This document shows positions 1-34,783 of a stretch of DNA of 34,783 nt, one piece after another. The stretch spans positions 1 through 34,783 of the forward strand of contig CANQOA010000020.1 of NCBI GenBank assembly GCA_947625355.1, written 5' to 3'. The notes under the pieces were generated by a model. It saw only the letters and a list, made by a program, of their open reading frames with translations. It did not search any database and was not told the origin of the DNA. The stretch comes from an uncultured Oscillospiraceae bacterium. GTDB taxonomy: Bacteria > Bacillota > Clostridia > Oscillospirales > Oscillospiraceae. The stretch's first letter is position 1. Each line of letters begins with the position of its first letter. Made by a program: the position numbers and the translations under genes.

Positions 1-29
1 TTTCTCACCCCTTTCCCTCATTTTAGCTC

Positions 30-68
30 AAAAAGATGGTAGGCACTTTTCGTGTCTACCATCTTTTT
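30..68. terminator. Bidirectional rho-independent terminator
   Basis: Long inverted repeat with arms AAAAAGATGGTAG and CTACCATCTTTTT, extended inward by GCAC/GTGT pairing. The A-run and T-run on either side let it work on both strands. It lies about 60 bp beyond the ruvX stop and would end the leftward folT-ruvX transcript. It may also end a rightward gene lying outside the window. Bases 69-129 hold nothing recognisable. Confidence 0.85.
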
Positions 69-129
69 ACCACGGCACCATTCGGGCCGGCCGTTTTTTG
101 CTGTCTCCGGACGGGGAAGGCGTCCGTCG

Positions 130-531
130 TCATCTCCCCAGATATCCCTCCAGGATGAGGGCTGCGGCCACCGCGTCCACGGTGGCTTTGTGCTTTTTCT
201 CCCGCTTGCCGTTCTCCCGGAGGATGCGGTGGGCGTCCACGGTGGTGCGCCGCTCGTCCCAGAGCACCACCGTATGGCCCCGCGCCTCCAGCAGGGCTTT
301 CAGCGCCCGGGACTTCTCCGCCCGGGGGCCCTCGGTGCCGTCCATGTTCCGAGGCAGGCCCAGCACCAGCGTGCTCACGCCCCGCGCCGCCGCCTCGGCG
401 GAAACGGTGTCCGCCAGCTTTTCGGGGTCCCACTGGGTGATGACGAAGGTCTCTCCCGTGATGAGCCCGGTGGGGTCGCTGACGGCGATGCCGGTGCGGA
501 CGTCGCCGTAATCGATGGCCATGATGCGCAT
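130..531 (-). CDS. ruvX: RuvX/YqgF-family Holliday junction resolvase-like protein
   Basis: The 133-residue length is typical of the YqgF/RuvX family, an RNase H-fold nuclease linked to 16S rRNA 5'-end maturation and possibly Holliday junction resolution in the cytoplasm. The N-terminus MRIMAIDYGDVRTGIAVSD carries the family's first acidic residue in the D-Y-G-x-x-R-x-G-x-A-x-S motif. LVLGLPRNMDGTEGPRA is the conserved G-L-P-x-N-x-D-G-T stretch, and LWDERRTTVDAHRIL holds the D-E-R motif. The last acidic site is in KHKATVDAVAAALILEGYL. It lies 13 bp downstream of folT on the same strand, so the two are probably cotranscribed. In many Firmicutes this gene sits elsewhere (next to alaS or mltG), so the pairing with folT is a local arrangement. 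Confidence 0.93.
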   Translation of the reverse strand: MRIMAIDYGDVRTGIAVSDPTGLITGETFVITQWDPEKLADTVSAEAAARGVSTLVLGLPRNMDGTEGPRAEKSRALKALLEARGHTVVLWDERRTTVDAHRILRENGKREKKHKATVDAVAAALILEGYLGR

Positions 532-544
532 AAGCTTTTTCTCC

Positions 545-1096
545 TCAGCCGCCGTTTTTCACGATGCCCTGCTTGATGAGCTGCCGGGCCACAGGGGCCA
601 GCAGGGGCGTGATCACCGTTTTGACCACTGCCATGCCGATCTCGTCAGGGACCCGGTAAATGAACCAGCCCCAATAGGTCCGGCTGCCGTAGAGCTGGGA
701 CACCCACAGGGTGTTGACCAGCAGACCTACCACCGCGCAGTTGAACACCACCGGCACCAGCACGTTCGGCCACAGGGGCATATGCTCCCGGTTGTGGAAC
801 CGGGGCGAATCCATGTACATGAACCACCCGTACGCCGCGCCCATGACCGCGCCGCACACGGAAAAGCCGGGATGGTAGGGCCCGAAGGGGAATAGCAGCG
901 CCCCGATCATGTCCCCCAGGCCGCCGACGATGGCGCCGCCCAATGGGCCGTAAAGCATGCCGCCCATCACCACGGGCACGAAGGAGAGCCCGATCTTCAA
1001 AAAGGGCGTTTGGATGGACAGGAAGCGGTTGAGAACGACTTCCAGCGCCACCAGCACGGCCAGGTGGCAGATACTGCGCAGGGTGAGTTTTTTCAT
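545..1096 (-). CDS. folT: ECF transporter S component, folate type (FolT-like)
   Basis: This 183-residue integral membrane protein has about five to six hydrophobic segments. It is a substrate-binding S component of an energy-coupling factor vitamin transporter. Recognisable parts are the N-terminal basic segment MKKLTLRSICHLAVLVALE, the PFLKIGLSFVPVVMGGMLYG segment, GAIVGGLGDMIGALLFP, and the Y-W-G-W-F-Y-R-x-P region near the end. These fit the FolT/ThiT-like group that shares a central EcfA-EcfA'-EcfT module; no such module lies here. The ATG at 1096 is chosen because GGAGGG sits 8 nt upstream; the open frame extends further 5' but only through the riboswitch. Folate as substrate is inferred mainly from the THF riboswitch in the leader. 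Group II (unlinked) S components are usual in Clostridia. Confidence 0.85.
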   Translation of the reverse strand: MKKLTLRSICHLAVLVALEVVLNRFLSIQTPFLKIGLSFVPVVMGGMLYGPLGGAIVGGLGDMIGALLFPFGPYHPGFSVCGAVMGAAYGWFMYMDSPRFHNREHMPLWPNVLVPVVFNCAVVGLLVNTLWVSQLYGSRTYWGWFIYRVPDEIGMAVVKTVITPLLAPVARQLIKQGIVKNGG

Positions 1097-1108
1097 ATTC
1101 AGTTCCCT

Positions 1109-1280
1109 CCAGCGGAATGCGGGGCGGCCACCGCAGGCATTGGCGCCGGTCGGACGGAATGGAAAAAGATTTTCCGCCGGTCCGGACGCCGCCGTTTCGT
1201 CCGGGGGACAACTTCCCGTCCCCCCGGCACTGGATGCCCGTTTTGACGCGGGCATGACGCGGCCGTCCCTACTCTGTGGC
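1109..1280 (-). promoter_or_regulatory. Tetrahydrofolate (THF) riboswitch, expanded form, in folT leader
   Basis: Read on the minus strand, the leader contains AGAGTAG (1275-1269), then a P2 strand GGGACGGCC pairing with GGCCGCCCC (8 of 9 pairs). It then has a P3 hairpin with loop GACGGGAAGTTG flanked by CCGGGGG/CCCCCGG and followed by ACGAA. Near the end are GCGGTGG and GCATTCCGCT. These match the order and conserved bases of the class I THF riboswitch as I remember it. A short P1 (CC-A-CAG with CTGG) ends directly at the GGAGGG ribosome binding site, so ligand-stabilised P1 would hide it and act on translation. At about 170 nt it is longer than the usual ~100 nt because of two extra hairpins. 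Confidence 0.82.
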
Positions 1281-1284
1281 TCCC

Positions 1285-1313
1285 ATGTTACCATGCCTGG
1301 CCGCCCGGCGCAA
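1285..1313 (-). promoter_or_regulatory. Promoter of folT-ruvX
   Basis: On the minus strand TTGCGC (1313-1308), a 17-bp spacer and TAACAT (1290-1285). Transcription would begin a few bases before the first riboswitch helix, which supports the choice. Confidence 0.6.
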
Positions 1314-1363
1314 CCGCAATCGGGAACTTTATAGGAAGTCACGAAAAAACCAAGAAAATATGG

Positions 1364-1392
1364 TTGCATTTTTCCCTGATGCATGATAAGAT
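1364..1392 (+). promoter_or_regulatory. Promoter of rpmG-secE-nusG-rplKA
   Basis: TTGCAT (1364-1369), 17-bp spacer, TAAGAT (1387-1392). The leader that follows holds a GC-rich palindrome (CCGTCCGGACGG) before the rpmG ribosome binding site. It is divergent from the folT promoter. Confidence 0.55.
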
Positions 1393-1471
1393 AACTTTTA
1401 CCTGCCGTCCGGACGGGCTGATCCGTTATGGCCGGAATAGGGAGGCAATTTTACAAGGAGGTGCCGAAAAC

Positions 1472-1633
1472 ATGGCAGCAGACGCAAGGATCAAGGTCGT
1501 ACTGCGCTGCAGCGAGTGCAAACAGAGGAACTACAATACGTTCAAGAACAAGAAGAACACCACGGAAAAGCTTGAACTGAACAAGTATTGCCCCTTCTGC
1601 CGCAAGCACACACTGCATCAGGAAACGAAGTAA
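1472..1633 (+). CDS. rpmG: 50S ribosomal protein L33
   Basis: 53 residues, the usual size of bacterial L33, a component of the large ribosomal subunit. It carries the zinc ribbon form: CSEC near the N-terminus and CPFC near the C-terminus, with the conserved N-Y-x-T-x-K-N-K-K-N-T core between them. The ATG at 1472 is chosen because AAGGAGGTG lies 9 nt upstream; longer in-frame readings run back into the promoter. As in most Firmicutes it precedes secE and nusG. Confidence 0.97.
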
Positions 1634-1649
1634 GGGGGCGTTAGGAGAA

Positions 1650-1919
1650 ATGGCAGAGGAAAAGAAGCCGGCAGCCGCCGCCACCCCGAAGCAGGCCGTC
1701 AAGAAGACGACGGAAAAAGAGAAGTTCTTCCAGCGGGTCAAGAGATGGTTCCGCGAGATGAAGAGCGAGCTGAAAAAGGTCGTCTGGCCCACTCCCAAGC
1801 AGACGGCGAAGAACACCGGCGTGGCCCTGGTGGTCATCGTGGTGTGCGCCATCGTGCTGTGGGGCTTTGACAGCGCCGCCGAGGCGGTCGTCAAGGCGCT
1901 GATCAACATCTTCGCATAA
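1650..1919 (+). CDS. secE: Preprotein translocase subunit SecE
   Basis: 89 residues. A Lys/Ala-rich N-terminal extension (about 1-25) is followed by the amphipathic helix with the conserved W-P-T-P-K-Q core (ELKKVVWPTPKQT, about 45-57). One membrane-spanning helix follows (about 58-78). This is the single-span Gram-positive form. SecE clamps SecY in the SecYEG channel at the cytoplasmic membrane. It starts 16 bp after rpmG and ends 2 bp before nusG, the standard operon order. Confidence 0.97.
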   Translation: MAEEKKPAAAATPKQAVKKTTEKEKFFQRVKRWFREMKSELKKVVWPTPKQTAKNTGVALVVIVVCAIVLWGFDSAAEAVVKALINIFA

Positions 1920-1921
1920 AA

Positions 1922-2446
1922 ATGGCAGACAGCGCGAAGTGGTACGTCGTTCACACGTACTCCGGATATGAGAACACGGTGTCCGCCTCCATCATGAAGG
2001 CGGCGGAGAACCGGCACATGGAGGATCTGATCCTGGAGGTCAAGATCCCCATGGAGACCGTCACCGAGCACACCGACAACGGCGAAAAGACCTATGAGCG
2101 CAAGACCTTCCCCGGCTACGTCCTGGTCAAGATGATCCTGACGGACGAGAGCTGGCACCTGGTGCGCAACGCCAGAGGCTCCACCGGCTTCGTCTCCATG
2201 GACGGAAAGCCTGTGCCCCTGACGGAGCGGGAGGTCCTGGACCTGGGCGTGGAGCGCCACGAGATCGTGGTGGGCTACGGCGTGGGCGATACCGTGAAGG
2301 TCACGGACGGTCCGTTGGAGGGCTTCTTGGGCATCGTGGACGAGCTGGAGCCGGAGAAGGACCGGGTCCGGGTCATCGTGTCCATGTTCGGGCGTGAGAC
2401 GCCGGTGGATCTGGAGCTTGACCAGATCGAGCCGGTCAAGGAATAA
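1922..2446 (+). CDS. nusG: Transcription termination/antitermination protein NusG
   Basis: 174 residues, the normal length. The NGN domain begins with KWYVVHTYSGYENTV and continues through FPGYVLVKM and VRNARGSTGFV. The C-terminal KOW domain (about 120-174) has VGDTVKVTDGPLEGFLGIV and ends in DQIEPV. NusG binds RNA polymerase and modulates pausing and Rho or ribosome coupling. It starts 2 bp after the secE stop, so translation is probably coupled. Confidence 0.98.
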   Translation: MADSAKWYVVHTYSGYENTVSASIMKAAENRHMEDLILEVKIPMETVTEHTDNGEKTYERKTFPGYVLVKMILTDESWHLVRNARGSTGFVSMDGKPVPLTEREVLDLGVERHEIVVGYGVGDTVKVTDGPLEGFLGIVDELEPEKDRVRVIVSMFGRETPVDLELDQIEPVKE

Positions 2447-2493
2447 TGATCATTGACTCACCTCTTATATAGAGGATTTAAGGAGAATTAAAA

Positions 2494-2919
2494 ATGTCTC
2501 AGAAAGTTGTTGGATACGTCAGGTTCCAGGTACCCGCTGGCCGCGCCACCCCGGCGCCCCCCGTGGGTCCCGCCCTTGGTCAGTACGGCATCAACATCGG
2601 CCAGTTCACCAAGGACTTCAATGAGCGCACCAAAGCCGACATGGGCATGATGATCCCCGTGGTCATCACCGTCTATGCCGACCGCAGCTTCACCTTCATC
2701 ACCAAAACTCCGCCCGCGGCCCTGCTCATCAAGAAGGCCTGCGGCATCGAGACCGCCTCCGGCGTCCCCCAGCGGGACAAGGTCGCCACGATCTCCAAGG
2801 AGGACCTGCGGAAGATCGCGGAGCAGAAAATGCCCGATCTCAACTGCACCAGCATCGAGTCGGCCATGAGCATGATCGCCGGCACCTGCCGGAGCATGGG
2901 CGTTCTTGTGGGTGAGTGA
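2494..2919 (+). CDS. rplK: 50S ribosomal protein L11
   Basis: 141 residues, the family length. The N-terminal domain has [18 protein letters not shown] and the C-terminal rRNA-binding domain ends with [10 protein letters not shown], typical of L11 at the GTPase-associated centre. AAGGAG lies about 8 nt upstream of the ATG. The 47-bp gap after nusG contains a small CCTCT/AGAGG hairpin of unknown use. Confidence 0.98.
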
Positions 2920-2931
2920 TTCACCCTTCTT

Positions 2932-2967
2932 ATGTGGGAGGAAAACTTCCGCTTAACCACATTTTTT
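2932..2967 (+). promoter_or_regulatory. Probable L1 autoregulatory binding site before rplA
   Basis: The rplK-rplA gap can fold with ATGTGG pairing to CCACAT, an inner GGAA/TTCC helix and an asymmetric loop formed by GAG on one side and CTTAA on the other. The strands GTGGGAG and CTTAACCAC resemble the L1-binding part of 23S rRNA helix 77 (GGTGGGAG/AAATACCACC). L1 feedback through rRNA mimicry is established for L11-L1 mRNAs; its action at this site is inferred. The T-run after the stem also allows a weak terminator reading. Confidence 0.55.
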
Positions 2968-2980
2968 GGAGGAAATTTGA

Positions 2981-3673
2981 ATGTTCAGAGGCAAAAATTA
3001 TAAAGAGAGCGCCAAGCTCTTTGACAAGCAGACCGCATACGATCCCCAGGAGGCTTTCGACCTGGTGTGCAAGACCAGCAAGGCCAAGTTCGACGAGACC
3101 GTCGAGCTGCACGTGAAGCTGGGCGTGGACGGCCGTCACGCCGACCAGCAGGTCCGCGGCGCCATCGTGCTGCCTCACGGCACCGGCAAGAGCCGCACCG
3201 TTCTGGTGTTCTGCAAGCCCGAGCGCGAGGAAGAGGCCAAGGCCGCCGGTGCCGATTTCGTGGGCGGGCAGGAGCTGGTCCAGAAGATCCAGGGCGAGAA
3301 CTGGTTCGGCTTTGACGTGGTCATCGCTACTCCCGATATGATGGGCATCGTGGGCCGTCTCGGCAAGGTGCTGGGCCCCAAGGGCCTGATGCCCTCCCCC
3401 AAGGCGGGCACCGTGACCCCCAACCTGACCCAGGCCATCCATGAGGTCAAGGCCGGTAAGATCGAGTACCGTCTGGACAAGACCAACATCATCCACTGCC
3501 CCATCGGCAAGGTGAGCTTCGGCGCTGAGAAGCTGCAGGAGAACTATGACGCGCTGATCGGCGCCATCGTGAAGGCCAAGCCCGCCGCTGCGAAGGGCCA
3601 GTACATCCGCAGCTGCGTCACCGCCACCACCATGGGCCCCGGCATCAAGGTCAACGCCCAGAAGGGCATGTAA
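2981..3673 (+). CDS. rplA: 50S ribosomal protein L1
   Basis: 230 residues, normal length. Family landmarks are the N-terminal [13 protein letters not shown], the central [20 protein letters not shown] and [15 protein letters not shown], and the C-terminal [18 protein letters not shown]1 forms the L1 stalk of the 50S subunit and represses its own mRNA. GGAGG lies 9 nt upstream. Transcription ends just after it; rplJ-rplL, which usually follow, are absent from the window. Confidence 0.98.
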
Positions 3674-3690
3674 AGAGACCTGAAAGCGCA

Positions 3691-3725
3691 AAAAGACCGT
3701 CCCCTCGAGGGACGGTCTTTTTTTG
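3691..3725. terminator. Terminator after rplA, shared with the convergent gene
   Basis: Stem AAAAGACCGTCCC / GGGACGGTCTTTT around a CTCGA loop with a T-run on both strands. It lies 17 bp after rplA and 9 bp after the end of the convergent transglutaminase gene, so it serves both. Confidence 0.92.
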
Positions 3726-3733
3726 TGTCGGGC

Positions 3734-5032
3734 TCATGTCTCCGGCACGGAGGCGTAATCCCATTGGTGGTCGTTCTCGGCCATGTAATCGCTGGTGACG
3801 TTGAAAAACCGCCAGCATCCCGGTCCCCACTGTTCCCGGGTCGGCTTGTCCTCCACGAACCCCCATGCCGAATACAGGTCCCAGGTGGGGTCCTGGCAGT
3901 ACCAGGCCCCGTCCAGCCGCGCCATGGTCCAGGCGTGGTCCTCCTCGCTGTGATAGCTGGCGCCCACCACGGTGATACACTCGATCCCGGCCATGTCCAT
4001 CAGCAGCTCGAAGGTGGCCGCCACCCCCAGGCATATGGCGTCGCCGCTCACCAGCCCGCCGTAAGGCGTGCAGGCGTCGGGGGAAGTCTCGGCCAGGGGG
4101 TCGGTCTGGGTCCAGTCGTAGCCGATGTTCCAGGTCACCCAGTCGTATATGGCCTGCTCCTTCTCCAGATCGGTCATGCCGTCGGTCAGGACCTGGACGA
4201 GTACCTTCTCCGCCGCGTCATAGATGGCCCGGTCGTAATCATCCAGTCCGGCGGGGTCCCTTTTCTGCCAGGCGTCCAGGATGGCGGAGGTGTCGTACAC
4301 GGTCATATCCACCTTCTCCGGGTCCAGGAAGAGCGTCCGGCCGGTGGCCGGGTCCACGGGCGGCGTGGGGGTGGGAGCGCTGGCGAGCTGGCCGTCGTAG
4401 GTGATGAACCCGCCGCTGAGATTCACGCCCGGATATTCCAGGGTAATGGTCGTCTCGGTCTGCTGGGTGACCACCATGCCGCCCAGACAGGCCTCGGTGT
4501 AATCATGGATACACTGGGTGGGAAAGGTCCTTTCCCGGGAGCTGCCCAGGGGCAGGCCGTCCTTGTCGAAGCTGAAGATGCCCAGCACCGCGTAGCCGTC
4601 GTGGGCCATGGTCCAGTAACCCAGCTGCCGACCCTCCTGCCCCTGGGCCGCCAGGTAGGCGTCGTGGGCCTCCCGGGACTGGTCCAGGCCGTACTGGGAC
4701 AGCGTCCTGGACGCGGTGGTGTCGGAGACATCCTCCGTCAGCCGCAGGGACAGCACCTCCAGATACAGCCCGTCGGGCCGGTCCGGCTCCGTCCGGTACC
4801 AGACGGCCTCGAGCACCGTCTCCGGCGTCAGGCCGATGGTCTCCAGCCCGGCGGCGCGTTCCTCGGCGGAGAGGGGGACCATGGCGTCAAATCCGACGCC
4901 CGTTTGCGTGCTCATGCCGGAGATGAAGGCGGCGGCCCCGTCCTCGGCGGTGGGCTCCGCCGCCAGGGCGGCCGGACCGGCCAGCCCCAGCAGCAGACAT
5001 GCCGCGACGAACAGAGAGAGCGTTCGTTTCAT
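3734..5032 (-). CDS. Secreted transglutaminase-like domain protein
   Basis: 432 residues from the ATG at 5032, which has GAGAGG 9 nt upstream; another ATG two codons earlier (5038) is too close to that site. Residues 1-24 form a signal peptide (basic start, hydrophobic core, cleavage near ALA-AE). The C-terminal half is a transglutaminase-like cysteine fold: Cys334 in SGDAICLGVAATFELLM, His366 in EEDHAWTMARLDGAWY and Asp381 in CQDPTWD form the expected triad. Residues 30-230 are unassigned, with a Pro/Thr linker at 219-228. Such proteins in Clostridia act at the cell surface as proteases or cross-linkers; the substrate is unknown. It is last in the operon after the sigma/anti-sigma pair, 13 bp behind the anti-sigma gene, so it may be a target or effector of that signal. 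Confidence 0.82.
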   Translation of the reverse strand: MKRTLSLFVAACLLLGLAGPAALAAEPTAEDGAAAFISGMSTQTGVGFDAMVPLSAEERAAGLETIGLTPETVLEAVWYRTEPDRPDGLYLEVLSLRLTEDVSDTTASRTLSQYGLDQSREAHDAYLAAQGQEGRQLGYWTMAHDGYAVLGIFSFDKDGLPLGSSRERTFPTQCIHDYTEACLGGMVVTQQTETTITLEYPGVNLSGGFITYDGQLASAPTPTPPVDPATGRTLFLDPEKVDMTVYDTSAILDAWQKRDPAGLDDYDRAIYDAAEKVLVQVLTDGMTDLEKEQAIYDWVTWNIGYDWTQTDPLAETSPDACTPYGGLVSGDAICLGVAATFELLMDMAGIECITVVGASYHSEEDHAWTMARLDGAWYCQDPTWDLYSAWGFVEDKPTREQWGPGCWRFFNVTSDYMAENDHQWDYASVPET

Positions 5033-5045
5033 GTCCATTGTCCTC

Positions 5046-6920
5046 TCAGTCGTCCCAGTCCTTATCGAAGTCCAGCACAGCGCCGGTGGCGCCGTCGATG
5101 GTGTACTCGTACTCATAGCCGCCGGACTTGAACTCGACCTCGTATTCCAGACGGCCGTGCTCGCGATCCTGCTCGACCTTCATGTGAGACACCTGGCCGG
5201 CGGAGAGACCGGCGTGGGCCAGGGCGGCCTGTTTGGCGGCTGCGGCGCCGATGTCGGTCACAGGCGCAGCGGTAGGAGCCGCCGTGGGTGCGGCGGTAGG
5301 CGCGGCAGTAGGCGCGGCAGTGGGCGCGGCAGTAGGCGCGGCGGTAGGCGCGGCGGTGGGCGCAGACGTAGGCGCGGCGGTGGGCGCAGACGTAGGCGCG
5401 GACGTGGGTGCGGCGGGCGCCCCGGGGATGGCCTCGGTCTCGGCCTTCAGGATCTTGCCGGTGGAGGCGTCCACGGTGTACTCATACTCAAGGCTGCCGG
5501 ACCGGAACTCGATCTCATATTCCAGACGGCCGTCGTCGAAGTCCCGTTCGGCTTTCATGCGGGACACCTGGTCGGCGGTGAGACCGGCGTGGGCCAGGGC
5601 GGCCTGCTTGGCGGCCTCGGCGCCGATATCGCTGGCGGGCGCCGGCGTGGAGGCGGGGGCCTGCTGGGGGGCGCTGCCGAGAGGATCGCGGGTGGGGGCG
5701 GCGGTCACGGCGGGCGCGCCGGGGATGGCCTCGGTCTCGGCCTTCAGGATCTCGCCGGTGGAGGCGTCCACGGTGTACTCATATTCAAGGCTGCCGGACC
5801 GGAACTCGATCTCGTACTCCAGACGGCCGTCGTCAAAGTCCCGCTTGACGCGCATGCCGGACACCTGGTCCTGGGTCAGGTCTGCGTGGGCCAGGGCGGC
5901 GGCCTCCGCCTCCGCTTCGGTCACGGTCACGGTGCCCTGGGGCAGGGCCGGACCGGGGTTCATCGTGATGTAGGGAGCGGCGCCCCGGATGACCTCGCCG
6001 GTGAAGGCGTGCACGCCGAAATCCTGCTCCTTGCCGTCGATGACCAGCTCCACCTCATAATAGGGCGTGCCCTCGTCCAGCTCCGGGTCCACCTCGGCGT
6101 AGGGGACGCTGTCTCTGGTCAGGCCGGCGTAGTCCAGCACCGCCTGCAGCGCGGCGTCGCAGCCGATGGGCATGGCCGGCGCGCCGATCTCCAGCAGATC
6201 CTGCAGCTCGTCCACGCCCAGCGCCGCCAGCGCGTCGAAGTCCAGCTCGCCATTCAAGGCGATGACGCGCTCCACAAGATTGGCCTTGCCGGTGGAGATA
6301 TTGTTGCGCTGGGCCAGGGCGGACAGATCCGCGTCGGCCGACACGATCTGGCTGGCCACGGACACCTGGGCGGCGGCCTCCTGCAGGACCCCGTCTACGG
6401 ACGAGACCAGCGTCTGCTGCAGCCGGGCGGCCCGGTCGGCGTCCTTGTCCTCCACGGAGATGAGGATGGCCGAGTCGATCCGGTCCAGATAGCCGCAGCG
6501 CACCAGCGCGCCCACGATGGCGTTCACCGCCACGGTCAGCTTGGCCCCCTCCAGGTCCTTGCCGCCGTTCATGTCCGCCAGCGCGGTGACGGCCTCCTGG
6601 TTCAGGGCGGTGCAGGAGAGCACCTTCTCGTTCCGGTTCACTTCCAGCTGGATGCTGGGGTTCACATCCAGACTGACCACAGAGGCCACGGCATAGGCCT
6701 GCTGATAGAATATCCCGCCGCCTCCGGCCAGCAGCACCAGCGCCAGGCACGCGGCGATCAGTCCCTTCCAGGACTTGCGTTTGACAGGATTCCTCGTTTC
6801 ATTCATATCGATCACTGTTCCTTTCCCGGTCCCACAGCGGGAGAGGATGCCCTGCAGATCATTGGGGGCGGCGTGATCCAGCGCGGTATGCAGCCGCTGC
6901 TCCAGCTCCCGATCGGTCAT
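5046..6920 (-). CDS. RsgI-like membrane anti-sigma factor with four PepSY-like repeats
   Basis: 624 residues. A short cytoplasmic N-terminus (1-50) is expected to bind the sigma factor, followed by one membrane helix (52-72). Next is an RsgI-type periplasmic-side domain (about 76-215) starting YAVASVVSLDVNPSIQLEVN, the hallmark of RsgI-family anti-sigma factors. The outer part holds four PepSY-like units, each with an A-L-x-H-A-x-L helix followed by YEVEF- and YTVDASTGEI-type strands. Units two and three are nearly identical in DNA and protein. A low-complexity Ala-Pro-Thr linker separates units three and four. The start overlaps the sigma gene stop by 4 nt (ATGA), showing translational coupling. 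Inferred role: hold the ECF sigma at the membrane until an extracellular signal or protease releases it. Confidence 0.82.
   Translation of the reverse strand: MTDRELEQRLHTALDHAAPNDLQGILSRCGTGKGTVIDMNETRNPVKRKSWKGLIAACLALVLLAGGGGIFYQQAYAVASVVSLDVNPSIQLEVNRNEKVLSCTALNQEAVTALADMNGGKDLEGAKLTVAVNAIVGALVRCGYLDRIDSAILISVEDKDADRAARLQQTLVSSVDGVLQEAAAQVSVASQIVSADADLSALAQRNNISTGKANLVERVIALNGELDFDALAALGVDELQDLLEIGAPAMPIGCDAALQAVLDYAGLTRDSVPYAEVDPELDEGTPYYEVELVIDGKEQDFGVHAFTGEVIRGAAPYITMNPGPALPQGTVTVTEAEAEAAALAHADLTQDQVSGMRVKRDFDDGRLEYEIEFRSGSLEYEYTVDASTGEILKAETEAIPGAPAVTAAPTRDPLGSAPQQAPASTPAPASDIGAEAAKQAALAHAGLTADQVSRMKAERDFDDGRLEYEIEFRSGSLEYEYTVDASTGKILKAETEAIPGAPAAPTSAPTSAPTAAPTSAPTAAPTAAPTAAPTAAPTAAPTAAPTAAPTAAPVTDIGAAAAKQAALAHAGLSAGQVSHMKVEQDREHGRLEYEVEFKSGGYEYEYTIDGATGAVLDFDKDWDD
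5268..5420 (-). repeat. Tandem 12-bp-type repeat coding an Ala-Pro-Thr/Ser linker
   Basis: About a dozen copies of a GGCGCGGC[AG]GT-type unit (plus strand) encode Pro-Thr-Ala-Ala/Ser-Ala runs between PepSY-like units three and four of the anti-sigma factor. Copies differ by single bases. The array is in frame, so copy-number change would alter only linker length. Confidence 0.85.
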
Positions 6921-7492
6921 AGGGCCTCATCTCCTTCCATTTGGGCACGCATTTTTTTCATCGCGCGGTGGTATTTTGACAGGACAGTGGGAAGCGGGAT
7001 ATCCAGCAGCGCGGCGATCTCCCGGTGCTTCAGCCCGGAGGCCGCGTGGAGCAGGACGATCTGCCGTTCGATGTCGGACAGCGCCGCCAGCGCGGTCTGC
7101 AGGACGATCCGGTCCTCCGATGTCACAGCGGGCGCGGCGATGGGGATGGCGTCCCATTCCCCTTCGGAAAGCTCCGCTGTGCGGCTGCTCTGACGAAGGC
7201 GCATCAGGGCGAGGTTTCGGGTCACGGACAGCATCCAGGCCATGGGCGAACCGGTGGGCTCATACCGGCCGGCGTTTTCCCAGATCCGTACGAAAGCGTC
7301 CTGGGTCACGTCCTGGGCGTCCTGGGCGTTTTTCAAAATGCCCAGCGCCGCGGCGTACACCGCCCCGCGGGCGGCGGCGTACAGTTCCGCCAGAGCCTGC
7401 CGGTCGCCGCCGGCGACACCGGCCAGGAGCGACCGCAGCAAGACCGTATCCGGGGCGGCGGCCCCGATCTGTTGTACGGAGTTCGTCTGCAT
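6917..7492 (-). CDS. ECF-type RNA polymerase sigma factor
   Basis: 191 residues. Region 2 includes LKNAQDAQDVTQDAFVRIW (core-binding and -10 contacts). Region 4 has LSDIERQIVLLHAASGLKHR and a helix-turn-helix ending LPTVLSKYHRAMKKMR. There is no region 1.1 or 3, as in ECF factors. The ATG at 7492 is preferred over a TTG seven codons upstream because the AGGAG/GAGAGG ribosome binding site lies inside that extension. It is 75 bp downstream of the HtrA gene and overlaps the anti-sigma start by 4 nt. An ECF sigma paired with an RsgI-like partner differs from the classical SigI-RsgI pair, where the sigma factor belongs to the SigI family. Confidence 0.9.
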   Translation of the reverse strand: MQTNSVQQIGAAAPDTVLLRSLLAGVAGGDRQALAELYAAARGAVYAAALGILKNAQDAQDVTQDAFVRIWENAGRYEPTGSPMAWMLSVTRNLALMRLRQSSRTAELSEGEWDAIPIAAPAVTSEDRIVLQTALAALSDIERQIVLLHAASGLKHREIAALLDIPLPTVLSKYHRAMKKMRAQMEGDEAL

Positions 7493-7567
7493 TGCCTCTC
7501 GTTCTCCTGTCAATCAAGAAATGCGCGGGAAAGGCGTTTTATTGCGTCGAAAGCGGAAAAATTTTTC

Positions 7568-8863
7568 TCATTGCGCCGGGGGCGGCGCCTCGTCGAAGGT
7601 GACGGACAGGGTCAGCGTCTGCTGGCCCCGGCTGACGGAGAGCTGGGCGGTCTGGCCGGCCTTATAGCGCTTCAGCGCCGCCACCAGCTGATCCGCGCCG
7701 TCTACATGCGCCTCGTCCACGGCGGTGATGACGTCGCCGGGGAGCAGCCCGGCGGTCTCGGCGGCGCTGCCCGGCTCCACCGCCTTCACGAAGGCACCCG
7801 GCGTCATATGGAAATACCGGGCCACGGCGGGGGACACCGAGTCGGGAGTGATGCCCAGGTAAGCCTTGCCGGAGACATAACCCTTGGTGATGAGCTCATT
7901 GGCGATGGCGCAGGCGTCGGGGGCGGGGATGGCAAAGCCCAGGCCTTCGATGCCGCTGGCGGAATACTTGGCGGTGACCACGCCGATGACCTGGCCGTAG
8001 GCGTTGTATACCGGCCCGCCGGAATTGCCCCGGTTGACGGCGGCGTCGAACTGGAACATATTGGCTGTGGCGTTCTCCCCGGCGGCGATCTGGCGGTCCA
8101 TGGCCGAGAGGGTCCCCCGGGTCATGGTATAATCCAGCGCGCCCAGGGGGTCGCCCACAGCATAGACCTGCTGGCCCACACTGACGTCCTCCAGGTCGCA
8201 GAATTCCGCCGCGGACAGGTCCTCGGCGTCGATCTTCAACACCGCCAGGTCGCTGTCGGTCTCGGTGCCCGTCACCTGGGCCGTGTAGCTGACGCCGTCG
8301 CAGGTGACCACGGAGATGGTCCGCCCCCAGAGATAGGCGTTCTCGATCACATGGTAATTGGTGAGGATATAGCCGTCGGCGCTGAGGACGATGCCAGAGC
8401 CGTCGGAGCCGTAGCAGGACACGCACACCACCTGCGGGCACGCCATGACGTAGATGTCCTCTCCGCTCATGGGCGCGTCGCCGGTGGGCTGGGGCACGGT
8501 AAGGATGGGGCCGGCGGTCTCCTGGGGCAGTCGGGCCTGGACATAGAAATCCGGCAGGGCGGAATTGGGGGCGGATCGGCCCCACCCCAGCAGATACAGC
8601 CCCCCGATGCCCAGCGCGCCGGCCGCCAGCACGCACACCAGCGCCAGGATCAGGATGGCGCGCATGCCGATCTGGCCCCGGTGCCGGGAGGCGTCCTTCC
8701 GGCCGTAATACCGGGCGGGGTTATAGCCGTAGTCCGGTCTGCCATCCTGGGGCGCGGAGCGATAATAGGCGTCGCTGTACGCCGACCGCTCCCTCTCCGG
8801 GCGGACGAGATGGTATTCCGCGTCCTCCTGGTCGAAGGACCCGTTTTCCCGGTCGTCGTTCAA
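7568..8863 (-). CDS. Membrane-anchored HtrA/DegP-type serine protease (S1C) with PDZ domain
   Basis: 431 residues. The cytoplasmic N-terminus (1-66) is acidic and tyrosine-rich, followed by a membrane helix (67-93) and a trypsin-like domain. The catalytic triad is visible: His171 in YILTNYHVIENA, Asp205 in TDSDLAVLKID and Ser281 in VNRGNSGGPVYN. One PDZ domain occupies about 335-425 (PGDVITAVDEAHVDGADQL). The start is TTG at 8863 with GGGAGG 7 nt upstream; the N-terminus matches the second HtrA of this window (MNDN/MNDD). HtrA proteases handle misfolded or surface proteins and can degrade anti-sigma factors. Being first in the operon with a sigma/anti-sigma pair suggests a protein-quality or signalling role at the envelope. 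Confidence 0.93.
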   Translation of the reverse strand: MNDDRENGSFDQEDAEYHLVRPERERSAYSDAYYRSAPQDGRPDYGYNPARYYGRKDASRHRGQIGMRAILILALVCVLAAGALGIGGLYLLGWGRSAPNSALPDFYVQARLPQETAGPILTVPQPTGDAPMSGEDIYVMACPQVVCVSCYGSDGSGIVLSADGYILTNYHVIENAYLWGRTISVVTCDGVSYTAQVTGTETDSDLAVLKIDAEDLSAAEFCDLEDVSVGQQVYAVGDPLGALDYTMTRGTLSAMDRQIAAGENATANMFQFDAAVNRGNSGGPVYNAYGQVIGVVTAKYSASGIEGLGFAIPAPDACAIANELITKGYVSGKAYLGITPDSVSPAVARYFHMTPGAFVKAVEPGSAAETAGLLPGDVITAVDEAHVDGADQLVAALKRYKAGQTAQLSVSRGQQTLTLSVTFDEAPPPAQ

Positions 8864-8913
8864 AGCTTCGCCTCCCCGCGCGCATACATAGCGAATGATA
8901 CCATAAGGATACT

Positions 8914-8942
8914 ATAATACTTTCACCCAACGAAATTGTTAA
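8914..8942 (-). promoter_or_regulatory. Promoter of the htrA-sigma-antisigma-transglutaminase operon
   Basis: Minus strand TTAACA (8942-8937), 17-bp spacer, TATTAT (8919-8914), about 50 bp before the TTG start. It looks like a housekeeping promoter; an additional ECF promoter was not identified. Confidence 0.5.
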
Positions 8943-8949
8943 CAGATTG

Positions 8950-8976
8950 AAAAACCGGGCGGCTCATGCCGCCCGG
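8950..8976 (-). terminator. Terminator after the ABC permease gene
   Basis: Minus strand ACCGGGCGGC-atga-GCCGCCCGGT followed by TTTTT, starting right at the permease stop codon. It separates the TetR/ABC operon from the htrA operon promoter. Confidence 0.9.
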
Positions 8977-9711
8977 TCAGTCGTTTTTCCGCATTTTTCC
9001 CGCGAACACCGCCGCCGCCAGGATCAAAACCGGGACCGCGTATGCCAGCACCCACCGCAGATGGGGCGCATACCCGGCCGTATCTCCCCGCAGCGCCGCC
9101 CGGCCCAGCTCCACCGCATGCAGAAAGGGCAGCGCCTCCGCCAGCCGCCGGAACCAGCCGCCCACCAGGTCCACGTCGAACCAGATCCCGGCGAGCCACG
9201 CCGTCAGGTTGGTCAGCAGCGCGCCGCACAGGCCGCCCACCTGTCGGTCCGTGAACACCGTCCCGCACAGCAGGCCCATCCCGATGAAGAAGAGGCTGAC
9301 CGGCAGAGCCGCCAGGATGGCCCAAAGGATATTTCCCGTGACCCTGAGCCCCAGCGCTGCGGCCGCGGCGTAGCACAGAGCGCTCTGCGCCAGGCCCATA
9401 GGCACCAGGGGCAGGGCATAGCCCAGGATATAGTCCGCGCCGGTGAGGGGCGTGGTATAGAGCCGCCGCAGGAAGCTGGAGCTCCGGTCCCTGGCGATGA
9501 GCGTGGCGGCGAAGAGCGTGAGAAAGGCCAGGCCGAACACCGCGATCCCCGGCGTCAGGCGCTCCAGGTCGAACAGCGCCACGGGGACGTTTTTCTGGAT
9601 GGCCGTCAGAAGCAGCAGCAAAAGGAGCGGGAATCCCGATCCGAAAAACACCGTCAGCGGGTCCCGCAGGATCTCCCGCGCCACCCGGCGGGCAAAGGTC
9701 AGCGTCCTCAT
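8977..9711 (-). CDS. ABC-2 type exporter permease
   Basis: 244 residues with about six hydrophobic segments, the layout of ABC-2 (ABCG-like or drug/antibiotic export) permeases. A cytoplasmic N-terminus (MRTLTFARRVAREILRDPLT) precedes FFGSGFPLLLLLLLTAI. A coupling-type segment SSSFLRRLYTTPLTGADYIL is characteristic of this family. The last helix ends with KMRKND. The ATG at 9711 overlaps the ATPase stop by 4 nt, so the two are made together. The substrate is unknown. Confidence 0.88.
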   Translation of the reverse strand: MRTLTFARRVAREILRDPLTVFFGSGFPLLLLLLLTAIQKNVPVALFDLERLTPGIAVFGLAFLTLFAATLIARDRSSSFLRRLYTTPLTGADYILGYALPLVPMGLAQSALCYAAAAALGLRVTGNILWAILAALPVSLFFIGMGLLCGTVFTDRQVGGLCGALLTNLTAWLAGIWFDVDLVGGWFRRLAEALPFLHAVELGRAALRGDTAGYAPHLRWVLAYAVPVLILAAAVFAGKMRKND

Positions 9712-10436
9712 CCCAGCCCCGCCTCCTTCACCACGGCGAGGAACGCGTCCTCGAATCTGTCCGTCCCGGTCCGGGCCATCAGCTGGGCGGGAGCGCCCAC
9801 GCACAGCAGCCGTCCCGCCGCCATGATCCCCACTCGGTCCGCCAGGGCCTCCGCCTCTTCCATATAATGGGTCGTCAGCACGGTCGTGACCCCCTCCAGG
9901 CCCCGGATCACCTCCCACAGCGCCGCCCGCGCCAGCACGTCCAGCCCCAGGGTGGGCTCGTCCAGAAAGAGGACTTCTGGCTGGGAAATGAGCGCCATGG
10001 CGATGGACAGCCGCCGCTGCCAGCCGCCGGACAGCTTTCCCGCCCGCCGGCGCGAGATCTGCCCCAGTCCCAGCGCTTCCGTCAGCTCATCCGTCCGGGC
10101 CCTGGCGTCCGCCTTTCCCATGCCGTGGACCCCGGCCATGAACAGAAGGTTCTCCTCCGCCGTCAGGTTGGCGGCCACCGCCGTCTCCTGGGGGGAGAGC
10201 CCGATGCGCGCTTTCACGGCCCCGGGATCCCGGACCACGCTCTTCCCGCCCACCAGGGCGTCCCCTGCCGTGGGCCGGGCCAGGCAGGAGAGCATCCGCA
10301 TGGTGGTGGTCTTGCCCGCGCCGTTGACGCCCAGCAGCGCGAACCGCTCCCCGGCGGCGATGGTCACAGTCAGCGCGTCCACCGCCGTCAGGTCCCCGTA
10401 CCGCTTGGTCAGGCCCATCGCCGCGATGCCGTCCAT
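9708..10436 (-). CDS. ABC exporter ATP-binding protein
   Basis: 242 residues. Walker A GVNGAGKTTT, Q-loop GLSPQETAV, signature LSGGWQRRLSIA, Walker B VLFLDEPTLGLD and H-loop TTHYMEEAE are all intact, so it should hydrolyse ATP. It belongs to the CcmA/DrrA-like group that pairs with ABC-2 permeases. It begins 1 bp after the TetR stop codon and overlaps the permease gene by 4 nt. Confidence 0.94.
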   Translation of the reverse strand: MDGIAAMGLTKRYGDLTAVDALTVTIAAGERFALLGVNGAGKTTTMRMLSCLARPTAGDALVGGKSVVRDPGAVKARIGLSPQETAVAANLTAEENLLFMAGVHGMGKADARARTDELTEALGLGQISRRRAGKLSGGWQRRLSIAMALISQPEVLFLDEPTLGLDVLARAALWEVIRGLEGVTTVLTTHYMEEAEALADRVGIMAAGRLLCVGAPAQLMARTGTDRFEDAFLAVVKEAGLG

Positions 10437-10437
10437 C

Positions 10438-11004
10438 TCACGCGCCCCCCTTTTCCGCGAACCGGGCCCGCAGGCCCTGGAACACGTCCGTCAGCATGGC
10501 GCTGACGAGCGCCTCGTCCCAGTCCACGTATCCCGTGGCCATGGTGGCGGCCACGCCGTGGACGAAAAGCCACATCTCCAGATGGAACAGCCACGCCTGT
10601 TCCTCGTCCAGCCCGGTCTTTTCCATGATGAGCCGGACCACCCAGCCGTTCTCCGCCCGGTCGTCGGCGGGCCGCTCGGCGGACCGGTCCCGCATGTACA
10701 CCCATCGGAACAGGGCCGGCTCCTGCGCGGCGAAGCGGATATAGCCCATGCCCGCCGCCTTATAGGGGGGCAGCTCCGGCGCCGCCGCCGGGTCCATATA
10801 GCGCTGAGCCAGCGCCGCCGCCGCGGCCAGCACGTCTTGCTGCAGCGCCTCCATGGCGGCGTAGTTGGAGAACACCGGCTGGGTGGAGCAGCCCAGCCTG
10901 GATGCCACGGCCCGGGCGTTGATGGCCTCGGGCCCGGCCTGCCGGGCCAGCTCCAGCCCCGCGGCAACGATGCTCTCCCGGGTGATCTTCGTCTTGAGCG
11001 GCAT
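10438..11004 (-). CDS. TetR/AcrR-family repressor with WHG-type C-terminal domain
   Basis: 188 residues. The N-terminal helix-turn-helix (about 8-52) has ITRESIVAAGLELARQAG and INARAVASRLGCSTQPVFSNY. The C-terminal ligand domain has WLFVHGVAATMATGYVDWD, which resembles the WHG motif. The ATG at 11004 is chosen for its AAAGGAG 8 nt upstream. As first gene of the operon it most likely represses itself and the exporter through the palindrome at 11022-11035. The inducer is unknown and would plausibly be the exported compound. Confidence 0.9.
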   Translation of the reverse strand: MPLKTKITRESIVAAGLELARQAGPEAINARAVASRLGCSTQPVFSNYAAMEALQQDVLAAAAALAQRYMDPAAAPELPPYKAAGMGYIRFAAQEPALFRWVYMRDRSAERPADDRAENGWVVRLIMEKTGLDEEQAWLFHLEMWLFVHGVAATMATGYVDWDEALVSAMLTDVFQGLRARFAEKGGA

Positions 11005-11021
11005 AAGAACATCTCCTTTAA

Positions 11022-11035
11022 ATAACATGTGTTAT
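11022..11035. promoter_or_regulatory. Probable TetR operator
   Basis: Palindrome ATAACA-TG-TGTTAT lying between the -10 box and the ribosome binding site of the tetR gene. A repressor bound here would block early transcription. A partial half-site (TTTGTTAT) lies 6-13 bp further upstream. Confidence 0.6.
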
Positions 11036-11047
11036 ATATCGTTTGTT

Positions 11048-11076
11048 ATTATACATCCCGCGCCCAGCGCTGTCAA
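11048..11076 (-). promoter_or_regulatory. Consensus promoter of the tetR-ABC operon
   Basis: Minus strand TTGACA (11076-11071), exactly 17 bp, TATAAT (11053-11048): a perfect sigma-A consensus. Such a strong promoter suits an operon held off by a repressor. Confidence 0.85.
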
Positions 11077-11094
11077 GCCCCTTTCTCCGGGACG

Positions 11095-11123
11095 TTGACA
11101 ACCGGTGCCCGGAGGGATAAAAT
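11095..11123 (+). promoter_or_regulatory. Promoter of the CBS-domain gene
   Basis: TTGACA (11095-11100), 17 bp, TAAAAT (11118-11123). Its -35 box is only 18 bp from the -35 box of the divergent tetR promoter, so the two may compete or be co-regulated. Confidence 0.78.
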
Positions 11124-11155
11124 GGGTCCATCCACAGGAAAAGGAGGCGCGAGGA

Positions 11156-11551
11156 TTGAACATCGCGAAGATCATGATCCCCAAGGTGCTGACCGTGTTC
11201 CTCCGGGAGGACCAGACGGTCCGCCAGGGGCTGGAGACCATGGCCACCCACAGCTATACGGCGGTGCCGGTGCTGGATGGGAACGACCGGTACATCGGCA
11301 GCGTTTCCGAGGGGGACTTCCTGCGGTGCCTGCTGGCGGCGGGGACGACGGACAAGAAGCTGCTGGAACAGTACACCATCGGGAGCATCCTGCGGAAAGA
11401 CTTCTGCCCGGCCCTGCACGTGGAGGCGGAGGAGGGGGCGGCGGTAGCGGCCTGCCTGAACCAAAACTATGTCCCCATCGTGGACGACCGGCAGATGCTG
11501 TGCGGCATCCTGACCCGGCGGGGGCTCATCGCCTATCTGGCGGATAAGTGA
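11156..11551 (+). CDS. CBS-domain pair protein
   Basis: 131 residues consisting of two CBS motifs: the first around TMATHSYTAVPVLDGNDRYIG, the second around NYVPIVDDRQMLCGILTRRGL. Stand-alone CBS pairs bind adenine nucleotides or S-adenosylmethionine and act as sensors; the partner is unknown. The start is TTG at 11156, 10 nt after AAAGGAGG. Longer readings would begin upstream of the promoter -10 box. It is monocistronic, followed by a terminator. Confidence 0.88.
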   Translation: MNIAKIMIPKVLTVFLREDQTVRQGLETMATHSYTAVPVLDGNDRYIGSVSEGDFLRCLLAAGTTDKKLLEQYTIGSILRKDFCPALHVEAEEGAAVAACLNQNYVPIVDDRQMLCGILTRRGLIAYLADK

Positions 11552-11568
11552 CGGATCATCACCGGAAC

Positions 11569-11592
11569 GGGCGGGCGCGGGCCCGCCCTTTT
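11569..11592 (+). terminator. Terminator after the CBS gene
   Basis: GGGCGGGC-gcgg-GCCCGCCC followed by TTTT, 17 bp after the stop codon. Confidence 0.85.
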
Positions 11593-11704
11593 CGCTCCGT
11601 CATAAAATATCCATAATTTATTTACAGATTTCTATGGAAACGGCGGCGGGAAACGGTTACAGTATGATCGATCGAAAGAACATCCTTCCTTGGGAGGTCT
11701 TATC

Positions 11705-13063
11705 ATGAACGACAACAGCTCTTTTGACAGTGATTACAGCGCGGACGCCTCGGCCCATTATGCCGGGGGCTTCAACGGCTGTTCCCCGTCCCAGCCCGCC
11801 GAGACGCCGCGGCGGAAGTCCCGCCAGGGGATGGGCACCGGCGCAGTCGTCGCCCTGTGCCTGGCCTGCTCCGTGCTGGCGGCGGCCCTGGGCGTGGGCG
11901 GGACCTATCTCGCGCTGGAGAGCGGGCTGCTGCATGGGCCAGTCACCGCCGACGCGCTCCCCTCTCCCCAGCCTGCGGCGGCCCTGCCGGAGGCGGCGGC
12001 CGGCGGGACCGCGGTGTCCGAACGGACGGCCGCCCCGGCCGACGACGTGGGCGCGAGGGTCTATGAGCTGGCGAAAAAGCAGGTGGTGGGCGTCACCACG
12101 GACATCACCTATACCAATTTCTTCGGCCAGGTCAGCCCCGCCAGCGTCTCCGGCACCGGCTTCGTCATCAGCGCCGACGGCTATATCCTGACCAACAACC
12201 ACGTGATCGAGGACGCCCGGACGGGCGGCTATGAGGTGTCCGTGCTGATGTATGACGGCACGGAGTACACCGCCGAGATCGTGGGCTATGACAAGGAAAA
12301 CGACATCGCGGTCCTGAAGGTGGACGCGGAGGACCTGACCCCCGTGACCATGGGCAGCGCGGACGACATCGTGGTGGGCCGGGAGGTCTATCCGGTGGGC
12401 AACCCTCTGGGCGAGCTGAACTTCTCCATGTCCACGGGCATCATCTCCGCCACCGACCGGACCATCACCACCGACGCCGACAGTCTGCCCATCCGGATGT
12501 TCCAGATCGACGCGGCCGTGAACCGGGGCAACTCCGGCGGGCCGGTGTACAACGCCGCCGGCCAGGTCATCGGCGTGGTCACCGCCAAGAGCAGCGAGAG
12601 CGGCGTGGAGGGCCTGGGCTTCGCCATCCCCATCGAGGACGCGGCCCATGTGGCCGACCAGATCATCCGCTATGGCTATGTGACCGATCGGGCCGCCCTG
12701 GGCGTCACCACCAAGACCGTGCCGGACTCCGTGGCGGCCCAGTATGGGCTGGTGCCCGGCGCCATCGTGCTGGGGGTGGACGACGGCGGCGCCGCCCAGG
12801 CCGCCGGCCTGCAGCCGAACGACATCATCACCGCCCTGAACGGCGAGGCGGTGCCCGGTTCCACGGAGCTGACCGCCATGGTCCGGCGCTATGACGTGGG
12901 CGAGACGGTGGAGCTGACGGTCTGGCGCGCCGGCGAGACGCTGACGCTGTCCGCGGTGCTGGACCAGAGCAAGCAGCCCGTGGAGCCCACCCCCGCGCCC
13001 CAGCGGCAGTATTCCTACGGTTTCGGCATGGACGATTTCTTCCGGGAGTTTTTCGGGTTCTGA
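11705..13063 (+). CDS. Second membrane-anchored HtrA/DegP-type serine protease with PDZ domain
   Basis: 452 residues. Cytoplasmic N-terminus (1-42), membrane helix (about 45-68), Ala/Pro-rich stalk (80-112), then a trypsin-like domain with His166 in ILTNNHVIED, Asp200 in DKENDIAVLKVD and Ser277 in VNRGNSGGPVYN. A PDZ domain follows (about 330-430; LQPNDIITALNGEAVPG). The tail ends in an aromatic run (MDDFFREFFGF), an unusual hydrophobic C-terminus that a PDZ domain could bind in cis or trans. ATG at 11705 with GGGAGG 7 nt upstream. It is a paralogue of the HtrA at 7568-8863 but stands alone, with its own terminator, and its promoter in 11593-11690 is not obvious. Confidence 0.94.
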   Translation: MNDNSSFDSDYSADASAHYAGGFNGCSPSQPAETPRRKSRQGMGTGAVVALCLACSVLAAALGVGGTYLALESGLLHGPVTADALPSPQPAAALPEAAAGGTAVSERTAAPADDVGARVYELAKKQVVGVTTDITYTNFFGQVSPASVSGTGFVISADGYILTNNHVIEDARTGGYEVSVLMYDGTEYTAEIVGYDKENDIAVLKVDAEDLTPVTMGSADDIVVGREVYPVGNPLGELNFSMSTGIISATDRTITTDADSLPIRMFQIDAAVNRGNSGGPVYNAAGQVIGVVTAKSSESGVEGLGFAIPIEDAAHVADQIIRYGYVTDRAALGVTTKTVPDSVAAQYGLVPGAIVLGVDDGGAAQAAGLQPNDIITALNGEAVPGSTELTAMVRRYDVGETVELTVWRAGETLTLSAVLDQSKQPVEPTPAPQRQYSYGFGMDDFFREFFGF

Positions 13064-13075
13064 TCTGAACGTCAC

Positions 13076-13110
13076 AGCGCCCCGATCTTATGGGATCGGG
13101 GCGCTTTTTT
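13076..13110 (+). terminator. Terminator after the second HtrA gene
   Basis: AGCGCCCCGATC-ttatg-GGATCGGGGCGCT followed by TTTTTT. Confidence 0.95.
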
Positions 13111-13111
13111 G

Positions 13112-13140
13112 TTGTGTATGCGGGCCCTTGCGAGTATAAT
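13112..13140 (+). promoter_or_regulatory. Promoter of the U32-family gene
   Basis: TTGTGT (13112-13117), 17 bp, TATAAT (13135-13140), immediately after the preceding terminator. Confidence 0.7.
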
Positions 13141-13172
13141 CGCGGTAGGACAGGATCGCGGAGGCGGCGGAT

Positions 13173-14411
13173 ATGGACGGTATGCGGCGGCCGGAGGTGC
13201 TCTCCCCGGCGGGCGATCGGGAAAAACTCATCATGGCGGCAGCCTATGGCGCGGACGCGGTCTATCTGGCCGGGCCTGGCTACGGCATGCGGGCCGGCGC
13301 GGGCACGTTCGGGCCGGAGGACATGGCCTGGGCGGCGGCGTACTGCCATGCGCGGGGTGTGAAGGTCTATGTGACGGTGAACACCATCCCCACGGACCGG
13401 CAGATGGACGGCCTTCCCGAATACCTGGAAAGGCTGGACGCGTACCAGGTGGACGGGCTCATCGTCTCCGACCTGGGGGTGCTGGCCCTGGCCAGGCGAT
13501 ACGCGCCCCACGCAGCCATCCACATCAGCACCCAGGCGGGGGTGATGAACGCGGAGGCGGCCCGGGCGTTCCATGAGCTGGGCGCGAGCCGGGTGGTGCT
13601 GGCCCGGGAGATGCGCCTTGACCAGATCGCCGAGCTGCGGAGCCGGGTCCCGGCGGACCTGGAGCTGGAGGCGTTCTGCCACGGGGCCATGTGCGTGTCC
13701 TTCTCCGGGCGATGCGTGCTGTCCAACTACCTCACCGGCCGGGACGCCAACCAGGGCGCCTGCGCCCAGCCCTGCCGGTGGCGGTATCATGTGGTGGAGG
13801 AAAAGCGGCCGGGGGAGTATCTGGAGCTGACCGAGGACGGCGGGACCTATCTTTTCAATTCCCGGGATCTGTGCCTCATCGACCACGTGCCGGAGCTGCT
13901 GGCCGCGGGGGTGACCAGCCTCAAGATCGAGGGCCGGACCAAGTCCTCCTACTATGCCGCCGCGGTGACGAACGCCTACCGCCACGCGGTGGACGCGGCC
14001 CTGGCCGGGCGGGCGCTGGACCCGGTATGGCGGGACGAGGTATACTCCGTCAGCCACCGGCCCTATTCCACCGGCTTCCTCTTTGGCCAGCCGGGCCAGT
14101 ACACCGACGACGCGCGCTATTTTTCCCGCTATGACGTGATGGCGGTGGTGGAGTCCTGCGACGGCGGCGGCCGCGCCGTGCTCACCCAGCGAAACCGCTT
14201 CTTCCCGGGAGACGAGCTGGAGCTGCTCATGCCGGGGCGGGCGCCGCTGGCCTTCACCGCCGGGGAGATACGCGACCCATTCGGCGCGCCGGTGGAGGCG
14301 GCCAGCCACCCGAAAATGGAGCTGCATATGACCCTGCCCTGCCAGGCGCCGCCGCTCTCGATCCTGCGCAGGCGCCGGACGGAGGAGAAGTCCGGCCACG
14401 GGATCGGCTGA
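13173..14411 (+). CDS. Peptidase U32-family protein (TrhP/RlhA-like RNA hydroxylation group)
   Basis: 412 residues, the size of U32 proteins. The family opening RPEVLSPAGDREKLIMAAAY and the signature ELEAFCHGAMCVSFSGRC are clear. Further conserved cysteines follow in NQGACAQPCRWRY, and SLKIEGRTKSSYY is another landmark. Members once called collagenases are now known to include TrhP (prephenate-dependent 5-hydroxyuridine formation in tRNA) and RlhA (23S rRNA C2501 hydroxylation). The Cys set may hold an iron-sulfur cluster. tRNA modification is the more likely role, but the subgroup cannot be fixed by eye. GGAGG lies 9 nt before the ATG. Confidence 0.88.
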   Translation: MDGMRRPEVLSPAGDREKLIMAAAYGADAVYLAGPGYGMRAGAGTFGPEDMAWAAAYCHARGVKVYVTVNTIPTDRQMDGLPEYLERLDAYQVDGLIVSDLGVLALARRYAPHAAIHISTQAGVMNAEAARAFHELGASRVVLAREMRLDQIAELRSRVPADLELEAFCHGAMCVSFSGRCVLSNYLTGRDANQGACAQPCRWRYHVVEEKRPGEYLELTEDGGTYLFNSRDLCLIDHVPELLAAGVTSLKIEGRTKSSYYAAAVTNAYRHAVDAALAGRALDPVWRDEVYSVSHRPYSTGFLFGQPGQYTDDARYFSRYDVMAVVESCDGGGRAVLTQRNRFFPGDELELLMPGRAPLAFTAGEIRDPFGAPVEAASHPKMELHMTLPCQAPPLSILRRRRTEEKSGHGIG

Positions 14412-14431
14412 CCCATCGCCGGCGGACCGCC

Positions 14432-14460
14432 TTGCGCGCGAAAGAGCTGTATGCTATACT
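14432..14460 (+). promoter_or_regulatory. Promoter of the D-2-hydroxyacid dehydrogenase gene
   Basis: TTGCGC (14432-14437), 17 bp, TATACT (14455-14460), 24 bp before the ATG. Confidence 0.65.
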
Positions 14461-14483
14461 CCCAGAAGAAGGAGGCGTTACCC

Positions 14484-15446
14484 ATGACGAGAGATATTTG
14501 TGTCTGTGTGGAATTTCTTGCCCCGGCGCATAGGGAGCGGATCGAAGCCATCGCCCGGTCCGGGGGGATGACGGCGCGGTTTTTTGATCAGGACCATCGG
14601 CAGGAGGCCCTGGCCTGCGCGGAGGGGGCTGAGATCGTCTACTCCATGGACCGGGCGTTCCTGAAAGCGGCCAAACACATAAAATGGTATTGCAGCTGCA
14701 CGGCCGGCGTGGACGATATCTGCAGCCAGGGGCTGCTGCCGGAGGGGTGCCTGCTCACCAACTCCAACGTGTTCGGCCTGACCATCGCCGAGCACACCCT
14801 GATGGTGGCGCTCATGCTGCTGCGGCAGATGCCCGCCTATGAGCGGCGGGTGCGGGAACAGACCTGGCGTGGCGGTCTGCCCATCCGGTCCATCCACGGC
14901 ATCGAGGCGGTGATGGTGGGCACGGGCCAGATCGGCCGGTGCATCGCCGACCGGCTGCACGCCCTGGGCGCGGCCAAGGTCACCGGCGTGAACCGCAGCG
15001 GCCGGCCCGCAGAGGGCTTTGACGGGACGGTGCCGGTGAGCGGGCTGGACGCGCTGCTGCCCTCGACGGAGCTTCTCATCCTGGCGGTGCCCGGCACGGC
15101 GGAGACGACCCGGCTTCTGAGCCGGGAGCGGATCGCCTTGCTGCCGGAAAAGGCGCTGGTCATCAACGTGGGCCGGGGCTCCGCCGTCGACCAGGATGCC
15201 CTCGTCGAGGCCCTGGAGGCGGAGCGCATCGCCGGCGCGGCGCTGGATGTGGCGGTGCCGGAGCCGCTGCCAAAGGATCACCCCCTGTGGACCGCGAAGA
15301 ACCTGATCCTCACGCCCCATGTGTCCGGCAATTTCACCCTGCCGTATACCTGCGAGCTGAACGTGAAGCTGTTCTGCGAGGATCTGGAAAACTACATCGC
15401 CGGCCGGCCGCTGGCCCATCTGGTGGATGTTTCCAGGGGATATTGA
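14484..15446 (+). CDS. D-isomer-specific 2-hydroxyacid dehydrogenase
   Basis: 320 residues. The NAD(P)-binding Rossmann fold has VGTGQIGRCIADRLHALGA. The three catalytic residues are visible: Arg in INVGRGSAVDQ, Glu in DVAVPEPLPKDHPLW and His in LTPHVSGN. The enzyme interconverts a 2-keto acid and a D-2-hydroxyacid with NAD(P)H in the cytoplasm; GhrA/phosphoglycerate-dehydrogenase-like relatives vary in substrate, so none is assigned. AAGGAGG lies 8 nt before the ATG at 14484. An in-frame ATG at 14451 is part of the promoter and is rejected. Confidence 0.9.
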   Translation: MTRDICVCVEFLAPAHRERIEAIARSGGMTARFFDQDHRQEALACAEGAEIVYSMDRAFLKAAKHIKWYCSCTAGVDDICSQGLLPEGCLLTNSNVFGLTIAEHTLMVALMLLRQMPAYERRVREQTWRGGLPIRSIHGIEAVMVGTGQIGRCIADRLHALGAAKVTGVNRSGRPAEGFDGTVPVSGLDALLPSTELLILAVPGTAETTRLLSRERIALLPEKALVINVGRGSAVDQDALVEALEAERIAGAALDVAVPEPLPKDHPLWTAKNLILTPHVSGNFTLPYTCELNVKLFCEDLENYIAGRPLAHLVDVSRGY

Positions 15447-15504
15447 CAGGAGATCACGCAAGAGGAGCTCGAGGAAGTCCCTCCTCGAATTGGATGAATA
15501 GCCG

Positions 15505-15531
15505 CCGCCCCCCTGCAACGCAGGGGGGCGG
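15505..15531. terminator. Strong GC hairpin between convergent genes
   Basis: Twelve-pair stem CCGCCCCCCTGC / GCAGGGGGGCGG with a 3-nt loop between two convergent genes. There is no T-run on either strand, so it may be an imperfect terminator or an RNA-stabilising 3' end. The weaker TCGAGGA/TCCTCGA hairpin near 15470-15490 lies just upstream. Confidence 0.5.
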
Positions 15532-15557
15532 GCCGCATCGCGGCGTCTTTGCGTATG

Positions 15558-16415
15558 TCAGCTCTCCGGTCCGTCTCCGGCCCGGCGGTCATAGTCCTCC
15601 AGGAAGAAATGCGCCTGGCCGCCAGACTTATAGCCGGGGAAGGTGTCCAGACACACCGCGTGGAGGGCGGTGAAGATGTTCTTTTCGATGTTGGGCTCTG
15701 TCTGCCGCAGGGAGCGCAGAAGCTCCTTCACCTCCTGGCGCTTGGAGGTGAGCTCGCCGGTAGCGGTGCCCTCCGTCAGACGGCAGGCGCACCGGAGGAA
15801 CTCCAGCCCGTTATACCGCGCCCAGGCGATGATGTCGTCCTCGTGGACGCAGTAGAGCGGCCGGATCAGCTCCATGCCGGGGAAGTTGGTGCTGTGCAGC
15901 TTAGGCATCATGGCCTGCAGCTGGGCGCCGTAGAACATGGCGATGAGCGTGGTCTCGATCACGTCGCTGAAGTGGTGTCCCAGGGCGATCTTATTGCAGC
16001 CCAGCTCCCTGGCCTTGCTGTAGAGGTACCCCCGGCGCATCCGGGCGCACAGATAGCAGGGGCTGCGGTCGGTGCTGTCCGCGGCGGCGAAAATGTCCGT
16101 CTCGAACACCGTGACCGGTATCTGCAGCAGCGCGGCGTTTTCCTCGATCCGTCGGCGGTTGGCGGCGGTGTAGCCGGGGTCCATCACCAGAAAGACCAGC
16201 TCGAAGGGCACGTCGGAGTGGCGGTGCAGCTCCTGCATGAGCTTGGCCAGGAGCATGGAGTCTTTCCCGCCGGAGATGCACACGGCGATCCGGTCCCCCG
16301 ATCGGACCAGCTCATAGCGCTTCACCGCCTCCACGAATGGGCGCCAAAGCGTTTTCCGGTATTTGGTTATGATGCTCCGCTCGATGCGCTGGCAGGGCTC
16401 CAGGGTCCGGGACAT
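15558..16415 (-). CDS. TtcA-like PP-loop tRNA thiolation enzyme
   Basis: 285 residues. The PP-loop ATP pyrophosphatase motif CISGGKDSML is near residue 50. CYLCARMRRGYLY gives a C-x-x-C pair and FLRCACRLTE a further cysteine pair. GHHFSDVIETTL is a TtcA/TilS-superfamily landmark. TtcA uses an iron-sulfur cluster and ATP to make 2-thiocytidine at tRNA position 32. Clostridial relatives of this size are commonly annotated TtcA family, but the precise modified base is not proven. AAAGGAGG lies 6-7 nt before the ATG. A promoter is at 16487-16516. Confidence 0.85.
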   Translation of the reverse strand: MSRTLEPCQRIERSIITKYRKTLWRPFVEAVKRYELVRSGDRIAVCISGGKDSMLLAKLMQELHRHSDVPFELVFLVMDPGYTAANRRRIEENAALLQIPVTVFETDIFAAADSTDRSPCYLCARMRRGYLYSKARELGCNKIALGHHFSDVIETTLIAMFYGAQLQAMMPKLHSTNFPGMELIRPLYCVHEDDIIAWARYNGLEFLRCACRLTEGTATGELTSKRQEVKELLRSLRQTEPNIEKNIFTALHAVCLDTFPGYKSGGQAHFFLEDYDRRAGDGPES

Positions 16416-16463
16416 GGACGGCCTCCTTTGGACGGGACGGGGAAACTACTCAGCTTATTTTGA

Positions 16464-16494
16464 GGTATAATAGCAACTTTGCTGCTATTATACC
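16464..16494. repeat. Perfect 12-bp inverted repeat carrying a TATAAT on each strand
   Basis: Arms GGTATAATAGCA and TGCTATTATACC around a 7-bp spacer, in the divergent gap between the TtcA-like gene and the small membrane protein gene. The minus-strand TATAAT fits the promoter at 16487-16516. The plus-strand TATAAT (16466-16471) has no good -35 box. The symmetry could also be an operator. Confidence 0.8.
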
Positions 16495-16516
16495 ATGTCG
16501 CGCGGTTCCGGCGCAA
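16487..16516 (-). promoter_or_regulatory. Promoter of the TtcA-like gene
   Basis: Minus strand TTGCGC (16516-16511), 18 bp, TATAAT (16492-16487); the -10 box lies inside the inverted repeat. Confidence 0.6.
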
Positions 16517-16543
16517 GCCGGGAGGGCATATACTGGTCCGGGG

Positions 16544-16801
16544 GTGACGGATACGGACCGGGAGGAAAAAGCGGCGGACGGCGGCGGCAGGTCCCTGCGG
16601 CGGCTGCGGCTGCAAAACGGCATGGCCGTGCTCTTCGCGGCCATGGGCGCCATGGTGGCGCTGGTGGTGCTGGAGGCGGTGCTCCCCGCGGACAGGGCGA
16701 CGCTGGTGAGCGACGCTTTCGAGGCGTTCAAGCTCATCGCCGTCACGGTCCTGGGCTATGTGTTCGGGGCCAACCAGACCAAGGGCGGCCCGGAGGAATG
16801 A
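16544..16801 (+). CDS. Small membrane protein of unknown function
   Basis: About 85 residues from GTG at 16544. The charged N-terminus is followed by a hydrophobic segment (MAVLFAAMGAMVALVVLEAV) and a second one (KLIAVTVLGYVFGAN). The layout resembles a small two-helix membrane protein such as a holin or an orphan envelope protein, but I recognise no family. The start is uncertain: GGAGGG lies 17 nt upstream of the GTG, rather far. An upstream in-frame start would overlap the inverted repeat. Codon use matches the neighbouring core genes. Confidence 0.55.
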   Translation: MTDTDREEKAADGGGRSLRRLRLQNGMAVLFAAMGAMVALVVLEAVLPADRATLVSDAFEAFKLIAVTVLGYVFGANQTKGGPEE

Positions 16802-16805
16802 GAGC

Positions 16806-16828
16806 GCCCCGGCCTGAACGGCCGGGGC
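16806..16828 (+). terminator. Terminator-like hairpin after the small membrane protein gene
   Basis: GCCCCGGCC-tgaac-GGCCGGGGC, 4 bp after the stop. The T-run (ATTTTT) comes only 10 bp later, where the recombinase remnant begins, so the original tail may have been lost. Confidence 0.5.
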
Positions 16829-16837
16829 GGATAAGGA

Positions 16838-17275
16838 AGTATTTTTGAAGCAGATATCCACCTTGACACGATCGTGTTTATGGGGCTTCTCGCTCTTGGG
16901 GACCTCTATCCGCTGCATCAGGGAGTTCACTATGGTCGGCGTGAGTTCTTTCAGTTCCGCGCATTGCCGCTAAGTATATCCAACTCTCGGATGCGCTTAT
17001 GCCCATTCTCCTCCTGGGTACCATTCGTTGAAGATGTTATTGAAGGGCATCATCTCTGTGCCGCTCTCCCGGAGCGTGTCCACATTCTCCTGGATGGCGA
17101 TGAATCGGACGCCCAGCGTGGGGTACTTTATCTCCAGGTACTCGCCCACCTCCAGATAGTTGCGGCCAAAGCGGGACAGGTCTTTGACGATCACGGTACT
17201 GACAGCGCCGTCCTCCGCCATCTGCTGCATCCGCAGAAAGTCGTGCCGTTCAAAGGTCATGCCGGAGATACCGTT
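16838..17275 (-). pseudogene. Remnant of a large serine recombinase (TndX/Tn4451-type)
   Basis: Reading leftward, the remnant begins with D-N-G-I-S-G-M-T-F-E-R-H-D-F and continues through VIVKDLSRFGRNYLEVGEYL and FIAIQENVDTL to NNIFNEWY. This is the catalytic-domain core of a large serine recombinase (residues around 50-150 in intact relatives). The frame then breaks at about 17000. A shifted frame gives HKRIRELDIL, and another gives LTPTIVNSLMQRIEV and a tail like the end of such proteins (16848-16970). The N-terminal nucleophile serine region and most of the DNA-binding part are missing. It marks the left edge of the accessory island. It cannot be active. Confidence 0.85.
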
Positions 17276-18369
17276 ATCCAGTCCACTTCCTCCGCCTCGG
17301 TGAGAAGCGGCGGCTCAAGGCTCCGCAACATCCGGGCCACGACGCTCTCCGGCACGCTGTCCCGCCGGGACAGGTTCCGCCGCCGGCGTTCCTCCCATCC
17401 TGCCTCCAGATACTCTATCCGAACCGCCGCGCCGTAGCGGTGGAAGAGGTCTGTCCACCGGCCCCGGTTGGCCGGAGACAGGTTGGTGGCGTTGAATACG
17501 AAGGGCTTTTTGGCACGCAGCAGCGTCCGGGCCTGCTCCTGCGCGGCCCGGACCACCGCGCCGCCTCCGTCGTCGGGGGCTGCACCCAGCTCCTTTCGCA
17601 CTGCGTCCAGGGACACCATGGGCATGCCGCCGTACCGGGCGGCGATGTATGTGTCCTTGCCCGTGCCGGGCAGGCCGCTCACCATGACCACCGTGCCCCA
17701 GGCGGTATCGTAGACCTTCTGACCGGGTACCACAGCTCTGCCGGTCATATCCGCCCAGCGACTGGAGGCATCAGGATAGGGAAACGGCCCCCGCAGGCAG
17801 CCGGCCTCCTCCGCCAAGGCGCGGAACAGCGCCACGTCCTCCAGCCGCCTCGCCCGGTCGGGGCAGATCCGGCCCCGGATATCCGCCTCGGCCAGCACCG
17901 CCAGTTTCTCCAGCGTGAAAAGCTCCGTCAGCTCTCCCGCCGACGCCATCTGCCGCAGGGTCCGGGCCGGGTCGTCCCTCTCAAAGATATGCAGCGGCCG
18001 CATGTGCCAGCGGATGAGCAGACATACCACCTCCCGCAGGCGAAGAGCCTCCGGCGTACCGGCCAGGCCCAGCCCGGTCATCAGCCTTTCCCGGGCCATC
18101 TTCGCCCCCGCAGCGCTGTGGCCGGGGGCGGTCCACCGGCCGTCCTCCCACACGGTGCACCGGGCCTTGCCCAGATCGTGGAGAAGCCCTGCGGCCAGCA
18201 GCATCTGCTGGTCGTCTCCATCCAGCGCGAGGAACGACGGCTGCTCCGCCATGCTCGCTGTCACCAGCCGGGTATGGGCCAGCGCGTCCCCCTCTCCGTG
18301 CCAGACCGGGTCCTGCTGAACGCCCGCCAAGTCCGCCAGAAACGGCTCCAGGTTTTCAAGGGATATCAT
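17257..18369 (-). CDS. HD-Pnk: HD phosphoesterase fused to 5'-OH polynucleotide kinase
   Basis: 370 residues. The N-terminal HD domain (about 20-190) has an early His (HTRLV), the H64-D65 pair in LLHDLGKA, a later conserved His (IRWHMRPLHIF) and an Asp (LAEADIRGR). The C-terminal P-loop kinase (about 224-360) has GLPGTGKDT (232-240). SLDAVRKEL gives the D-x-x-R acceptor-binding motif of T4-type Pnk. NATNLSPANR and an Arg-rich lid (RRRNLSRRDSVPESVV) complete the set. Such HD-Pnk enzymes (characterised from Runella) remove 2',3'-cyclic or 2'/3' phosphates and phosphorylate 5'-OH ends, preparing broken RNA for ligation. The ATG at 18369 overlaps the ligase gene by 14 nt; a TTG five codons earlier is possible. 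The last residues (ITVSPA) are read out of frame from the recombinase remnant. Confidence 0.87.
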   Translation of the reverse strand: MISLENLEPFLADLAGVQQDPVWHGEGDALAHTRLVTASMAEQPSFLALDGDDQQMLLAAGLLHDLGKARCTVWEDGRWTAPGHSAAGAKMARERLMTGLGLAGTPEALRLREVVCLLIRWHMRPLHIFERDDPARTLRQMASAGELTELFTLEKLAVLAEADIRGRICPDRARRLEDVALFRALAEEAGCLRGPFPYPDASSRWADMTGRAVVPGQKVYDTAWGTVVMVSGLPGTGKDTYIAARYGGMPMVSLDAVRKELGAAPDDGGGAVVRAAQEQARTLLRAKKPFVFNATNLSPANRGRWTDLFHRYGAAVRIEYLEAGWEERRRRNLSRRDSVPESVVARMLRSLEPPLLTEAEEVDWITVSPA

Positions 18370-19165
18370 GGCTGTCACCGCCAAAAAGGGACTCCACCGG
18401 CACGGCCAGCCCGTTCGGCACGATGGGTCTGCTCTGCCAGTGGGATTCGGATAGCTGCACCGCCTGGTAGAAAGTGGGCCGAACGAATTTCATCCGGTCC
18501 GTGACCTGGCCGCCCTCCTCCACCTTGATGTAAAGCCCCTCCATGAGAGGCAAGGGATCCGTTTCCCGGACCTGCCGCTCCTCATCCAACCCCAGCCGGC
18601 GGCTGGTCCGGCGCAGAGCGTCCAAGTGGCTCTCGCCGCTGATGTAGTTGGACGGACCCAGAAGGGCAGTCAGCGTCGCCTTGTCCGTGAAAGCCCCTTC
18701 TGCCAGTACCGGCACAGATACTACCGGCAGTCCGGCCAACATGCCATGGCGAGTGGGGGTGTCTAAAAATATGCCCGTCTCCCGGTCCAGAATGTCGAAC
18801 TCCAAAAAGTAATGGGGGAGCATATCGTAGAACACCGTGTGTTTGGCGTACAGCCACTCGCCGTACATGACATACCTGCTCCCCAGCACGACCCGGAGCG
18901 CCTCCCGATGGACGCTGGCCCACTGCTTGAAGAGGTTATAATGCCGCTCCCGCCAGCCGCCGGTGAGGTAGTGGCCACGGCTCTGGAGGAGCAGCTCGCC
19001 ATGTTCGTCGAAGGATACGGCGGAGTTGGCTCCGTCGCACTTCTCCTCCACCACCAGATGCCGCCCGGCGATGACGTCGAAAGGGACCTGGCGCAGGTCC
19101 TCGTCTCCCGGCTGGAGCCGGGAGCCCTCCAGATGGGGCGTGCGAGGGTATTTGATAAGGTCCAT
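18356..19165 (-). CDS. ATP-dependent RNA ligase (nucleotidyltransferase family)
   Basis: 269 residues. Covalent nucleotidyltransferase motifs in order: motif I VVEEKCDGAN with the AMP-accepting Lys42; RG at 63-64; motif III YGEWLYAKHTVFYD and YFLEFDIL; motif IV MEGLYIKVEE; motif V MKFVRP (Lys226). The K-C-D-G form and the short C-terminus fit Rnl-type RNA ligases rather than NAD or ATP DNA ligases. It joins 3'-OH and 5'-phosphate RNA ends. It lies directly upstream of HD-Pnk, which makes those ends, and starts 2 bp after the methyltransferase stop with GGAGG 7 nt before the ATG. Confidence 0.88.
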   Translation of the reverse strand: MDLIKYPRTPHLEGSRLQPGDEDLRQVPFDVIAGRHLVVEEKCDGANSAVSFDEHGELLLQSRGHYLTGGWRERHYNLFKQWASVHREALRVVLGSRYVMYGEWLYAKHTVFYDMLPHYFLEFDILDRETGIFLDTPTRHGMLAGLPVVSVPVLAEGAFTDKATLTALLGPSNYISGESHLDALRRTSRRLGLDEERQVRETDPLPLMEGLYIKVEEGGQVTDRMKFVRPTFYQAVQLSESHWQSRPIVPNGLAVPVESLFGGDSHDIP

Positions 19166-19167
19166 GG

Positions 19168-19872
19168 CTATGCCTCCTCGCCTATGGCGGCCATAAGGAT
19201 GAGATGGCCCGGCACGCCGCCGAAGTGAAGCCGGTCACACCCGGCGTTTCGGAAAAGCTCCGTCAGCACCTGCTTGGTGAGCAGGTGGATGTGCTCGGGG
19301 TTATCGTCCTCTTTGCTGGGTACTGTCACGGCCACATACCGCCGGGCGATGCGCACCGCCGCCGTCACGGCGGCCTGCACGTCCGGAATGTGCTCCAGCA
19401 CCTCCAGCATGGTCACCACGTCCGCGCTCTTTTCCGGCAATGGGCAGGCGCAGACGTCTGCCCGCAGGGCCGTGAGCCGGTCCACGCCGCCCCGGCGGAT
19501 GTCCTCTAAAAAATCCACCCGGTAGTCCAGCAGGTCCAGGCTGGTCACCGGCACGCCGGGAAAAGTGTCCAGAAAGGGGAATAAAAACACGCCCCGGCCG
19601 CTGCCTACGTCCAGCAGACTCTCCGGCTGCACGCCCCGGAGGAAGCCCAAAATCTGCTTCACCCGTGGCATATCCTCATGACCCCGTTTGAAGCGGTAGA
19701 GCTTCACGCCCCAGGCCCGCCCTAAATCCAGCAGGGCCGTGAGGTCCTCCTCTGTCAGCGCCGCCAGGGGCTTTTCCCCCAGGGGCGCGGGCAGCGGCAG
19801 CCCCTCGCGGACGGCATGGCCCCGCACCGCCGCTGCGGCCAGGCGCTCATACATCCCATCGTGTGTCATCAT
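19168..19872 (-). CDS. Class I SAM-dependent methyltransferase
   Basis: 234 residues. Motif I LLDVGSGRGVFLFPFLD, the acidic end of strand two SLDLLDYR, motif II-like SADVVTMLEVLEHIPD and a later PEHIHLLT are visible. An N-terminal helical extension (1-75) precedes the fold. The E-x-x-E-H of LEVLEHI is shared by Hen1 RNA 3'-end methyltransferases but also by UbiG-like enzymes, so Hen1-like action is only a hypothesis from the RNA repair context. Its start overlaps the Sel1-protein stop by 4 nt. Confidence 0.85.
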   Translation of the reverse strand: MMTHDGMYERLAAAAVRGHAVREGLPLPAPLGEKPLAALTEEDLTALLDLGRAWGVKLYRFKRGHEDMPRVKQILGFLRGVQPESLLDVGSGRGVFLFPFLDTFPGVPVTSLDLLDYRVDFLEDIRRGGVDRLTALRADVCACPLPEKSADVVTMLEVLEHIPDVQAAVTAAVRIARRYVAVTVPSKEDDNPEHIHLLTKQVLTELFRNAGCDRLHFGGVPGHLILMAAIGEEA

Positions 19873-21002
19873 TCCTCTTCCTCCGCAGAGGGGTAGATGA
19901 CATTCGTCACATGGGCGGGGGTCTCTCCCTGGTCCCAGCCATCCACGGTATAGCGCAGCAGCACCTTCACGTCCCCGCCGGTGAGGCAGCCGATCTCGAT
20001 GGAGTACTCCTTCTCCCCGGTCTCGATGAACAGAGCCTCGTGCTCTGTCAGCTTCAGATGGTCCAGCAGCCCCGGCAGCCCCGGCAGATCAACGCCACAG
20101 TATTTCAGCGGGTCTTTCTTGTCTGCCTCCAGATCCCGGAAGCCCGGCGCGGGCCGCAGGACCCGGGCCCAGCGACGCTCGCTCATCCAGCCGAACTCCG
20201 ACCCCTCGTATCGCACCTGCTCGTCCGTCTCCTGGATCCCCCAGATGGGGACGACCTGGTTAGGCTGGGCAAAGGTGATGGCCCCGTCTCTAGGCAGCGC
20301 CCGCAGGTTCACCACCACCGCCGACGCCCAGCCGCACCGGAACGAACTCACCGGTGCGCAGGAGACGTTCTTTCTGAGGTTGGGGAAGGGGTACTTGAAA
20401 TAGTCCCCGCCCAGCCGGTACCGGCCCTCGGCCAGCCGCCAGCCCAGGCGGGAGAGCTGCTCCTCCGTGCCGTTCATGAGCACTTCGTATACCGGCCGCG
20501 CCTCCTCCTGTTTTTCGATAAGGCCACAGAAGCCGTCCAGGAGCTCATCGTATTTTTCGTCCGGCAGATGTTCGCCGCTGTCCACATCAAACAGATCATG
20601 CAGCGCCTTCTGCGCCTGGGCCACGCCCGCGGCGGCGGCCTTTTCCAGCCACTGGCGGGCCCTGGCCTCGTCTTTGGGGCAGCCTCTGCCGCTATAGAGC
20701 ATCACGCCCACGTTGCTCATGGCGTCGGGGAAGCCCGCCTCGGCGGCCTTCAGAAACCAGGCGTATGCCTCCTTCATGTTGGGGATGAGTTTGTTCTGGC
20801 CCCAGGGCATGAGGGACGGCAACGCAAGGGCCTGATAGTTTTTATAGAGATACAGGTTGCCGATGGCGAACATCCCCGCGGCGCTGCCGGCGTCCGCCGC
20901 CCTTTTATAGGCGTTGAAGGCCTCGTCCAGCTTTCCGGCATTTTCAAAGGCCAGGCCCTTTTTAAGCAGAGCTCCCTCGTTTGTAAACAGCTTTTTAAAC
21001 AT
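19869..21002 (-). CDS. Sel1-repeat protein with an unassigned C-terminal domain
   Basis: 377 residues. The first ~145 hold three to four Sel1-like TPR units (for example GKLDEAFNAYKRAADAGSAA, AYAWFLKAAEAGFPDAM and ARQWLEKAAAAGVAQAQKAL). They form a protein-binding solenoid. The rest (about 150-377) is rich in Trp, Gly and beta-strand-like segments (FRCGWASAVVVNLRAL; FGWMSERRWARVL; YSIEIGCLTGGDVKVLLRY); I do not recognise it. No signal peptide, so cytoplasmic. It overlaps the 61-residue ORF by 8 nt upstream and the methyltransferase by 4 nt downstream. It may be a scaffold or substrate adaptor of the RNA repair set. Confidence 0.8.
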   Translation of the reverse strand: MFKKLFTNEGALLKKGLAFENAGKLDEAFNAYKRAADAGSAAGMFAIGNLYLYKNYQALALPSLMPWGQNKLIPNMKEAYAWFLKAAEAGFPDAMSNVGVMLYSGRGCPKDEARARQWLEKAAAAGVAQAQKALHDLFDVDSGEHLPDEKYDELLDGFCGLIEKQEEARPVYEVLMNGTEEQLSRLGWRLAEGRYRLGGDYFKYPFPNLRKNVSCAPVSSFRCGWASAVVVNLRALPRDGAITFAQPNQVVPIWGIQETDEQVRYEGSEFGWMSERRWARVLRPAPGFRDLEADKKDPLKYCGVDLPGLPGLLDHLKLTEHEALFIETGEKEYSIEIGCLTGGDVKVLLRYTVDGWDQGETPAHVTNVIYPSAEEEE

Positions 21003-21180
21003 CGGCTCTTCCCTCCGGCCGGTAGGTCATGGCGATATACTTGCTCTCCCATACCGGGTCCCGCTTATCGTACTTGTCCATCCGGCAGTCGTGCCACAGG
21101 TCCTCCGCCACCTGATCGATGACGTTTCGAAGCTCCAGCCTGTCCAGGTGCTTTTTGGAAGCATCATTCAGGCTTATCAT
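20995..21180 (-). CDS. 61-residue protein of unknown function
   Basis: A small, highly charged protein (MISLNDASKKHLDRLELRN at the start; a WHDCRMDKYDKRDPVW middle; ending EGRADV). No membrane segment and no known motif. The ATG at 21180 has GGAG 6 nt upstream; an in-frame TTG five codons earlier is less likely. It overlaps the phosphoesterase gene by 17 nt and the Sel1 gene by 8 nt, and the Sel1 ribosome binding site lies inside it. The overlaps and its codon pattern support a real coupled gene. Confidence 0.65.
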   Translation of the reverse strand: MISLNDASKKHLDRLELRNVIDQVAEDLWHDCRMDKYDKRDPVWESKYIAMTYRPEGRADV

Positions 21181-22333
21181 CCTCTTCTCCGTCAAAGCGA
21201 TAATAGCCTCTGGCGATGCGCTTGCCGCTGGCCGGCGACACCGCCGTGATCTCCGCCCGGCCCGGGGCCAGGTCCAGCCAGAGGATGTTCCCTTCCGTCC
21301 ACTCCTTTGGCTGCAGCGTCTCCTCCGGCTTCAGGGTGGTGGTGCGGACGCTGCCGCCGTTGACGTACAGGATGTTCCTGCCCCGGTCCACCTCCACACA
21401 GCCGGCCGGACAGTTCATGGATATATGGGTATGCCCGGACAGAAACAGGATGTTCCGGTGGGCCTCAAGGATATCCTGCAATTGCCCGTCCCGGCTGAAG
21501 TAGGGCATGTCGTTGGGCCGGCGGCGCTGGGGATTATGGGCCAGCAGCGGCCCGTGACACAGCACCACGTGCCAGGCGGCCGCCGTGTCCGTGAGATGCC
21601 TGTCCAGCCAGGGGAGCTGCCCCTGCCTCTGAAAGGCCAGCCTCCGGCCCGGCTGGGCGGCGTTGAGGCCTATGATATCCATATCCCCCAGCCGTACGGC
21701 CCAGGCGCCGCTCGGGTCCCACTCTACGGCCAGGCCCAGCCGCTCCGCCCGGTCCAGCAGCCGCTCCTGCAGAGCGTAGTAGCCATCCCCGGTATCAGGC
21801 AGAAGGGGAAGATCATGGTTGCCGGCCACCGCCAGCATGGGCGTTTCCGGACGCAGGCGGTCCTCTATGAGCCGCCGCAAAAGCGCGAACTGCTCCGGTG
21901 TGCCGTCGTTGACCATATCCCCGGCGCACAGCACCCCGCCGCCCGTCCCGGCCATGGCCAGCGCCCGGCCCACCTGCCAAGGCTTACCGCTCAGGTGCAG
22001 GTCGGTGACGAAGCCCAGGCGGACAGCCCCCTCCATAGGCGGCGCGGGCCACCGGTCCGGCAGGGGGACGACAGCCTCCTCCGCCGCCATATCCGGCGTG
22101 ACGGCCCGGATGAAGATGTGGGTGGCCTCCCGGGGCACCGCCCGGCCGCCGGTGAAGCGGAACACGCCCCGGCCCGCCGGGTCTATGGGTACAAAGGCGA
22201 AGGCCGTCCAGTCCGCCAGCGGGCCCGCGTCATCTGCCCACCAGAGGCCCGCCATAAGGCTGCCCGCGGCATGGACCGTATACAGCCCGTCGGCGCCGCC
22301 GGGGCGTTCCCATTGGACCTGCAGCCGGATCAC
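21164..22333 (-). CDS. Calcineurin-like metallophosphoesterase
   Basis: 389 residues. An N-terminal beta-rich domain (1-105) of unknown role precedes the metallophosphoesterase fold. Metal ligands are visible in order: D-x-H in FVTDLHLSG, GDMVNDG, AGNHDLPLL, VLCHGPLLAHN and LSGHTHISM. Two-metal phosphoesterases of this kind act on nucleic acid ends, cyclic nucleotides or proteins. As first gene of the RNA repair operon an RNA-end substrate is plausible but unproven. The start is GTG at 22333 with GGGGAGG 5 nt upstream. No signal peptide. Confidence 0.88.
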   Translation of the reverse strand: MIRLQVQWERPGGADGLYTVHAAGSLMAGLWWADDAGPLADWTAFAFVPIDPAGRGVFRFTGGRAVPREATHIFIRAVTPDMAAEEAVVPLPDRWPAPPMEGAVRLGFVTDLHLSGKPWQVGRALAMAGTGGGVLCAGDMVNDGTPEQFALLRRLIEDRLRPETPMLAVAGNHDLPLLPDTGDGYYALQERLLDRAERLGLAVEWDPSGAWAVRLGDMDIIGLNAAQPGRRLAFQRQGQLPWLDRHLTDTAAAWHVVLCHGPLLAHNPQRRRPNDMPYFSRDGQLQDILEAHRNILFLSGHTHISMNCPAGCVEVDRGRNILYVNGGSVRTTTLKPEETLQPKEWTEGNILWLDLAPGRAEITAVSPASGKRIARGYYRFDGEEDDKPE

Positions 22334-22366
22334 ACCCGCACCTCCCCTGTTCCATGGTTTCCTTTT

Positions 22367-22396
22367 ATTCTAGTCTGCCTTGCCGGACAGTGTCAA
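22367..22396 (-). promoter_or_regulatory. Promoter of the RNA repair operon
   Basis: Minus strand TTGACA (22396-22391), 18 bp, TAGAAT (22372-22367), about 30 bp before the GTG start of the first gene. The 22334-22522 gap is AT-richer than its surroundings and also carries a CTTTATT/AATAAAG inverted repeat (22433-22467). Confidence 0.72.
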
Positions 22397-22496
22397 GTAC
22401 GCAATCAGCAGACACATTATAAAATAGAAAACTCTTTATTTCGGCGATTCTTTATGTTAGAATAAAGGATATTCAGCACGGTTTTGTCATTTTTTC

Positions 22497-22502
22497 TATA
22501 AT
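22497..22502 (+). promoter_or_regulatory. -10 element before the protease-dynamin-Hsp70 operon
   Basis: TATAAT 21 bp upstream of the TTG start. No convincing -35 hexamer at 16-18 bp; TTCAGC is 19 bp away. A weak -35 may mean an activator or regulated promoter. Transcription from it would give a very short leader. Confidence 0.45.
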
Positions 22503-22522
22503 GTGCATAGGAGGCGCTCGTT

Positions 22523-23485
22523 TTGTCTGAATTCGTCTACGCCGGGACAGGCCAGAACATCCCGAAATTCTGCTTTCCCTCCCTGTACGATTTTGTGCAG
22601 CGCACCCGGGAGGAGCTCCAGAAGCCCCTTTCCCTGCCGGAATACGCCATTGCGGGAGAGGCGGAGCCCGTGAAGAAGGTCTCCGACATCATCCACGATG
22701 AGCCTTATAAGCTTCGGGACACCGTCAACATCGCTTTGGAGCAGTTCAGCAATAACTTCCAGTCGGGCAGCCTGCGGCCGGTCCCTTACCGGGAATATCC
22801 CACGCTGTACCGGGCCGCGCAGTTCACCGTCCAGACGGAAAAAAAGTTTGCGGACCTGGATGTGCTCATCCAGATCTACCGGGCCAAGTCCAAGGGGGAC
22901 CTGTACCAGGCACAGGCGATCAGCTACCTGAATAAGGCGTGGCTATTCATCTCCGAGCACCTCTTCATGCAGAGCAATACCGACATGCTGCGGGACGAGG
23001 AGATATGCTTTGTCCTGGGCCACGAGCTGGGCCACGCCCAGTGCCGCCATACGGTGATCCGCCTTCTGGCCGACAAGGACCTGGGGAGCAACGTGGAGTA
23101 CTCCGCGGACCGGGCGGGCATGATCGTATGCGCCAAACGGGCGCTCGCGCTGCACCCGGAGATGGACACCCGTCAGGCGCTGGGCCGGGCGGTGCTGTAC
23201 TGCGTGGCGGCGCTGGACAAGCTGGGTCTGGCCTACAAGGGCCATACGAACTGGAAGGATTATGACTACGACGCCCTGGAGCAGAAGCTCCAGACCTGGC
23301 TGGACGACCCGGGGAAGCTGCCGGCGGATTCGGCCACCCACCCCTGCGACGAGCGCCGGGCGCTGGCCCTTTACCACTTCAGCCAGTCGGAGATGCTCTG
23401 GCGTCTGCTGGACCTTACGCCGGAGGGCGGGCTGCTCACCGACAGCCAGCTGCGGCATTTCATGAACACACTGCTAAAAAAGTAG
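22523..23485 (+). CDS. Soluble M48-like zinc metalloprotease
   Basis: 320 residues. The zinc motif is VLGHELGHAQC (H167, E168, H171), followed by EYSADRAGM with the third ligand Glu192 and the conserved Asp196, as in M48 peptidases. Unlike HtpX or Ste24 types there is no membrane helix and no signal peptide, so it should act in the cytoplasm. Residues 1-120 are unassigned. The start is TTG at 22523, 8 nt after AGGAGG. First gene of the six-gene operon, 12 bp before the next. It may process one of the neighbouring dynamin-like proteins or a foreign protein on a signal. Confidence 0.82.
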   Translation: MSEFVYAGTGQNIPKFCFPSLYDFVQRTREELQKPLSLPEYAIAGEAEPVKKVSDIIHDEPYKLRDTVNIALEQFSNNFQSGSLRPVPYREYPTLYRAAQFTVQTEKKFADLDVLIQIYRAKSKGDLYQAQAISYLNKAWLFISEHLFMQSNTDMLRDEEICFVLGHELGHAQCRHTVIRLLADKDLGSNVEYSADRAGMIVCAKRALALHPEMDTRQALGRAVLYCVAALDKLGLAYKGHTNWKDYDYDALEQKLQTWLDDPGKLPADSATHPCDERRALALYHFSQSEMLWRLLDLTPEGGLLTDSQLRHFMNTLLKK

Positions 23486-23497
23486 GGGGGCGGAAAA

Positions 23498-25150
23498 ATG
23501 ACTGATCTTATGACCATACTGGGCTCCCTGCAGGATCAGGGTGTGGACACGTCTGCCGAGATGCTGCTCCTGCGGCAGAGGGAAAAAGCCGGGGAGCAGC
23601 CGGTCCTGCTCGTCGCCGGCGACGAGCCCGGTCAGCCGCTGGACCTGCTGAGGGGGCTTGGCATTGCGCCGCTGTGTCCGGCGGGGCAGTTCCTGCCCTA
23701 CCCTGTACAGTGCGTTTACGGAGATGCGCTGACTCTCACTGCCACGGACAGCCGCGGCGAGCGGCACCATTTCTACGATATCCCCTCCTTCCTGGCCCAC
23801 GGCGGCGGGGACGTGAAAAAGCTCACCGTCACGTCGGACGCGCCCGTCCTTCGCAGGGCGGGCCTGCGCATCATCACCGTGACGGAAGACACGCTGGCAG
23901 ACCTGGGCCGGCTGGCCGGCGACTGCTCCGGCGTGATCCTGACGCTGGACAGCTCCGCCGGAGCGCCGGAACCCGCTGTCGGCAGTCTGTGCCAGTGGCT
24001 GCGGGACGCCGCCGGCCTGGAAGGCAGCGTATGCCTGCTGCTCAATCACACGGAGACCGGCGCCGTCAACTGGATGCTGGAGTCCATGCTGGACGTGGAA
24101 CCGGTGGAAACGGTGCCCTGCGACTATACGGCGGCGCCGGGCTCGGCAAAGCATCCCGCCGGGGCGCTGGCGGCGGCGATGGACGCGCTGCCCGGCGGCG
24201 ACGCCGGCGCCTTTGGCGCGCAAGCCCAGTGTGCCGCGGCGGCCCTCGGGAAGCTGAAGGCCCGCCGCTCCCGGCTGGAGGAAGAGGCCGGTCAGAAGCG
24301 CAAGGACGCCAAGTGGTTTTATAACAGCGCGGATGTCTTCCGCGCCAAGATGCAGATAGCCTGCACGGCCATGACCATCAGCCTGAACGAGGAGCAGAAG
24401 GCGCTCCTCAACGCCAATGTCAACGGCCTGAAGGAGCGGCTGAAAGCGGAGCTGCCCGGCATGGCCGCAGAGCTGGTGGCGCAGAACGGGTCTCAGGCCA
24501 AGAGCGACGCGCTCAACCTGGCTGGGGATTATGTGGAAGCCCTGTGCAACAGCTATATGGAGTTCGCCACCCGCTATTTGGCCGACAGGCTCTTCCGCCC
24601 CCAGGCGGAGGCTGTGTTCCTGGAGGCGACGGAGGGCTACAGGACCCTTGTCCGTCAGGCGCCCATACCGGTGGCGCAGTGGACATCGGAACGGGACACG
24701 GAGATCCTCAAGACCATCCAGGTCGGCCACGTGGATCCCAAGGGCCCGCTGGCCGAGACCCTGGGCAACGTCTTCGTGCTGGCCTTCGGGCTGGCGCTGG
24801 ATGAGTATCTGGGCGGCTTTGCCTTCACCCTGGGCCGGAAGCTGGAGCAGTTCATCTCCAGTCTGGCGATCAAGGCGATACCCACAAAGGCGCTGGTGAA
24901 CCATTTTATCCGGGACCGGCTGATCCCAAAGCTGGACGATCTGATGCCGACGATGTACAAGGCCCTGGATGAGACCATCCTTCCCCAGGTCAGCAGCGAC
25001 ATCCGCGCCAGTTTCCAGGATATGATCGGGCGCAGCTGCGCCGTCTTGGAGGAACAGGGCGGCGCCCTTATCCAGCAGGCGGATGATCTGACCGGCCGGA
25101 TGCAGGCGCTGGACGACATCAGTGCGCAGCTGGAAGCGTACACACTATAA
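23498..25150 (+). CDS. Dynamin-like pseudo-GTPase (P-loop lost), unknown function
   Basis: 550 residues, not recognised by itself. Read against its two downstream neighbours it keeps the outline of a GTPase domain: PVLLVAGDEPGQPLDLLRGL (35-54) sits where they have VAVIGATSSGKSALIN. A YDIP segment takes the place of DTPG, and GVILTLDSSAG plus SVCLLLNHTE resemble the strands around G4. The P-loop lysine and serine are missing, so nucleotide hydrolysis is unlikely. The rest is long-helical (e.g. KLKARRSRLEEEAGQKRKDA), with a moderately hydrophobic stretch near 425-445 (LGNVFVLAFGLALDEYLGGF) that could touch membrane. It probably pairs with the active GTPases. The assignment to the dynamin superfamily is inference. 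Confidence 0.6.
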   Translation: MTDLMTILGSLQDQGVDTSAEMLLLRQREKAGEQPVLLVAGDEPGQPLDLLRGLGIAPLCPAGQFLPYPVQCVYGDALTLTATDSRGERHHFYDIPSFLAHGGGDVKKLTVTSDAPVLRRAGLRIITVTEDTLADLGRLAGDCSGVILTLDSSAGAPEPAVGSLCQWLRDAAGLEGSVCLLLNHTETGAVNWMLESMLDVEPVETVPCDYTAAPGSAKHPAGALAAAMDALPGGDAGAFGAQAQCAAAALGKLKARRSRLEEEAGQKRKDAKWFYNSADVFRAKMQIACTAMTISLNEEQKALLNANVNGLKERLKAELPGMAAELVAQNGSQAKSDALNLAGDYVEALCNSYMEFATRYLADRLFRPQAEAVFLEATEGYRTLVRQAPIPVAQWTSERDTEILKTIQVGHVDPKGPLAETLGNVFVLAFGLALDEYLGGFAFTLGRKLEQFISSLAIKAIPTKALVNHFIRDRLIPKLDDLMPTMYKALDETILPQVSSDIRASFQDMIGRSCAVLEEQGGALIQQADDLTGRMQALDDISAQLEAYTL

Positions 25151-25174
25151 TGATCGGAAAGAGAGGAGACAACC

Positions 25175-27313
25175 ATGGATCGCAATACAGGGGCAAACAG
25201 CCGCATGATGCTGGACGCGCGGGAGGAATTGGTCCGGGCCGCCGAGGGGCTGGCCTCCGCGGCCAATGACATGGGCGACGAGCTCAACGCCGCTGGTCTT
25301 CACCTCCTTATCCCCCGGCTCCGTCAGGGCCTGGTCCGTGTGGCCGTGATCGGCGCCACCAGCTCCGGCAAGAGCGCCCTTATCAACGCCATGCTCGGCC
25401 GTCTGGTGGTTCCGGAGAACCCCAACGTGTCCTCCCCCATCCCCGTGTGGATCGGGTACCGGGAAGGGGAGCCGGCGGTAAAGATCTATAAGTCCCCTGC
25501 CGACGCGCCGGATCAGATGCAGACAGAGGACTGTTCCATCGAAACGTTCCAGGTCCAATACTGCTATAATGCGGAGCATTTCCGGAAGCGTGACGAGGAC
25601 CACTTCAGCGATATCCGCTACGGCGCGGTGTCGGTCTCGAGCGGCTGTCTGCAAAACGGTGCCGTATTCATCGACACGCTGGGCATCGCCGCCTCCGCCA
25701 TAGACACCGCCAAGACCCACGGCGTGCTGGAGGAGGGCGTCGATCTGGTGCTGTTCGTGACGAAGAACAACTCCTTCACCAGCACAGAACGGGATTTCAT
25801 CCAGGACTACCTACTGGGCGTCCGGCCAGAAAAGCACCAGGTCTATCATCCCGTGGCGCCCCGGAACATCCTGTTCGCGGTCAATCCTTTCGGCCTGGCC
25901 GCGCCCGACCGCACCGCTGTGGAGAGCAGCATCCGGGAGGTGCTGGCGCCATGTGGCCTCGGCGATAAAGACATGGCCGCTCTCCTGCGGGACAACGTGT
26001 TTTACATCAACGCTCTGAAGGGGCGCTACGCCGCCTGCGGCTCCTATCCTTATGCGGCGCTGGCCCCGGCCGGCTCCACCGAGCGGGACAAGAAGAGCCT
26101 GGCCCGGAAGCAGGCCGACGAGGAGGACATCCTCTCCTGCGACAGCAAAGAGCAGCTGTGGAACGCCTCCGGCGTGGGCGCGCTGCTGGATGGGCTGGCG
26201 TCCCATGTGCGCCGGCAGAGCTTTGGAGCGGACTCCGCCGTCGTCCGCCGGATACGGGAGCTGTCGTCCCTGGCCGGCCAGCTGCAGTTGGCCGCCTCCA
26301 ACCGGCTCACCGCCGCCACGGCCGTCCAATCGGAGCTGAACGCCACGAAGTCCGTTCTCGCGGTCCAGGAGTCCTCTATCTCCCGGGAGAAGACGCAGAT
26401 CAGCAAGGCGGTGCAGAACCTGCAAAACGAATACATAAGCGCCATGGCGAAGGTCTACAGCGACACGGCGGAGCAGATGGAAAAGGACTGCGTCGAGCGC
26501 GCCAGGAACTATCCCATGCCCCAGGATTTCGACGTCCACTGGAATCAGTTCCGCCATCTGGACGACCAGCGCAAGCAGCAGTACCTGGAGCTGTTCCTGC
26601 CCGGGCTCAAGGACGCCATCCAGGCCCGCTGCATCGAGGTGGTGCTGAGCAAGATGGACGTCAACGACCCCGGCCTGGCCCTGGAAAAGACCCGGGGGTT
26701 CATCCAGGACACGGGCAAGAGCCTGAACGCGTATGTGCAGGGGCTGAAGGACTGCGGCGCCAATGCCCTGGGCATCCCCCTGCCCACCCAGGAGTCCATC
26801 GAGGCGCTGAACGGACAGCTGAGAAAGGACCTGGAGGACGGCGTCTCCGGCGCCATCCGGCAGAGCATCGCCGACGCCGGCAGCCGCTTCCAGCAGAAGA
26901 TGACCCGGTATATCCGCTCCATCCGATGGGGCATGCTGGGACTGTTCGATTTCCTGCCCCACGGCAAGGCGGCCTTCTGGGACCGGGTCCGGCAAAGGGT
27001 ATTCGTCCCGCTGGCGGAACAACTGGCGGAGGAGGTGGCCGTCATCGCCAAAAACGCCGACGAGCCCCAGTCCGCTCTGGCCGTGCAGATCAGCGGCAGC
27101 TTCTCCGCCATGGAGGGCACGCTGCGCGATAACCTGACCAGCCTTCTGACGCTCGTCACGCTCCGTGTGACGGAGCTGGAAGGGCAGATCGCCCGCCAGG
27201 AGCGCAAAAACGACGGCGAGCTGGCCCGCTACGAGGCCCTGAAGGAGCGCTGCCAGGCATTGATCCAGGAGCTCAACGAGTGGAGCGACCGGTTCCTGAA
27301 CATGGCCGGGTGA
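25175..27313 (+). CDS. Bacterial dynamin-like GTPase (first active copy)
   Basis: 712 residues. G1 P-loop GATSSGKS (60-67); G2 region NVSSPIPVWI; G3 FIDTLG (167-170); the G4 position reads AVNPFG, not the usual NKxD. A long helical region follows (about 340-712) with coiled-coil-like parts (e.g. QSELNATKSVLAVQESSIS), the expected stalk. There is no clear transmembrane paddle. Bacterial dynamin-like proteins bind and fuse or protect membranes and often act as adjacent unequal pairs. It starts 24 bp after the pseudo-GTPase gene and ends 10 bp before the next one. Confidence 0.82.
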   Translation: MDRNTGANSRMMLDAREELVRAAEGLASAANDMGDELNAAGLHLLIPRLRQGLVRVAVIGATSSGKSALINAMLGRLVVPENPNVSSPIPVWIGYREGEPAVKIYKSPADAPDQMQTEDCSIETFQVQYCYNAEHFRKRDEDHFSDIRYGAVSVSSGCLQNGAVFIDTLGIAASAIDTAKTHGVLEEGVDLVLFVTKNNSFTSTERDFIQDYLLGVRPEKHQVYHPVAPRNILFAVNPFGLAAPDRTAVESSIREVLAPCGLGDKDMAALLRDNVFYINALKGRYAACGSYPYAALAPAGSTERDKKSLARKQADEEDILSCDSKEQLWNASGVGALLDGLASHVRRQSFGADSAVVRRIRELSSLAGQLQLAASNRLTAATAVQSELNATKSVLAVQESSISREKTQISKAVQNLQNEYISAMAKVYSDTAEQMEKDCVERARNYPMPQDFDVHWNQFRHLDDQRKQQYLELFLPGLKDAIQARCIEVVLSKMDVNDPGLALEKTRGFIQDTGKSLNAYVQGLKDCGANALGIPLPTQESIEALNGQLRKDLEDGVSGAIRQSIADAGSRFQQKMTRYIRSIRWGMLGLFDFLPHGKAAFWDRVRQRVFVPLAEQLAEEVAVIAKNADEPQSALAVQISGSFSAMEGTLRDNLTSLLTLVTLRVTELEGQIARQERKNDGELARYEALKERCQALIQELNEWSDRFLNMAG

Positions 27314-27323
27314 GGAAACGCAT

Positions 27324-29624
27324 ATGGACGAGTTTGATGATTTCTGGTCATCCGTGGGCCTGAAGGATGACGGCCTGCCGTCGGATGAGGAGGTCCTGGA
27401 GCAGGAGCGCGCCGACGCCCGGCGCGACCGGGAATGGATCCTGGAGCAGTTTGACCAATACAGGGCTCTGACTGATAAACTGGTCCAGATCGTCACGGAC
27501 AGCCCCTTGGACGAGACACAGAAGATGGATCTTCTCTCCGCGCTGACAAAGGTGCGCTGCCGCCTTATGCAGGAGCCTGTGCGCCTGCTGGTGCTGGGCG
27601 CGTCCAGCGCCGGCAAGAGCACCCTCGTCAACGCCCTGACCGGGCGGATAGTCTCCCCCGAGGCGCAGCACAGCAGCACCCTCATCCCCGCCTGGATCCG
27701 CTCCGTGGACAAGGATCTGCACGGAGAGGTGGAATACAACATCATGAAGCGGGACATGACCACGCGATACATGGCCCGGCCCGCCTACCTGAAGATGTAC
27801 TGCCATCCCCCGGAGGATAAGAACACCAACCCGGACGACTACGCGGTCATCGCGGATGTGGAGGGCGGCTTTCTGGCGGACAGCGGACTGATGCTCCTGG
27901 ACACCCCCGGCGTGGACCAGACGGATGCCGACACTGATATGACGGTGCGGACGGCGGACCTGGGCGCGGAGATGGTACTGATGATCATCCGCAGCAACGT
28001 CTTTTCTCAGCAGGAGACGGCCCTATTCAAAAAGCTCTTCCCCGACGGGGAGCTGGACCTGGGCCTCGATATGCAAAGCGACGTGTTCTCCGTGTACAAC
28101 GTGATGCCCGGCAACCCCGACCCACCCTCCAACGTGGTCGACAGCATCCGGGAGCTGACCGACGGGAAGCTGGACACGAACGAGCGGCTGTACTCCATCG
28201 ACATGCTCCAGGAGCGGCAGCGGTTCGAGCCCTACCGCTATTACGACTGGGCCCCTCTGAATATCAGCAGCCCGGAAGAGATCCAGAAGCTGAAGGCGGA
28301 CCAGCACCGGGAAAAGCACGGCTATACCGTGGGCGCCAGACAGAGGCCCTACGGGTATGACCTGCTGAAGGACACCCCGCCCGGCCCGGAGATGAAGCGG
28401 CTGACGGATGCCCTGCGCCGCCGGGCCTGGACGCTTTACGCCAAAAAGGAGCGGACATGCACGCCTGTTCTCAGTGCGCTCAGCGACATTCTTGGGCAGA
28501 TCAAACAGGCGCTGACGAGCCAGCTCGACGAGATCAGACGGAACGCGGAAGAGGACGCCCGCAAGATAGACGGTACAGAGCTGATTTCCTACTCTCCCGA
28601 GTTTTCCGAACGGTTGGGCAAACTGAATGCCTTCGACCAGAAGTCCGAGGAGATATGCCAGCAGCAGCAAAAGCTTCTGGCGGATGTGGACAACGTCAAA
28701 AGCCGGCTGGGCGAGGCGGCGGACTACCTGAAGACCGCCGCCGGCACGAAGTTCGCCCCTGCCTCGGAGCTGTTCAAGAACGTCGACACGAGCATGTCCG
28801 CTCTGCGCAAGGACGCCCAGGGCATGGTCGACCGCCTCCGCCTCCGCGTCCGGTTTTTATCCCAGCACTGGCAGGGCAAGCTCACGGGAGAGTCGTTTCT
28901 GCTGGACGACAGCAAGGCCATTCGCCGCATCGATATACAGGACATCCTGGCCAATCTCGGGAATGACTACAACCACCTGGCGGGAAGAGTGAACGAGCTC
29001 ATCGGAGGCGGTTCCATCCGCAAGCTCGAACCAGAAAAGGCCGCGAACAGGCTGATGAAAAAATACGACAGGGATGTCTCCAAGGACCTCACCAGCAATG
29101 TAGACATCGAGGAGGCCACACGGGGCATAGGCCGCCACCCCCTGCTCGCTGACGAAAGGGCGCCGGGAGAGGACGCTGTACCGGTGGTGATGGACGACGG
29201 CCCCGGGCGGCCCCTGGCCAGCCGTGCGGAAGCCAAGATCTTTAACAGGGCCCTGCTGGCCGCTATCAACGTCCAGACCAAGGGTGCGCTCAGCCAGCTG
29301 GAAACGAAGGACCTTATCGCCTTCACCGACGGCATACGCGCCTTTGCCGACACGGTCGAGCGCAGCGGCTATATCGCGGCCATACGCGATGCTCCGTTCA
29401 AGGAGACGCTGGACGAATACCGGGAAAAGCTCGAGGAAAAGGCCGTACAGGCTGCGGCGGAGGCGTACGACGCCATCGCCGAGCAGCTATTCCAGGAGCG
29501 GTCCGGCCCCCAGCAGACCAGCCTCTGCGATCTTGCCAAAGTGTTTGATGCCGTCGTCGAGCTTCTGGTGACCCTGGCGGAGGAAAACCCAGAGGAAGAG
29601 GCAGAAGCCCTTAGCAAGGCGTGA
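27324..29624 (+). CDS. Bacterial dynamin-like GTPase (second active copy)
   Basis: 766 residues. An acidic N-terminus (1-35), then G1 LGASSAGKSTLVNALTG (P-loop 92-100), G2 Thr in SSTLIPAW (about 119) and G3 MLLDTPGVDQTDADTD (DTPG at 193-196). A degenerate G4 reads VYNVMPG. A long helical stalk follows, with coiled-coil-like segments (e.g. LTSQLDEIRRNAEEDARKI). The G motifs are closer to consensus than in the preceding protein. The unequal tandem pair recalls two-component bacterial dynamins (LeoA/LeoBC-like, Campylobacter DLP1/DLP2). The gene is 10 bp from its upstream neighbour and shares its codon use. Confidence 0.84.
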   Translation: MDEFDDFWSSVGLKDDGLPSDEEVLEQERADARRDREWILEQFDQYRALTDKLVQIVTDSPLDETQKMDLLSALTKVRCRLMQEPVRLLVLGASSAGKSTLVNALTGRIVSPEAQHSSTLIPAWIRSVDKDLHGEVEYNIMKRDMTTRYMARPAYLKMYCHPPEDKNTNPDDYAVIADVEGGFLADSGLMLLDTPGVDQTDADTDMTVRTADLGAEMVLMIIRSNVFSQQETALFKKLFPDGELDLGLDMQSDVFSVYNVMPGNPDPPSNVVDSIRELTDGKLDTNERLYSIDMLQERQRFEPYRYYDWAPLNISSPEEIQKLKADQHREKHGYTVGARQRPYGYDLLKDTPPGPEMKRLTDALRRRAWTLYAKKERTCTPVLSALSDILGQIKQALTSQLDEIRRNAEEDARKIDGTELISYSPEFSERLGKLNAFDQKSEEICQQQQKLLADVDNVKSRLGEAADYLKTAAGTKFAPASELFKNVDTSMSALRKDAQGMVDRLRLRVRFLSQHWQGKLTGESFLLDDSKAIRRIDIQDILANLGNDYNHLAGRVNELIGGGSIRKLEPEKAANRLMKKYDRDVSKDLTSNVDIEEATRGIGRHPLLADERAPGEDAVPVVMDDGPGRPLASRAEAKIFNRALLAAINVQTKGALSQLETKDLIAFTDGIRAFADTVERSGYIAAIRDAPFKETLDEYREKLEEKAVQAAAEAYDAIAEQLFQERSGPQQTSLCDLAKVFDAVVELLVTLAEENPEEEAEALSKA

Positions 29625-29678
29625 TATACAGATCCACACGCTTTTTAAACATAAGACAATACCATCGGAGGGATCGTT

Positions 29679-30539
29679 ATGGACTATGCGTACAACGCGA
29701 TGAAACAGGCCCGGGGCGGGAACGCCCTGTCCGCGGACATGAGCCCGGAGGCCTTTTCCGCCGCCGTGGGCGCGGTCTGGGACCGGGTCATCACCGCCGT
29801 GGCGGAGCGCACCGCCGGGGACAGTGTCCTTGCCGGGGCATACCGGGGCGTGCTCAACCAGGCCAGGGCCTCCACCGTGGACTTTCAGTGGCTGGGTCAG
29901 CCAAAGGGCTACGTATCCGGAGAGAGCCGCCGACAGGTCCGGCCCATCAAATATGTGCTGCCCCTGCCGGCGGCGGCGCTGCTCGTCTGGGGCGTTTTCA
30001 GCGGCCAGGTGACCCGCCGGCCCGTCACCATCGCCCTCTCAGCGGTGACGCTAGCGCTGCTTCTGGCTGGCGTCTTTCTGGCCATATCGGACGATCTGAA
30101 GGCCGGCCCGACGGGCTCTGTCCACGTGGAGCAGCGCGTCAACGTCCCGGCGGCGTGGAGCAGCCTGGAGCGCATCGCCTCGGCGGCGGACAAATATGCC
30201 GCTGCGCTGTACGCCCACATCTCCCAGTATAACAGCGCCCCGGGCACCCCGGACGGGATGGCGCTGGCGAAGGCGCTGCTGGACTGGGACTGCCAGGAGG
30301 CTCAGGTCCCGGAGGACATCCGCACGGAGCTGCGGGTGTATCTGAACGGCCAGGGCATCGAGGCGATACAGTACGCCCCCGAGCGGAGCGAGCTGTTCCA
30401 GCTCATGCCCTCCAACGGCGAGCGCACGATCCGTCCCGCCCTGGTGCGGAAGGTCAGGGGCGCTGACGGCACGGAGCAGACGGTCCTGCTGGAGCGGGGC
30501 CTTGCCTGCGTGAGATCGGAAACGATAGGGACGGTTTGA
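29679..30539 (+). CDS. Two-helix membrane protein of unknown function
   Basis: 286 residues. A helical N-terminal part (1-88) precedes two membrane helices (about 90-108, LPLPAAALLVWGVF, and 116-136, VTIALSAVTLALLLAGVFLAI). The C-terminal part (140-286) is mixed. I recognise no family. It is the only clear membrane protein of the operon, so it is the likely membrane anchor for the dynamin-like proteins and the Hsp70-like ATPase. GGAGGG lies about 8 nt before the ATG; the 54-bp gap to the previous gene is the largest in the operon. Confidence 0.72.
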   Translation: MDYAYNAMKQARGGNALSADMSPEAFSAAVGAVWDRVITAVAERTAGDSVLAGAYRGVLNQARASTVDFQWLGQPKGYVSGESRRQVRPIKYVLPLPAAALLVWGVFSGQVTRRPVTIALSAVTLALLLAGVFLAISDDLKAGPTGSVHVEQRVNVPAAWSSLERIASAADKYAAALYAHISQYNSAPGTPDGMALAKALLDWDCQEAQVPEDIRTELRVYLNGQGIEAIQYAPERSELFQLMPSNGERTIRPALVRKVRGADGTEQTVLLERGLACVRSETIGTV

Positions 30540-30543
30540 GCTT

Positions 30544-32265
30544 ATGAACAACACCAGATTTTACGGCATAGACATAGGCGACGGCGAGACCGCCGCCGCT
30601 TGGGTATCGGCGGACGCTGCTCTGCTCCCCCACGTCGTCACCCTGGGGAGCACGAAGAGCATGCTCTCCGTGGCGGGCAACCTGAACGGGAAGCCGGTGG
30701 TCGGGGATCAGGCGCTTCTCCAGCCCGGCGTGGCGGACATAAAGGCCCGCTTCAAGAGCCGTTTCCTCACGGACCCCGACGCGGGTCAGACAGTGTCCCT
30801 GTTCGCCCGGGGCCTGTACGAGCACGTAAAGGGCGATATGGCAGGCGCCTCGGAGGTCAGCGTGGCGCTGGGGGTGCCGGCGGGCTGGACAAAGGAGGAG
30901 CGCCAGCAGTACGCGGCGATCGTGGGGGCGGCGGGCTTCCCGAACCTGCACACGGCGGCGGAATCCCGCGCCGCCTTCCTCTACGCCCGGTATGACACGG
31001 ATATCGGCCTCTCCCCGGAGGCTCTGCGCCAGCCGGCGCTGGTCATCGACATCGGCTCCTCCACCACCGACTTCGCCTATATCGTGGACGGCAAGGAGAG
31101 CGAGGTGGGCGTGTTCGGCAACGTCCGTCTGGGCGGCGGACTGCTGGACCGGCTCATCCTGGACGACGCCGTGGACGGCTCGCCCAAATGCGACCAGATC
31201 CGGGCGGTCTTCAGCCAGTACCCCTCCTGGCGGAGCCTGTGCGAGCTGGAGGCCCGAAAGCTCAAGGAAAAATACTTCTCCGACGAGGCCCAGTGGGCGG
31301 AGCGGCCCTGCGTGACCAAGGTCCCCATATACGCCGACGTGAACGCGGGACTGAGCCTTGCCATCTCCCTGAACAGGGCGCGGATGGAGCGGCTTTTGAA
31401 GGCGCCGATGACGGAGCTGGGGGACGTTTCGTTCCCTGAGAAGCTGCGGCAGGCCCTCGCCCTGGCGGCGGAGAACACCGCCACACACCCGCCCATGCTC
31501 CTCATCCTCACGGGCGGCGCCTCGCGGATGGCCTTTTTCCGGCAGGCCTGCCGGGACGCCTTCCCCCAGGCCAACGTGGTCTGCTGCAAGGAGCCGGAGT
31601 TCTCCATCGCCCGGGGTCTGGCCATCGCCGCCAGGATGGACTGGCAGCTGGCCGTCTTCCGGCAGGAGATAGAGGCCTTCTTTGCCGGAGGGGCCCTCCG
31701 CAAGGACATCGACGCCCATCTGCCCACGCTGCAGGAAAAGCTTACCCCCGTCCTGCAGCAGCGGATCATGACCCGCTGCGTCACCCCCGCGCTGCAGCAG
31801 GATTTCAAGACTTGGGAGCAGCTGGATACGCTTATACATGACAACATAAAGAAGGAATTCCAGGCCCAGAGCCGCACCACCGAGACCGACGCGATCATCG
31901 CCGACTGGATCGGCACAGAGCTGACCGGGACCCAGCAGCATCTGGACGAGATATGCGTCCGCAACGATATGGAGAAGGCGGATATGTCCATGTCCAGGAT
32001 CGGTGTGAATGTAAAACTGGAGGGCCTCGCGGGCCGCCGCGCCCTGTTGCCGACACTGTTGATGAAGGCGGTCCTGTCTTGGCTTCATATCCATCTTCCT
32101 TTTGTTCCTCCCGTGGGTGCCGGCAGATGGATCCGGGTGGCTCTGCAAAATGAGCTGACGGACCCCGACAGCGATTTTGCCAAAGACCTGGCGGAGAGCA
32201 TGGAGACGGAGCTGCGCGCTCAGATACAGAGCAACGTGGATAAGGTGGAGATGGTCATCTCCTGA
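30544..32265 (+). CDS. Hsp70/actin-fold ATPase without a classical substrate-binding domain
   Basis: 573 residues. Phosphate-1 motif YGIDIGDGET (7-16), phosphate-2 motif VIDIGSSTTDF (167-177) and adenosine motif ILTGGASRM (321-329) are intact. An Hsp70-like VALGVPAGWTKEER replaces the usual VPAYF region. Beyond residue 360 the beta-sandwich substrate domain and the acidic C-terminal tail of DnaK are absent. Instead there is a helical region and a hydrophobic stretch near 496-520 (LPTLLMKAVLSWLHIHLPF). It may use ATP to load or disassemble the dynamin-like proteins. It starts 4 bp after the membrane protein gene with only a weak ribosome binding site, suggesting coupling. Confidence 0.82.
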   Translation: MNNTRFYGIDIGDGETAAAWVSADAALLPHVVTLGSTKSMLSVAGNLNGKPVVGDQALLQPGVADIKARFKSRFLTDPDAGQTVSLFARGLYEHVKGDMAGASEVSVALGVPAGWTKEERQQYAAIVGAAGFPNLHTAAESRAAFLYARYDTDIGLSPEALRQPALVIDIGSSTTDFAYIVDGKESEVGVFGNVRLGGGLLDRLILDDAVDGSPKCDQIRAVFSQYPSWRSLCELEARKLKEKYFSDEAQWAERPCVTKVPIYADVNAGLSLAISLNRARMERLLKAPMTELGDVSFPEKLRQALALAAENTATHPPMLLILTGGASRMAFFRQACRDAFPQANVVCCKEPEFSIARGLAIAARMDWQLAVFRQEIEAFFAGGALRKDIDAHLPTLQEKLTPVLQQRIMTRCVTPALQQDFKTWEQLDTLIHDNIKKEFQAQSRTTETDAIIADWIGTELTGTQQHLDEICVRNDMEKADMSMSRIGVNVKLEGLAGRRALLPTLLMKAVLSWLHIHLPFVPPVGAGRWIRVALQNELTDPDSDFAKDLAESMETELRAQIQSNVDKVEMVIS

Positions 32266-32290
32266 CAAAAGGGTGCCCCCGGCCCGCCAT

Positions 32291-32370
32291 TGAACTGTAC
32301 CGGGAAAAACAGACAACAGAAAAAGCCACCCCTTGGTGTAAGATAGAAAACACCAGGGGGTGAACTATAC
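32291..32370 (+). mobile_element. Left end of an IS3-like insertion sequence with RBS-sequestering hairpin
   Basis: TGAACTGTACCGGGAAAAAC at 32291-32310 resembles IS3-family terminal repeats. It is followed by a 13-pair stem (32327-32339 with 32350-32362, one G-U pair, 10-nt loop). Its 3' arm contains the AGGGGGTG ribosome binding site of the next ORF. The element begins 25 bp after the Hsp70-like gene. The right end was not found. Confidence 0.55.
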
Positions 32371-32607
32371 ATGAAAGTAAAGCAGAAGGGGCAGGAAATG
32401 GAGCAGCTCCGGCGGGAGGGGAAAACATACCGGGAGATCGCCTCGGCAGTAGGTCTGCGAAAAGGGCAGGTAAAAGAATACTTTGAGCGAAGCCGACAGA
32501 AGGCACGCAGACGCGGCTATCTGCGCAGCAAGAAAGCAGGCGGCTTAAAGACCAACCAGGCACTGCGCAGCGAACGGAAGCGTCTGCGGAGGGAAGTGGA
32601 TCTTTTT
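32371..32607 (+). pseudogene. Truncated IS3-like OrfA (helix-turn-helix transposase subunit)
   Basis: About 79 recognisable residues: a helix-turn-helix (LRREGKTYREIASAVGLRKG with the following KEYFERSR), a basic stretch (KARRRGYLRSKKAGG) and a leucine-zipper-like segment (LRSERKRLRREVDLF), as in OrfA of IS3-type elements. After about 32607 the frame runs into unrelated sequence and the catalytic OrfB is missing. The stretch 32608-32688 shows only an imperfect TTGGCCCC/GGGGTCAA repeat. Confidence 0.6.
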
Positions 32608-32688
32608 TGGGACGAAAATTTGGCCCCAGGCGAGACAAATTGGGGTCAAGCTTTTGCGGCCTTCCCCACTGTAAGGACGGGCCTGCCT

Positions 32689-32998
32689 TTATTTCCGCAT
32701 GGTGGAGGCCCGCCAGATGGGGACAGTGCGGACATAGGTGCTGCGGAAGGGACGGCCGGGATTCTCGATCCGCTCCAGAAGGATGTCCGCGGCCAGCCGG
32801 CCGATCTCGGCGCCGGGTATCTGCACCGTGGTGAGGGACGGCTCCACCACGGCGGACTGGGGCGTGCCGTCGAATCCGGCTACCATGACCCGGTCGGGGA
32901 TGGAGACGCCCATCTGCTTGAGCGCCATCATCAGGTGGATGGCGATGAAGTCGTTGGCGCACAGCAGCGCGTCCGGCAGCACCGGCATCCTGCGCAGC
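32689..32998 (-). pseudogene. C-terminal fragment of a LacI-family regulator
   Basis: About 103 residues reading leftward: LPDALLCANDFIAIHLMMAL, GVSIPDRVMVAGFDGTP, LTTVQIPGAEIGRLAADILL, ending in TVPIWRASTMRK. These are the last strands of the periplasmic-binding-protein-like effector domain of LacI/GalR regulators. The helix-turn-helix and the first lobe are absent; the sequence meets the GH32 fragment head-on at about 32999. No start codon or ribosome binding site, so not functional. Confidence 0.82.
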
Positions 32999-34186
32999 TT
33001 CTCCGGCGGCGCCGTGGAGATGCCGGACGGCCGGCAGCTTCTCATGTACACCGGCGTACACAACAGGCGCCGGGAGGACGGCCTGCTGGAGGAATACCAG
33101 ACCCAGTGCATCGCCGTAGGCGACGGGGTGGACTATGAAAAGTATGAGGGCGATCCCGTCCTCATCGGCGCAGACATCCCCGAGGGAAACAGCCCTCTTG
33201 ATTTCCGGGACCCCAAGCTCTGGCGGGAGCAGGACGGCACCTACCGGGCAGTGGTGGGCAACCGCACCGCCGACGGCAGCGGCGCCGTGCTGATGTATAA
33301 AAGCGACGATGGCTTCCACTGGCAGTTCGTCACCGTGGTGGACGCCTGCCGAAACGAGTACGGCCTGATGTGGGAGTGCCCCGACTTCTTCCCCCTGGAC
33401 GGCAGGCAGGTACTGGTGGTCAGCCCCCAGGACATGCTGGCGCTGGGCCTGGAGTTTCACGCGGGCAACGGCAACATCGCCTTTCTGGGCTCCTGGGAGG
33501 ACGGCCGGTTCACTCGGGAGAAGGTACAGTCCATCGACTACGGCATCGACTTCTACGCCGCCCAGACCATGGAGACCTATGACGGGCGGCGGGTCATGAT
33601 CGCCTGGATGCAGAACTGGGCCACCTCCAACTGCCAGCCCCTGAACGCCCGTATCTTCGGGGAGATGACCCTGCCGAGAGAGCTCACCATCCGAAACGGC
33701 CGGCTCATCCAGAACCCAGTGCGGGAGCTGGAGCATTACCATGGCCACCGGGTGGCTTACAGCGACGTGCTCATCACCGGCGAGACGAATCTGCCGGGGG
33801 TCAGCGGCCGCATCCTGGATATGACCGTCACCGTCCGCCCGGTGGGGAACGCCTACCATGCGTTCCGGCTGAACGTGGCCAAGGACGGGGAGCACGTGAC
33901 CTATATCCGCTATAAACCGGAGATGAATGTCGTTCGGGTGGACCGGAGCCGGTGCGGCATCCGCTACGACGTGGTCCATGTGCGGGAGTTCCAGGTGCGG
34001 CCCCGGAACGGCGAGATCAAGCTGCGGCTGGTGATGGACCGGCACAGTCTGGAGCTTTTCGTCAACGACGGGGAGCAGGCGGCGACCTTCATCATCTACA
34101 CGCCGGAGACGGCGGACTCCATCAGCTTCCAGGCCGAGGGCGGCGCGGTGCTGGTGGACGTGGAAAAGTACGAGCTGGACCTCTGA
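32999..34186 (+). pseudogene. N-terminally truncated GH32 glycoside hydrolase (sucrose-6-phosphate hydrolase/fructanase type)
   Basis: About 395 residues from FSGGAVEMPDG onward. The catalytic-fold blocks FRDPKLW (transition-state Asp) and WECPDFF (acid/base Glu) are present, as is the C-terminal beta-sandwich (MDRHSLELFVNDGEQAATF). The first block with the nucleophile (W-M-N-D-P-N-G) and about 80-100 N-terminal residues are missing. It should therefore be inactive even if translated. It was presumably divergent from the LacI gene beside it; both have lost their 5' parts in one deletion. Confidence 0.85.
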
Positions 34187-34205
34187 TAAATCAAATAAAT
34201 CAAAT

Positions 34206-34223
34206 CGCCGCCCACGGGCGGCG
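34206..34223. terminator. GC hairpin after the GH32 fragment
   Basis: CGCCGCCC / GGGCGGCG almost without loop, 19 bp after the stop codon. There is no T-run; a former terminator is possible. Two AAATCAAAT-like direct repeats precede it. Confidence 0.35.
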
Positions 34224-34262
34224 ACATTGTTGCCAGGTCTCCCATCGCAAATCAGGGGCTTA

Positions 34263-34783
34263 TGAGCAGCCTCCCCCTGGTCCAGCGGCTCCACGGTCAG
34301 GTGATCCGCATTTCTCCCACCAGCGCCGACTACATCCTGTCCCTGTGTGAGCTGATCGTGGGCGGCAAGGAGGGCTTGTCTCAGGAACGGACGAAAACGG
34401 CCCCGCGCCCCGCGCTCTCCCCGGAGAGCAAGCAGCCCAAGGCCCACTTGCGCTTTGACGAGGGACGGAAACCCTCTGCGCCCATGCTGGCCCACGACCC
34501 CAAGCGGCCTGTCGTCACCGCCGCCCATCGGAAGATCGCGGAGGTGGAGGACGACAATGTGGGCGTGGAGAGCGCCCATTCGGTCGAGTTCACCGCCGAG
34601 GATGGCGCTGTGCTGCTCCATCACCGTCAAGCGTATGCGCCAGGTGTCCCTCTGTACGACCATTCTACAAAGGGGGCTCTACCTTGTCCAATGTGTGGAT
34701 CAAAAACTTCAAAGAACAGCAGAGCGGTAAAATGCCCCTCTGCTGTTACTTTGCCCTTTGCCATGCCAATGTGTGATAGGTTT
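34263..34783 (+). pseudogene. Fused fragments of conjugative-element proteins, running off the window
   Basis: One open frame reaches the window end without a stop. Its first part (LVQRLHGQVIRISPTS, then ILSLCELIVGGKEGL) matches the VirB4/TraE-type ATPase of Tn1549-like conjugative elements with about 25 residues missing in the middle. Its second part (HLRFDEGRKPSAPMLAHDPK, then AAHRKIAEVEDDNVGVESAH) resembles the N-terminal region of CD1108-family mobile element proteins. After about 34610 the frame looks non-natural; another frame (NVWIKNFKEQQSGKMPLCCY) appears more protein-like. These family names come from memory. The piece is a deletion scar of an integrative conjugative element. Confidence 0.6.

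What the first reader, a model, noticed from the sequence alone, without database searches (positions are those of the whole stretch)
22523..32265. Six-gene operon: M48-like protease, three dynamin-like proteins, membrane protein, Hsp70-like ATPase
The genes are packed 4-54 bp apart on one strand. Seen directly: HELGH protease, two P-loop dynamin-type GTPases, a degenerate third, a two-helix membrane protein and an actin-fold ATPase. Dynamin-like pairs are established as membrane remodelling proteins and, in some cases (Eleos/LeoBC-like), as phage defence. The combination with a soluble metalloprotease and an Hsp70-like ATPase is not a named system that I know. Inference: a membrane surveillance or repair machine, or abortive-infection type defence, with the ATPase loading or unloading dynamin polymers and the protease acting as trigger or effector.
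Basis: partly seen in the sequence, partly recalled or inferred. Interest (0 to 1): 0.88.

Follow-up and report, generated by a model that had tools for sequence, protein, structure and literature searches.

The report
Dynamin pair with Hsp70 and protease
A rarely carried set of bacterial genes combines a pair of membrane-bending dynamin-like GTPases with a protease and what looks like a private, membrane-tethered Hsp70 machine next to RNA-repair-type genes, so it is probably a membrane-protection or defence device that has no name yet.

The parts
22523..23485 (+). P0001, soluble M48-type metalloprotease; HELGH at 23021-23035, EYSADRAG downstream
   Evidence: Pfam M48 2.3e-08; copies in L101 (42%) and L112 (52%) keep HELGH and EYSADRAG; no strong TM segment
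23498..25150 (+). P0002, no known family; mixed N-terminal part, long helices suggested in the C-terminal part; not shown to be a dynamin
   Evidence: Copies in L101 and L112 at 24% and 36%; no Pfam family; hhalign against both dynamins below 1%; model pLDDT 44
25175..27313 (+). P0003, dynamin-like GTPase 1; P-loop GATSSGKS at 25352-25375
   Evidence: Dynamin_N 3.3e-13; 3-row profile's best PDB match is bacterial dynamin-like protein 2j68, 2.6e-14; copies 31% and 48%
27324..29624 (+). P0004, dynamin-like GTPase 2; P-loop GASSAGKS at 27597-27620
   Evidence: Dynamin_N 4.2e-12; homologous to P0003 over the GTPase part, hhalign probability 99.8; copies 24% and 32%
29679..30539 (+). P0005, two-helix membrane protein; TM hairpin about 29961-30101; GrpE-like C-terminal domain about 30237-30518
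30544..32265 (+). P0006, actin/Hsp70-superfamily ATPase, partner of P0005
   Evidence: MamK 1.2e-05, DnaK 0.0037, below cut-offs; actin-like ATPase 5jyg 3.3e-05; many invariant columns in the ATPase part of 42 sequences
21164..22333 (-). Divergent metallophosphoesterase; neighbour, not part of the six-gene unit
   Evidence: Pfam Metallophos 7.6e-11; absent between operon and methyltransferase in L112
19869..21002 (-). Sel1-repeat protein; neighbour
   Evidence: Pfam Sel1 2e-11
19168..19872 (-). SAM methyltransferase of the RNA-repair-like cassette
   Evidence: Pfam Methyltransf_23 3.5e-11; best NCBIfam row is MftM 9.2e-20, below cut-off, and Hen1 is not listed for it; the G273 copy has MftM 3.2e-19 and Hen1 2.9e-06, both below cut-off
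18356..19165 (-). RNA ligase of the RNA-repair-like cassette
   Evidence: Pfam RNA_ligase 2.2e-31; present in 10 of 35 genomes of the genus
17257..18384 (-). HD-domain plus AAA_33 kinase of the RNA-repair-like cassette
   Evidence: Pfam AAA_33 2.8e-23, HD 4.9e-06; Pnkp only 0.00032

Best explanation
It is one accessory operon encoding a chaperone-serviced dynamin machine at the cell membrane. Shown by sequence: a heterotypic pair of dynamin-like GTPases, a soluble M48-type protease, an unplaced protein, and an actin/Hsp70-superfamily ATPase with an adjacent membrane protein. Supported by a model, not proven: that membrane protein carries a GrpE-like exchange-factor domain on a two-helix anchor, so the ATPase is probably a private Hsp70 held at the membrane. 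Inferred: the two dynamins co-assemble on damaged or invaded membrane and tether or seal it; P0002 links them to the machine; the tethered ATPase/GrpE-like pair takes the assembly apart or recycles it; the protease cuts one component as a switch or a brake. Inferred from company and patchy occurrence: it serves in biological conflict (phage or toxin attack), beside genes that would repair RNA and, in some relatives, remove ADP-ribose.
For: Same order M48 - P0002 - DLP1 - DLP2 - membrane protein - ATPase in G273, another genus, whose ATPase gene is cut by the contig end; first four genes in G697, contig then ends; G708 keeps collinear fragments of the promoter side, P0002 and the ATPase only. 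Motifs kept in the copies. GrpE match for P0005 residues 187-280, the only listed row for that part; profile comparison of the P0005-family C-terminal alignment with 30 GrpE proteins gives 17.5% (13.2% with another slice) against 0.2-0.5% when it is set against five other profiles; the highest control against GrpE was 7.4%. Membrane-protein gene directly upstream of the ATPase gene in 69 of 83 loci, median gap 2 bp. The genome has an ordinary grpE elsewhere, so this pair is extra. Patchy: 2 of 35, 1 of 25. RNA-ligase cassette in 10 of 35 genomes of the genus, near the operon or its remnant in G000, G697, G708, and also present in G273. Precedent: the DLP beside Nostoc BDLP1 bears a DnaJ-like domain (PMC6104087, passages).
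Confidence: 0.5

Rival explanations
1. A membrane-maintenance operon without a role in conflict: the dynamin pair with its own chaperone repairs or reshapes membrane during envelope stress or division, and patchy occurrence reflects niche.
For: Bacterial DLPs with known roles act in membrane stress, division and related tasks (PMC6104087, passages). No defence model matches over its length. P0003 not found on phage or plasmid records.
Against: Present in 2 of 35 genomes of the genus and decayed in a third; neighbours include RNA-repair-type genes, in relatives macro, VWA-like and ADP-ribosylglycohydrolase genes, and near the same cassette DO-GTPase-like or kinase genes elsewhere.
Confidence: 0.3
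2. Two independent modules that happen to adjoin: M48-P0002-DLP1-DLP2 and the membrane protein-ATPase pair, each working alone.
For: The pair is widespread alone; G697 shows only the first module, though its contig ends there.
Against: Both modules are together in G000 and G273, and G708's remnant has P0002 and ATPase fragments in the same order. The P0006 of G273 is the closest relative found, 56% over residues 5-215 (only its N-terminal part is on the contig) against 32-35% over longer spans for the other 15 matching family genomes; the N-terminal part is the more conserved one, so the contrast is somewhat overstated.
Confidence: 0.15
3. A member of the described DO-GTPase/GAP1 GTPase-centric conflict systems.
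For: Those systems often pair two GTPases, may carry HSP70 and GrpE, and are predicted to act near the membrane (PMC7159879 sections 27 and 29). A genome of the same genus has two DO-GTPase2-like genes (one above, one below Pfam's cut-off) with an M48 near the same cassette.
Against: P0003 and P0004 match Dynamin_N, and no DO-GTPase or FNIII family is listed at E <= 1 for any of the six proteins.
Confidence: 0.05

Closest known systems
DO-GTPase / GAP1-N2 conflict systems with HSP70 and GrpE (Kaur et al. 2020, PMC7159879; sections 27, 29 and passages read)
   Same: GTPases often as two paralogues, membrane components, HSP70 and GrpE in one theme, mobile neighbourhoods; two DO-GTPase2-like genes with an M48 lie near the same cassette in G716
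   Different: GTPases here are dynamin-like; no DO-GTPase or FNIII family; the GrpE-like domain is on a two-helix membrane anchor; soluble M48 and P0002 added
Bacterial dynamin-like pairs (C. jejuni DLP1/2, Nostoc BDLP1; PMC6104087, passages read)
   Same: Side-by-side DLP genes in an operon; Dynamin_N; best PDB match BDLP 2j68; the BDLP1 neighbour has a DnaJ-like domain
   Different: An ATPase plus GrpE-like partner and a protease in the operon; not described in the passages read
LeoABC (PMC4159319, abstract start in listing) and Eleos (recalled)
   Same: Bacterial dynamins encoded together; weak PADLOC LeoA/LeoBC hits
   Different: Hits are partial; LeoABC has no protease, Hsp70 or GrpE-like gene as far as recalled
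Mitochondrial OMA1-OPA1 (PMC10078952, abstract start in listing; M48 assignment of OMA1 recalled)
   Same: An M48 protease in one pathway with a dynamin-like GTPase under stress
   Different: OMA1 is membrane-bound (recalled) and cuts OPA1; here the protease is soluble and the substrate unknown
DnaK-GrpE
   Same: Adjacent actin/Hsp70-fold ATPase and GrpE-like domain
   Different: Membrane-anchored partner; matches only in the ATPase part and below Hsp70 cut-offs
Pnkp1-Rnl-Hen1 RNA repair (PMC4411300, abstract start in listing)
   Same: The neighbouring cassette has ligase, kinase and methyltransferase
   Different: Separate gene architecture with an HD domain; Hen1 and Pnkp hits are weak and the methyltransferase is nearer MftM

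Membership tests
Bacterial dynamin-like pair | Two adjacent genes with dynamin GTPase domains and intact P-loops | tested here: met
   Dynamin_N in P0003, P0004 and the copies in L101 and L112; P-loops conserved. In G273 a small TM gene lies between the two
Bacterial dynamin-like pair | GTP-dependent assembly on membrane | not testable with these tools
   Needs biochemistry
LeoABC / Eleos | Full-length LeoA and LeoBC models | tested here: not met
   Only partial hits: LeoBC 1e-06, best stretch 251-378 of 601; LeoA about 6e-06, best stretches of 24-28 positions
DO-GTPase/GAP1 systems | DO-GTPase domain | tested here: not met
   No DO-GTPase family listed for the six proteins at E <= 1, while the same library finds DO-GTPase2 in G716, 1.2e-06 above and 7.5e-05 below cut-off
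DO-GTPase/GAP1 systems | GAP1 protein | tested here: inconclusive
   No GAP1 family listed for the six proteins; I saw no GAP1 model fire anywhere as a control, and P0002 remains unplaced
DO-GTPase/GAP1 systems, second theme | HSP70 with GrpE | tested here: inconclusive
M48 peptidase | HExxH plus downstream glutamate motif | tested here: met
   HELGH and EYSADRAG in 3 of 3 copies; Pfam hit in P0001 and, at the cut-off, L101; none at E <= 0.01 in L112
Hsp70 | Actin/Hsp70-superfamily ATPase fold | tested here: met
   Partial MreB, MamK and DnaK hits, actin-like ATPase 3.3e-05; invariant columns
Hsp70 | Hsp70 rather than another superfamily member | tested here: inconclusive
   Pfam HSP70 not listed for P0006; a relative scores 20.1 bits against a cut-off of 20.6; PDB Hsp70 only E 0.18
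Hsp70 | Beta substrate-binding domain | tested here: inconclusive
   No match to it; no model of P0006 was made
GrpE | GrpE sequence model | tested here: not met
   No Pfam or NCBIfam GrpE hit; profile probability 17.5% at most
GrpE | GrpE head and beta-wing fold | tested here: inconclusive
Anti-phage system | Protection against phage | not testable with these tools
   Needs experiment

The most novel reading that the evidence does not exclude
A bacterial counterpart of the OMA1-OPA1 switch with its own chaperone: a heterotypic dynamin pair assembles on attacked membrane, an M48 protease cuts a component to set its state, and a membrane-tethered Hsp70/GrpE-like pair takes the assembly apart, all inside an exchangeable conflict island that also repairs RNA and handles ADP-ribose. 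It would be a dynamin-based branch of the GTPase-centric conflict systems.
Probability: 0.2. Interest if true: 0.85.

Novelty: new variant of a known kind. Interest (0 to 1): 0.62.

Why it matters
Few bacterial dynamins have known partners or regulators (recalled). An operon that binds a dynamin pair to a private actin/Hsp70-fold ATPase with a membrane-anchored GrpE-like protein and to a protease offers a compact system in which chaperone control of dynamin assemblies can be tested directly. If it is defensive, it adds a dynamin branch to GTPase-based conflict systems and suggests that unrelated GTPase pairs, each with an M48 protease, are exchanged in one chromosomal neighbourhood.

Tried and rejected
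P0002 as degenerate dynamin: profile comparisons, whole and split, gave below 1%; PDB profile search gave nothing (best E 1); single-sequence model unusable. Kept as unplaced.

LeoABC/Eleos and DO-GTPase membership: tested and not met. SrfABC was recalled as another Hsp70-plus-GTPase set; one paper search with SrfB, SrfC, dynamin found 0 papers, and no SrfB/SrfC family is listed. Not followed further.

Mobile-element origin: P0003 in plasmids, phages and (2-row profile) viral contigs; P0004 in plasmids and viral contigs; P0001 (2-row profile) in viral contigs; P0006 in phages: no relatives. P0006, and a relative of it, in plasmids: one remote relative, Calothrix.

Wider search for the dynamins: P0004 in 391 class genomes, 3-row P0003 profile in 394 order and 398 phylum genomes, each found only the window. 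In the rows shown at most 2 candidates per genome were scored, and genomes are samples, so absence is weak.

GrpE by sequence: the P0005-family profile against PDB gave no GrpE. Direct BLASTP of P0005 with the Calothrix upstream protein gave nothing; only the profile comparison did. M48 of G716 and P0001 align only around the HExxH motif.

Literature: in the held open-access library (10 of 10). Papers opened: PMC7159879 (passages, sections 27 and 29), PMC6104087 (passages), PMC11237479 (passages; no dynamin or HSP70 in it, one DO-GTPase mention). None of the listings or passages read describes this gene set. Subscription papers are mostly not held and bioRxiv not searched, so this is not proof that it is unpublished.
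Full report
What is there. The window is G000:C20:1-34783 of a 2.1 Mb, 78-contig genome. Six ORFs lie on the + strand between 22523 and 32265 with gaps of 12, 24, 10, 54 and 4 bp. The first begins with TTG behind AGGAGG. Pfam gives M48 (2.3e-08) for P0001 and Dynamin_N for P0003 (3.3e-13) and P0004 (4.2e-12), nothing above cut-off for P0002, nothing for P0005, and a sub-threshold MreB match for P0006. NCBIfam and PDB place P0006 in the actin/Hsp70 superfamily, below family cut-offs (MamK 1.2e-05, DnaK 0.0037; actin-like ATPase 5jyg 3.3e-05, Hsp70 0.18). In 42 aligned sequences many columns of the ATPase part are invariant, among them those I take, from recall, as the nucleotide site. The 3-row P0003 profile matches bacterial dynamin-like protein 2j68 at 2.6e-14.

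P0002. Its three copies show no P-loop lysine, and hhalign against the dynamin profiles gives below 1%, while the two dynamin profiles match each other at 99.8%. The single-sequence model has pLDDT 44 and only suggests long helices after residue 236. I leave it unplaced.

The last two genes are a widespread module. A scan of genome contigs with P0006 gave 140 relatives, 80 kept as loci at 31-39% identity, many from ruminant guts by record title. In 69 of 83 loci with a called ATPase ORF, a P0005-family gene lies directly upstream on the same strand, median gap 2 bp (68 of 79 with at least 900 bp upstream); of the 11 misses with enough sequence, 8 still have a tblastn match to P0005. These 83 include unnamed family genomes, some of which probably duplicate named ones, and the G273 locus. 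Profiles of M48, P0002 and the two dynamins found nothing better than E 0.03 among 1053 called ORFs of L004-L099; the small-TM profile found G273's own gene and two weak rows (0.0076, 0.021). Of these loci 39 hold at least 7.5 kb upstream. A remote pair lies on a conjugative Calothrix plasmid: ATPase 28%, upstream gene matching the P0005-family profile at 93% probability though not P0005 alone by BLASTP. So the pair is old and can be mobile, and the six-gene set is the pair with four more genes.

The six-gene set recurs. In G273, another genus of the family, the order is macro - VWA-like - M48 - P0002 - DLP1 - small TM protein - DLP2 - small TM protein - P0005 - P0006 until the contig ends (Pfam, VWA below cut-off). 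Identities are 42, 25, 32 and 25% for the first four genes, 30% for P0005 and 56% for the N-terminal part of P0006 that is present. In G697, same genus, the first four genes are present at 51, 34, 47 and 33% and the contig ends; no P0006 relative is found elsewhere in that 73%-complete genome. In G708, same genus, blastn finds collinear fragments matching window 22292-22442, 23479-23597 and 30523-30858 at 80-93%, and no match between them: a remnant after deletions. Occurrence is patchy: 2 of 35 genomes of the genus with the P0003 profile, 1 of 25 of the genus of G273, 2 of 300 of the family with P0004, only the window in 391 class, 394 order and 398 phylum genomes. P0006 relatives of any kind: 17 of 300 family genomes.

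The neighbourhood. Divergent from the operon lie a metallophosphoesterase, a Sel1 protein, a methyltransferase, an RNA ligase and an HD/AAA_33 kinase. The methyltransferase is nearer MftM than Hen1 and the kinase matches Pnkp only weakly, so 'RNA repair' rests mainly on ligase plus kinase. The ligase occurs in 10 of 35 genomes of the genus. The operon or its remnant lies within 3 kb of this cassette in G000, G697 and G708, and G273 has the cassette with an ADP-ribosylglycohydrolase on a separate small contig. Three of three among 10 of 35 has probability 0.018, but G708 came to notice only because ligase-bearing genomes were fetched; with the two intact copies alone it is about 0.08, and ancestry is uncorrected. 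Near the cassette other genomes differ: G294 has kinase-LRR, VWA-like and macro genes and G216 an ADP-ribosylglycohydrolase and a macro-type gene by sequence start; the G294 kinase matches PD-T4-6 models, probably because both are protein kinases. G716 has an M48 and two DO-GTPase2-like genes, one above and one below Pfam's cut-off, on one strand. G695 and G700 show other genes there. DO-GTPases define a class of conflict systems, some with HSP70 and GrpE (PMC7159879, sections 27 and 29). Two unrelated GTPase pairs, each with an M48, thus occur beside one cassette; the two M48 proteins share only the motif region.

How it most likely works. For relatives: most bacterial dynamins come as pairs in operons and a studied pair tethers membranes (PMC6104087, passages), and the DLP next to BDLP1 carries a DnaJ-like domain, so a dynamin-Hsp70 link has precedent. 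Inferred here: P0003 and P0004 co-assemble at the membrane, P0005 tethers P0006 and drives its nucleotide exchange, the ATPase recycles the assembly, and the protease cuts a component as a switch. OMA1 cutting OPA1 is the nearest analogy (PMC10078952, abstract start in listing), but the protease here is soluble and its substrate unknown. If P0006 is actin-like in function, a filament would take the place of the chaperone cycle. A role in conflict is inferred from neighbours, patchiness and decay.

Novelty. The parts are known kinds and the combination is not described in anything I read; the ten searches are listed in Tried and rejected. I call it a new variant of a known kind: a dynamin-based relative in design, not in membership, of GTPase-centric conflict systems.

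Noticed in passing
window 32689-34186: C-terminal part of a LacI-type regulator on the - strand (Pfam Peripla_BP_3 6.2e-25) abuts a GH32 gene on the + strand whose match starts at profile position 66: a deletion junction or an assembly error.
   Followed up: partly
window 32371-32640: Start of an ORF with a helix-turn-helix-like stretch (weak Sigma70_r4_2) directly downstream of the operon; looks like a mobile-element or terminase-small-subunit remnant by reading only.
   Followed up: partly
L128 9144-19022 (G716): Near the RNA-ligase cassette: an M48 gene and two DO-GTPase2-like genes with several unplaced proteins on one strand; no GAP1 family was listed.
   Followed up: partly
L125 10329-14558 (G294), L127 13457-14488 (G216): Kinase-LRR, helix-turn-helix, VWA-like and macro genes near the RNA-ligase cassette; G273 has macro and VWA-like genes just before its dynamin operon.
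   Followed up: partly
L166 9838-12743 (AP018209.1): A remote membrane protein plus Hsp70/actin-fold pair on a conjugative Calothrix plasmid between integrase genes.
   Followed up: partly
A11, relatives of P0006: Most aligned relatives are about 637 aa and the consensus has a glycine-rich hydrophobic stretch in the C-terminal part that P0006 (573 aa) seems to lack or shorten.
   Followed up: no
L101 7012-7512 and 9654-10151: Two similar small membrane proteins, one before and one after DLP2, in G273; not in the window or in the part of the operon read in G697.
   Followed up: partly
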